A DNA stretch of 49,057 bases from assembly GCF_000721495.1 (NCBI RefSeq), contig NZ_JOHY01000084.1, positions 1 through 49,057 on the forward strand, written 5' to 3'. The stretch is from Streptomyces sp. NRRL F-5123 (lineage in GTDB: Bacteria; Actinomycetota; Actinomycetes; Streptomycetales; Streptomycetaceae). The translations under genes and the position numbers were made by a program. Below, one piece after another: positions 1-49,057 of this stretch. Under the pieces are notes generated by a model. It was not told the origin of the DNA and ran no database searches. It saw nothing but the letters and a program-made list of their open reading frames with translations. Each line of letters starts with the position of its first letter. The stretch's first letter is position 1.

Positions 1-2
1 GG

Positions 3-3000
3 TACTGGACCGCGCACATCCGCCGGGCTGTCCGCTTCCACCAGGGTGTGACCACCCTCGCGTCCCACAACGTCACCACGTACCTGGAGATCGGGCCCGC
101 CGCGGCGCTCACGCCGATGGTCGCGGCCACGCTCGCCGACTCCGCGCGGCCCCTTCCCGCCGCGGCCGTGGCGACCGCCCGCGCGGGCACGTCCGAGACC
201 GAGGCGCTGACGGCCGCCCTCGGCAGGGTGTTCGTCAACGGGCCGGTGCCGGACTGGGCCGCGGTGTTCGACGGCCACGGCGGGCGGGCCGTCGACCTGC
301 CCACGTACGCCTTCGAACACCGGCGGCACTGGCTGACGGCGCCCGACACCGCGGGCGACGCCTCCGCCCTGGGCATGACGACCACGGCACACCCGCTGCT
401 GGGGGCGGCGCTCGACCTCGCGGACGGCGACGGCGCCGCGGTGGTGCTCACCGGACGGCTGTCGCTGCGCTCCCACCCCTGGCTCGCCGACCACGTCATC
501 GCCGGCAGCACACTGCTGTCCGGCACGGCACTGGTCGACCTGGCGCTGCACGCGGGCGACCGGGTCGGCTGCCACGTGGAGGAGCTGGTGACGCGCGCCC
601 CGCTCGTCCTCGCCGAGGGCGCGCCCACCCGCCTCCAGGTCACCGTGGGCACACCGGACGGGACGGGACGCCGCCCCGTCCAGATCCACTCCTGCCCGGA
701 CGACGCTCCGGCGGCCGACCCCGCCAGCCTGCCGGGGCCGGTCCGCGGCAGCGAGGAGGAGGCCGGAACGTGGACCTGCCACGCGGCCGGCACCCTCGCC
801 CCCGGCGAGCGGCCCGCCGTCGCGGGCACGGCCGCCGCCGGGACACCGGCCGTCTGGCCGCCCGCGGACGCCACCCCGCTCGACACCGCGGACCTCTACG
901 ACCGGCTGGCCGAGCGCGGGTACTCCTACGGGCCCGCCTTCCGGGGCGTGCACGCGGTGTGGCGGCACGGCCCCGACCTCTACGCCGCGCTGCGGCTGCC
1001 CGAGACCTGCGACCCGGCGGGATTCGGCGTGCACCCGGCGCTGCTGGACGCGGCACTGCACCCGCTCGTGCTCGGCGCCCTGGACGACGCCGGCTCCCCG
1101 GTGCGCATCCCCTTCTCCTGGAGCGACGTGCACCTCGACGCCACCGGCGCGCGGGACGTCCTCGTGCGCCTGGAGGTGACAGGCGAGGACACCGTGGCGG
1201 TCTCGGTCCGCGACACCGCGGGCGCGCCCGTGGCCGGCATCGGGGCGCTGACCCTCCGGCCCGTCCCGCAGGAGGGCCTGGCGGCAGCGTCCCCGCAGCG
1301 CGGCACCGGGCTCCACCACCTCACGTGGACGGCGCTGCCGCAGACCGGCCCCGCCGCCGCCGAGGGCGGCTGGGCGCTGCTCGGCGAGATCGGCGCCGGT
1401 GCCGCGGAGGCGCTGGCCGCGGCGGGCGTCACACCCGCCCGTCACCGCGGCCTCGCCGGGCTGCGTGCCGCCCTCCCCGCGGAGGCGGCAGCGCCCGGCA
1501 CGGTGCTGGCCGTCCTTCCGGGCGGCGCCGCGGAAGGCGTGACGGTCGACGAGGCCGTGCGCCGCGCCTGCGGCGACGTCCTCGCCCTGCTCCAGGAGTG
1601 GCTCGACGACGACCGCTTCGCGCGCTCCCGGCTGGCCGTGCTGACCCGTGGCGCGGTCGCCACCCGCCACGCCGAGGGGATCGGGTCGCTGCCGCAGGCG
1701 CCTCTGTGGGGCCTGCTGCGCGCGGCGCAGACCGAACACCCCGACCGGATCGCCGTCGTGGACTTCGACGGGCGCGACGACGCCTGGGCGCAGCTGCCCT
1801 CGGCGCTCGCCTCCGGCGAGCCGCAGGTCGCCGTGCGGTCCGGCCGGGCGTACGTGCCGCGGCTGGCGCGCGCCGACCGCACGCAGCGGCTGGCGCCGCC
1901 CGGCGGCGGCGTGCCGTGGCGGCTGGACGTGACCGAGGCCGGCACGCTGTCGAGCCTCGCGCTGGTGCCGTCGCCCGCGGCCGCCGAGCCGCTGGGACCC
2001 GAGCAGGTGCGGGTCGAGATGCGGGCGGCCGGGCTGAACTTCCGCGACGTCATGATCGCGCTGGGCATGTACCCCGGCGACGCGCGGCTGGGCAGCGAGG
2101 GCGCCGGGGTCGTCGTCGAGGTCGGGTCCGGCGTGACCGGACTCGCGCCGGGCGACCGCGTCATGGGCCTGTTCACCGGTGCGATCGCGCCGCTGGCCCT
2201 CGCCGACCACCGGCACCTGACCCGGCTGCCGGCCGGGTGGACCTTCGCGCAGGGCGCCGCCACCCCGATCGTGTTCCTCACCGCCTACCACGGCCTGCTG
2301 GACCTGGCCCGGGTGCGGCCCGGCGAGTCGCTGCTCGTGCACGCGGCCGCGGGCGGCGTGGGCATGGCCGCGACCCGGCTGGCGCGGCACCTGGGCGTCG
2401 AGGTGTACGGCACGGCGAGCTCCGGCAAGTGGGGCACGCTGCGCGCCGAGGGCGTCGCGGAGGACCGCATCGCGTCGTCGCGCACCCTCGACTTCGAGGA
2501 GTCCTTCCGCGCGGCCACCGGCGGGCGCGGCGTCGACGTCGTGCTCAACTCGCTCGCCGGGGAGTTCGTCGACGCCTCGCTGCGGTTGCTGGCCGACGGC
2601 GGGCGGTTCCTGGAGATGGGCAAGACCGACATCCGCGACCGCGAGCGCGTCGAGGCGGAGCACGAGGGCCTGGCCTACCAGGCGTTCGACCTGATGGACG
2701 CCGGGCCCGAGCGCATCGCGCAGATGCTCGCGGAGCTGGGCGGGCTGTTCGCGTCGGGGGCGCTGCGCCCCCTGCCCGTCACCGCGTGGGACGTGCGGCG
2801 CGCCCCCGAGGCCTTCCGCTTCCTGAGCCAGGCCCAGCACACCGGCAAGATCGTCATCACCCTGCCCGCGCCGCTCGACCCGGACGGCACCGTGCTGGTC
2901 ACCGGCGGCAGCGGCAGCCTGGGCCGGCTCGTCGCACGGCACCTGGTCACCGATCACGGCGTGCGCCGGCTGCTGCTGGCGAGCCGGCGCGGCCAGGACG

Positions 3001-6000
3001 CCGACGGCGCGGCGCAGTTCGCCGCCGAGCTGGCCGGACTCGGCGCGCACGTCGAGTACGCCGCGTGCGACGTGGCCGAGCGTGCGGCCGTGGAAGAACT
3101 GCTGGCGGCGATCCCCGCCGGGCACCCCCTCACCGCGGTGGTCCACACCGCCGGGGTGCTCGACGACGCGCCGGTCGGGTCGCTGACGGCCGGGCGGCTG
3201 GACGCGGTGCTGCGGCCCAAGGCCGACGCTGCCTGGCACCTGCACGAGCTGACGGCCGAGGCGAACCTCGCGGTCTTCGCCGTCTTCTCCTCGGTCGCCG
3301 CCGTCGCCGGCAACGCGGGCCAGGCGAACTACGCGGCGGCCAACGCCTTCCTCGACGCGTTGGCCGAGCACCGCAGGGCGCGGGGGCTCGCGGCCGTCTC
3401 CATGGCGTGGGGCCCCTGGGAGCCCGACGGCGGCATGACCGCGCAGCTGGACGAGGCGTCTGCGGCGCGGCTGGGCCGTTCCGGGCTCGCCCCGCTCGCG
3501 GCGGCGGACGGACTCGCGCTGTTCGACGCCGCCCTCGCGGACGACGCCGCGCTCGTGGTCCCGGTACGGCTGGACGCGCCCGCGCTGCGCCGCCGGGCCG
3601 CCGCGGGCGGCCTCCCGCCGGTGCTGCGGGACCTCGCGCGGGTGCCTGCGCGGCGGGTCGCCGCGTCCGGGGCGCAGCAGGCGCCGGGCACACTCGGCGA
3701 CCGGCTGCGCGCGCTGGCGGAGGCGGACCGCGACAGGTTCCTGGTGGACCTGGTGCGGCAGCAGGCGGCGATCGTGCTCGGGCACGGGACGCCCGACGCG
3801 GTCGAGCCGGACCGGCCGTTCGGCATGCAGGGCTTCGACTCGCTCACCGCGGTCGAGCTGCGCAACCGGCTGAACGCCGCGACGGACCTGCGGCTGCCCG
3901 CGACGCTGCTGTTCGACTTCCCGACCGCGACCGCGCTCGCGGCCTTCCTGCGCTCGGAGCTGCTGGGCGGCGAGCGGGCGCAGGCGGCGGCGGTGGCGAC
4001 CGCGGCGACCGACGAGCCGATCGCGATCGTCGCGATGGCCTGCCGCTACCCGGGGAACGTCAGCTCGCCCGAGGACCTGTGGCAGCTCGTCGTCACGGGC
4101 ACCGACGCCATCGGCGACTTCCCGGCCAACCGCGGCTGGGACCTGGACTCGCTCTACGACCCGGACCCCGACCGCCCCGGCAGGACGTACGCGACGCAGG
4201 GCGGATTCCTCTACGGCGCCGACGAGTTCGACGCGTCCTTCTTCGGCATGAGCCCGCGCGAGGCGGTCGCGACCGACCCGCAGCAGCGGCTCCTGCTGGA
4301 GACGGCGTGGGAGCTGTTCGAGCGGGCCGGCATCGATCCCGCGGGCCTGGCCGGCAGCGCCACGGGTGTCTTCGCCGGGGTGATCGCCCAGGACTACGCC
4401 TCGCTGCTGGGTGACGCCACCGCCGGTTTCGAGGGCTACCTGTCGACCGGCAACACCACGAGCGTCGCCTCAGGGCGGCTGGCCTACACCTTCGGCCTCG
4501 AAGGCCCCGCGGTCACGGTGGACACCGCGTGCTCGTCCTCGCTCGTCGCGATGCACCTGGCGGCGCAGGCGCTGCGCAGCGGCGAGTGCTCGCTCGCGCT
4601 GGCCGGAGGCGTCACGGTGATGCCGACGCCGGCCACCTTCGTGGAGTTCAGCCGGCAGCGCGCGCTGGCCGCGGACGGGCGCTGCAAGGCGTTCGCGGCT
4701 GCCGCCGACGGCACCGGCTGGGGCGAGGGCGCCGGGCTGCTGCTCCTCGAGCGGCTCTCCGACGCCGAGCGCAACGGCCACCGGGTGCTCGCCGTGATGC
4801 GCGGCAGCGCGATCAACCAGGACGGGGCCTCCAACGGCCTGACCGCCCCCAACGGGCCCTCGCAGCAGCGTGTCATCCAGCAGGCGCTCGCCAACGCCGG
4901 TGTCCCCGCCGCCGAAGTCGACGCGGTCGAGGCGCACGGCACGGGCACCGCGCTCGGCGACCCCATCGAGGCGCAGGCGCTGCTGGCCACCTACGGCAGG
5001 CACCGCGACCCCGGGCACCCGCTGCTGCTCGGCTCCGTCAAGTCCAACATCGGGCACACGCTGGCCGCGGCCGGTGTCGCCGGTGTCATCAAGATGGTCA
5101 TGGCGATGCGGCACGAGGAACTGCCGCGCACCCTGCACGTCGACGAGCCCACGCCGCACGTGGACTGGAGCGCCGGCGCCGTCACGCTGCTGACGGGCAA
5201 CACGCCCTGGCCCCGCAACGGCCACCCGCGGCGTGCGGCCGTCTCCTCCTTCGGTATCAGCGGCACCAACGCCCACGTCGTCCTGGAGGAGGCCCCCGCG
5301 GCCCCGCCCGCGAACGGCCAGGACACGCCCGCCCGGCCGGGCGCACCCGTCCCGTGGGTGGTCTCCGCCCGCGACGAGGCGGCGCTGCGCGCGCAGGCCG
5401 CGGCGCTGCTGGACACCGTGACCTCCCGCCCGGACGCGTCGCCGCACGAGGTCGGCCGGGCGCTGGCGGTCGCGCGCACGGCGCACGGCCACCGGGCCGC
5501 GGTCGTCGCGGCGGACCCCGGCGAGCTGGCCGCGGGCCTGCGGGCGCTGGCCGGCGGAACCGAGGCGCCCCAGCTCGTGACGGCCACGGCCACCGACGCC
5601 GACCGGGTCGTCTTCGTCTTCCCCGGCCAGGGCTCGCAGTGGCCGGGCATGGCGGTGGAACTCCTCGACGCCGAACCCGCCTTCGCCGCCGAGCTGGCGC
5701 TGTGCGCGGACGCGCTCGCGCGGTACACCGACTGGTCGCTGCTCGACGTGCTGCGCGGCGCGCCCGGCGCGCCCACGCTGGAGCGGGTCGACGTGGTGCA
5801 GCCCGCGCTGTTCGCCGTGATGGTCTCGCTCGCCGCGCTGTGGCGGTCCAAGGGGGTGCGGCCCGCGGCCGTCGTCGGTCACTCGCAGGGCGAGATCGCC
5901 GCCGCGTACGTCGCGGGCGCGCTGTCGCTGGACGACGCCGCGCGCGTCGTGGCGCTGCGCAGCCAGGCCATCGCGGACATGGCGGGCGACGGCGGCATGG

Positions 6001-9000
6001 CCTCGGTCGCCGCACCCGCCGAGCGGGTGCGGGAACTGATCGCCCGCTGGGAGGGGCGCCTGTCGGTCGCCGCGGTCAACGGCCCGTCCTCCACCGTGGT
6101 CTCCGGGGACGCGGCGGCGATCGGCGAGCTTCTGGAGGCGGGGGAGGCGGAGGGCGTGCGCGTCCGGCGCGTCCCCGTGGACTACGCCTCGCACTCGGCC
6201 CACATGACCGCGCTGCGCCCCCGGCTGCTGCGCGAGCTGGCCGGCGTCGAGCCCCGGGAGTCCGAGGTGGCCTACTGCTCGGCGCTGACCGGCGACGTCA
6301 TCGGCACGTCGGGCCTGGACGCGGAGTACTGGTACACGAACCTGCGGGAGACCGTGAAGTTCGAACAGGCGACCCGTTCGCTGCTCGACCGCGGCCACCG
6401 GGTGTTCGTCGAGTGCAGCCCGCACCCGGTGCTGACGATCGGCGTGCAGGAGACCATCGAGGACCGCGGCCTCCAGGAGGGCAGGAACCGCGCGGTCGCC
6501 CTCGGGTCACTGCGCCGCGACGAGGGCGGCCCCGCGCGGTACCTGCTCTCCCTCGCCCAGGCCCACGTCAACGGCGTGGCCGTCGACTGGTCCGCGGTGT
6601 TCGGCCCGGACGGCGCGCAGGCGCCCGGCTTCGAGCTGCCCACGTACGCCTTCCAGCGGCGCCGCTACTGGTTCGACGCGCACCCGGCCGCCGCGGGCAC
6701 CGGCAACGCCCAGGACCTCGGGCTCGGCGCCACCGGGCACGGCATCCTCGGCGCGGTCATCGACGCCGTCGACACCGAGGAGTTCATGCTCACCGGCCGC
6801 CTGTCGCGGCGCACCCACCCGTGGCTGGCCGACCACGCCGTGGCCGGGACGGTGCTGCTGCCGGGCACGGCCTTCGTGGAGATGGCGGGGCAGGCGGGCG
6901 GAAGCTGCGGCTACGGCAGGATCGACGAGCTGGCCGTGGAGGCGCCCCTGCCGGTGCCCGAACGCGGTGACGTGCAGCTGCGGGTCACGGTCGGGGCGCC
7001 CGAGGACGGACGGCGACCGGTCACCGTCCACGCGCGGGAGGCCGCGGACGAGGACACCTCGCCGTGGCGGCGCCACGCCGCCGGGCTGCTGGCCCCTGAC
7101 GGCGCAGGGCCCGCGCCCGAGCCGCCGGGGGAGTGGCCGCCCGCGGGGGCCGAGCCGGTCGGTGCGGCCGACGCCTACGAGCTGCTCGGCGACATCGCGC
7201 TGGAGTACGGCCCGGCGTTCCAGGGACTGCGCGCCGCGTGGCGCGACGGCGGGAGCCTGCTCGCGGAGGTCGCGCTGCCCGCGCCGGCCGCCGGGGACGC
7301 CGGACGGTTCGGGGTCCACCCCGCGCTGCTCGACGCGGCGCTGCACGTCCTCGCGCTGCCCGGGCCGGGCGCGGGCGCGGACGGCGGCACGGTGCCGCTG
7401 CCCTTCTCCTGGTCCGGCGTGTCGTGGTGGCGCGACGGCGCAGCCGCGCTGCGCGTGCGGCTGACGCCGACCGGTACGGACGCCGTGCGGCTGGACGCCT
7501 TCGACGACGAGGGCGCCGCGGTGCTGTCGGTGGACGAGCTGACGATCCGCCGGACACCGGTCGACCGGCTGCGCACACCTGGGACCGCGGTCGCCAGGTC
7601 GCTGTTCGCCGTGGAGTGGCGGGCAGCGGCGCCGCAGGGCGCGGCGCCGCTCCCCGCGGGGCGTTGCACCGTGGTCTCCCCCGACGGGCTGGGCCTCGCG
7701 GCCGGGCTCGCGGCGGCGGGCCTCACCGTCGCGGACGGGACGGACATCCCCGCGGCCGACGCGGACACGGTGGAGACCGTGTTCGTGCCCGTCACCGCCG
7801 CGGGCGGCCCCGACACAGCTGCCGCGGCCCGGGCGGAGACGGCCCGCGTGCTGGCGGCCGTGCAGTCCTGGGCGCCGGACGGCCGGGCGGAGGGCTCCCG
7901 GCTGGTGGTGGTCACCCGGGGCGCGGTGAGCACCGCAGAGGACGAGCCGCTGCCGGACCCGGCGGCGGCAGCCGTGTGGGGCCTGGTCCGTACCGCCCAG
8001 TCGGAGAGTCCGGGCCACCTCGTGCTGCTGGACCTGGACCCCGAGGACGGCGACGGCGGCCCGGTGCCCCGGGCGGCCGTCGAGGCCGCCCTCGCGACGG
8101 GCGAGCCGCAGCTCGCGGTCCGGGCCGGCACCGTCCTCGTGCCCAGGCTGGTACGCCGGGCCTTCGCCGACGAGCCCGTACGGCCGTGGGATCCGGAGGG
8201 CACCGTGCTGGTCACCGGCGGCACCGGGACGATCGGCGGCCTCCTGGCCCGGCACCTGGTCACGGCGCACGGCGTGCGCCACCTCGTGCTCACCGGCCGC
8301 CGGGGCGCCGCGGCGGACGGCGCGGCGCGGCTGCGCGAGGAACTCGCCGCCCTCGGCGCGGACGTCACCCTCGCGGCGTGCGACGCCGCCGACCGGGCGG
8401 CGCTGGCGGCCGTGCTGGACGCGGTGGACGAGCGGCACCCGCTCACCGCGGTCGTTCACGCCGCGGCGGTGCTCGACGACGGCGTCGTGGACTCCCTGAC
8501 GGCCGGGCGCATCGACACCGTGATGCGGCCGAAGGCCGACGGGGCGTGGCACCTGCACGAGCTGACACGCGGTCTGGACCTGGCTGCCTTCGTGCTCTTC
8601 TCCTCCTTCGCGGGCCTTTCCGGCAGCGCGGGCCAGGCCAACTACGCCGCCGCCAACGCGTTCACCGACGCCCTGGCGCAGCACCGGCGGGCGCTGGGGC
8701 TCCCGGCGACGTCGATGGCGTGGGGCCTGTGGGAGCCGGAGAGCACGATGACGGCGGGGCTCGGCGGGCCCGGCCGGGCCCGTACCGCGCCCGGCGGCCT
8801 CACCCCGATGCCCGCCGCGCTCGGCCTCGCGCTCTTCGACGCCGCCCTGGCGGCGGGCCCGGCCCTCACAGTGCCGGTCGGCCTGGACATGCCGGCGCTG
8901 CGCTCCCAGGCCCGCTCGGGCGTGCTGCCCGCGCTGTTCGAGGACCTCGTGGGGCAGGGCGCCCGCCGGGACGCGGACGGGGCGGCGGATCCGGGGGCGC

Positions 9001-9509
9001 TGGGCAGCACCCTCGCGGGGCTTTCCGCTGCCGAGCGCGACCGCACGGTGCTCGACGCGGTCCGCACCACCGTGGCGGCGGTGCTCGGCCACCCGACGGT
9101 TGCCGACGTCGCCGCCGACCGCACCTTCGCCGAGCTGGGCTTCGACTCGCTGACCGCGCTGGAGCTGCGCAACCGGCTCCGGCCGGCCACCGGCCTGCGC
9201 CTGCCGACGACGCTGGTGTTCGACTACCCGACCCCCGCGGCGCTGGCCCGCCACATCGGCGCCGAGCTGGTCCCCGCCGACGAGGCGGCGCCGCCCGCGA
9301 CCGCCGTGCTCGACGGCCTCGACGCGGCCCTGTCCGCCGCGCCCGGCCCGGACCGGCAGGCCATGGTCGCGCGGCTGCGCACGCTCGTCGCCCGCTGGGA
9401 CGAGCAGCCGGCCGCGGAGGACGGCGCCGACGTGGCCGACACGCTCGGCGCGGCCGACGCCGACAGCATCCTCGACTTCATCGACAACGAGCTCGGGCGG
9501 GCCCGTTGA
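3..9509 (+). CDS. Modular type I polyketide synthase, 5'-truncated by the window: (AT)-DH-ER-KR-ACP / KS-AT-DH-KR-ACP
   Basis: The open frame runs in from before position 1; the first residues ([12 protein letters not shown]) are the end of an acyltransferase, so the true start is outside. Domains by nucleotide: AT tail 3-330; DH ~390-1260 (H of HxxxG near 492, DAALH near 1050); ER ~1920-2860 with an NADPH loop ([11 protein letters not shown]); KR ~2880-3440 with LDD (B-type) and the NYAAANAF tyrosine; ACP with GFDSL at ~3833. Module 2: KS ~4010-5290 (DTACSSS, EAHGTGT, KSNIGHT); AT ~5610-6460 with GHSQG and YASH, the methylmalonyl signature; DH ~6730-7540 with intact HxxxGxxxxP; B-type KR ~8200-8730; ACP GFDSL ~9140. 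The last ~60 residues look like a C-terminal docking region. Expected output: a fully reduced unit, then an alpha-methyl enoyl unit. The first module's AT specificity is not visible. Confidence 0.97.
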
Positions 9510-9552
9510 ACCGCCGCCAGGCCCCTCACCGAACGGAAAGGACCGATCTCGG

Positions 9553-12500
9553 ATGGCCGACGAAGAAAAGCTCGTCGATTACCTGAAGTGGGTGACCGCC
9601 GACCTGCACCGCACCCGCAAGCGCCTCGCCGAGGCCGAGTCCGCCGCGCGGGAGCCGATCGCGATCGTCGGCATGGCGTGCCGCTACCCCGGCGGCGTGC
9701 GCGGTCCGGAGGACCTGTGGCGGCTGGTGCTCGACGGCGGCGACGCGATCGGCGACTTCCCCGCCAACCGCGGCTGGGACGTCGACGGCCTCTACGACCC
9801 CGACCCGCAGTCGCCCGGCACGTCCACCACGCGGTACGGCGGCTTCCTCCACGACGCCGACGAGTTCGACCCCGCGCCCTTCGGACTCAGTCCGCGCGAG
9901 GCGGCGGCGACCGACCCGCAGCAGCGGCTGCTGCTGGAGACGGCGTGGGAGGCGTTCGAGCACGCCGGCATCGCACCGAACTCGCTGCGCGGCAGCGACA
10001 CCGGGGTGTTCGCCGGGGTGATGTACGGCGACTACGCGACGCGGCTGGGGCAGGTCCCGGCCGAGTTCGAGGGCTTCGTCGGCAACGGCAGCGCGGGCAG
10101 CGTGGCGTCGGGCCGGATCGCGTACACCTTCGGCCTGGAGGGGCCGGCGATCACGGTGGACACGGCGTGCTCGTCCTCGCTCGTGGCCGTCCACCTGGCC
10201 GCCCAGGCGCTGCGCCGCGGCGAGTGCGGGATGGCCCTCGCGGGCGGCGTGACGGTCATGGCGACACCGGGCCTGTTCGTGGAGTTCAGCCGCCAGCGGG
10301 GCCTGTCCGCGGACGGCCGGTGCCGGTCGTTCGCCGCGGGGGCCGACGGCGCCGGTTTCGCCGAGGGAGCCGGGCTGCTGCTGCTCGAACGCCTGTCCAC
10401 CGCGGTGCGGGAGGGCCACCGCGTGCTGGCCGTGCTGCGCGGCTCGGCCGTCAACCAGGACGGCGCGAGCAACGGCCTGACCGCCCCGAACGGCCCGGCG
10501 CAGCGCCGCGTCGTCGGTTCCGCCCTCGCCGACGCGGGCCTCGGCCCCGCGGACGTCGACGCCGTGGAGGGCCACGGCACCGGCACGTCACTCGGCGACC
10601 CCATCGAGGTGCAGGCGCTGATCGCGTCGTACGGCAAGGGCCGCCCGGCGGACCGGCCGCTGCTGCTGGGCTCGGTGAAGTCGAACATCGGCCACACGCA
10701 GGCGGCGGCGGGCGTCGCGGGCGTCATCAAGATGGTCATGGCGATGCGCCACGGCGTCCTGCCCCGCAGCCGCTACGCCGAGCAGCCGTCCGAGCACGTC
10801 GACTGGTCCGGCGCGGGGGTGTCCCTACTCGCGCGGACGGTCCCGTGGCCCGCGACGGACCACCCGCGCCGCGCCGGGGTGTCGGCCTTCGGCATCAGCG
10901 GCACCAACGCCCATCTGATCCTCGAACAGGCCGAGCACGAGGCGGCCCCGGCCCCCGTCGAACCGGACGGGACCGCCACGCCGGTGCCCGTACCCGTCTC
11001 GGCCCACGGGCGTGCGGCACTCCGGGCACAGGCCGCGCGGCTGCGCGACGCCGTGGCGGCCGGACCCGGGCTGCGGGTCGCGGACCTCGCGCGGGGGCTC
11101 GCGGTGGGACGGTCGGCGCTGCCGGACCGGGCCGTCGTGCTCGCCGCGGACCGCGACGGCCTGCTGCGCGGACTCGACGCCCTCGGGCACGGGGAGCGCG
11201 CGCCCGAGCTGGTCGGGCCGGGCACCGCGTCGGCGCCGGGACGCACCGCGTTCCTGTTCACCGGGCAGGGCAGCCAGCGCCCCGGCATGGGCCGTGAACT
11301 CCACGGCGAGCACCCGGTGTTCGCCGCTGCGCTCGACGCGGTGTGCGCCGAGTTCGACGGGCACCTCGACCGGCCGCTGCGCGAGGTGATGTTCGCCCCC
11401 GCGGACAGCGCGGACGCTGCGCTGCTGGACGAGACGCGGTACACCCAGCCCGCGCTTTTCGCGCTCGAAGTCGCGCTCTTCCGGCTGCTGGAGAGCTGGG
11501 GCCTGGTGCCGGACGCCGTGATGGGGCACTCGATCGGCGAGCTGGCCGCCGTGCACGCCGCCGGTGTCCTGGACCTGGCGGACGCCTGCACCCTGGTCGC
11601 CGCGCGCGCCAGGCTGATGCAGGCCATGCCGCCCGGCGGCGCGATGGTCTCGGTCCGCGCGGGTGAGGACGAGGTGATGCCGCTGGTGGCCGAGCATGCC
11701 GAGGGGGTCGGCATCGCCGCCGTCAACGGCCCCGCCACGGTGGTGATCTCGGGCGACCGCGACACCACGCTGCGGGTGATGCGGGAGCTGCGGGGCCTGG
11801 GCCACCGGACGAAGCGGCTGCGGGTGAGCCATGCCTTCCACTCGCCCCACATGGACGGCGTGCTGGACGACCTGGCGGACGTGGCGGCGGGACTGACCTT
11901 CAGGGCGCCGGCGATCACCGTCGTGTCGAACGTCACGGGAGCGCCCGTCCGGCTCGACGAGCTGCGCTCCCCGGGCTACTGGGCGCGCCACGTGCGCGGG
12001 ACGGTGCGCTTCTCGGACGGGGTGCGCAGCCTCCACGACGACGGTGTCACCGCCTACGTGGAGGTCGGCCCCGGCGCGGTGCTGACGCCGCTGGCGCACG
12101 ACTGCCTCGCCGCGGCGGGTGTGGACGGGCCGGTGGTGATCCCGGCGCTGCGCGGCGACCGGCCCGAGACCGGTTCGGCCCTCGCCGCGCTCGCGCTGGC
12201 CCACGTCCACGGCCTGCCGGTCGACTGGCCCGGCGTACTCGGCGAAGGGCCGCAGGAGCGGGACCTGCCCACGTACGCGTTCCAGCGCAGGCGCTACTGG
12301 ATCGACGCCGCCGCGCGGAGCGGCCCCCAGGGGCCCGAGGCGGGCTTCTGGGACGCGGTCGGGAGCGGGGACGCCGCCGGGCTGGCCGCGGACCTCGGCG
12401 TCGCCGAGGGCGCGCTGGCCGGCCTGCTGCCCGTCCTCGACGCCTGGCGGCGGCGGCACCAGTGGCGCTACCGCGTGGCCCTCGGGCAGGTCCCCGGCGC

Positions 12501-13602
12501 GGACGAGGGGCCGGTGCGGCGGCTGGTGCGCGCGGCGCCGTCCCGCAACGGCCGATGGCGGCCCACCGGCACGGTCGTGGTCACCGGCGACCTCGACGGG
12601 CCGGAGGGGCTCGGCGTGCACGCCGCCCGCCGGCTGGTCAGGACCGGCGCGGAGCACGTCGTGCTGGCGGCGCCGCGGCTCCCCGGGCAGGACCTCGTGA
12701 CCGGCCTGGCCGCCGAGGGCGTACGGGTCACCTCCGCGGTGTGCGACCCGGCCGACCGGGAGGCGGTCGGCCGGCTGCTGGCGTCGCTCCCGGACGGCCC
12801 GCCGCTCACCGCGGTCGTCCACGCCGACGCCCGGTCGGGTGCGGACCCCGCGACCGCCGTCGCCCTCGACGCGGCCACCCGCGCCCTGGACCTCACGGCG
12901 TTCGTGCTCCTCACCGGCCTGCCGGAGGGCTTCGGCGAGACCGAGGCGGTGGCCGCGCCGGAGATCGAGGACGTCGTCGCGGCCCGCCGCGCGGACGGGC
13001 TGCCCGTCCTCGCCGTCGCATGGGGGCCGTGGACGGACGCGGACCCGGGCGCGCAGGGGCGGCCGGGACTGCGCGCGGTGGCACCTCACCTGGCCATGGA
13101 CGTGCTGGACGAGGCGACGACGGCGCGCGACGGCGTCCTGGTGCTTGCGGACATCGACTGGGGCAGCCTGCCGGGCGCGGCGCGATCGCCGTTCTTCGCG
13201 GCCGTCGCGGATCCCGGCGGGTCGGCCGCGGACGGCGGCGCCGCGGAGCGCCCCGGGCTGCTGGCGCAACTGGCCGGGGCCGACGAGGCGCAGGCGCAGG
13301 AGATCGTGCTCGGCGCGCTGCGCGGGCACGCGGCGGCGGTGCTCGGGCACGACGCGCCCGAGGAGCTGGACGGCGCCACGAGCCTGCTGGAGCTGGGCTT
13401 CTCGTCGTTCACCGCGCTGGAGCTGAGCAACCGGCTGCGCGACGACACCGGGCTCGAGGTGCCCGCGACGGCCGTCTTCGACCACCCGACGCTGGCCGGG
13501 TTCGCCCGATACCTGCGCGGCGAGCTGGCGGCGTCGGGCGGGAACGGCGGCGCCGGGGCGCACGAGCGGGCGAGCGGCGAGGTGGTCGGCGCCCGGGGCT
13601 GA
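9553..13602 (+). CDS. Terminal PKS module: docking coil-KS-AT(malonyl)-inactive KR-ACP, no thioesterase
   Basis: A 1349-residue single module, 43 nt downstream of the previous PKS gene, with GGAAAGGA before the ATG. Residues 1-30 form a charged N-terminal docking coil. The KS has DTACSSS, EGHGTGT (Gly where Ala is usual) and KSNIGHT. The AT has GHSIGE and HAFH, the malonyl-CoA signature. The KR-like region (~12,553-13,060) lacks the GGxGxxG nucleotide loop and the Ser/Tyr of the active site, so it should not reduce. The ACP motif is GFSSFT instead of GFDSLT, keeping the pantetheine serine. There is no thioesterase. Inference: the module delivers a beta-ketoacyl-ACP, the substrate a tetronate-forming KAS III-like enzyme needs. 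Predicted chain end: alpha-methyl enone joined to a 1,3-dicarbonyl thioester. Confidence 0.97.
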
Positions 13603-13626
13603 GCGCCCCACCGAGCCGGACGAGGA

Positions 13627-13656
13627 GCCGCCCCGTGCCGCACGGCACGGGGCGGC
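13627..13656. terminator. GC-rich hairpin after the PKS operon
   Basis: GCCGCCCCGTGC and GCACGGGGCGGC form a perfect 12-bp stem around a 6-nt loop, 24 nt after the PKS stop codon. There is no U-tract, as is common for actinomycete terminators. Confidence 0.6.
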
Positions 13657-13733
13657 GGCATGCCGGCCGGCGGGACCGGAGCACGCAAGGAACGCCCAAG
13701 TCGAGCATTAGGGCGGGCTCGGACGATGCCGGT

Positions 13734-14786
13734 ATGGACTCTCCGAACATCCGCATCCTTTCCGTGGGGACCGCGCTGCCGGGAGCACCGATCGGCAACG
13801 CGCGGCTGGCCCGCCTGTTCAAGATGGACAAGGTGTGGGAGCAGTGGGTGGACGTGTTCATCGGAACGCGCACCCGCCACCTGGCCCGCGATCTCGACAC
13901 CGGGGAGCGGTCCGTGTCGCTCACCGACCTCGCGACGACCGCCGCGAGCCGCGCCCTGGCCGGCGCGGACGTCGCACCGGAGGACGTCGACCTGATCGTC
14001 ATGGGCACCGCCACACCGGACATGCTGATGCCCGCGACGGTCAACATGGTCGCCGAGCGGCTGGGCGTGAACGACGTCCGCACCTTCCAGCTCCAGTCGG
14101 GCTGCTCGGGCGCCGTCCAGGCGCTCGACGTGGCGCACCACTTCCTGCGCACCGGCGCCTACCGCACGGCCCTGGTCATCGGCGGCGACAGCACCGCGAA
14201 GCACTTCGACATCGGCATGGACGTCGCCTCGATGCCCCCCGCGCAGCTGGTCAACCTCCTGCTGTTCGGGGACGGCGCCGGGGCCGTGGTGCTGGACACC
14301 GCCCCCGAGGCCGGCGGGCAGGGCCCGGGGCGCCGGGGCCAGGCCGTCCTGGAGCGGGTGTTCACCCGGCTCACCGGCCTGGGACGCGAGCCGGGCCAGA
14401 CGTTGGAGTGGTACGGCCTGGCCGAACGCGACAGCGACGTACCGCCCGCGGGCGAGAACTACAAGGCGATCGAGAACGCGGTGCCCGCCATGTCCGTCGA
14501 GATCCTCCGGGAGCTGCTGGACGACCTCGGGTGGAAGGACACCGACTTCGACTACATCCTGCCGCCGCAGCTGTCGGGACGCATGACGCCGAAGATCCTG
14601 GAGGGTCTCGAGGTCGCCGCGGAGGAGGTCTCCTGCGTCACCGAGACGGGGAACACCGGGAACGCCCTTCCGTTCCTCCAGCTCGAACGGGCCCTGGCGG
14701 AGATGAGTCCGGGCGACCGTGCCCTGGGCATCGCGGTGGAGTCCAGCAAGTGGATCAAGGCCGGTTTCGCATTCGAGAAGATCTGA
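13734..14786 (+). CDS. KAS III-like (FabH-family) condensing enzyme of tetronate formation
   Basis: 350 residues with the thiolase fold of 3-oxoacyl-ACP synthase III. The acyl-enzyme cysteine is C124 in QSGCSGA, and the asparagine region reads TGNTGNA near residue 308. The usual HQAN histidine motif is replaced by PPQLS (nt ~14,563-14,577), so the Cys-His-Asn triad is incomplete. In the agglomerin, RK-682 and tetronomycin pathways a KAS III-like protein joins the beta-ketoacyl chain to glyceryl-ACP. That reaction needs no malonyl decarboxylation, which may explain loss of the histidine (inference). The start at 13,734 was chosen because homology begins there; no strong ribosome site precedes it. 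The next gene follows 12 nt downstream. Confidence 0.88.
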   Translation: MDSPNIRILSVGTALPGAPIGNARLARLFKMDKVWEQWVDVFIGTRTRHLARDLDTGERSVSLTDLATTAASRALAGADVAPEDVDLIVMGTATPDMLMPATVNMVAERLGVNDVRTFQLQSGCSGAVQALDVAHHFLRTGAYRTALVIGGDSTAKHFDIGMDVASMPPAQLVNLLLFGDGAGAVVLDTAPEAGGQGPGRRGQAVLERVFTRLTGLGREPGQTLEWYGLAERDSDVPPAGENYKAIENAVPAMSVEILRELLDDLGWKDTDFDYILPPQLSGRMTPKILEGLEVAAEEVSCVTETGNTGNALPFLQLERALAEMSPGDRALGIAVESSKWIKAGFAFEKI

Positions 14787-14798
14787 GGTGGAGCAGCG

Positions 14799-16277
14799 GT
14801 GAGCGAGGAGATCGTCGTCGTGGGCGCGGGCCCTGCGGGCCTGATGCTGGCCTGCGAACTCGGGCTGCGCGGTGTGCCGTGCACCGTGCTGGAGCGCAGC
14901 CCCCACCCCACGGGGGAGGCGCCGGGCCTGGCCGTCAACGCGGGCGTGGTCGAACTGCTCGCGCAGCGCGGCATCATGGACGCGCTGCGGCCGTACGGCA
15001 TCGAGTCGCGCAACGCGCACTTCGCGCAGCTGTGGCTCGACCCGTCGCGGCTGCCGGGGCACCACCCGTACACGTTCGCCGTGGCGCAGTCACGGCTGCA
15101 GAGCGTCCTGGAGGAGCGCGCCGCCGACCTGGGGGTGAAGATCCTGCGCGGCCACACCGTGGTGGGCCTGCGTCAGGACACGGCCGGGGTGACGGTGACG
15201 GCGCGGACGGCCGCGGGCGAGTCGGAGATCCGCTGCGGCTACCTCGTCGGCTGCGACGGGCGGCGCAGCCGGGTGCGGGAGCTGGCCGGCATCGGCTTTC
15301 CCGGTTCGGACTTCCCCTTCCACGGCATCGTCGGCGACGTGACCGCCGCCGGCGCCGCCGAGGTGCTCGACCTCACGGGCGCCACCGAGTACCCGGGCGG
15401 GCTGCTGACGGTCCGCCGGCTCGGCCCGGACCATGTGCGGGTGATGACCGCCGAGTTCGACGTGCTGCCCGAGGACGCCGCGGCGCCGGTGACCGCCGAG
15501 GAGCTGCGCGCCTCCCTGCGGCGGCTGGCCGGTGTCGAGGCGCCGGGGCTGGAGGCGCGCTGGCTGTCGCGCTGGGACGTGGCCACCAGGCTCGCGGACC
15601 GCTTCCGCGACGGCCGCGTCTTCCTCGCCGGCGAGTCGGCGCACACGTTCTTCCCGCTGGGCGGCAAGTCCATGAGCACGGCCGTGGAGGACGCGGTCGA
15701 CCTGGGCTGGAAGCTCGCCGCAGCCGCCGCGGGACGCGCGCCCGCCGGACTGCTGGACACCTACGAGGAGGAGCGGCGGCCGGTCGCCGACCGTGCGTGC
15801 CGCACGACGGCGGCGCAGGCCGCGCTGCTGCACCCGCTGCCGGCCATGGCACCGCTGCGCGACGTGTTCAGGGAGCTGATCCGGTTCGACGACGTGAACG
15901 CCTACCTGGTGCGGATGGCGGCCGACCTGGACACCGCCTACTCCTTCGGACCCGAGGGCGACGCCCACCCCCTGACGGGCCGGCGGCTGGCGGACGTGCC
16001 GCTGCGCACCGCGGACGGCGAGACGTCGGTGGCACGCCTGCTGCACTCCGGCCGCGGCCTCGTGCTGGACCTCGCGGGCGCGGCGGCGGGAGCCAGGTCG
16101 TGGGCCGACGGCCGGCCCGGCCAGGTCGACGTGGTGGCGGCCGAGCCCGTCCCGGGGATCGACGCGGCCCTGCTGGTGGTGCGGCCCGACGGCCGTGTCG
16201 CCTGGGCCGGGGACGGCACCGACCCGGCGGGTGCGCTCGCCGCCCTGACCCGCTGGTTCGGGCCGGCGACCGCCTGA
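14799..16277 (+). CDS. FAD-dependent aromatic-hydroxylase-type monooxygenase
   Basis: 492 residues, GTG start behind GAGGTGGAG, 12 nt after the KAS III-like gene and so co-transcribed. The Rossmann FAD motif GAGPAG is at residues 9-14, the NAD(P)H/FAD 'DG' motif GCDGRRSRVR near residue 150, and the 'GD' motif reads GESAHTFFPLGGKSMST instead of the usual GDAAHxxxPxGGQGxN. The C-terminal thioredoxin-like extension of class A phenol-hydroxylase relatives seems present. Role in the cluster is inferred: hydroxylation, epoxidation or Baeyer-Villiger tailoring of the polyketide. The substituted GD motif makes relatives worth checking before assuming ordinary hydroxylase chemistry. Confidence 0.9.
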   Translation: MSEEIVVVGAGPAGLMLACELGLRGVPCTVLERSPHPTGEAPGLAVNAGVVELLAQRGIMDALRPYGIESRNAHFAQLWLDPSRLPGHHPYTFAVAQSRLQSVLEERAADLGVKILRGHTVVGLRQDTAGVTVTARTAAGESEIRCGYLVGCDGRRSRVRELAGIGFPGSDFPFHGIVGDVTAAGAAEVLDLTGATEYPGGLLTVRRLGPDHVRVMTAEFDVLPEDAAAPVTAEELRASLRRLAGVEAPGLEARWLSRWDVATRLADRFRDGRVFLAGESAHTFFPLGGKSMSTAVEDAVDLGWKLAAAAAGRAPAGLLDTYEEERRPVADRACRTTAAQAALLHPLPAMAPLRDVFRELIRFDDVNAYLVRMAADLDTAYSFGPEGDAHPLTGRRLADVPLRTADGETSVARLLHSGRGLVLDLAGAAAGARSWADGRPGQVDVVAAEPVPGIDAALLVVRPDGRVAWAGDGTDPAGALAALTRWFGPATA

Positions 16278-16294
16278 GCGGCCACCGGCCCGAA
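16257..16294. terminator. Bidirectional terminator between the convergent monooxygenase and MFS genes
   Basis: TTCGGGCCGG and CCGGCCCGAA form a perfect 10-bp stem. The loop can itself pair (CCGC/GCGG) and contains the monooxygenase stop codon. The MFS gene ends at 16,311 on the other strand. Confidence 0.6.
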
Positions 16295-16310
16295 ACGTTA
16301 CGGCAGGACG

Positions 16311-17831
16311 TCAGCTCTCGACGGCCTCCGCCTCCGCGTCGGCCGGGGCGGAGGCCGTCTTCGCGTCGTCGGCCGGGCGGACCTGGCGGGTGATCAGCAC
16401 GAGCAGCAGGATCACCGCGAGGAAGACGGTGGCGACGGTGTAGGCGGCGGACACCCCGTGGGCGAGGACGTACTCGGGCAGCCGCGCCGGGGTCATGTCG
16501 TGCGGCGGGTCCGACAGCGCGTCCCGGGTGGCGGAGCCGAACACCGTGACCAGGACGGCCAGGCCCACCGAGCCGCCCATCTGCTGCATCACGACCATCA
16601 TGCTGGAGGCCGCGCCGGTGTCGCGCGCGGGCACCCCGGAGACGACGGCGACGCTCAGAGGCACGAACAGTGCGCCCACACCGAGCCCGAACATGATCAT
16701 CGGGCCGAGGACGGCGCCCGCGTACGAGCTGGTGTCGGAGATCCGGGTCAGCCAGGTCATGCCGGCGGTGGTGAGCAGGGCGCCGGCCAGCATCAGCGGC
16801 TTCGGGCCGATCGTCTTGAGCAGCTTGGAGGCGCGCGAGGCGGACACCAGGATGCCGGCGGTCATCGGCAGGAAGGCGAAACCGGCCTGCAGCGCGCTGA
16901 ATCCGAGGTCCTTCTGCACGAACTGGGTGGTGAAGAAGAACATGCCGAGCATGCTGCCGGTCAGCAGCAGGATGAGCAGGTACGAGCGGGCCCTGGGCAG
17001 GTCGGCCAGCAGCCGCAGCGGGACGACCGGCTGCGCCACCCGGTTCTCCACCACGACGAACAGCGCCAGCGCGGCGGCGGCCACGGCGAACGCGACGATC
17101 GTCTGGCCGTCGCTCCACCCGTCGGACGCGGCCCTGATGAACGCGTACACCAGTGCGCCCAGTCCGACGGTCGAGGTGACCGCGCCGGCGATGTCGAAAC
17201 GGCCCGGGTTGCGCGGCGGGCTGGTGAGCACCATCGGAGCCAGGACGAGGACGGCGACACCGAACGGCACGTTGATGAACATCACCCACCGCCACGACAG
17301 CCAGGTGGTCAGCATGCCGCCGACGATCAGGCCGATCGAGCCGCCGACCCCCGACACCGCCGCCCACGCGGCCAGCGCCTTGGTGCGCGGCGTGCCCTCG
17401 GGGAAGTTGCTGGCGATCAGCGCCAGCGCGTTGGGCGAGGCGCACGCGGCTCCGACGCCCTGCGCGGCGCGGCAGACCACGAGCATCCACGACTCGGTGG
17501 CCAGGCCGCCGAGCAGCGAGGCGACGCTGAACAGCGCGATCCCGCCGACCAGCACCTGGCGCCGCCCGAGGATGTCACCGGCCCGGCCGCCGAGCAGCAG
17601 CAGGCCGCCGTACGCCAGCGTGTACGCGTTGAGCACCCACGCCAGGTTCGTCGGGGAGAAGCTGAGCGAGCCCTGGATCTTCGGCAGCGCGACGTTCACG
17701 ATCGTCGCGTCGAGCACGAGCATCAACTGGCAGGCGACGATGACCGTGAGGACCAGGCCGAGCCGTTTGCCGCTCGTCGCCGCATCGGCCGGCCCGGTCC
17801 CCCCCGAGCGTGTTGCCGATTCCACTGACAT
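16311..17831 (-). CDS. DHA2-type major facilitator efflux pump
   Basis: 506 residues, ATG start 5 nt after GGGAGG. A polar N-terminal tail (about 22 residues) is followed by repeated hydrophobic segments, consistent with the 14-helix drug/H+ antiporter group. The family loop with GGRAGDILGRRQ lies after helix 2, and LVLDATIVNVALP is the DHA2 helix-1 signature (related to EmrB/QacA-like pumps). A polar tail of about 25 residues closes the protein. It is divergent from the TetR gene with shared operator-like dyads between them, a classic repressor/pump pair. Export of, or resistance to, the cluster product is the likely role. Confidence 0.95.
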   Translation of the reverse strand: MSVESATRSGGTGPADAATSGKRLGLVLTVIVACQLMLVLDATIVNVALPKIQGSLSFSPTNLAWVLNAYTLAYGGLLLLGGRAGDILGRRQVLVGGIALFSVASLLGGLATESWMLVVCRAAQGVGAACASPNALALIASNFPEGTPRTKALAAWAAVSGVGGSIGLIVGGMLTTWLSWRWVMFINVPFGVAVLVLAPMVLTSPPRNPGRFDIAGAVTSTVGLGALVYAFIRAASDGWSDGQTIVAFAVAAAALALFVVVENRVAQPVVPLRLLADLPRARSYLLILLLTGSMLGMFFFTTQFVQKDLGFSALQAGFAFLPMTAGILVSASRASKLLKTIGPKPLMLAGALLTTAGMTWLTRISDTSSYAGAVLGPMIMFGLGVGALFVPLSVAVVSGVPARDTGAASSMMVVMQQMGGSVGLAVLVTVFGSATRDALSDPPHDMTPARLPEYVLAHGVSAAYTVATVFLAVILLLVLITRQVRPADDAKTASAPADAEAEAVES

Positions 17832-17860
17832 GGATGCCTCCCAGCACCGTGACGACCTGA

Positions 17861-17932
17861 GGAACCAAAACGTTTCCTATTTTCGCAGCAGGCTAACATG
17901 GCGTCAGCTCGATTGGAAACCGAGTCGTTTCT
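17861..17932. promoter_or_regulatory. Two operator-like dyads in the MFS/TetR divergent promoter
   Basis: Site 1 (17,861-17,877) reads GGAACCAAAACGTTTCC. Site 2 (17,916-17,931) reads GAAACCGAGTCGTTTC. Both have GAAAC-like left halves and GTTTC right halves, in an unusually AT-rich patch between the MFS start (17,831) and the TetR start (18,011). Likely the binding sites for the adjacent TetR regulator (inference). Confidence 0.55.
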
Positions 17933-18010
17933 TATTCCGGGGGTTATGCTGAAGAGGTCGACGGCCTGCCGACCTGCTCGGCGGGCCACGCCGGAACGCG
18001 GGAGACGACA

Positions 18011-18652
18011 TTGGCGACACCGACCCGGGCCCAGCCGCCCGTCGCGCCGAGCGGCGCCCTGACGCCGTCGCCCGCGGCCGTCGTCTCGCGCCGCCGCGGC
18101 GAGGCGCTGCGGCACGCGATCTTCGACGCCGTCTTCGAGCAGCTGGAGGCGGTCGGCTACGCGAACCTGACGATGGAGCGCATCGCGGGCGCGGCCCACA
18201 CCAGCAAGGCCGTCCTGTACCGCCGCTGGACGTCGAAGGAGGAGCTTGTCGCCGACGCCCTCAAGGCGATGCTCCCGCAGCCGGACGAGGTGGCCCTGAC
18301 CGGCGACCTGCGCTCCGACCTGCTCGCCCTCATGCGGTGCGTCCAGGTGTCGTTCACGGCCACGCGCGGCACCGCCTTCCAGATCGTCTCGGCCGAGGCC
18401 GGCTGCGAGAACGGCAATGTGCGCCGCGCCGCGATCGAGCGGGTGGTCGAGCCGTGCACCCGCCGGATCCTCGACGTGCTGCGGCGCGGCGCCGAGCGCG
18501 GCGAGGTCGGCCCGCAGGCCGCCACCGAGCTGGTGGCCGGTGTCGGCCCGGCCCTGCTGGTGCAGTACCCGCTCGTGCACAGCGCCCCCGCGCCCGACGC
18601 GTACCTGGTCTCCGTCGTCGACCGGGTGCTGCTCCCGCTGACCGCGCCCTGA
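18011..18652 (+). CDS. TetR-family transcriptional repressor
   Basis: 213 residues with a TTG start behind GGGAGA. The N-terminal helix-turn-helix reads AIFDAVFEQLEAVGYANLTMERIAGAAHTSK split over helices at residues ~35-75, ending in the typical LYRRWTSKEELVADAL. The C-terminal half is the variable ligand-binding domain. A basic 30-residue tail rich in Ala/Pro/Arg precedes the HTH, so an internal start is possible. Divergent from the efflux pump, which it probably represses until the polyketide or a precursor binds. Confidence 0.92.
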   Translation: MATPTRAQPPVAPSGALTPSPAAVVSRRRGEALRHAIFDAVFEQLEAVGYANLTMERIAGAAHTSKAVLYRRWTSKEELVADALKAMLPQPDEVALTGDLRSDLLALMRCVQVSFTATRGTAFQIVSAEAGCENGNVRRAAIERVVEPCTRRILDVLRRGAERGEVGPQAATELVAGVGPALLVQYPLVHSAPAPDAYLVSVVDRVLLPLTAP

Positions 18653-18737
18653 CACCGGCCCCGGCCCTAGACGTGGATTAGGCGTGCTTTAAGGCGGCGG
18701 GCGACCGTGAGCGGAGCCGGTCAACCAAGGAGGCGCC

Positions 18738-19844
18738 GTGTCGGCACGCGATCTCTACACCACGCCTGTCGCATCCACGACCTGGGAGGTGCCCGCGTCG
18801 GGCGCGGCCAGGTTCTCGTGGGATTACGACGACGGGCGTGAACGCCTGCTGTCCCTGTACCAGAAGGGCAAGGACAAGCAGTGGGACTCCATGAAGCGCA
18901 TCGCGTGGGAGACCGAGGTCGACCCGTACGACGCGCTCGGCGTCCCCGACCGCTCGATCGCCATCTTCGGCACGCCGCACTGGGAGCGGATGAACGAGCG
19001 CGAGCGCGCCGACGTCCGCCGCCACGTCGCCTCGTGGCAGTTCTCGCAGTTCCTGCACGGCGAGCAGGGCGCGGTGATCTGCGCCTCCCGGCTCGTGGAG
19101 TCCGTCCCCGACCTCGACGCCAAGTTTTACGGCGCCACGCAGGTGATGGACGAGGCGCGGCACGTCGAGATCTACTCCAAGTTCCTGCGCGAGAAGCTCG
19201 AACTGATCTATCCGATCAACGACAAGCTGGGCCGGCTGCTGAGCGACACCCTCAGCGACCCCCAGTGGGACATGCCGTACCTGGGCATGCAGGTGATGAT
19301 CGAGGGCCTCGCGCTGGCCGCCTTCGGGCTGATCCGCGACATGACCACCAAGCCGCTGCCGAAGCAGATCCTGGCGTACGTGATGCAGGACGAGGCGCGG
19401 CACGTCGCGTTCGGCCGGCTCGCGCTGCGCGAGCACTACCGGCACATCTCGGACGCCGAGCGGCGCGAGCGCGAGGACTTCGTCATCGAGGGCTGCTACC
19501 TGATGCAGGACCGGCTTCGCGGCACCGAGGTGTGGGAGAACTTCGGCATCTCGGAGAAGGAGTCGAAGGCGCTGCTGGACAACTCCGAGGCGCACAAGAT
19601 GTTCCGCGGCCTGCTCTTCAGCCGCCTGGTGCCGTGCGTGCGCGACATCGGCCTGTGGAGCGAGCGGGTGCAGGGCGTCTTCGCCGACCTCGGCGTGCTG
19701 GACCTCGCCCGCCAGGACCTGGAGGTGCTCATGCGGCAGGACGAGGAGGTCGCCGAGAAACTGGAGACGGAGGCGGCACGCGCGGAGGAGCAGGCCCGCA
19801 AGGAGGAGGTCGACGCCGTCATCGCCGAGGCCGCCGCCGAGTGA
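18738..19844 (+). CDS. Ferritin-like di-iron oxygenase/oxidase
   Basis: 368 residues, GTG start behind AAGGAGG. The metal-binding pattern of a carboxylate-bridged di-iron four-helix bundle is visible twice: E109, then E139 and H142 in DEARH; then E189, E219 and H222 in QDEARH. This is the ligand set of the ribonucleotide-reductase R2/ferritin-like superfamily, whose members hydroxylate, desaturate or N-oxygenate. The C-terminal ~40 residues are a charged Glu/Ala-rich coil. It lies between the TetR gene and the tetronate acyltransferase on the same strand, so it is probably a tailoring oxidase. Substrate unknown; AurF-like, R2lox-like or another subfamily cannot be decided by eye. Confidence 0.85.
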   Translation: MSARDLYTTPVASTTWEVPASGAARFSWDYDDGRERLLSLYQKGKDKQWDSMKRIAWETEVDPYDALGVPDRSIAIFGTPHWERMNERERADVRRHVASWQFSQFLHGEQGAVICASRLVESVPDLDAKFYGATQVMDEARHVEIYSKFLREKLELIYPINDKLGRLLSDTLSDPQWDMPYLGMQVMIEGLALAAFGLIRDMTTKPLPKQILAYVMQDEARHVAFGRLALREHYRHISDAERREREDFVIEGCYLMQDRLRGTEVWENFGISEKESKALLDNSEAHKMFRGLLFSRLVPCVRDIGLWSERVQGVFADLGVLDLARQDLEVLMRQDEEVAEKLETEAARAEEQARKEEVDAVIAEAAAE

Positions 19845-19890
19845 CGGAAGGCGCCGCACGCTAGTGCTGTGACCGGGAGGGTTCACCGGC

Positions 19891-20670
19891 TTGCGACGCC
19901 CGGCACGGCACCTCGCTGCGTTGCCGCATCGACCGAGTAGGCCCACTACGAGGCCGAGCGTGCTGCGGCACCGCGAGGAGGCACGCGCAGACGGCCGGCG
20001 CCACTCGGTCGTCACGTACGTGCTCCACACCTCCGGGCGGGTGCTGGCCCGCCACCCGGAGGCCAACGCCGCGATCCGCGAACGCTGGTTCGGCTGGGGG
20101 CGTCCCGCGGTGGCGCGCTACGCCTCCGTCAACGGCAAGCTGGCGCTGGACAAGACGCTCGGCGGCCGGCGCGTGGCCCTGTCCGCGGTGCTGCGGGACC
20201 TGGACACCGCGACGCTGGAGGAGATCCAGGGCGCGGTCGACCGCTACCGCGACATCGACCCGGACACTGCGCCGGAGTTCACCGGCGCCCGCCGGCTCGA
20301 CGCCCGCCGCTACCCGCGGGGCCTGGCGCGCTACCGGAAGATCGCCCGGCCGCTGGAGCGGCGGGCCGCTCTCATGGGCACCTTCGCGGTCAGCTCGCTC
20401 GGGCACCGCGCGGTGGACGGCTTCCACTCGGTGGGCGGCACCACGATCACCCTCGGGGTGGGGCGGGTGACCGACCGGGCCGTCGTGCGCGACGGCGCGT
20501 TCGCGGTCGCGCCGGTGATGCGGCTCAACCTGACGTTCGACCACCGGGTGATCGACGGGGCCGAGGCGGCGGACGTCCTGAGCGAGATCAAGGACGCGCT
20601 GGAGGGCTTCACCGTGCGGCCCCCGGCCCCGGCGGCCGTCGCCGAGGCGGCGGGGGAGGGGCGGTCGTGA
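19891..20670 (+). CDS. 2-oxoacid-dehydrogenase-type acyltransferase (tetronate O-acetylation)
   Basis: 259 residues, TTG start with GGGAGGG 9 nt upstream; the previous in-frame codon block is closed by TGA at 19,870. The sequence matches the catalytic domain of dihydrolipoyl acyltransferases: the catalytic motif DHRVIDGAEAA (HxxxDG) is near residue 215 and a GTFAVSSLG strand lies upstream. No lipoyl or E1-binding domain is present. In agglomerin and tetronomycin pathways such an orphan acyltransferase acetylates the hydroxymethyl of the tetronate. The stop overlaps the start of the hydrolase gene by 4 nt, matching the paired acetylation/elimination steps. The first ~35 residues are Arg/Pro-rich and may not be translated. 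Confidence 0.88.
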   Translation: MRRPARHLAALPHRPSRPTTRPSVLRHREEARADGRRHSVVTYVLHTSGRVLARHPEANAAIRERWFGWGRPAVARYASVNGKLALDKTLGGRRVALSAVLRDLDTATLEEIQGAVDRYRDIDPDTAPEFTGARRLDARRYPRGLARYRKIARPLERRAALMGTFAVSSLGHRAVDGFHSVGGTTITLGVGRVTDRAVVRDGAFAVAPVMRLNLTFDHRVIDGAEAADVLSEIKDALEGFTVRPPAPAAVAEAAGEGRS

Positions 20671-21734
20671 ACGACATCGCCGAGCTCAAGCAGTACGTGG
20701 GCGTCCACGCCAAGGCGCAGGGCATCCCGCACTACCGGCAACTGCTCGACCGCATCCGCGACGACGGCGAGGGACCGGGTTCCTGGGTCGCCGAGTGGAG
20801 CGCCGCGGCCCGCGAACTGGAGTCGCAGGGCAAGCTGCTGGAGGCGTGCCGCCACTACAACATGGCCCGCTTCCCCTTCGTGGACGGAGAAGCTCGCCGG
20901 CAGGCCATGGAGGGCTGCGTGCGGGCGTTCGACCGGTGGCGCCGGGAGAACTCCGACATCCAGCGGCTGGAGGTCGACATGCCCGGCGGGCGCGTCGCGT
21001 GCTGGACGTCCAACCTGGTGCCCGGCGAGCGCCGGCCGCTGCTGCTCATCATGGGCGGGATCATCAGCGTCAAGGAGCAGTGGGCGCCCATGCTCATGCG
21101 GGCCCGGTCGCTCGGCATGGCCGGCCTGGTCACCGAGATGCCCGGAGTGGGCGAGAACACCCTGCGCTACGGCGCCGACAGCTGGCTGATGATCTCCAGA
21201 ATCCTGGACGCGGTGCGCGACCTCGGCGCCGACGCCACCCGCGTGCACGCGATGGCGCTGAGCTTCAGCGGGCACCTGGCGCTGCGCTGCGCCGTGGACG
21301 ACCCGCGGATCCGGGGCGTAGTCGTCGCCGGGGCGCCCGTCGGGCCGTTCTTCACCGATCCGCAGTGGCAGCAGGCGCTGCCCCGGGTGACCGTCGACAC
21401 GATGGCCCACCTGATGGACGAGAAGCCGGGGGACGTGCCCGACCGGGTGCGTGACTGGGCGCTGACCGGCAGCCAGCTGCGGGCGCTGCAGATCCCCGTG
21501 CACGGCCTGGTGAGCCTGCGCGACGAGATCATCCCCGCCGGTGACGTGCGGATGCTGCGCGAGAACGTGCGCCGGCTGCACCTGCACACGTACGACGACG
21601 TGCACGGCTCGCCCCGGCACGTCGCCGAGAGCGGGCTGCGGCTGGTGCTCGCCGTCCTGCGGACGACCGGCGCGAGCCTGCGGCGGCGCGCGTCGCTGCG
21701 GTGGCGCATCGCGCGGCTGCGGTCCGGCCGCTGA
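20667..21734 (+). CDS. Alpha/beta hydrolase, probable acetate-eliminating enzyme of tetronate maturation
   Basis: 355 residues, GTG start overlapping the acyltransferase stop (GTGA), so translationally coupled. A helical N-terminal domain (residues 1-120) precedes an alpha/beta-hydrolase core starting with the PLLLIMGGI strand. The nucleophile elbow is degenerate: ALSFSG, serine near residue 199, rather than GxSxG. This is the FrsA-like architecture of the hydrolases paired with the tetronate acyltransferases (Agg5/Tmn8 type), which expel acetate to make an exocyclic methylene. A basic tail (RRRASLRWRIARLRSGR) ends the protein. Function is inferred from domain and coupling. Confidence 0.87.
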   Translation: MNDIAELKQYVGVHAKAQGIPHYRQLLDRIRDDGEGPGSWVAEWSAAARELESQGKLLEACRHYNMARFPFVDGEARRQAMEGCVRAFDRWRRENSDIQRLEVDMPGGRVACWTSNLVPGERRPLLLIMGGIISVKEQWAPMLMRARSLGMAGLVTEMPGVGENTLRYGADSWLMISRILDAVRDLGADATRVHAMALSFSGHLALRCAVDDPRIRGVVVAGAPVGPFFTDPQWQQALPRVTVDTMAHLMDEKPGDVPDRVRDWALTGSQLRALQIPVHGLVSLRDEIIPAGDVRMLRENVRRLHLHTYDDVHGSPRHVAESGLRLVLAVLRTTGASLRRRASLRWRIARLRSGR

Positions 21735-21744
21735 CGCACCGTGT

Positions 21745-21797
21745 GCCGCGGGCCGGCCGCCGAGGGGCTTCTTCGCTCCCGGCGGCCGGCCCGCGGC
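21745..21797. terminator. Bidirectional terminator between hydrolase and M28 peptidase
   Basis: An 18-bp perfect inverted repeat (21,745-21,762 with 21,780-21,797) around a 17-nt loop, between two convergent genes that end at 21,734 and 21,803. Confidence 0.75.
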
Positions 21798-21802
21798 GCG
21801 TG

Positions 21803-23398
21803 TCAGGGGGTCGCGTCCAGGCGGTGCAGCAGGTCGGCGAACCAGGCGAGCTGGCGGCGCATCAGCGCCGGGTCCAGCTTGTCCAGGTCGCCGTTCGGTG
21901 TCGTCGACAGCAGGTAGGTGGGCGCCGCGAGGAAGGACAGCGCGGGGACGCCCGCGGCTGCGAACGCCGCGCCGACACCGCCGTAGTTGGACGGGTTGCG
22001 GCCCAGCCGGTGGTTGAACAGGTCGTGGTGCGCGAACGCCTCGGAGGCCAGGGGCACGAGGCTGTCCGCCACGTACATCACGCCCCAGTCCGGAACCCCC
22101 AGCGAGCGGTAGCCGGCGTCGTCGTCGACCCACTCGGTCACCCCGAGGTGCTCGATGCTCAGCGCGGCCGTGGCCTTCCCCACCAGGTCGGGGTGGTCGT
22201 CGATGAAGCCCTCCGTCTCCGGGAAACCCGCGTCGAAGTGGCCGGTGACGAGTGAGAACACCAGAGAGCGGCGCAGCCCACGGCCGCGCAGGCGCAAGCC
22301 CCGGAAGTATCGGGCCAGGGCCAGCAGGCCGATGCCGCCGTTCTCCTCCAGGAAGTTGGTGCCGTCGGTGTGGGTGTTGCCGATCAGCACCTCGTCGGTG
22401 CTGCCGTCACCGGGCAGCACCGCCACGAGGTTGGGGGTCGTGGTCTTGGTGCGCCCGGCCGTCATCGTGAACCGCACCAGCGGCGTGGCCTCGGCGGCCT
22501 GCCGCAGCATCGCGCCGGTGTCCTTGTCGACGTAGACGGCCGGGATGCCCGTGTAGGCGTTCTTGGGCGGCAGGTAGTCGCCGGCCAGTGCCTCGTAGGA
22601 GGCGTCGACGATGCAGACGACGCCGGCGGCGGTCGCGGCGCCGGGCGCCGAGGCCACCGCCGACCACAGCCGCGGGTCCCACAGCTTCTTCCACGGCACC
22701 CCGTCGTCGTTGGGCTGCCGCAGGAACACCCCGGCCGAGGCGTCCGTCGCCGCGCGGGTGCCGGTCGTGGGCAGCCCCGGGTCGATGAGCAGGACGGTGC
22801 CCGCGGCGTCCGCGCCGAGCTCGGCCGTCCGTGCCGCCAGCCACTGCGACGTCCGCCGCTGCCAGTCCGCCGTGGCCCGCTCCAGCGCCGCGGGGTCCGC
22901 GGTGTCCGCCACCGCGCCGATCTTCGGTGCGCCCTCGAGGTGCAGGAGCCGCCCGACCACGCCTTGCGGGGGCGTCTCGCCGCCGCGCGGGTGGTAGGCC
23001 GCGACGCGCACGTGCCCGGCGTGGGCTCCTTCCAGCAGCGTCAGGCCCCAGCGTTCGGCCTCCCAGGTCTCGCACGGATACGCGTGCGACGGCAGTATTC
23101 GGCAGCCGGTGCGCTCGAACTGGTCGAGGAGCCAGCCGAGATAGTTGTCGTGTGCCCGGGAACCGGTGAAACGCGGTCCGAATCCGACCATTGCGGCATT
23201 GTCCCGGTACAGTTGCGCGCCCGACGGGAGCAGCGAGGTCTCGACCCGCGCCGCGCCCCGGCCCGCGGCGGCGTGGGCGTGGCCGGCCAGCGGCAGCACC
23301 GAGGCCATCGCGCCCGCGGCCACGCCTAACGCGCCGCGCCGCGACACCCCGCGGTGCGCGGGGCGGCCCGCGGTATGCCCCTCGGATTCACCATTCAT
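21803..23398 (-). CDS. Tat-exported M28-family zinc peptidase
   Basis: 531 residues, ATG start behind GAGGGAGA. The N-terminus carries a twin-arginine signal (SRRGALGVAAG followed by a hydrophobic stretch and AHAAA cleavage region, residues ~19-45), so the protein should be exported folded. Zinc-ligand motifs of M28 are visible: HTDG (residues ~340), the EENGG glutamate pair ~10 residues later, and IEHLG downstream. M28 enzymes are aminopeptidases or related amidases. A role in the polyketide pathway is not obvious: it could hydrolyse an exported conjugate or be a passenger. It is divergent from the alcohol dehydrogenase gene across a 177-bp AT-richer spacer holding both promoters. Confidence 0.88.
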   Translation of the reverse strand: MNGESEGHTAGRPAHRGVSRRGALGVAAGAMASVLPLAGHAHAAAGRGAARVETSLLPSGAQLYRDNAAMVGFGPRFTGSRAHDNYLGWLLDQFERTGCRILPSHAYPCETWEAERWGLTLLEGAHAGHVRVAAYHPRGGETPPQGVVGRLLHLEGAPKIGAVADTADPAALERATADWQRRTSQWLAARTAELGADAAGTVLLIDPGLPTTGTRAATDASAGVFLRQPNDDGVPWKKLWDPRLWSAVASAPGAATAAGVVCIVDASYEALAGDYLPPKNAYTGIPAVYVDKDTGAMLRQAAEATPLVRFTMTAGRTKTTTPNLVAVLPGDGSTDEVLIGNTHTDGTNFLEENGGIGLLALARYFRGLRLRGRGLRRSLVFSLVTGHFDAGFPETEGFIDDHPDLVGKATAALSIEHLGVTEWVDDDAGYRSLGVPDWGVMYVADSLVPLASEAFAHHDLFNHRLGRNPSNYGGVGAAFAAAGVPALSFLAAPTYLLSTTPNGDLDKLDPALMRRQLAWFADLLHRLDATP

Positions 23399-23575
23399 TT
23401 CACAATCTCCCTCGTCCGTTATTCATATCGACGCCGATACGGTACAGCCAAATCCGGGAAATTGGTGGCGGTCGTCCGCAGAAGGTCGGTATTAGAAGGA
23501 CTTTAGTTGCGATCAGTAGCATCGGGAGCCGGGAATTTCCCCGCATTTACCCCCTGTTGCGAAGGTGATATTCGC

Positions 23576-24670
23576 ATGATGATCCATGCCGCGGTGCTGC
23601 GGGACAGGACGGGACCCTTCGGCATCGAGGAGGTGGACCTCGCCGCACCGGGCCCCGGCGAGGTGCTGGTGCGCGTCGCCGGGGCCGGGCTGTGCCGCAG
23701 CGACCTGATGCCGAGGCACGTGCCGATCGTGTCCGGTCCCGTCGTGCTCGGCCACGAGGGTGCCGGGGTGGTGGAGGACGTGGGCCCGGGCGTCACCCGC
23801 GTCCGGCCCGGCGACCATGTCGTGCTCAGCTACGACTCGTGCGGCTGGTGCGCGCGCTGCCTGGGCGGCGAGCCCTCCTACTGCGGTCAGTTCTTCCCGC
23901 GCAACCTCTCCGGCCGCCGCGTCGACGGCTCGACGTCCGTCACCGACGCGGGCGGCGAGCCGGTGGCCGCGCGCTGGTTCGGGCAGTCCTCGTTCGCGAC
24001 GCACTGCATCGCCGCCGAGCGCGGCCTCGTCCCCGTGGACGCCTCGCTGCCGCTGGAGACGCTCGCCCCGCTCGGGTGCGGCATCCAGACCGGCGCCGGG
24101 ACGGCGCTGCTGGCGCTGCGCGCCGGCGCGGGCTCCACGCTCGCGGTCTTCGGCACCGGCGCGGTGGGGCTCGCGGCGGTGATGGCCGCAGCCGCCGCCG
24201 GGGCCCGCGAGATCGTCGCCGTCGACACCCACCCCAAGCGCCGCGAACTGGCCCTCGAACTCGGTGCCACCCACGCCCTCGACGGCGCCGACCCCGAGAC
24301 CGCCGCCCGCATCGCCGCGCTGACCGGCGGCGGCGCGGACGCCGCGCTGGACACCACGAGCGTGCCGGAGGTCGTGCTGGCCGCCGTGACCTCGCTGCGC
24401 CCGCGCGGCACCTGCGCGCTGGTCGGCTCCGGCGCCGCCGACGTCGTCCTGCCGCCGCGGGCACTGCTCGGGGGCCAGACCCTGCGCTACGTCATGGAGG
24501 GCGACGCGGTGCCGCAGCAGTTCATCCCCGTCCTCATCGCCCTGTGGCAGAACGGGCGCTTCCCGTTCGACCGGCTCGTCCGCACCTACCCGCTGTCCGG
24601 GATCAACGACGCCGAGCGTGACTTCGGCAACGGAGACGTCGTCAAGCCGGTCCTGGTGCCGGCGGCATAG
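23576..24670 (+). CDS. Zinc-dependent alcohol dehydrogenase (aryl/benzyl-alcohol type)
   Basis: 364 residues from the first of two adjacent ATG codons (23,576), behind GAAGGTGA. The medium-chain dehydrogenase pattern is clear: catalytic zinc ligands C40 and H60-E61 (GHEGAG), structural zinc cysteines C89, C92, C95 and C103, and a Rossmann GTGAVG motif near residue 205. Subfamily resemblance is to NAD-dependent aryl-alcohol dehydrogenases. The aldehyde dehydrogenase gene follows after 10 nt, so the pair can take an alcohol through an aldehyde to an acid. Whether this serves starter-unit supply, tailoring or detoxification is not shown. Confidence 0.94.
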   Translation: MMIHAAVLRDRTGPFGIEEVDLAAPGPGEVLVRVAGAGLCRSDLMPRHVPIVSGPVVLGHEGAGVVEDVGPGVTRVRPGDHVVLSYDSCGWCARCLGGEPSYCGQFFPRNLSGRRVDGSTSVTDAGGEPVAARWFGQSSFATHCIAAERGLVPVDASLPLETLAPLGCGIQTGAGTALLALRAGAGSTLAVFGTGAVGLAAVMAAAAAGAREIVAVDTHPKRRELALELGATHALDGADPETAARIAALTGGGADAALDTTSVPEVVLAAVTSLRPRGTCALVGSGAADVVLPPRALLGGQTLRYVMEGDAVPQQFIPVLIALWQNGRFPFDRLVRTYPLSGINDAERDFGNGDVVKPVLVPAA

Positions 24671-24680
24671 GAGGCTGTCC

Positions 24681-26093
24681 GTGTTCGACTCGACGATGAC
24701 CGCCGGCGGGCTGCCGCTGCCCGGCTCCGGTGCGTACGACGTGGTGAACCCGGCCACCGGCCTGGTGGTCGCCCGCGCGCCCGCGTGCGGCCCCGCGGAG
24801 CTGGATGCCGCGATGGCCGCCGCGCAGGCGGCCTTCCCCGCCTGGAGCGCGGACGAGAAGGCGCGGCGCGCGGCCCTGCACGAGACGGCCGACGCGATCG
24901 TGGCCGCCGTCGACCGCCTCGCCCCCCTCCTCACCGCCGAGCAGGGCAAGCCCGGCTACGAGGCCAGGGGGGAGATCGCCGGTGCGTGCGCGTGGCTGCG
25001 CTACTACGCCGACCTCGACCTGCCGGCCGAGACGCTGCTGCAGGACGACGAGAACGGCAGGATCGCGGTGATGCGCCGCCCGTTCGGCGTGGTCGCCGCG
25101 ATCGCGCCGTGGAACTTCCCCGTGGCGCTCGCCCTGTGGAAGGTCGCGCCGGCGCTGCGGGCCGGCAACACCGTGGTGCTCAAGCCCTCCCCGTACACCC
25201 CGCTGACGACGCTCGCGATCGGCGAGCTGCTGCGCGAGGTGCTGCCGCCCGGCGTCCTGAACGTCGTCAGCGGACCGGACCCGCTCGGCGCGTGGATCAC
25301 GGCGCACCGCACGCCGCGCCGCATCAGCTTCACCGGGTCGACCGAGACCGGTACGAAGGTCATGACCGCCGCGAGCGCCGACTTCAAGCGCATCAGCCTC
25401 GAACTGGGCGGCAACGACCCGGCGATCGTCCTCGACGACGCGGACCCGGCGAAGATCGCGGAGGCCCTCTTCTGGGGCGCCTTCCGCAACAACGGGCAGT
25501 TCTGCATGGCCGTCAAACGCGTCTACGTGCCCGCGGCCCTGCACGGCGAGCTCGTCGAGGCCCTCGCGGCGCGGGCCCTGGCCACCAGGGTCGGCGACGG
25601 CGCGGCCGAGGGCACCGAACTGGGTCCGGTCAGCAACCGCCGGCAGTACGACCGGGTGGCAGGCCTGGTGGCCGACGCACTCGGCCGCGGTGCGGTCGCC
25701 GCGGCCGGCGGCGCGCCCGCGGGCGACGGGCCGGGGCTCTTCTTCCCGCCGACGATCCTGACGGGGTTGTCCGACGGCGTCCCGATCGTCGACGAGGAGC
25801 AGTTCGGCCCCGCGCTGCCCGTCGTCGCGTACGACCGGCTGGACGACGCGATCGACCGCGCCAACGGCACCCCCTACGGGCTGACCGCCTCGGTGTGGTC
25901 GGCCGACACCGACCGCGCCGCGCAGGTCGCGGCGCGCGTGGACGCGGGCCAGGTGTGGATCAACACCCACGGACGCGGCGCACTGCGCCCCGACGTGCCG
26001 TTCGGCGGACACAAGTCGAGCGGCATCGGGCTGGAGAACGGCCGCTGGGGGCTGGAGAGCTTCTCCGAGATCCAGGTCGTCGGCCGGCTCTGA
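24681..26093 (+). CDS. NAD(P)-dependent aldehyde dehydrogenase
   Basis: 470 residues, GTG start behind GGAGG, 10 nt after the alcohol dehydrogenase. The family motifs are intact: APWNFPVAL, the FTGSTETG nucleotide loop, the general base Glu in LELGGN (~241), and the nucleophile C275 in NGQFCMA. The C-terminal motif PFGGHKSSG is present. Length is normal for succinate-semialdehyde/betaine-aldehyde-type enzymes. Likely works in sequence with the preceding dehydrogenase. Confidence 0.95.
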   Translation: MFDSTMTAGGLPLPGSGAYDVVNPATGLVVARAPACGPAELDAAMAAAQAAFPAWSADEKARRAALHETADAIVAAVDRLAPLLTAEQGKPGYEARGEIAGACAWLRYYADLDLPAETLLQDDENGRIAVMRRPFGVVAAIAPWNFPVALALWKVAPALRAGNTVVLKPSPYTPLTTLAIGELLREVLPPGVLNVVSGPDPLGAWITAHRTPRRISFTGSTETGTKVMTAASADFKRISLELGGNDPAIVLDDADPAKIAEALFWGAFRNNGQFCMAVKRVYVPAALHGELVEALAARALATRVGDGAAEGTELGPVSNRRQYDRVAGLVADALGRGAVAAAGGAPAGDGPGLFFPPTILTGLSDGVPIVDEEQFGPALPVVAYDRLDDAIDRANGTPYGLTASVWSADTDRAAQVAARVDAGQVWINTHGRGALRPDVPFGGHKSSGIGLENGRWGLESFSEIQVVGRL

Positions 26094-26116
26094 GCCGCCT
26101 TCGGCCCCGGACGCAA

Positions 26117-26153
26117 CCGTGGGGTGCCGGCCGCATCGGCCGGCACCCCACGG
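26117..26153. terminator. Strong bidirectional terminator
   Basis: A 17-bp perfect stem with a CAT loop (GTGGGGTGCCGGCCG at its core), between the convergent aldehyde dehydrogenase (ends 26,093) and ACP (ends 26,166) genes. Confidence 0.8.
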
Positions 26154-26165
26154 GCGTGTGCGCTG

Positions 26166-26393
26166 TCAGGCGGCGCTGACCACGGAGTAGATGCCCGCCA
26201 GGTCGCGCGCCTCGAGCACGTCGGGCAGCGAGACGCTGCGCCCGGTGCGGCGCTCCAGCACCGACAGCAGCCACACCAGGTGGACCGAGTCCCAGCCGGG
26301 CAGCTCGTCGAAGCCGCGCGAGGCGTCGTCGACCGTGACCGGCAGGCCCAGCTCGTCGCGTATGACCGAGACGAATTCGTCGAGGGTGTTCAT
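26166..26393 (-). CDS. Discrete acyl carrier protein (glyceryl carrier)
   Basis: 75 residues of acidic four-helix ACP type with the 4'-phosphopantetheine serine in GWDSVHLVW (Ser ~36). Its ATG overlaps the FkbH stop by 4 nt (ATGA), tying the two into one translation unit. In tetronate pathways the stand-alone ACP next to FkbH carries the glyceryl unit made from 1,3-bisphosphoglycerate. Trp before the DSV motif is a departure from ordinary fatty-acid ACPs (usually LGxDSL). The role is firm by context, not from sequence alone. Confidence 0.9.
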   Translation of the reverse strand: MNTLDEFVSVIRDELGLPVTVDDASRGFDELPGWDSVHLVWLLSVLERRTGRSVSLPDVLEARDLAGIYSVVSAA

Positions 26394-28291
26394 GCACGGC
26401 CTCCCGTGATGTTCTCGTCAAGCGTCACATGGTCAGGAATCTCCACCGGCTCGCGCAGGTCGTGGCGGAAGAGCGTGCCGCCCCCGTCGGCCGGTCCGGC
26501 CTCGGTGAAGCCGTAGCGCGGGTAGAAGCCGGCCACGATGCCGTTCTTCGCCGTCGGCCGGTACTCCCCGTACACGGCGGTCAGTCCGGCGGCGCGCGCG
26601 TGGCCCAGCAGCGCCGCCAGCCACGCCTGCTCGATGCCGCGCGAGAAGACCCGGCAGCTCAGCACCGCGTTGTCGATGTGCAGGTGCTCCCCGTCACGGC
26701 GGGCGAAGACCGCGCCGACGAGCCCGTTGTCGCCGAAGCGGTCGCTGGAGTGCACGGAGAGCACCAGCCGGTCCGGATCGCCGAGCAGGGCGCGGACCTC
26801 CGGCTGCTGGAGGCGCTGCGTGGTCAGGTTGAACTGGTTGGTGCGCAGGGTCAGCTGCGACAGCCGCGGAACGTCGCGCTCGGCCACGGGGCCGAGCCGC
26901 ACCTGGACCTTCAGCTCCGTGAGGTAGTCCTGGACGGAGTCGAAGCTGTCCAGGAAGTCCTTGCGCACCAGCTCGTCGCGGTACTTCTCGACGCGGGTGC
27001 TGTCCTCGGCGGTCAGCTCCCGCGTGTCGAACCAGCCGTCGCGCACCAGCTTGCCGACGTGCAGCGCCGGGTCGCCGTCGACCTGCACCACGGTCACGCC
27101 CGGCAGCAGCTCCCGAACGAGACCGCACTCGTAGGGGTTGTCGTCGACGAACACGAAGCTGTCCACCCCCAGGTTCAGCGCGGAGGCCAGCTCGGCCAGG
27201 TTCTCGTGTTTGGGCCGCCAGTTCGCCGCGACCCGTACGAAGTCCTCCTCCCGCAGCGTCATGTCCCGGCGGTCGCGCAGCGCCTCGCGCACCAGCGACA
27301 GCTCGTTCTTGCTGGCCACCGCGAGGAGCACGCCCTGCGAGCCGAGCTGCTTGACCGTCTGCTGGAACGCCCGGTAGGCCTCGCCGCGGTAGCTCTCGGC
27401 GACCTCGACGCCGTCGACCCCGTCGTCGCCGAGCACCCCGCCCCACACCGTCCCGTCCAGGTCGACCACGAGGCACTTCTTGCCCCGGCCGACCAGCGCG
27501 CGGGCGAGGTGGCCCACCTCGCGTGCGTAGAGGGCGAGCAGGTCGGGGGAGAGGTACGCCTTGGTGTAGATGCTCAGCCGGGGATCGCTGAGCGGCACCC
27601 CCTCGGCGATCAGCGGCTCCAGGTCGACGACCACGACGGCCGGGTGCCCCTCCGCGAGCCGCAGCAGCCCCGCGTTCGCCTCGCGCCACAGCGCTCCGAG
27701 CACGGCGCGCGAGCGGTGGTCGACGAGCTGGGCCGAGAAGCGGTGGGGCAGCGGGATGGTGTTGAGGACGAGCGTGCCGCGGCTCGTGGCCTCGAACGTC
27801 GCCACGATGCCCTCGATGACGGCCAGCTTCGCGGCGAGGCACTGCTCGACGTCCGCGGGGCGCCAGGGGACCGGTACCTCGTCGAAGACCGTCATCGGGT
27901 CCAGGACGCACAGCGTCACGTCCGGCTCGGCCGCGTACAGCGCGCTGCCGGGGTCCGCGAGGTCGAAGACGTAGGAGTCGAACGCGGACACCACCGGCCG
28001 CAGCAGCATGCCGTGCCGGGCCAGTTCCGCGGTCAGCACCGGCACCAGGGGCGCCAGTGTGCCGTGCCCGGTGACGGCCACGGTGAGCGCCACCGTTCCG
28101 GGATGGGCCCGCAGGACCGCCTCCGGGTCCAGCCGGCCGAGGAACTGGCCCGCGCGGAGGAAGTCCGGTCCCGAGATGCCCGCCAGCAGGCCGGCGACGT
28201 CCGGGTAGCACTCGGTCAGCCGCTCCTCGCGGCACATCCTGAAGAATTCGTCGGAGGCCTGTGCTTCCTGCGGCGGCCCGACTGCTGTCAT
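26390..28291 (-). CDS. FkbH-like glyceryl-ACP synthase (HAD family)
   Basis: About 633 residues. ATG at 28,291 is preferred because AAGGGG sits 10 nt upstream; a GTG at 28,300 is the alternative. The N-terminal ~260 residues are an SGNH-like region. The HAD phosphatase motif follows near residue 275 (VVDLDGTVWGG, nucleophile Asp). The C-terminal third is GNAT-like (FYPRYGF). FkbH proteins dephosphorylate 1,3-bisphosphoglycerate and load glyceryl on an ACP, for methoxymalonyl-ACP or for tetronates. No acyl-CoA or 3-hydroxyacyl dehydrogenase of the methoxymalonyl pathway is nearby, while KAS III, acyltransferase and hydrolase are, so the tetronate role is favoured. Confidence 0.95.
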   Translation of the reverse strand: MTAVGPPQEAQASDEFFRMCREERLTECYPDVAGLLAGISGPDFLRAGQFLGRLDPEAVLRAHPGTVALTVAVTGHGTLAPLVPVLTAELARHGMLLRPVVSAFDSYVFDLADPGSALYAAEPDVTLCVLDPMTVFDEVPVPWRPADVEQCLAAKLAVIEGIVATFEATSRGTLVLNTIPLPHRFSAQLVDHRSRAVLGALWREANAGLLRLAEGHPAVVVVDLEPLIAEGVPLSDPRLSIYTKAYLSPDLLALYAREVGHLARALVGRGKKCLVVDLDGTVWGGVLGDDGVDGVEVAESYRGEAYRAFQQTVKQLGSQGVLLAVASKNELSLVREALRDRRDMTLREEDFVRVAANWRPKHENLAELASALNLGVDSFVFVDDNPYECGLVRELLPGVTVVQVDGDPALHVGKLVRDGWFDTRELTAEDSTRVEKYRDELVRKDFLDSFDSVQDYLTELKVQVRLGPVAERDVPRLSQLTLRTNQFNLTTQRLQQPEVRALLGDPDRLVLSVHSSDRFGDNGLVGAVFARRDGEHLHIDNAVLSCRVFSRGIEQAWLAALLGHARAAGLTAVYGEYRPTAKNGIVAGFYPRYGFTEAGPADGGGTLFRHDLREPVEIPDHVTLDENITGGRA

Positions 28292-28400
28292 GGTGCTCAC
28301 ACCCCTTGCTGATATCCGCTGACATCGGCATGCCGGCCACTCATGGTCGGCGAGGGCTCTAAACCCGGGCTATTGCGTGTCTAGCCACGGTGGGAGGGGC

Positions 28401-28436
28401 GGGGCCGGTCGGCCTTCGACGCTGAAGGCCGGCCCC
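28401..28436. terminator. Hairpin after the thioesterase gene
   Basis: GGGGCCGG-tc-GGCCTTC pairs with GAAGGCCGGCCCC. It lies just downstream of the leftward thioesterase gene (ends 28,443) and upstream of the FkbH promoter region. Confidence 0.6.
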
Positions 28437-28442
28437 CTGCCG

Positions 28443-29207
28443 TCAGCGCACCGCCGCGGTCGGCAGGCACCGTCTGATCTCCCGCACGACCGGGCCGTTC
28501 CAGCCGTTGAGGTAGAAGTGCCCGCCCGGGAAGGTCCGCAAGGAGAACGCGCCGGTGGTGTGGCCGCTCCACGCGGCGACCTGCTCGGGCGTGGCCACCG
28601 GGTCCGCTTCGCCTGCGAAGGCCGTCACCGGGCATCCCACGGTGGCACCGGGCGGGCACCGGTAGGTCTCGATGGCCTTGTAGTCGCCGCGGATCGCGGG
28701 CATCAGCGACAGCATCAGCTCACGGTCGCCGATCACGGCGTCGTCGGTGCCGCTCAGCCGCCGTATCTCGGCCATGATCCCCGCGTCGTCCCGCAGGTGC
28801 ACGGCCGTCCCCGGCGGGAGCGACGGCGCTCGCCGCGCCGACGCGATGATCCCGGCGACCGAGGGGTCCGCGACACCGCCGCCTTCCAGCAGCCGCACCA
28901 CCTCGAAGGCGACGACCGCTCCCATGCTGTGGCCGAACAGCACCAGCCGTGCGCCCGCCCGCTCGCGCAGCACCTCCGCGATCCGCGCGGCCAGCAGCGG
29001 TATCTCCTCGACGACCGCCTCCGCCCTGCGGTCCTGCCGGCCCGGATACTGCACGGCCAGCACCTCGACCTCGGGCGCGAGCGCCCGTGACAGCGGGAAG
29101 AAGTAGCCCGCCGACCCGCCCGCGTGCGGGAAGCACACCAGCGTTCCGCCGGCGCCGGGGGCGGGGTGGAACCTGCGTATCCAGTCGTCCGCTCGTGTCG
29201 TCGTCAT
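28443..29207 (-). CDS. Type II thioesterase
   Basis: 254 residues from ATG 29,207 (AGGAC 7 nt upstream; an in-frame start 14 codons earlier is less likely). The alpha/beta-hydrolase fold has nucleophile S94 in GHSMG and the catalytic His in GGHFYL near residue 230. FPHAGGSA near residues 26-33 is the signature of the editing TEII/grsT-like family. These enzymes clear misprimed or stalled acyl chains from PKS carrier proteins. It lies 43 nt downstream of the SARP gene on the same strand, so the two may be co-transcribed. Confidence 0.94.
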   Translation of the reverse strand: MTTTRADDWIRRFHPAPGAGGTLVCFPHAGGSAGYFFPLSRALAPEVEVLAVQYPGRQDRRAEAVVEEIPLLAARIAEVLRERAGARLVLFGHSMGAVVAFEVVRLLEGGGVADPSVAGIIASARRAPSLPPGTAVHLRDDAGIMAEIRRLSGTDDAVIGDRELMLSLMPAIRGDYKAIETYRCPPGATVGCPVTAFAGEADPVATPEQVAAWSGHTTGAFSLRTFPGGHFYLNGWNGPVVREIRRCLPTAAVR

Positions 29208-29250
29208 CGGCCGTCCTGTCTCACTCGTCGGGCTCCTCGGGTCCGGCATG

Positions 29251-30021
29251 TCAGACGGCGATCCGCACGTCGACGTCGCCGTCCGCGACGAGGATCGCCT
29301 GGTGCAGGTCGCGCAGCGACCGGCAGGGCTCCAGCCCCAGCTCGTCCACGATGATGTCCCGCGCCCGCTTGTAGACGCGTATGGCGTCCGCCTGCCGGCC
29401 GGACCGGTAGAGGGCGATCATGAGGAACTGGTAGAACGCCTCGCGCAGCGGGTGTTCGGCGATCAGCGAGTACAGCGGGCTGACGACCTCGCGGTGCCGG
29501 TCGAGCGCGAGGTGGGCCTCCATCTGCATCTCCAGGCACTCCAGCCGCGCCTCCTCGAACCAGGTGGCGAAGCTGGTGGTGACCGGCCCGCCCTGCAGCC
29601 CGCCGAGCACCGAACCGCGGATGAGCGCGAGCGCGGACTCCAGGGTCTTTGCGGCCTCGCCCGCAGTCCCCGACTTGAGCTGCTCGCGCCCGAGCCGCGC
29701 GGAGTTCTGGAACGCGTGCAGGTCGAGTTCGTCCGACCCCAGGTGCAGTACGTAGCCGGGCGACTTGGTGACGATCGTGCTGTTGGACTCCGTGATGCTG
29801 CCGAGGAACTTGCGGAGCTGGGAGATGTACACGTAGAGCCCGGCGTCGGCGCGCCGCGGCGGATCCTCGCCCCACAGCTCCGTCAGTAACTGATCGGCGG
29901 ACATGAGCTGACCGGCGCGGATGAGGAGGGTGGCGAGCAGGATCTCCATCTTCCGCGCGCTCAACGAGAATTCGCCGGTACCCGATACCACGCGAAGCGG
30001 ACCTAGGATCTCATAACGCAT
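29251..30021 (-). CDS. Small SARP-family transcriptional activator
   Basis: 256 residues from ATG 30,021, directly preceded by GGGGAGG; a longer open frame upstream has no such site. Residues ~1-95 are the OmpR-like winged helix (starts MRYEILGPL, includes ELWGEDPPRRAD and VYISQLRKFL). Residues ~100-245 are the helical bacterial transcriptional activation domain (BTAD). No NB-ARC or TPR part is present, so it is DnrI/ActII-ORF4-like in size. Such regulators bind heptameric direct repeats near -35 of cluster promoters. Likely the pathway-specific activator. Confidence 0.94.
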   Translation of the reverse strand: MRYEILGPLRVVSGTGEFSLSARKMEILLATLLIRAGQLMSADQLLTELWGEDPPRRADAGLYVYISQLRKFLGSITESNSTIVTKSPGYVLHLGSDELDLHAFQNSARLGREQLKSGTAGEAAKTLESALALIRGSVLGGLQGGPVTTSFATWFEEARLECLEMQMEAHLALDRHREVVSPLYSLIAEHPLREAFYQFLMIALYRSGRQADAIRVYKRARDIIVDELGLEPCRSLRDLHQAILVADGDVDVRIAV

Positions 30022-31291
30022 GGAACCTCCCCGTTTCTCGCGACCGACCGCCCTCGCAACTGGCTGCCACAGTTGAGCCTCCCGTGATTGGCTGCAACGG
30101 TCTTCAGATCGCTTCATTGATGGTCCCCACGGGCGGGGTCGTTTGCACGGTGTTACGTCGCGGTCACCGGTGACCGATCGGACTGCACTCGCAGATCGGG
30201 CGCCGTCGACGTCATGTATGAACGGCATATTGCGCCGATCGCCTGTTCGGTGGATTCACGCCCGGGAGAGCCCGGAGCCCCTCCTGCCGTCGCCGGCGTG
30301 CCGGCTGGGCGCCTTCGGTCTGCAAGTGCGTGATCCGGTCGGCATGGCGTCACGCCACAGGAGGGATTTCATATCGGAATCGAGCCTAGCGACACCGGCA
30401 TGGCTGTCAAGAACGGGCCATCCTGCGCCAGTTGCGACCGGCGGTGGATAAGAACTGCGTTTGGCTCAATTTCCCGCCCGTTGGGCGCTGCACTGCGCCG
30501 ATTCGGGTCGATATTTACCGTTTTGTCATCGGTGTCATGCTCGTGCACTGTGCTCCCCCGTGACATGGACGTTTTCTGGCGCCATGCACCGCTCGGCGGA
30601 CAGAATGCCACCATCGGCCCAGCCTAATGGGCCACCTAATTGGCGTCTAAAGCGAGTCTAGGGCTGTCCGGTAATCGACCTCCGGACCGGTGCGAACGTG
30701 TTTCGCCGGTGCCTGTGGGCTCGGCTCGCCGCTGAGGGCGGGGTTGTGAAGGCGGAACTATACCGTTCGTGGTGCGGCGGCTACCTTCTCCTTTTCCCAG
30801 CACTTGGCCAAGAGATGGGATGCAGCCCCCAGGGGCTTCTTCGCGGCACTCGTGAGCATGTTCTACCGGGCCCGGCCGCGGTCCGCCGTGCGGGGCGTAC
30901 CCGAAGGTCGAACGCCCGGGTGGGCCGTGCCCCGATACAGGACAGTTGCCGAGATTAAATGCGTAATATCGGGCGACGCGCCATATCGGCGGCGCCGTAC
31001 GCGCAGCCGCGGTCTGTGAGCCACGTCACCGGCGAGCGAGCCGGCGCGGCCCGGCGTGTTTCCCGTGTTCCGCATGTGCCGCGGTGCCGCTGGGGGGGCG
31101 AATTTCGGCCGTACCGGGGCAGGCCGTGCCGACGCCACGCGCGGCGCGATCCAGGAGGCAGCCGGCCGAAGGGTCCGCACGCCGGGCGGGGGATCCGTTC
31201 ATGCAGACGTCCCGAGAACTTCGCCCGGCGCAACACATGAGCCCGGCGGCCGGCCGGAGCGCAGTACCGCAGCCGAGAGGGAAGCGAAACG
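30022..31291. other. 1.27-kb stretch without a convincing gene
   Basis: This spacer separates the polyketide cluster from the ABC exporter pair. GC content is visibly lower at 30,360-30,690 than anywhere else nearby. The short open frames present (for example 30,369-30,614) show no actinomycete codon bias or family motif. The sequence around 30,661 (GGGCTGTCCGGTAATCG) resembles ends of some Streptomyces insertion sequences, but no matching inverted end or transposase was seen. The part nearest 30,022 should hold the SARP promoter. Confidence 0.5.
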
Positions 31292-33085
31292 TCACCTCGG
31301 GGCGTAGGCGTTGGCCTGGATCGCGTAGAGGTCGGCGTAGCGGCCGCCGAGTGAGAGCAGTTCCCGGTGGGTGCCCACCTCGGCGAGTCGGCCGTTGTCC
31401 AGGACCAGGATCAGGTCGGCGCCGGTGACTGTGGAGAAGCGGTGCGAGACGATCAGGGTGACCGCGCCGGTGCGGGCGGCCAGGTCCCGGGCCCGTTGCA
31501 TGTAGCGGGCGAAGATGGCGTGCTCGCTGGGTGCGTCCAGGGAGGCGGTCGGCTCGTCGAGGACGAACAGCAGCGGGTCAGGGCGCATGGAGGCGCGGGC
31601 GAGCGCGGTCTTCTGCCACTGGCCCTCGGAGAGGTCCACACCGTCGAACTCCCGGCCCAACTGGCTGTCCAGCCCGTCGGGCAGCCGGGCCACCAGCGAC
31701 TCGGCGTCGGCGGCGCGCACCGCCTCGGCGATGCGTTCGCGGTCCTCGACGTGGGCGAGGTCGCCGAGCCCCACCGCCTCGGCGAAGGAGGCGTGCAGGC
31801 GGCCGAAGTCCTGGAAGGCGGCGCTGGAGCGGGAGCGCCAGTCCCCGGTGTCCAGCTCGGCGAGGTCTACGCCGTCCACGGTGATGCGGCCGCCGTCCGG
31901 GCGGTAGAACTTGGCCAGCAGCTTGACCAGGGTCGTCTTGCCCGACCCGTACTCACCGACGATCGCGACCACCGAGCCGGCGGGCAGGGTGACGTCGACT
32001 CCGTCCAGGGCGAGCCGGCCGGTGCCGGGATAGGCATAGCTGACGTTCTCGAACGCGATGCCCTCGCGCAGCACCTTGGGCGTCTTCTCGCCGCCCCTGG
32101 CCCGGGCGCGGTCGACCGCGACCCAGTCCCGCAGCCACAGGTAGGGTTCGATGAGCCGGCTCGCCCCCGCTGTTTCGGTGGCCCGGACGACCGTGAGGTG
32201 CACGGACTCGCGCAGGTTGTTGGCCACCGTGACGGTGAGCACGATGTCACCGACCGTGCCGTGGCCATGGGCCGTCCGGTGGGCGACGAGCGCCAGTCCG
32301 GCGACGAAGCCCGCGGTGAACAGTCCCCATCCCGACACCTTCCACACCGCGGCGCTGATCCGTGCCATGGTCCGGCCGCTCATCGCCTCGTCCCAGGCCT
32401 CCTGCTGGCGCCGGGCCAGCTCGGGTCCGGATCCCGCCACGCGTAGTTCCTTGCCCGCCGAGGCGGAGGTCGCCAGCTCGAACAGGTGCCGTTGCAGCCG
32501 GAAGGCCTCCGCCGTCGCCGTCTCGGCCTCCTTCACCGCCCGCAGGCCGCGCTGGTCGAACCACAGCGGTACGGCGGCGAAGGCGAGCAGGAACAGCAGC
32601 CAGGGGTTCATGGTTCCCAGCAGCACCAGTGCGACGGTCACCTCGATGACGTTGAACACCGCGTCCACCGAGGCCCACAGGCTGCTGGCGATCTCCCAGG
32701 CGGACTCGCGGACGACGGTGACGCGGTCCAGGAAGTCCGTCCGCTCCAGGTGGTCCAGGCCCTCGACGGAGGCGATGTCCCGGTGGATCTGCTGGTGGAG
32801 ATCGGTGAGCCCGACCTTCTCCACCAGCAGCATCCGCAGGCTCCCCCTCGCGCCGCGAAGGAACCAGGTGACACCGTAGGCGAGCGCCGCGCCCAGGGCG
32901 GCTGCGACGGCCGGGCCCGAGCGGTGGGCGAGCGCCGCGTCGACGGCTTCGCGCAGGCAGAGGGCGGAGGCGGCGACGGCGGCCACGGCGGCCGTCTGGG
33001 CGGCCAGTATGCCGCCGACCAGCCGTGGCTCCTTCCGCCAGGACAGCCTGAAGAGTTCGGCCCAGAGAGCCAGATAGCGCTTCAC
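31292..33085 (-). CDS. ABC exporter half-transporter (TMD-NBD), partner B
   Basis: 597 residues, GTG start overlapping the stop of the upstream half-transporter (GTGA). The N-terminal ~300 residues carry the six-helix exporter domain. The nucleotide-binding domain has Walker A GEYGSGKTT (~residue 378), a signature reading LSEGQ instead of LSGGQ, Walker B LLFVLDEPTAS with the catalytic Glu, and the H-loop VSHRFSTV. Together with the next gene it should make a heterodimer in which one composite site is weakened by the changed signature. Substrate unknown. Pairs of this kind with LSxGQWQ signatures are frequent beside peptide natural-product genes, but none is seen here. Confidence 0.94.
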   Translation of the reverse strand: MKRYLALWAELFRLSWRKEPRLVGGILAAQTAAVAAVAASALCLREAVDAALAHRSGPAVAAALGAALAYGVTWFLRGARGSLRMLLVEKVGLTDLHQQIHRDIASVEGLDHLERTDFLDRVTVVRESAWEIASSLWASVDAVFNVIEVTVALVLLGTMNPWLLFLLAFAAVPLWFDQRGLRAVKEAETATAEAFRLQRHLFELATSASAGKELRVAGSGPELARRQQEAWDEAMSGRTMARISAAVWKVSGWGLFTAGFVAGLALVAHRTAHGHGTVGDIVLTVTVANNLRESVHLTVVRATETAGASRLIEPYLWLRDWVAVDRARARGGEKTPKVLREGIAFENVSYAYPGTGRLALDGVDVTLPAGSVVAIVGEYGSGKTTLVKLLAKFYRPDGGRITVDGVDLAELDTGDWRSRSSAAFQDFGRLHASFAEAVGLGDLAHVEDRERIAEAVRAADAESLVARLPDGLDSQLGREFDGVDLSEGQWQKTALARASMRPDPLLFVLDEPTASLDAPSEHAIFARYMQRARDLAARTGAVTLIVSHRFSTVTGADLILVLDNGRLAEVGTHRELLSLGGRYADLYAIQANAYAPR

Positions 33086-34923
33086 CGAAGGTCCCCCTCC
33101 TGGATGCGGTCGTCGAAGCCGGCGACGAAGCGCTCGGCCTGGAGGGTGAACATCCCGGCGTAGGAGCCGCCGAAGGCCATCAGTTCCTCATGGGTGCCGG
33201 ACTCGGTGATCCGGCCGCCGTCGAGCACCACGATGCGGTCGGCCTGCCGGACCGTGGACAGCCGGTGGGAGATCAGTACCACGCTGCTGCCGCCCCGGTG
33301 CGCGGCGAGCCGGGAGAAGACGTCGAACTCGGTGCGCACGTCCAGGTGCGCGGTCGGCTCGTCCAGCACCAGCAGCCGGGCTCCGCTGCGTACCGCGTAC
33401 AGCGCGCGGGCGAGCACCACCTGCTGCCACTGGCCGCCCGACAGGTCCACTCCGCCGGTACGCGAACGGGCCATCGGAGTGGCCCAGCCGTCGGGCAGCC
33501 GGGCCAGCACCTCGTCGAGCCCCGCGTCGCGGGCCGCGGCCTCGGCGCGGGCGAGGTCGGGGGCGGTGCCGTCGGCCTGCCCGAGCGTCACGTTGTCGGC
33601 GAGGGTGAGGTGGTAGCGGACGAAGTCCTGGAAGACGACGGAGACCCGGCGTCGCCAGGCGGCCGGCCCGAGTTCGGCGATGTCGGTGCCGTCAGCGGTG
33701 ATCCGGCCGGCGGTGGGTTCGTACAGCGAGGAGAGCAGCTTGATCAGGGTGGACTTGCCGGCGCCGTTGAGGCCGACGACGGCCAGCAGCTCGCCGGGGC
33801 GGATCTCCAGGTCCAGGCCCTGGAGGACCTTGCGTGCGGTGCCGGGATAGGCGAACTCCACCTGCTCGAAGCGGACCAGGGGCGCCTCCGCAGGCCGGCT
33901 CGCGGGGGTCGCACCGGGTGGGGCGGCGGGAGCCCGCAGCTGCTGTTCCAGCTTCCGGGCCGCGTGAAGAACCGGCAGGGCGCCCATGCTGTCGCGCCAG
34001 CCGTAGCTGTCGAGCGCGGTGAACACCGACCAGCCCGCCGCGAACACCGCGGTCTCGACCGCCACCGTCGTCCGGCTGTGGGCGGCGTCCAGAGCCACCG
34101 GGGCATAGGCCGCGGCCAGGCCCGCCACCGTCAGGGCGAGTCTGGTCCACTGCTGGTTGAGGTGGCGCACGGTCGCCGCCCACGCGGGGTCGAACATGCC
34201 GTGGATGTGCTGCTGCTCGCGCTGCAGTGCCCACTCGGCGAAGCCGAAGACACGCACCTCCTTCGCCTCCGCGGGCTTGGTGAGCACCTCCTGCCACATG
34301 TAGGCGCGGCGTCCGTGCGGGGTGCCGGCCTGCCACAGACGTATGAAGGCCTGGCCCTGCCGGTATCCGATGGACCGGGCTGCGACCGCGGCGAGAAGCA
34401 CGACCGGGACCAGCCACCAGGCGTAGCGGGCCAGTACCAGGCAGGAGGCGGTGATGCCCAGGACGCGGACGAAATCGCCGACCTGCGCCAGGGCGCCCTG
34501 GCCGGGAGTGCGTTCGGTCCAGTTGTCCGGGTCGGCGCGGGCCAGCCGGATCTGTTCCTGTACCTCGGGCCGCTCCAAGGCCCCGATGGTGGGGCTGCCT
34601 GCCGCGAGCCCGGCGATGCGCGCCCGGTGCGCACCGTCCATCCGGGTCTGGGCGACGAACCGCAGCGGCTCCGCCAGGGCATCGACGACATGCCCGGCGA
34701 GCAGTACCGCGCCGAAGGCGAGCAGGGGCTCCAGGGCGGCGGCGAAGACCTCACCGCTGCTGCCGGCACCGAGCCGCGAGACCAGCAAGGCCATGGTGAC
34801 CGCTGTGGCAGCGGGCACCATGGCCTCCACCACTGCGAGCAGGACGTAACCGACGAGCAGCGGACCGCCGGCGTCTCGCAGCGGCAGCAGAAGCATCCAC
34901 CGCTCACGAATAGTCAGACCCAC
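33082..34923 (-). CDS. ABC exporter half-transporter (TMD-NBD), partner A
   Basis: 613 residues, GTG start behind GGAGGGG. Six hydrophobic segments occupy residues ~20-320. The nucleotide-binding domain has Walker A VGLNGAGKST (~residue 395), signature LSGGQWQ, Walker B LLVLDEPTAH and H-loop LISHRLSTV, all canonical. It is the first gene of a two-gene operon. It lies 1.3 kb from the polyketide cluster and on the same strand as the SARP, so it may export the product, but the spacer and terminator context make that uncertain. Confidence 0.94.
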   Translation of the reverse strand: MGLTIRERWMLLLPLRDAGGPLLVGYVLLAVVEAMVPAATAVTMALLVSRLGAGSSGEVFAAALEPLLAFGAVLLAGHVVDALAEPLRFVAQTRMDGAHRARIAGLAAGSPTIGALERPEVQEQIRLARADPDNWTERTPGQGALAQVGDFVRVLGITASCLVLARYAWWLVPVVLLAAVAARSIGYRQGQAFIRLWQAGTPHGRRAYMWQEVLTKPAEAKEVRVFGFAEWALQREQQHIHGMFDPAWAATVRHLNQQWTRLALTVAGLAAAYAPVALDAAHSRTTVAVETAVFAAGWSVFTALDSYGWRDSMGALPVLHAARKLEQQLRAPAAPPGATPASRPAEAPLVRFEQVEFAYPGTARKVLQGLDLEIRPGELLAVVGLNGAGKSTLIKLLSSLYEPTAGRITADGTDIAELGPAAWRRRVSVVFQDFVRYHLTLADNVTLGQADGTAPDLARAEAAARDAGLDEVLARLPDGWATPMARSRTGGVDLSGGQWQQVVLARALYAVRSGARLLVLDEPTAHLDVRTEFDVFSRLAAHRGGSSVVLISHRLSTVRQADRIVVLDGGRITESGTHEELMAFGGSYAGMFTLQAERFVAGFDDRIQEGDLR

Positions 34924-35115
34924 AGCCCCTCCGACCGCTCGGGAAGGCCCTGATGCTCATGTCGAACGCCTTCCGCCGCAACTCCATTACGGCCGGGTCC
35001 CCTGCGGGGAGGTGACCGGTCGGCCCGGGTCGGGGAAGCGAGCACCTGGCCGCCGGCGTGGAGAGGAGGCCGCGCGCCGCGGCAGGCTGAGCCCGGTCTG
35101 CGCACCCACGACGAG

Positions 35116-35311
35116 GTGAGCCGGGAGGACGACCTCGTCCGGCTCTTGCGCGAGCAGCACGCGGCCGCGGTCATCCTCGTCGGCGTCGCCTTCCTCACCG
35201 ACGCGTACCACCGCGCAGGTGGTCAACTACGCCCAGGCACTGGACGCGGCGGGCTCCCGGCTCGTCCTGGCGGGCCGCCCGCCGCTGCCCGACGGCGTCC
35301 CGTCGCCGTGA
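35116..35311 (+). pseudogene. Possible gene fragment with a frameshift (STAS/SulP-like tail?)
   Basis: Frame 1 reads VSREDDLVRLLREQ...AVILVGVAFLTDA. About 35 residues in, coding character moves to the next frame, which reads VVNYAQALDAAGSRLVLAG and stops at 35,311. Together this looks like the end of an alternating hydrophobic/helix domain such as the STAS part of SulP transporters. No upstream portion is present. Assignment is tentative; the broken reading frame is the stronger point. Confidence 0.35.
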
Positions 35312-35628
35312 ACACGGCGGCGTCGCGGTCCGGCATCGGCGTGGCGTATCCGGGGGGCAGGTCGAGTGTGGAGCGGGGGTTCTCGGCCGCCTTGACCAGT
35401 TGGGCCGGTGAGCGGTGGGCGGATCCCGTGGACGGCGGGGGTGACGGTAGGGCGGGTCACGCCGTACGGCTCGGCGGGCGCCGCGTGCCGCAGCCGGCAG
35501 GCGCAGGTGGACCACGGTGACCATGATGCGGTCGGTGAAGACCAGTTCGTGGTCCGGCCCTGCGCCGCCCGCGCACGCAGAGGGCAGGACGGGACAAGGC
35601 CGCACGGGTTCGGTAATGCGTCACAACA
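35312..35628. other. No gene seen
   Basis: No frame in this 317-bp stretch has a ribosome site, steady codon bias or a recognisable motif. It separates the fragment at 35,116 from the leftward GrpB-family gene. Confidence 0.4.
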
Positions 35629-36189
35629 TCACCACCCCGTGCGGTCCGCCTCACGTCCCGAGGCGCCGGCGGCCCAAGCGGCGTAGGACTTCGCGACCAG
35701 TTCCTCCACCAGGGCGCTCTTCGCCGCCGAGTAGGCCGCCCTGCCCTCGCTGTCGGCAGGAAACCGGTGTGCCAAGGCCACCTTCAAGGCGCTGTAGCGC
35801 CGGACCTCATCGGGCCGCTGACGCAGGTAACCGCGGAGCAGGACGTGATCAAGGTGGGGCTTCGAGCCCGCGACCACGGCGTACAGATGATGTCCGGAAG
35901 ACGCAGGAGGGGCCTGGAACGCCTCCCGTCCCCGAATCCCCAGATCGCCTTCGTGCCGGTAGCCCTGCCCGGCGAGCCGGGAGACCAACTCAGGCATGAC
36001 CGACTCCTCGGACACGACGATGTCGAGGTCGATGATCGGCTTGGCGGCACACCCGGGCACGGCCGTACTGCCGACGTGCTCGATGGACACAGCCAGACCG
36101 GCGACGTGAGGTGCCAGGCGCTGCCGCAGATCCTCGAACCGCTCGGGCCATCCGGGGTGGTAGTCGCTGACCACGATCATGTCAGTCAT
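35629..36189 (-). CDS. GrpB-family nucleotidyltransferase-like protein
   Basis: 186 residues from ATG 36,189 (ATG 36,180 also possible; ribosome site weak). The GrpB/UPF0157 pattern is plain: YHPGWPERFEDLRQRL near the start, then the core IEHVGSTAVPG and KPIIDLDIVV, where the DLD aspartates match the nucleotidyltransferase fold, and HHLYAVV downstream. The family is common and its reaction is not firmly established; a CoaE-linked role has been suggested for some members. It stands alone, flanked by fragments, and is probably a chromosomal leftover of the junction zone. Confidence 0.88.
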   Translation of the reverse strand: MTDMIVVSDYHPGWPERFEDLRQRLAPHVAGLAVSIEHVGSTAVPGCAAKPIIDLDIVVSEESVMPELVSRLAGQGYRHEGDLGIRGREAFQAPPASSGHHLYAVVAGSKPHLDHVLLRGYLRQRPDEVRRYSALKVALAHRFPADSEGRAAYSAAKSALVEELVAKSYAAWAAGASGREADRTGW

Positions 36190-36572
36190 GTCCCGCAGTT
36201 TCGCAGGATCGCCAAGCCCGTCGCATCCCTCGGAGTTCCCTGGCTGTCGCGTACCGAGTTGCAAGGATCGCTGACGTGAGACCGGCCGACGTCGGCCGGG
36301 GCGTGCGCAACTCGGGCCAGGTGCACTGAATCGACCCGGGGTTCTCCCGGTGGATCCGGGCGAAGCTGGTCGAAGAGGTTGAGGGTGACGCCGCGGCCCA
36401 TCGCCTGGGGCGGGACCACCAGGTCGTCCCAGAGGGGGACGGGGTCGTGTTCGTGCAGCTCAGCTCCGGTGCTCGTGCCGTTCGGCACCGGGCACTTTCC
36501 GGAGAACACCGGGTTTGGCCGTGCTGCGATCCGTCGTTAGGCTCGCGCGCGCCCGCCGGGATACTGGGGCGC
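36190..36572. other. Junction zone without an intact gene
   Basis: A leftward frame at ~36,500-36,280 (reading GAELHEHDPVPLWDDLVVPPQAM) has some coding look but no start site or family match I recognise. It could be another fragment. The last 60 bp probably hold the promoter of the truncated flavin reductase. Confidence 0.35.
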
Positions 36573-36665
36573 ATGCGAATCGACTTCGATCCTGAGCAGC
36601 TCGGCCGGAACGCGTTCTACAGGCTCCTCACGGCGACCGTGGTGCCCAGGCCCATCTCCGCTGTT
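36573..36665 (+). pseudogene. Truncated 5' end of a flavin-reductase-family gene
   Basis: ATG followed by 31 codons reading MRIDFDPEQLGRNAFYRLLT, then ATVVPRPISAV. This is the N-terminus typical of FMN-binding flavin reductases, where VVPRPIAWV begins the flavin-binding split-barrel. After codon 31 similarity ends abruptly although the frame stays open, with sequence of different composition. The break marks a recombination or deletion point about 400 bp from the tRNA fragment. Confidence 0.7.
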
Positions 36666-36918
36666 GACGCGGCGGCGACGGGCGCTGCGCCGACGACGTC
36701 TGTGAAGGGCAGAGCCCCATCGGTGCAGACGAGGTCGGAGCCGCGGTCTCTGCGGAGCCAACCGACGGGAACGCCTGTTGCCGAAGGGAAGACTCGTATC
36801 GCCGAACCGGCGCAGGCCGAAACTTCTTGCAAGCCGCGTCAGAGTCCTACCTCCCGGCAGACACGCGCACCCGGCCACAACCACCCCTTGTCCAAAGACG
36901 ACAGCCCTGATGCACGAA

Positions 36919-37055
36919 GCATCCGGCGCCTCCGGTGGCCGACCGGTGGCCGGACGCCTCTGGACGACGCGATACGCGGCAGCACGGGCCAACGAGCCGG
37001 ATGTGCTCTGATCAGGCAGGACAGCATCAGGCAGCACGACCAGGCACCGCGTAGC
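36919..37055. repeat. ~137-bp direct repeat, copy 1 (left of the att core)
   Basis: Aligns almost without gaps with 48,765-48,902 (offset 11,846-11,847). Shared blocks include GTGGCCGGACGCCT, TGGACGACG and TCAGGCAG. It contains a GTGGCC doublet (36,935 and 36,946, 11-bp period). It ends 15 bp before the tRNA-Thr fragment, the position of an integrase arm region next to an attachment core. Confidence 0.7.
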
Positions 37056-37070
37056 ACGAACTCTTACGGT

Positions 37071-37115
37071 CTCGTAATGCGTAGGTCTCGGGTTCGAATC
37101 CCGAAGGCGGCTCCA
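37071..37115 (+). other. tRNA-Thr(CGU) 3' fragment, probable attachment-site core
   Basis: Reads from the anticodon loop (CTCGTAA, anticodon CGT) through anticodon-stem 3' strand TGCGT, variable loop AGGTC, a complete T arm (TCGGG-TTCGAAT-CCCGA), acceptor 3' strand AGGCGGC, discriminator T and CCA. Bases upstream (CTTACGGT) do not supply the partner stem, D arm or acceptor 5' strand, so this is not a functional tRNA. A break at the anticodon loop with the 3' part kept is the classic att product of tyrosine-recombinase elements that insert in tRNA genes. Confidence 0.85.
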
Positions 37116-37120
37116 CGAAG

Positions 37121-37154
37121 CCCCAGGTCGCATAGGCCATGACCTGGGGTTTTT
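37121..37154 (+). terminator. Rho-independent terminator after the tRNA fragment
   Basis: CCCCAGGTC and GACCTGGGG make a perfect 9-bp stem with an 11-nt loop followed by TTTTT. It sits 5 bp after the CCA, where a native tRNA terminator would be. Confidence 0.85.
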
Positions 37155-37316
37155 GCATTCGTTGGCCTTGGAATTCGGGCCAACCGGACACGCGCGACCT
37201 GCGAATCGCAATGCGTGGGTCGCCGGTTGATCGTCAGCGGTGATTACTCGATGCGGCGCTCTGACCTGTGACTTTTCGTTGAATGTCTTCTGGCCTGTGC
37301 TCTGGGTTTGGACCCG

Positions 37317-37333
37317 GTGGCCATCCCGTGGCC
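37317..37333. repeat. GTGGCC doublet with 11-bp period
   Basis: GTGGCC-ATCCC-GTGGCC. The same arrangement (6-mer, 5-nt spacer, 6-mer) occurs at 36,935-36,951 and 48,781-48,797. Helical-repeat spacing near an att core suggests paired integrase arm sites. The rest of the 293-bp spacer 37,155-37,447 holds no gene that I can support. Confidence 0.5.
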
Positions 37334-37447
37334 ATGCGTGCAGCAAGCGGGCGACGGCGTTGCCCGGACTCGACCCACGCGAGGCTGAAGTGCTGTCGAC
37401 TTCCTACAAGGCGTCGAGCGTGACTTTTCGGGCCTGAGGTACATCGA

Positions 37448-37774
37448 TCAGTGCGGCAGATCCGGGGCGCGGGCTCTATCTTGGGCTGCGCCCGGCCCGT
37501 CCCAGCCGTGGGCTGTGGGCATGGTTGTCGGTAGGCAAGAGGGGGAGGTCAGGGTCGGGACGCAGGCTGAGGGTGTCGGGGTGGGGCGGTTTGGCGGGTG
37601 CGCTGCCGGTGTCACGTGAGGGGCGCTTCCGCTTCCATTTGCCGAGGGGATGAGGAGATTGCCCATCACCTCGACTGCAGCGCCGCTGGTGAGCAGCGCT
37701 ACGGCCAGTGCGGTCAGGCCTGCGGAGGCACGCAGGGCGCGGGGCGTTGAGAAACGCGGGTCGGCGTAGGTCAT
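37448..37774 (-). CDS. Small single-pass membrane protein, end of the vWA/PP2C operon
   Basis: 108 residues; its ATG shares one base with the TGA of the vWA gene (TGATG), so it is coupled. A polar N-terminus (residues 1-14) precedes a hydrophobic helix (about 15-40, LTALAVALLTSGAAVEV). The rest is a Pro/Thr/Ser-rich tail with two cysteines eight residues apart (CVPTLTSPSC), which could form a disulfide if outside the cell. No family is recognised. Its position as the last coupled cistron suggests a membrane partner of the vWA protein. Confidence 0.65.
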   Translation of the reverse strand: MTYADPRFSTPRALRASAGLTALAVALLTSGAAVEVMGNLLIPSANGSGSAPHVTPAAHPPNRPTPTPSACVPTLTSPSCLPTTMPTAHGWDGPGAAQDRARAPDLPH

Positions 37775-38424
37775 CAGTCCACGAACTCCTGGGCGACCTG
37801 GACGTATTCGAAGCCGGTGACATTGGTGGCGATCTCCATGTGACCGCTCCTCGACGAGGCGATCAGGGTGTTGAGCAGGCCGGAGATCGCTCCGCTCAGC
37901 GCCGTCTCGGTGTCCGAACCGTCGGCGATGAACAGGGCCTTGGTCGCCACTTTTTCCAGCACTGCGCGGTTGGCGCCGCCGAAGCCGTAGGCGATCACGT
38001 GGGGGTGGCGCGGCCACTTCCTGTCCACCAGCGTGCGGAAGGAGTTCTGCCAGTGTGCGTCCGTCGGACTGCCGTCGGTGAGGAAGAAGACGGTCGGTCG
38101 CAGCACACCGAAGTTCTGCGACCGCAGGTCACGGACATCCTGCTCGATGCACTGCCGCACCCGGTCGAAGGTCTTGCCGTACTCCGTGCGCCCGCCGCAG
38201 ATCACCTCGGGCATGGCCGGCACCTGCTCCATGTCCGACATCGGGATCACCACGTGCACGTCGGTGGAGAAGGCGACCACGGACACTCGGGCGAACTCCG
38301 AGACGCGAGGATTCACCGCCAGGTTGTAGTGCAGACGGGCGAGGGTCGCGTTGAGCACCGCTTCGTGCGGCTTCATCGACGAGGACGCGTCGATCACCAC
38401 ATAGGTGGGCAGGCAGTCTGACAT
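37774..38424 (-). CDS. TerY-like von Willebrand factor A protein
   Basis: 216 residues forming a single vWA domain. The metal-ion-dependent adhesion site is intact: DASSS (D12, S14, S16), a Thr in GGRTEYGKTF near residue 80, and TDGSPTD near residue 118. It follows the kinase-like gene after 15 nt. Stand-alone vWA proteins encoded with a PP2C phosphatase and a kinase form the TerY-P triad described in tellurite/stress-linked and conflict-linked loci. In that scheme the vWA protein is a scaffold that binds metal and a partner. Partners here would be the neighbouring PP2C and kinase (inference). Confidence 0.9.
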   Translation of the reverse strand: MSDCLPTYVVIDASSSMKPHEAVLNATLARLHYNLAVNPRVSEFARVSVVAFSTDVHVVIPMSDMEQVPAMPEVICGGRTEYGKTFDRVRQCIEQDVRDLRSQNFGVLRPTVFFLTDGSPTDAHWQNSFRTLVDRKWPRHPHVIAYGFGGANRAVLEKVATKALFIADGSDTETALSGAISGLLNTLIASSRSGHMEIATNVTGFEYVQVAQEFVD

Positions 38425-38439
38425 GGGTGCACCTCTGAG

Positions 38440-39585
38440 TCAGTGGTGGGCGGCGAGGACGAGGATCACGATCGCGGCCAGGATGAGGACGAGAACCCAC
38501 CCCTCTTGCGTGGTGTCCTCGGGCTTGGATGTCTTGCCGGTGGGCTTCGGCACGGGTTTCTTCTTCTCGGCCCGCTCGGTGCTGGTGGGGGCCTGCACGA
38601 TCGGGGCCAGTGGCGGTAGTTCGGTGCGGGTCGGACGGGGCATGGCCCTGAGATAGGGGCCGCCGTTGAGGGCTTGGCGTAACTGGGCCGCTGAGGGCCG
38701 CTGTTCGCGGTCGGTCGCGAGCAGCATGTCCAGCAGGACCTCCGAAGCTGCGGGCTGCTCCCCCCAGGGGGAGCCGGCGATGGTGTGGAAGACGCGGGCA
38801 TCGCGCTGGCCCGTCATGCATTTGGCGACGAGCAGTCCGAGCCGGTAGCGGTCGGTGTACTTGTCCGCGTCGGTGCCCTGCGGGGTGAGCGGGTCGGCCC
38901 AGTTCGGCTGGTGGAGGTCGGGCATCTTCTCGGGTTGGCAGCCGTCGACGTCAATGAGGTAGACGGAGTGCTGGTCCGGGCTCCAGAAGGCGTTGGAGAA
39001 CGACCAGTCCGAGTAGACCAGGCCCAAGGTCTCCAGGATCGCGGCGAGTTCGGTGAGACGGCGGCAGGCGGCGAGCCTGCCCTTCGCGCCTGGGCTCGGC
39101 AGCCCGATCCCCCGGATCGAGTCGTCGGACTTCGCCAGCCAGTCGACCTCCACGAAGCGGCGCTCGCTGAAGGTGCCGCGCCGCAGCTCGGAGCGGTAGT
39201 GCTCGGGTGCCACCGGGATCACGCAGCCGACGGCCGGGTTGCCGGGCTCGTGGATCCGGGCCGTGGGCCAGCACGTCCCGGTGTAAAGGGCGGCACGGTC
39301 CGCCTCCGGCAGGGTGCCGGGGGCCGAGATCAGCAGGTCGAGCCGAGAGGCGTCGTCCGGGTGCTGGTCCTGCCGGTAGAGCTTGGCCAGCCAGCCCGGA
39401 TGGTCCGTCAGCGGCTTCACGGCGACTGCCTGGCCGTTGTGCTCAGAGATCGACTCGCCGAGCGGTCCGAGATCGCCGATGCTCACCTTCCGCGGCAATG
39501 TCCAGCCGCATGGATCGGCTGCCGGACCGCCGCCGTTGGCACTGCCTTTGCCACCGGCTCCGTCGGTGAGATCGGGTGCTGTCAT
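38440..39585 (-). CDS. Divergent protein kinase with a C-terminal membrane anchor (TerY-P triad kinase)
   Basis: 381 residues from ATG 39,585, which overlaps the PP2C stop (ATGA); an upstream in-frame start is less likely. The kinase fold is divergent: probable ATP lysine K68 in WLAKLYRQ, catalytic loop YSDWSFSN (191-198) in place of HRDxKxxN with Asp and Asn kept, and DVDG (212-215) in place of DFG. Residues ~290-350 are a Pro/Lys-rich linker and ~358-378 a transmembrane helix, with almost nothing beyond it, so the protein is tail-anchored with its kinase domain in the cytoplasm. Activity is plausible because the metal and catalytic aspartates survive. Confidence 0.85.
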   Translation of the reverse strand: MTAPDLTDGAGGKGSANGGGPAADPCGWTLPRKVSIGDLGPLGESISEHNGQAVAVKPLTDHPGWLAKLYRQDQHPDDASRLDLLISAPGTLPEADRAALYTGTCWPTARIHEPGNPAVGCVIPVAPEHYRSELRRGTFSERRFVEVDWLAKSDDSIRGIGLPSPGAKGRLAACRRLTELAAILETLGLVYSDWSFSNAFWSPDQHSVYLIDVDGCQPEKMPDLHQPNWADPLTPQGTDADKYTDRYRLGLLVAKCMTGQRDARVFHTIAGSPWGEQPAASEVLLDMLLATDREQRPSAAQLRQALNGGPYLRAMPRPTRTELPPLAPIVQAPTSTERAEKKKPVPKPTGKTSKPEDTTQEGWVLVLILAAIVILVLAAHH

Positions 39586-40775
39586 GTCCGTGCTCCGTTC
39601 CACACCACGACCGCGGTGCGGTCGTCAAGGCACTGCGGCGCGTCGAAGCCGACGTCGGCGATGAGCCGCGTTGCAGGGACCGGCAGACGCCAGGCATTCG
39701 CGAAGTACGTGTTGACGTTGCCTTCCGGGTTTGCCCACGCGTCGCCGATCCCGTCCGTGACCAGGGCGAGGGCGGCGCCGGGAGGCAGCGTGACGTAGTG
39801 GCCCCTGGCCAGTTGCGGAGTGTCCGGCAACTGCCCGGTGACCTCGTTCGAGACCACCGCCGACGTGCGGTCCTTCGGCTCGCCGGACGAGAACAGCCAC
39901 AGCGGGCCGCGCGGGTCGAGCGTCCAGGCCGAGCTGTCGCCGAGCCACGAGACCCAGGCCCTCGCGATGCCGTTCGCGTCCGGTTCGGCGAACACCGCGG
40001 TGATCAGCACGGTGGCCACGTGCGAGGTGCCGACGCCGCGTCCGGCGGCGTGCGCGGCGACAGATTCCGCGATCCGGCTGTACAGGCTCTTGATGTCGAG
40101 CCCGTCAAAGCCCACTGCTTCCAACTGCTCACGCAGCAGGGTGACGGCCTGGCTGGAGGCGGTGGTGGCGCCGGCGTCGGACCAGGCCGCGCTGGACAGG
40201 CCGTCGGCCACGGCCACGATCGCGTACCGGCTGTCCCGGCTCCGCCCGATCCGGTAGGAATCCTGCCGCGGTTCGGCGGGCTGGCCGCAGCGGTGGCCGG
40301 GCCCGACGACGGACGCCGCGCGGATGCTGAAGGCGCCGACCACGGCCTCGTCGGCGGCGATCCCGTTCTGCACCGTGCGCTCCGGCAGCAGCCACGGGTA
40401 GCCCTGGGCGCGGGCGCCCTCGCCGAAACGAGGAACGCTCAGGTCGGTCGGCCGCTCGCGCAGGAACGGCCGGGGGGCCGCGGGCCGGGCCTGCGGCGGC
40501 GCCGCTGCCGGTACGGCCGGGACCGGCGGGTTGGGCCTGGGCTCCGGTTCGGGGCGGTCCCGGTGCCGGGCGGGCGTCGCGGCGGCTCCGTACCCCAGCG
40601 TCGCCGCCGTGCCGACGACACCCACTGCGGCGAGGGCGAACGCGTTCACCAGCCGGCCATAGTGCTCGTGCGGCGTGCTGACCTCGACGAAGGCTCCGAC
40701 GACGACGGCCACGAGCAGCACCGCCCGCACCCACCCGTCCATGAGGCCGCCTTGCCGGCTGTCGGCCCGCCTCAC
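39582..40775 (-). CDS. Membrane-anchored PP2C-type protein phosphatase
   Basis: 397 residues from GTG 40,775, which overlaps the preceding stop (GTGA); ATG 40,742 is the alternative. Two hydrophobic helices (about 16-32 and 43-62) form a hairpin anchor, followed by a Pro/Ala-rich linker to ~110. The PP2C core has RQDSY (D172), ADGLSS (190-195), LGDSSAW, VTDGIGDAW and DDRTAVVVW, so the metal-binding aspartates look intact. It is translationally coupled to the kinase gene downstream, as expected for an opposing phosphatase/kinase pair with the vWA protein. Confidence 0.92.
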   Translation of the reverse strand: MRRADSRQGGLMDGWVRAVLLVAVVVGAFVEVSTPHEHYGRLVNAFALAAVGVVGTAATLGYGAAATPARHRDRPEPEPRPNPPVPAVPAAAPPQARPAAPRPFLRERPTDLSVPRFGEGARAQGYPWLLPERTVQNGIAADEAVVGAFSIRAASVVGPGHRCGQPAEPRQDSYRIGRSRDSRYAIVAVADGLSSAAWSDAGATTASSQAVTLLREQLEAVGFDGLDIKSLYSRIAESVAAHAAGRGVGTSHVATVLITAVFAEPDANGIARAWVSWLGDSSAWTLDPRGPLWLFSSGEPKDRTSAVVSNEVTGQLPDTPQLARGHYVTLPPGAALALVTDGIGDAWANPEGNVNTYFANAWRLPVPATRLIADVGFDAPQCLDDRTAVVVWNGART

Positions 40776-41188
40776 GAGCGCGCCCCGGAACCGCGGGAGT
40801 CCGGCCCGGAAGCAAAGTGCTGACTACCGTGCTGCACCGCGAACACCTCACCCGAGTGGGTCGCGGAATTGACCTGGATCTGGACGTCCGGCCTTTCCGG
40901 GGTGCGCAGCGCCGCCAGCGCCATGACGTCCCCGGCAAGAGCCGGGTTCCGGTCGAGCAGCTGGGACAGCGCCTCGGCCCAGTAGCCCACGGCTGCGCCG
41001 TCGACCGCCCCCCTGTGCGCGGTCGACGGCTGATCGAGTGCGGCGGACAGCTCGTTGCGCCGACTGCTGCGAGCTCGCGCCAGGATGTCGCTCATCAGCC
41101 TCTTCGCCTCGTGCCAGAGGTCGGTGCCCATGGCGGCGACCAGGGTGGCGGCGCCGCTCACGGCGATTTCCGCGAGTTCTTCGTTCAT
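40772..41188 (-). CDS. Small operon protein carrying the 'VFAVQHG' module
   Basis: 138 residues, ATG overlapping the cyclase-like stop (ATGA) and its own stop overlapping the PP2C start. Residues 1-90 are helical (LWHEAKRLMSDILARARSSR and so on), like a small regulatory domain. Residues ~100-138 are a short beta-like segment with GEVFAVQHGSQH and GPD. A near copy of this segment (GSVFAVEHGTMH...GPS) is found in the 77-residue protein at 45,405 in the divergent operon. No known family is recognised. Coupling to both neighbours makes it an integral part of the operon. Confidence 0.7.
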   Translation of the reverse strand: MNEELAEIAVSGAATLVAAMGTDLWHEAKRLMSDILARARSSRRNELSAALDQPSTAHRGAVDGAAVGYWAEALSQLLDRNPALAGDVMALAALRTPERPDVQIQVNSATHSGEVFAVQHGSQHFASGPDSRGSGARS

Positions 41189-41937
41189 CGCTGCGTACCC
41201 CGGTCGTTGTGGCGGACGTACTGGTTGCCGCGGAGGACGGCGAAGGCTGTGCTGTTTCCCGAGGCCTGGACGATCTGTTCCACGTTCCGCCGCCCGGGTT
41301 CTGCAGGCATTTCGCCGGCGTGGGATTCCCCGCCGGAATCGGCGCGCGGCCCTACGGGGCTGCCCGGGTACCAGAGCCAGCCCTGCGCGGCGTACTTCTT
41401 GACCCGGACGTCTGCTGCTGTGAAGGCGTCGGCGTCGAGCCCCTCGTAGCCGTGACCGACCGCCTCCTCGTAGAAGTGCTGCGAGAGGATCACGGCCACC
41501 GGCGTACCGGTGGTGCCGGCGAGGGCCGCGTTCCGCAGCGGTGCGGAGTCGAGCAGCCGGGCCAGCGCTTCGAAGGGGGCACCGGAGACGGTGCCTTCCG
41601 GGTCGATCCGGATCTCCCCCGCGTGCACCGCCGCCCGCACCCGCAGTTGGGCGTCCTGGCGGGCCTGCCGGTTGTGCCCGCGGATCCGCGTGCCCAGTTC
41701 GGGCAGCAGCGGGTGCAGCAGCCTGGCCTTGGACAGTCCGGCAGGGGCGACGAGTTGGCAGCCGTCGCCCGTGTCGACGTAGGTGAAGTCCGCGGCGTCC
41801 AGGTCCGCGAGACCGAGGGAGTCGGACAACGCGGAACGCAGAACCCTGCGGATCTCCTGCAGCCGCTGCTCGCCGCGGCCCGCGGAGTCCGCGATGTCGC
41901 ACGCCAGCAGCGCCCGGTATTCATACCTCGGATTCAC
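41185..41937 (-). CDS. Class III nucleotidyl-cyclase-like protein
   Basis: About 250 residues from GTG 41,937 (GGAGGG closely upstream; an ATG at 41,976 is possible). The class III cyclase layout is visible: the first metal Asp in LLACDIADS (D14), the hairpin YVDTGDG (D58), then RAAVHAGEI and a helix ending ALARLL where cyclases have VNxAARL. Both metal-binding aspartates are present, but the Asn of the transition-state motif is lost. It may still cyclise a nucleotide, or act as a nucleotide-binding sensor. It is the first gene of the six-gene operon and is divergent from a CRP/FNR-type gene, which suggests a cyclic-nucleotide circuit (inference). Confidence 0.75.
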   Translation of the reverse strand: MNPRYEYRALLACDIADSAGRGEQRLQEIRRVLRSALSDSLGLADLDAADFTYVDTGDGCQLVAPAGLSKARLLHPLLPELGTRIRGHNRQARQDAQLRVRAAVHAGEIRIDPEGTVSGAPFEALARLLDSAPLRNAALAGTTGTPVAVILSQHFYEEAVGHGYEGLDADAFTAADVRVKKYAAQGWLWYPGSPVGPRADSGGESHAGEMPAEPGRRNVEQIVQASGNSTAFAVLRGNQYVRHNDRGTQR

Positions 41938-42110
41938 AATCCCTCCGCGATCACGACGGGGCCGAAATTCGCGCACCGATTCGCCGACTTCCCGGTTCTC
42001 CGGTGCCGTTCCCGATGGTTGACGGGATCGTAGAGGAGGGGTCCCGGCGGAGAACCGCTACTAATACCGCTTGTGCCGCTTCGGGCGGACGAGGAAGAGA
42101 GGTACGGCCG
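41938..42110. promoter_or_regulatory. Divergent promoter region, cyclase-like operon / CRP-type gene
   Basis: 173-bp spacer that must drive both operons. It contains TTGACG at ~42,017 and a TAATAC hexamer at ~42,064, but their spacing is not a textbook promoter. No clear TGTGA-N6-TCACA site is visible. The CRP-type gene has AGAGAGG 8 nt before its ATG. Confidence 0.4.
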
Positions 42111-42869
42111 ATGAGCAACACACCGGTTCGCCGGACCGCGTCCTACTGGCCGCCGACCGGGCTGCTGGGCCGGGTCGACGAGGCCGACCGCGCAATCCTG
42201 CTCGGGCTCGGCCACCGTGTGGTCTACCCGGCCGGCCAGATCGCCATCCGGGAGGCCGACACCTCGGACTTCGCGCTGCTCCTGCTCGGCGGCACGGTGA
42301 AGGTCACCGCGCACGCACAGGACGGCCGCGAGGCGCTGCTGGCCGTGCGGATGGCCGGGGATCTGGTGGGGGAACTCGCCGGAATCGACGGTCAGCCGCG
42401 CGTCGGCACCGTGACCGCCTGCGGCAGGGTGCTGGCCCGCTACATCCTGCGCTCCGAACTGCTGGAGTGCACAAGGCAGCACCCTGCCGTAGGGCAGGCG
42501 ATCGGGGCGAGCGTGGTGGCCAAGCTGCGCACGGCAACCGGCCGGATCGTCGACTTCACCGGCTGCGACGTGCTCGGGCGGCTCGCCAGGATCCTGTACC
42601 ACCTGGCCGTCACCTACCGGCTTCCCGGCCGTCGAGACGCCCAGCTTCCGCTGTCGCAACCGGAGATGGCCACCCTGGTCGGTGCTGCCGAGTCGTCGAT
42701 CCACAAGGCGCTGCGCGCGCTGCGGGCGTCGGGCGTGATCGTGACCGGCTACCGCAGGATCACCATCCTCGACCTCGAACACCTCGCCCGGATCGCCGCC
42801 GAGGCCGCCCCGCCGGGGGGCTTCGCAGCCGTGCCGCCGGATCGCCGGCGGACTTCGCCAATCACGTAG
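42111..42869 (+). CDS. CRP/FNR-family transcriptional regulator
   Basis: 252 residues. Residues ~15-130 form the cyclic-nucleotide-binding beta barrel. The phosphate-binding cassette reads GELAGIDGQPRVGTV, keeping the Glu and the phosphate-binding Arg of CRP proteins. A long dimer helix follows (~130-160), then a winged helix with the recognition region LSQPEMATLVGAAESSIHKA at ~185-205. It is divergent from the cyclase-like gene and upstream of the STAND-like ATPase on the same strand. It may respond to the product of the cyclase-like protein and control one or both operons (inference). Confidence 0.92.
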   Translation: MSNTPVRRTASYWPPTGLLGRVDEADRAILLGLGHRVVYPAGQIAIREADTSDFALLLLGGTVKVTAHAQDGREALLAVRMAGDLVGELAGIDGQPRVGTVTACGRVLARYILRSELLECTRQHPAVGQAIGASVVAKLRTATGRIVDFTGCDVLGRLARILYHLAVTYRLPGRRDAQLPLSQPEMATLVGAAESSIHKALRALRASGVIVTGYRRITILDLEHLARIAAEAAPPGGFAAVPPDRRRTSPIT

Positions 42870-42951
42870 AAGCACCGGGTTCGCGCGACGAGCCGGTGCC
42901 AGCCTGACCGGGCGCCGGGGATCCGCGCGTGGGAGAAAACGAGGAAGCAAG

Positions 42952-45372
42952 ATGGCAGACAACAGCGGAGCTCAGGACGCATCCGGCCCGGTCCGGGCAG
43001 ACAACGTGTCCGGAATGATGATCGTGGGCAGCGGAAACACCGTCAACCACCTCGCACTCAACCTCAACGCCGAGTACGGCTCGACCGTCACCGTGCACGC
43101 CGGACCGCTGCCCGCTCCGGTCAAGCGCCAGCCGATCTCCCAGCTCCCGCGCTCCGCCGCCGATCCGCTGATCGGACGCGACGAGGACCTGCGGGTGCTG
43201 CAGGAAGCCGTCCGAGCAGGCAAGTTGGTGCAGATCTGGGGCGCGTCCGGCATCGGCAAGAGTGTGCTGCTGCGCCACCTCGCCCGCACCTTGCCGCGCG
43301 GGGCCGACGGGGTGGCCTACATCGAAGCCGGCGGCCGCACGGCTGACGACATCGCCCAGGCGATCTTCGACATCAGCTTCGACGCCCCGAACTACAAGCC
43401 GTCGCCCGAGGTGCTGAAGGAGCACCTCAAGCAACTGCGGCTGCGGATCTACCTGGACGACACCGGACTCGACGGGACGGACCTACGCCGGCTCCTCGAC
43501 CTGGCCCAGCACTCCACCTTCGTCTTCACCTCGCAGCAGCTGTCCGCGGTCGACGGCGTCCAGGCGGTCCAGCTCAAAGGGCTCACGGCCCCGGCAGCGG
43601 CGAAACTGGTGGCGACGCTGCTCGGCCGCGAACTGCGGACCGACGAGGCGTCGACCGTGGACGCGCTGTGCGACGTGGTGGACGGCAGCCCGCTCCAGCT
43701 GCGGCGCATCGCCTCGTCGGCAGCGGGCGGAGCGGGCCTGCCGGGTGTCACCCAGCTCCCCGAGCTGATTCCCGCGCTGGTGAGGAGGCTTGAGCCGCGG
43801 GAGCACGACCTGATGCACCTGCTCGGTTCGCTGTCCGGCGCCGAGCTGGCCGCCCGGCATCTCAACGATCTGCTCGGACATCCGGACAGCGACGCGGTCG
43901 CCGACAGCCTGGTGCGCCGCGGCCTGCTGCTCGCCTCGGAGACCGGCTACAGCTGTCCGCCGGATGTCGCCGAGTACGTGCTGACGAGCCGGGGGACGGA
44001 GTTCCCCGCCGACCGGCTCTGCCGGGAGCTCACCGAGTGGGTCCGGGCCAGGGGCACCACCCCGGACGACGTCGCGGCACACTTCCAGGCCCTGGACGTC
44101 GCGGTGGTGCGGGCGGAGCAGAGGGGACACCCGGAGCTCGGCGTGGCGCTGGTCCGCGCCGCTTCGCCCAAGCTGGCGCTCTCGCGGCAGTTCGACGCGT
44201 GGGGTTGCCTGCTCGGAGCCGGCTGGTCGGCGGCGAGGAGCGCGGAGGACACGCAGGGCGAGGAGTTCTTCGTGCGCGAGGCCGACACCCGGAAGCGGGC
44301 GATCGGCCGGGCTGCACTGAAGGCGGGCTTGGTAGTCGAGGCGGGTGTGCTGGTGCACGAACTCCTCGCGCTGCGGGCCCATTCGGCCGTGCAACAGGTC
44401 GCCCACACGGCGTCGACCGTCGCGCATCCGGCCTCCGCAATCGTCCAGGGGCACGCCGCGGCTCACACGTCGACCGCCGCGCATACCGCGGCCCACGTGT
44501 CCAACGCCGCGCATACCGCGGTCCACACGTCCGCCGCTGCGGCTCACCTGCCCACGGCCGCCGCCAGGCCGGTGTTCGACCTCTCCCAGCCCGCCCAGCA
44601 CGCGCAGGCCGCGACCCATGTGGCCAATGCGCACTCCACTGCTGCACAGATCCGGCCGCGGGTCGATCTTTCGCACGCGCACACGTCTCTCTCCCCGTCG
44701 TCGCATGCCGCAACCACGACCACGACGGCGACCGGCGGAGCCCACACGGCGGCCACCACCGTTGCGGTGGGTGCCAAGGGCGGAATGTCGGCACTCGCCG
44801 TCGCCTGCACCTTCGGCTTCGTAGCTGTGCTCGGCGTGGGTGTCACGGCGTACGAGAACCACCGGCCGGACCCGTCCCCCGTCGCCGCACCGACCGTCGT
44901 CGACACGCTGGACCAGGAATACGTCGGTACGCAGGACCCGGCCTACGACACCCCGGATTCCGTCGATCCCGTCTGCGCGACCCTGATCTCGGACCTGCCG
45001 CCGGGGATCGGGCAGTTCAGCGCCGACGCCTCCAGCGCGTCCGACGCGATGGCCTCGTACAACAGCGCCATGGACGACTACAACGCGGGCCAGGCGTACG
45101 CCCCTCCCGACCCCAGCACGGTGTTTTCCCAGGTCAGCACCGTCATCAACGACCTGAGCGCCATCGACTCCACGTTGCAGGAGGCCATGGCACAGGCCCA
45201 GGACGATTCCCTGAAAACGGACCTCGACAGCATGCTGACCCCTGTCCAGCAGATGGAGAGCCTGTACCAGTCGTACGCGGACTCCCCGAGCGGTACCGAC
45301 TTCGACACGTCGAGCCAGGGCGTTGCGATGCTCTCGGCCGCCGACAGCCTCGACACCGACTGCGGCGAATGA
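42952..45372 (+). CDS. Membrane-spanning STAND-like P-loop ATPase with His/Ala/Thr repeat linker
   Basis: 806 residues, ATG behind GAGGAAGC. Residues ~15-50 carry a short beta module (DNVSGMMIVGSGNTVNHLAL). The P-loop GASGIGKS is at 97-104 and Walker B RIYLDD at 165-170, followed by an ARC/winged-helix-like helical part to ~480; this is the STAND/NACHT-type layout. Residues ~480-605 are low-complexity, His/Ala/Thr-rich, with a ten-residue repeat. A transmembrane helix lies at ~611-633. The C-terminal ~170 residues have two cysteines (~676 and near the end) and a helical region, probably outside the cell. STAND ATPases are usually cytoplasmic switches; the membrane anchor and outer domain are unusual. 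The 77-residue partner gene follows after 32 nt. Confidence 0.85.
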   Translation: MADNSGAQDASGPVRADNVSGMMIVGSGNTVNHLALNLNAEYGSTVTVHAGPLPAPVKRQPISQLPRSAADPLIGRDEDLRVLQEAVRAGKLVQIWGASGIGKSVLLRHLARTLPRGADGVAYIEAGGRTADDIAQAIFDISFDAPNYKPSPEVLKEHLKQLRLRIYLDDTGLDGTDLRRLLDLAQHSTFVFTSQQLSAVDGVQAVQLKGLTAPAAAKLVATLLGRELRTDEASTVDALCDVVDGSPLQLRRIASSAAGGAGLPGVTQLPELIPALVRRLEPREHDLMHLLGSLSGAELAARHLNDLLGHPDSDAVADSLVRRGLLLASETGYSCPPDVAEYVLTSRGTEFPADRLCRELTEWVRARGTTPDDVAAHFQALDVAVVRAEQRGHPELGVALVRAASPKLALSRQFDAWGCLLGAGWSAARSAEDTQGEEFFVREADTRKRAIGRAALKAGLVVEAGVLVHELLALRAHSAVQQVAHTASTVAHPASAIVQGHAAAHTSTAAHTAAHVSNAAHTAVHTSAAAAHLPTAAARPVFDLSQPAQHAQAATHVANAHSTAAQIRPRVDLSHAHTSLSPSSHAATTTTTATGGAHTAATTVAVGAKGGMSALAVACTFGFVAVLGVGVTAYENHRPDPSPVAAPTVVDTLDQEYVGTQDPAYDTPDSVDPVCATLISDLPPGIGQFSADASSASDAMASYNSAMDDYNAGQAYAPPDPSTVFSQVSTVINDLSAIDSTLQEAMAQAQDDSLKTDLDSMLTPVQQMESLYQSYADSPSGTDFDTSSQGVAMLSAADSLDTDCGE
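44461..44550. repeat. 30-bp in-frame tandem repeat inside the ATPase gene
   Basis: Three 30-bp units (44,461-44,490; 44,491-44,520; 44,521-44,550) encode AHTSTAAHTA, AHVSNAAHTA and VHTSAAAAHL. The unit length is a multiple of three, so copy-number change would keep the frame. A fourth, more diverged unit may lie at 44,431-44,460. Confidence 0.8.
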
Positions 45373-45404
45373 CCTCCCTGCAACCCGCCCACGAGAGGCC
45401 GAAC

Positions 45405-45638
45405 ATGCCTACGGAACCCGGACACCGGGACATCAACGTCGGAGACGTCTCCGGCACCTTCGTCGTCGGCGACGACAACCACGTGACGAGCACGACGCAT
45501 TGCCCCGGGCATTCCCAACCGCACCAGCAGAACTCCGCGGAGGGCCAGGGGTCCGTCTTCGCCGTCGAACACGGGACCATGCACGTCACCTACAACTCCG
45601 GACCCTCCCGCGAAATCGCCGGTGACGCCGGGGACTGA
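45405..45638 (+). CDS. 77-residue protein combining modules shared with the ATPase and the 138-residue protein
   Basis: ATG behind GAGAGG, 32 nt after the ATPase gene. Residues 8-32 (INVGDVSGTFVVGDDNHV) resemble the N-terminal beta module of the ATPase (DNVSGMMIVGSGNTV). Residues 47-68 (GSVFAVEHGTMHVTYNSGPS) resemble the C-terminal segment of the small protein at 40,772 (GEVFAVQHGSQH). A Cys/His/Gln-rich stretch lies between. Short 'VSGxxVVGDxNxV' peptides are frequent in actinomycete signalling and conflict loci. No enzymatic motif. Possibly an adaptor bridging the two operons' products (inference). Confidence 0.7.
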   Translation: MPTEPGHRDINVGDVSGTFVVGDDNHVTSTTHCPGHSQPHQQNSAEGQGSVFAVEHGTMHVTYNSGPSREIAGDAGD

Positions 45639-45700
45639 GCAACGCCGCGTGCCTCGGCCGACGTTCGGCCGGGGCACGCAGCGCCGTGCTCCGCTCAGTC
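45633..45700. terminator. Nested bidirectional terminator between convergent genes
   Basis: Outer arms GACTGAGC (45,633-45,640) and GCTCAGTC (45,693-45,700) enclose an inner 14-bp stem (45,647-45,660 with 45,666-45,679, one G-T pair). The outer arms contain the stop codons of both convergent genes, so they overlap the ends of the 77-residue and FHA genes. Confidence 0.75.
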
Positions 45701-46489
45701 CCGTTCGGCCAGCAGTTCCAGGTCCTGGGTGTTCAGTGTCGCAGTCTTCAGCAGTTCCCTGATCAGGTTGACGCTGAGCACCGAGCCGACCGGTTCGCCG
45801 ACCTCGTCGCGCAGCAGCCCGCGCACGCCCCGCCGGTGCAGCCGCTCGCGTACGTCCTCGACCGTGTTCGCGACCGACTTGTAGGTCCAGGACTTGGCGG
45901 CGTAAGGCGAGGCGTTGGCCAGACGGGCAGTCTCTTCCCAGGTCAGCGGGAGTGGGAAGGTGTCGTGGCCCTCCAAATAGCGCCGGGCGAGCGCGGTGAG
46001 CACCAGTCGCTCCTGGGGGGAGAGTTCGTAGACTGTCTCGGGATCCACGGTCTTCGCACTGCTCGTGGCGCGCGGGTGCCGGTCGTCCTGGTCGACGACG
46101 CGGACCTCCACCAGGTGCGAACGCTGCTTGGACGAGTTGATCACCAGCGGGGTGTACCCGGATGCGATGATCCGCTTGTGGCCGGTGAGCATAAGCGCTC
46201 CGTCGGGCAGTTCGATCGGCAGGCTGCCGGTATTGGCCAGCCACCACTCGCCGCCCACACCCGTGCAGGTGAATACGCCGTGCCGGCGGCTGACGGTCGG
46301 GTCGTCGACACCGACTGCCACATGCACGTCCTCGCGGTCGCGCCCGAACAGCAGCGTGTACCGGCGCGGCGGCACGGCGTACCCGCCTTCCGGACCCAGC
46401 ACGAAGATCGTGCCGGGCGGCGCCGAGGGCACCCTGCCGGAGGGACTCCCCGGCGGCAGTATCTGGGGTGGGAAGTTTCCGGACTTCAT
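45695..46489 (-). CDS. FHA-domain protein with a C-terminal helix-turn-helix-like region
   Basis: 264 residues from ATG 46,489 with GGAGG 9 nt upstream. Residues ~25-120 form the forkhead-associated domain: YTLLFGRDREDVHVAV followed by TVSRRHGVF, giving the Gly-Arg and Ser-x-x-His residues that contact phosphothreonine. Residues ~150-240 (LSPQERLVLTALARRYL, then LTWEETARLAN and VEDVRERL) look like a winged or sigma-4-like helical domain. It is divergent from the transmembrane Ser/Thr kinase at 46,691, the likely source of the phosphothreonine it reads. It may link kinase activity to transcription. Confidence 0.88.
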   Translation of the reverse strand: MKSGNFPPQILPPGSPSGRVPSAPPGTIFVLGPEGGYAVPPRRYTLLFGRDREDVHVAVGVDDPTVSRRHGVFTCTGVGGEWWLANTGSLPIELPDGALMLTGHKRIIASGYTPLVINSSKQRSHLVEVRVVDQDDRHPRATSSAKTVDPETVYELSPQERLVLTALARRYLEGHDTFPLPLTWEETARLANASPYAAKSWTYKSVANTVEDVRERLHRRGVRGLLRDEVGEPVGSVLSVNLIRELLKTATLNTQDLELLAERD

Positions 46490-46690
46490 TTCACAGACCT
46501 CCGGCTCGGGTCGCGCCAGTGTATGAGCGCACTGCGAGGACCGGTCCTCCCGCCGCATTCGGCGCGCGGATATCGGAAATGTGTGGGTCCTGTACGTCGG
46601 CCGCGCGCGTCCGCCGCCAACGCGTATCGTGTGGCCCCGGTTTGGGCGACGACATGCCCGCCGTGAGCGCGAGCAGCCGAGGAACCGCTG
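46490..46690. promoter_or_regulatory. Divergent promoter spacer, FHA gene / kinase gene
   Basis: 201 bp between divergent starts. No gene. TATCGT at ~46,624 is a possible -10 element for the kinase gene; no convincing -35 or operator dyad was seen. Confidence 0.35.
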
Positions 46691-48349
46691 ATGATGGACA
46701 GCACGATCGCCGAACAGCTCGGCCCGGACGATCCCCGGGAGATCGGCAGTTTCAACATCATCGGCCTGCTCGGCACGGGTGGCATGGGTGAGGTCTACCT
46801 CGGGGCGTCGGACAAGGGCTACGCCGCCGTCAAGCGCGTGCGGCCGCGGCTGGTCTCCAGCGAGCGCTTCGAGCGCGAGGTGGGCATTCTCTACCGCGTG
46901 CCGGTCGGGGTCGGGCCGCGGGTGTTGGCGAGCGACGGCACGGCCGAACGCCCCTGGTTCGCGGCCGAGTACATTCCCGGACTCACCGTGGACGAAGCGG
47001 TCCGGCTGCGCGGCACGCTGCCCGTCGAGGCGCTGTGGCTTCTGCTGGCTGAGGCAGCCGCCCAACTGCGCGCCGTGCACGCGCTCGACATCGTGCACCG
47101 CGACGTCAAGCCCGGCAACGTCATGCTGGTGCGCGACGGTGTGAGGCTGATCGACTTCGGCATCGCGCGCGCAGCGGACCAGACGAGGCTCACCAGGGGC
47201 GGCGGGGGTTACGGGACGCAGGGATTCTCGGCGCCGGAGCAGCAGACCGGGGACGAGGACGTGGACGCGCCGGCGGACGTCTACGCGCTCGGGGCGCTGC
47301 TGCTCTACGCGGCCTCGGGCCGCACGCCTGGGGCCGTCCCCGACGTCGAGCCGCTGCGCGCGGTGGACGCGAGCCTGGCCGCTGTGGTCGGGTCCTGCCT
47401 CACCGCCGCGCCTGAAGCCCGCCCCACCGCCGGCGAGGTGGTGGAAGCGGTCCGCGCGCACCCGTCCGTTCCGCCCCCGTCCTGGCCCTCCGAGGTCATG
47501 TCGCGCATCGCCTCGCGACGTGCCTTCGCCACGACGCCGGTCGGCAAGCTGGAGACGGTACCGCCGCCGAACCTGGCTGCGGGCCCCCCGGATGCCGCGG
47601 ACCCTCCGGGGTCGACGGAGGCCGGGACCCTGCCCACGATCCCCGTGTTACCCCGCCGCCCGCGCAGACGCCTGCTCCTGGCCGTCGTAGTGCTCGCTGT
47701 CGCTGCTGGCGCAGCGTTCCTGCTCATTCCGTCCGGACCCTCGCAGAAGGGCACCGCCCACTCACCCGGCAGATCACCGGCGACCGTCGAACCTGTGGCC
47801 GGTACGACGCGGGCGTCCTCCGCGAACCCGAGCCGTCCGGCCTCGCCCACCGCCGAGTCCGCGCCCCCGACCCTGACCCTGACCCCAGGCGTCCCGGTCG
47901 GCACGCACACGACCGCCCCGCCGGACGGCGCGCCCACCAAGCCGTCGGCCCCCGCCATTACCGCATCCACCGCAGTCGCCGCACGCCCCACCGCACGGCA
48001 GATCGCCGGGATCAGCGGCAACGAAGACCCGGACCAGGTCAAGGGTTCCGAAGCGGACACCAGCTGGGTCGGGAACGACGCCGCCTGCTCCGCCTGGCTG
48101 GACGACAACGGATCCGGCGAGCTCGCAGGCGTGCTCAACACCTCCCTGAGCCAGACCTGCAATGCCATGCTCTACCGCAGCGACGGCGTCGCGTACGGCT
48201 TCCATGCCTCCTGGGGCGCTGCGAAGACGAACTTCGTCTCGGACGTCGGCACCACGATGTGGATCTGCGTCTGGAACGCGAACGACGCGTCCGGCACGCA
48301 GTGCTCCGCCCGCTTCGCCATGCACGGCCACACCCCGGTGGAGGAGTGA
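46691..48349 (+). CDS. Transmembrane Ser/Thr protein kinase with a cysteine-bearing outer domain
   Basis: 552 residues (ATG 46,691 or 46,694). Kinase motifs are intact: GTGGMGEV (28-35), K48 in YAAVKRV, HRDVKPGN (136-143), DFG (155-157) and APEQQ. A juxtamembrane linker runs to ~325, a transmembrane helix spans ~326-348, then a Pro/Ser/Thr-rich stalk to ~435. The C-terminal ~115 residues carry four cysteines (AACSAW, SQTCNA, WICVW, TQCSARF), consistent with two disulfides in an exported domain. There are no PASTA repeats, so the outer domain is of an unrecognised sort. Pairs by position with the FHA gene. Confidence 0.92.
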   Translation: MMDSTIAEQLGPDDPREIGSFNIIGLLGTGGMGEVYLGASDKGYAAVKRVRPRLVSSERFEREVGILYRVPVGVGPRVLASDGTAERPWFAAEYIPGLTVDEAVRLRGTLPVEALWLLLAEAAAQLRAVHALDIVHRDVKPGNVMLVRDGVRLIDFGIARAADQTRLTRGGGGYGTQGFSAPEQQTGDEDVDAPADVYALGALLLYAASGRTPGAVPDVEPLRAVDASLAAVVGSCLTAAPEARPTAGEVVEAVRAHPSVPPPSWPSEVMSRIASRRAFATTPVGKLETVPPPNLAAGPPDAADPPGSTEAGTLPTIPVLPRRPRRRLLLAVVVLAVAAGAAFLLIPSGPSQKGTAHSPGRSPATVEPVAGTTRASSANPSRPASPTAESAPPTLTLTPGVPVGTHTTAPPDGAPTKPSAPAITASTAVAARPTARQIAGISGNEDPDQVKGSEADTSWVGNDAACSAWLDDNGSGELAGVLNTSLSQTCNAMLYRSDGVAYGFHASWGAAKTNFVSDVGTTMWICVWNANDASGTQCSARFAMHGHTPVEE

Positions 48350-48499
48350 GTAACCGGGAGAGCCGCTGAGGGGCGCAAGGTGCCCCGACCGGCTGCATCC
48401 CAGCGGGCTCGGAGCCACTGGCCGACCCGCCGACCATCCGCCGGAAACGCGTGGCCTGGCAGTCCGTTGAGCTGCTGGGTCCGGTCCCGGACGGCGTAC

Positions 48500-48718
48500 T
48501 CATCGGCCTGCACCAGCCGGTGCCATGTGGGCGGTGGACCAGTCGCGCGCCGCACGGGTGACCTCCTCCAGGGCGCCGGGCTCCCGAAGAGGTGGGCGGC
48601 GCCGGGGGCGACCGGGAGGTCGTCTCGCAGTACGCGGATACAGCAGAAGTCGGCGAACTCCTCGAACGACTCCGCGCCGTCGGTTGATCCGGCCACAGGC
48701 GGGTGTCCTTCAGTAACC
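48500..48718 (-). pseudogene. Frameshifted fragment of an unrecognised gene
   Basis: On the minus strand the frame reads FEEFADFCCIRVLRDDLPV and AHLFGSP. Near 48,575 coding character jumps by one base to read ALEEVTRAARDWSTAHMAPA before a stop at 48,500. The joined reading looks like the end of a real protein with a one-base change. The family is not recognised. The remaining sequence at 48,350-48,499 shows no gene. Confidence 0.4.
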
Positions 48719-48764
48719 CATAGCAGGCGCCTCCTGTAGAGGGGCGACAACCCCGGGGTGCGGG

Positions 48765-48902
48765 GCATCCGGTGTCTCCCGTGGCCAGTCCGTGGCCGGA
48801 CGCCTTTGGACGACGTAGTACGAGAGAGTATTCGGTTGACCGGCCACAGGCGCTGTGGTCAGGCAGAACGGCACCAGGCAGCATGACCCGGGGCTGCGTC
48901 CG
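48765..48902. repeat. ~137-bp direct repeat, copy 2 (right end of the signalling island)
   Basis: Diverged copy of 36,919-37,055, about two-thirds identical by eye and nearly gap-free. It includes the GTGGCC doublet at 48,781 and 48,792. Where copy 1 is followed by the tRNA-Thr fragment, this copy is not: no att-like 45-mer is seen to 49,057. The last ~150 bp hold no gene that I can support. Confidence 0.7.
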
Positions 48903-49057
48903 TGGAAATGGTGTAGCTCATTGGAACTGGTCTGCAATATCCCAGCGTCGGGCTGGTGTCCGGCGCAGAGGAATGGCCACCGACTGATCCCCGAGCTGTG
49001 GGGAGCCGCGGTGACGGGACTCGCCGCGGCTCTGGGGGTGAAGGGGCCGATGGTTGA

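What the first reader, a model, noticed from the sequence alone, without database searches (positions are those of the whole stretch)
37448..48349. Compact multi-layer signalling island built on a TerY-P-like triad
Eleven genes combine vWA + PP2C + divergent kinase (established TerY-P triad), a cyclase-like protein with a divergent CRP-type regulator, a membrane STAND-like ATPase, two small proteins with shared modules, and an FHA protein with a transmembrane kinase. Seen: gene order, overlaps, motifs. Known: the triad and STAND ATPases recur in stress and biological-conflict loci. Inferred: the set works as one envelope-spanning sensing and response system, possibly defence. No obvious nuclease or toxin effector was seen, which is itself unusual.
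Basis: partly seen in the sequence, partly recalled or inferred. Interest (0 to 1): 0.85.

Follow-up and report, generated by a model that had tools for sequence, protein, structure and literature searches.

The report
Tagged-protein bacterial alarm circuit island
A mobile 11-gene block, kept in the same order in several soil-bacterium genera, seems to join a membrane alarm sensor, a second-messenger enzyme and a possible membrane-acting protein through short matching "stick-together" tags, one small protein carrying both kinds of tag.

Summary
The 11 genes are real and form one unit. Of 20 close relatives in four genera, 19 keep the ten larger genes in order and orientation; one is cut within the phosphatase gene. 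In 297 Streptomycetaceae genomes, all 17 with the vWA orthologue have the FHA orthologue within about 10 kb. Flanking genes are not shared, so the unit appears mobile.

The cyclase, the 138-aa protein and a small protein end in one motif (A). The small protein's N-terminus and the ATPase's N-terminus share another (B). Matches have E 5.5e-5 to 1.3e-9; 68 controls gave nothing below 0.14. The small protein is two motifs on a linker: a predicted adaptor.

The 138-aa protein resembles "Bell" proteins of bacterial NLR/amyloid signalosomes; the cyclase has a class III fold. In 20 paralogous loci cyclase tails match their own neighbour better than mismatched partners (0 of 20,000 permutations).

Best reading: a membrane STAND sensor drives, by homotypic motif assembly, a cyclase (acting on a CRP regulator) and a Bell-like protein, under a phosphorylation layer. 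Amyloid formation, cyclase product, killing and defence are untested. The triad is TerY-P-like without the zinc ribbon.

The parts
37448..37774 (-). small protein (108 aa) with one hydrophobic segment, start overlaps vWA stop
   Evidence: segment by eye
37774..38424 (-). vWA protein (TerY-like), MIDAS D-x-S-x-S intact
   Evidence: Pfam VWA 3e-8; conservation
38440..39603 (-). divergent Ser/Thr kinase-like protein with C-terminal TM-like helix, no zinc ribbon
   Evidence: YSDWSFSN and DVDG, and no CxxC, in 16 of 16 full-length reads (window plus 15 of 19 loci; 4 extractions failed); conservation
39582..40775 (-). PP2C phosphatase with N-terminal hydrophobic segment (by eye)
   Evidence: Pfam PP2C_2 7e-16
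40772..41188 (-). s138: Bell-like helical domain (5 helices, residues 3-95) plus disordered tail with motif A
40814..40876 (-). motif A in s138 tail (residues 105-125)
41185..41937 (-). class III nucleotide-cyclase-fold protein, GTG start
41203..41271 (-). motif A in cyclase C-terminus
42051..42074 (-). 24-nt imperfect palindrome (8 of 12 half-positions) in the cyclase/CRP divergent promoter, candidate CRP site
   Evidence: exact pattern in 17 of 20 close loci plus window; 0 in 100 shuffles
42111..42869 (+). CRP/FNR-family regulator (cNMP-binding plus HTH)
42952..45372 (+). STAND-like P-loop ATPase with one TM segment and C-terminal ectodomain with two cysteines
42991..43050 (+). motif B at ATPase N-terminus
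45369..45638 (+). s2: two-motif adaptor (true start probably 45405, 77 aa)
45432..45497 (+). motif B in adaptor
45525..45596 (+). motif A in adaptor
45695..46489 (-). FHA-domain protein with C-terminal helical/HTH-like region (by eye)
   Evidence: Pfam FHA 1e-3; 18 of 19 genomes with a match at 84-100% identity
46536..46549 (.). perfect 14-bp palindrome in FHA/kinase divergent promoter
   Evidence: 12-nt core pattern in 16 of 20 close loci plus window; both strands in 10 of 20
46691..48349 (+). Ser/Thr kinase of PknB/AfsK type with a hydrophobic TM-like segment (by eye)
   Evidence: Pfam Pkinase 8e-24; NCBIfam AfsK and PknB models below cut-off
37071..37111 (+). 41-nt exact match to the 3' part of tRNA-Thr(CGT), candidate attachment scar at island edge
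36884..37052 (+). direct repeat, left copy
   Evidence: 72% over 93 nt, 74% over 136 columns
48730..48899 (+). direct repeat, right copy

Best explanation
A horizontally mobile 11-gene signalling cassette. A membrane STAND ATPase senses an envelope signal through its C-terminal ectodomain (inferred). On activation it oligomerises (inferred from STAND biology) and presents N-terminal motif B, which recruits the N-terminal motif B of the small adaptor s2 (motif match shown; binding inferred). The clustered C-terminal motif A of s2 then nucleates motif A on two outputs (match shown): a class III cyclase, whose cyclic nucleotide (product unknown) would activate the divergent CRP regulator that re-drives the locus, and a Bell-like helical protein that may act on the membrane (inferred). 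The vWA/PP2C/membrane-kinase triad and the FHA/TM-kinase pair set the threshold by phosphorylation (inferred). The motif contact is probably short beta-strand templating of the amyloid-signalosome kind (inferred).
For: One unit: 19 of 20 close loci with the ten larger genes colinear; 17 of 17 vWA genomes also have FHA, 297 genomes examined. Two motif classes: hhalign cyc-C/s138-C 4.7e-7, s138-C/s2-C 4.3e-6, cyc-C/s2-C 5.5e-5, s2-N/STAND-N 1.3e-9; six A-versus-B comparisons E>=0.29; 68 control comparisons E>=0.14. The adaptor is two conserved blocks and a variable P/Q linker in the 17 sequences aligned, window included. The wiring persists in diverged cores L042 and L071, where A and B appear changed together in the partners (by eye). 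Cyclase homologue P0228 carries a motif-B-like end in place of A (by eye). General rule: in 20 paralogous cyclase loci matched tail/downstream-N-terminus score 968 against a permutation maximum of 841, 0 of 20,000. Cyclase fold; Asp14, Asp58 and Arg127 invariant in 33 of 33 (metal and transition-state roles recalled). Bell-like family: a paralogue beside a protein with TPR_12 8e-7 and NB-ARC 5e-4 (under cut-off) whose N-terminal motif looks similar (L111), one fused to NB-ARC 2e-12 and TPR (L113), one sharing a motif with its neighbour (L108).
Against: No motif was shown to bind or to form amyloid; the motif-B profile found no RHIM structure in PDB. STAND (B) and Bell-like protein (A) do not share a motif directly. 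Helix 1 of the Bell-like protein is only mildly hydrophobic (17-residue mean 0.8-1.9) and its model matches no solved fold. The cyclase lacks the purine-specifying Lys/Asp and has Glu for the transition-state Asn (alignment with 3mr7, E 0.06; roles recalled), so it may be inactive. Most island proteins are 65-90% identical across genera (STAND 47-65%, s2 51-75%), high for a fast-evolving defence system. Only 3 of 20 sampled Bell-like paralogue loci showed an NLR-type fusion or a similar motif in a neighbour.
Confidence: 0.55

Rival explanations
1. The shared tags are ordinary beta-strand docking or co-assembly modules (a rung of a small beta-solenoid or a scaffold), giving a constitutive complex, not a templated switch. 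The locus is a stress-responsive transcription circuit without a killing output.
For: The motif-B profile's second hit is Antigen 43 (beta-helix fold recalled), E 9.3, not significant; the Bell-like helix is only mildly hydrophobic; no nuclease or toxin domain reached significance in Pfam or NCBIfam for the 10 proteins scanned; CRP is the only DNA-binding protein with a clear domain hit.
Against: The pairing logic (tag at effector C-terminus, tag at receptor N-terminus, adjacent genes) is that of published NLR amyloid pairs (PMC7889193, passages); a Bell-like paralogue is fused to NB-ARC-TPR.
Confidence: 0.3
2. A phage-defence abortive-infection system: phage triggers the STAND ATPase, and the Bell-like protein kills the cell. 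The cyclase and CRP only boost expression.
For: Patchy (vWA orthologue in 17 of 297 genomes), unshared flanks, tRNA-Thr scar; Bell/BASS and TerY-P-like modules are linked with conflict systems in print (PMC7889193, PMC11090510, passages); the TM kinase matches PADLOC PD-T4-6 kinase models (best 9e-42) and CRP's cNMP domain matches Pycsar TIR effectors (1e-9).
Against: Those PADLOC matches are read here as general kinase and cNMP-domain similarity; the other eight proteins scanned have no or only weak (E>=9e-4) PADLOC hits; no defence-gene neighbourhood was looked for or established; sequence conservation is high.
Confidence: 0.35
3. Three functionally separate modules (cyclase/CRP/STAND core, TerY-P-like triad, FHA/kinase pair) that merely travel together on one mobile cassette.
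For: The five-gene core occurs in L042 and L071 without detected triad, FHA or TM kinase; no motif A or B on triad, FHA or kinase termini; FHA without vWA in G196.
Against: Strict order in 19 of 20 loci; PP2C start overlaps the Bell-like gene's stop; no vWA orthologue without FHA in 297 genomes.
Confidence: 0.25

Closest known systems
NLR/Bell bacterial amyloid signalosomes (BASS1-10)
   Same: Bell-like helical domain with C-terminal short motif; P-loop STAND/NLR-type protein with N-terminal short motif; adjacent genes; actinobacteria (PMC7889193, PMC8086366, passages)
   Different: STAND and Bell-like motifs differ and are bridged by a two-motif adaptor; a nucleotide cyclase carries the effector-side motif; output includes a CRP regulator; STAND is membrane-anchored with an ectodomain
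TerY-P triad
   Same: vWA, PP2C and Ser/Thr-like kinase in one operon
   Different: kinase has a C-terminal TM-like helix and no zinc ribbon; PP2C has an N-terminal hydrophobic segment (definition from PMC11090510, passages)
Pycsar / CBASS cyclic-nucleotide defence
   Same: class III cyclase fold plus a cNMP-binding protein beside it; CRP's cNMP domain is similar to PycTIR's
   Different: receiver is a CRP/HTH regulator, not a TIR or TM toxin (Pycsar effector types partly recalled); the cyclase shares a motif with a STAND-linked adaptor
MoxR-vWA ternary and EAD-linked conflict systems (Kaur et al.)
   Same: multicellular actinobacteria, vWA, cNMP cyclase, STAND NTPase, modular coupling (PMC7159879, PMC8195603, passages)
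   Different: no MoxR ATPase among the proteins scanned; coupling is by about 20-25-residue tags, not globular EAD or Death-like domains

Membership tests
TerY-P triad | TerY-like vWA protein | tested here: met
   Pfam VWA 3e-8, MIDAS residues conserved
TerY-P triad | PP2C phosphatase | tested here: met
   Pfam PP2C_2 7e-16
TerY-P triad | Ser/Thr kinase | tested here: inconclusive
   no Pfam hit; conserved YSDWSFSN and DVDG read as catalytic motifs; weak MkoA 0.005 and LanL 4e-4 hits
TerY-P triad | C-terminal zinc ribbon on the kinase | tested here: not met
   no CxxC in 16 of 16 full-length reads; hydrophobic helix at the C-terminus
NLR/Bell amyloid signalosome (BASS) | same motif at effector C-terminus and receptor N-terminus of adjacent genes | tested here: not met
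   STAND N-terminus does not match s138 tail (E 0.91) or cyclase tail (E 0.29); match only through s2. Direct matches do occur in paralogous cyclase/downstream pairs
NLR/Bell amyloid signalosome (BASS) | Bell domain: small alpha-helical bundle with hydrophobic helix | tested here: inconclusive
   5 helices, mild hydrophobicity; family members adjacent or fused to NB-ARC-type proteins; no Bell HMM available
NLR/Bell amyloid signalosome (BASS) | match to BASS1-10 profiles | not testable with these tools
   profiles not held; the original paper not found under the DOI tried
NLR/Bell amyloid signalosome (BASS) | amyloid formation | not testable with these tools
   needs experiment
NLR/Bell amyloid signalosome (BASS) | NB-ARC or NACHT ATPase receptor | tested here: inconclusive
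   P-loop and Walker B present; Pfam AAA_16/AAA_22 3e-6, nSTAND1 3e-4, NACHT 0.06
Pycsar | class III cyclase fold | tested here: met
Pycsar | toxic effector carrying the cNMP-binding domain | tested here: not met
   the cNMP-binding protein is a CRP/HTH regulator
MoxR-vWA ternary system | MoxR AAA+ ATPase partner | tested here: not met
   no MoxR-type family among 10 scanned island proteins at E<=1

The most novel reading that the evidence does not exclude
A new class of amyloid-type signalosome in actinobacteria: a STAND/NLR-like receptor drives a nucleotide cyclase, not only a killer protein, through locus-specific tags, and a dedicated two-motif adaptor converts one tag into another. This links prion-like assembly to second-messenger signalling and a CRP transcription factor, and many cyclase/STAND-like pairs in these genomes use the same logic with their own tags.
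Probability: 0.45. Interest if true: 0.88.

Novelty: new variant of a known kind. Interest (0 to 1): 0.77.

Why it matters
A 2021 review asks whether bacterial signalling amyloids act in pathways not dependent on NLRs and calls the biological role of these cascades a blind spot (PMC7889193, passages). This locus makes the second question directly testable and bears on the first: an enzyme output that can be assayed, a transcription factor with a candidate operator, and a tiny protein with both tags that can be deleted or mixed in vitro. It also gives a function hypothesis for a common family of unnamed actinobacterial cyclase-like proteins. No paper describing this gene set, a cyclase with such tags, or a two-tag adaptor appeared in the listings of searches; these cover open-licence PMC texts only, and the listings are capped.

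Tried and rejected
Canonical TerY-P and direct Bell-NLR filing: rejected on tested features (zinc ribbon; no direct motif match). Pycsar filing: rejected, the cNMP-binding protein is CRP. RHIM homology of motif B: PDB searches with one sequence and a profile gave no RHIM hit, so RHIM likeness is by eye and recalled only. Solved-fold match for the Bell-like model: none significant; Pfam over 43 family members: no match better than E 0.009. Local alignment with Bell-like paralogue tails over whole loci: 20 loci, 2 skipped (L107, L113), of 18 only L108 rose above its null. That test excluded ORFs overlapping the query by more than 60 nt, which can drop an overlapping neighbour; the L111 motif similarity is by eye. 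Locus-wide test for cyclase tails: 11 loci tried; L042, L046 and L049 gave no cyclase under the gene filter; of 8 scored, 5 had p<=0.005, L050 p=0.045, L051 p=0.08, L047 p=0.89. Matched/mismatched test: 27 loci tried, 20 scored, 7 dropped for lack of a downstream ORF passing the filter; own tail ranked first or second among 20 in 11; L009 and L010 are motif-A loci whose next gene is the Bell-like one, so 18 are cyclase/other pairs; the loci are related, so the permutation figure is not an exact probability. Four of the five paralogous downstream proteins examined lack the canonical P-loop Lys, so not all are active ATPases. In one search the adaptor segments were cut out around the motif by pattern, a selection; cyclase, s138 and STAND termini were taken by fixed length. 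Flank comparison used ORFs of 120 aa or more with a GC filter, in up to about 2.7 kb left and 6.5 kb right. In one search the script stopped with an error after the ATPase table and two kinase lines; only its printed part is used. L043's ATPase and four kinase extractions (L054, L062, L067, L068) were faulty and are not used. The FHA search scored at most 8 candidates per genome and the repeat search 40 of 78. tRNA-Thr link: 2 of 21 loci (window, L073). The tRNA finder gave no complete tRNA in the window.


Full report
WHAT IS THERE. The window is contig C84 of an 8.8-Mb genome; the window is 73% GC. Two genomes of its genus have contigs of the lengths of Actinacidiphila oryziradicis and A. 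yanglinensis records, so the host is taken to be an Actinacidiphila. Between 37448 and 48349 lie eleven genes: a leftward operon (cyclase-like, s138, PP2C, kinase, vWA, small TM protein), a rightward set (CRP, STAND-like ATPase, s2), and a divergent FHA/TM-kinase pair.

ONE UNIT, AND MOBILE. A scan of named genomes with the s138 alignment returned 22 loci. Twenty are close relatives in Streptomyces, Kitasatospora, Streptacidiphilus and Actinacidiphila. Nineteen of these have the ten larger genes in the same order and orientation; the small TM gene was detected in 16 of 20. L065 breaks off within PP2C and continues into DNA with a recombinase-like ORF (ORF type by eye). Of 297 Streptomycetaceae genomes, 17 hold the vWA orthologue and 19 the FHA orthologue. 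All 17 vWA genomes have FHA on the same contig, the pair spanning about 9-10 kb; the two others are G196 (FHA 89% identical, no vWA) and G170 (FHA only 52% identical). In the 20 loci no flanking ORF family is shared by more than three, and the island tree groups A. oryziradicis with Streptomyces (support 0.90). In the window the left edge carries a 41-nt exact match to the 3' part of tRNA-Thr(CGT), and in L073 the island abuts an intact tRNA-Thr(CGT). A 74% direct repeat, with two matches found in the genome, brackets the window's island. The unit therefore looks like a mobile cassette; the tRNA link rests on 2 of 21 loci.

THE WIRING. Alignment of 17 sequences shows s2 to be two conserved blocks (B, consensus GDIHTGDVSGTFVVGDNNRVTNTT; A, NSAEDQAAVFAVEHGTMHVTYN, with minor wobble) on a variable P/Q linker. 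Block A recurs at the C-terminus of s138 and of the cyclase; block B at the N-terminus of the ATPase. Profile comparison over 21 loci gave E 4.7e-7, 4.3e-6 and 5.5e-5 for the A pairs and 1.3e-9 for the B pair; six A/B cross comparisons gave E>=0.29, and 68 control comparisons (17 other termini, four profiles) gave E>=0.14. In the diverged core loci L042 and L071, where triad and FHA/kinase were not detected, the adaptor is again bipartite, and both motifs look changed together in the partners. A cyclase homologue, P0228, carries a B-like end in place of A (by eye).

A GENERAL RULE. Most paralogous cyclases in the genus end in short Gly-rich, beta-type tails by eye, though not all: L025, L027 and L030 end in acidic or His-rich tails and L033's longer ORF in none. 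In 20 loci with a readable downstream gene, the tail resembles the N-terminus of its own neighbour more than those of other loci: mean 48.4 against 31.4, sum 968 against a permutation maximum of 841 in 20,000. Seven of 27 loci were dropped, own rank was first or second in 11 of 20, and relatedness makes the figure approximate. Five neighbours were examined (758-829 aa): three have weak STAND/AAA hits (nSTAND3 4e-4 and 3e-3, AAA_22 2e-4), and one has a canonical P-loop. So tag-matched cyclase/STAND-like pairs appear to be a class, of which this island is the elaborate form.

REGULATION. The cyclase/CRP intergenic region holds a 24-nt imperfect palindrome, present exactly in 17 of 20 close loci and the window, and not found in L071, L042 or L043. 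The FHA/kinase intergenic region holds a perfect 14-bp palindrome in the window; its 12-nt core pattern is in 16 of 20 close loci.

MECHANISM AND LIMITS. I infer: ectodomain signal, STAND oligomerisation, B-to-B recruitment of s2, A-to-A recruitment of cyclase and Bell-like protein, cyclic-nucleotide/CRP feed-forward, and a phosphorylation layer that sets the threshold. Shown: gene set, synteny, motif identities, cyclase fold and conserved residues. Inferred: every binding event, amyloid nature, cyclase product, membrane action and biological role. The high conservation and lack of a recognised toxin leave a developmental or envelope-stress role as likely as phage defence.

LITERATURE. Passages only: PMC8086366, PMC12261475, PMC7889193, PMC9815663, PMC7159879, PMC8195603, PMC11090510, PMC12881547. 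The original BASS/Bell paper was not found under the DOI tried; its content is taken from those passages. The listings of seven searches showed no description of this gene set.

Noticed in passing
window 48-13602: Two giant ORFs (3153 and 1349 aa) that look like PKS/NRPS genes; Rfam ASpks antisense matches at 4968-5042 and 10606-10680. Left of the island, not analysed.
   Followed up: no
window 31292-34923: Two consecutive ABC-exporter-like genes on the minus strand (by sequence, not scanned).
   Followed up: no
window 36884-37111 and 48730-48899: Direct repeat brackets the island, and a 3' fragment of tRNA-Thr(CGT) lies at the left edge; another fragment and an intact copy lie on contig C10.
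   Followed up: partly
L073 13826-13900: Intact tRNA-Thr(CGT) beside the island end in Streptomyces sp. A 4/2.
   Followed up: partly
L065 after about 11300: Island cut within PP2C; the following DNA has a serine-recombinase-like ORF (by eye).
   Followed up: partly
L072 8915-10465: PNP_UDP phosphorylase and the s138-type domain with a motif-A-like tail in one ORF.
   Followed up: partly
L113 5022-7439: s138-type domain fused directly to NB-ARC-TPR.
   Followed up: partly
L029 (cyclase tail): Cyclase tail ARLIQVGRDYIPG, with an IQVG core like the RHIM tetrad (likeness recalled), matches the next gene's N-terminal VTQVGRDY.
   Followed up: partly
L025, L027, L030: Cyclase paralogues with long acidic or His/Asp-rich C-terminal tails instead of a beta-type tag.
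   Followed up: no
P0228: Cyclase homologue whose C-terminus looks like motif B rather than A: a possible tag swap.
   Followed up: no
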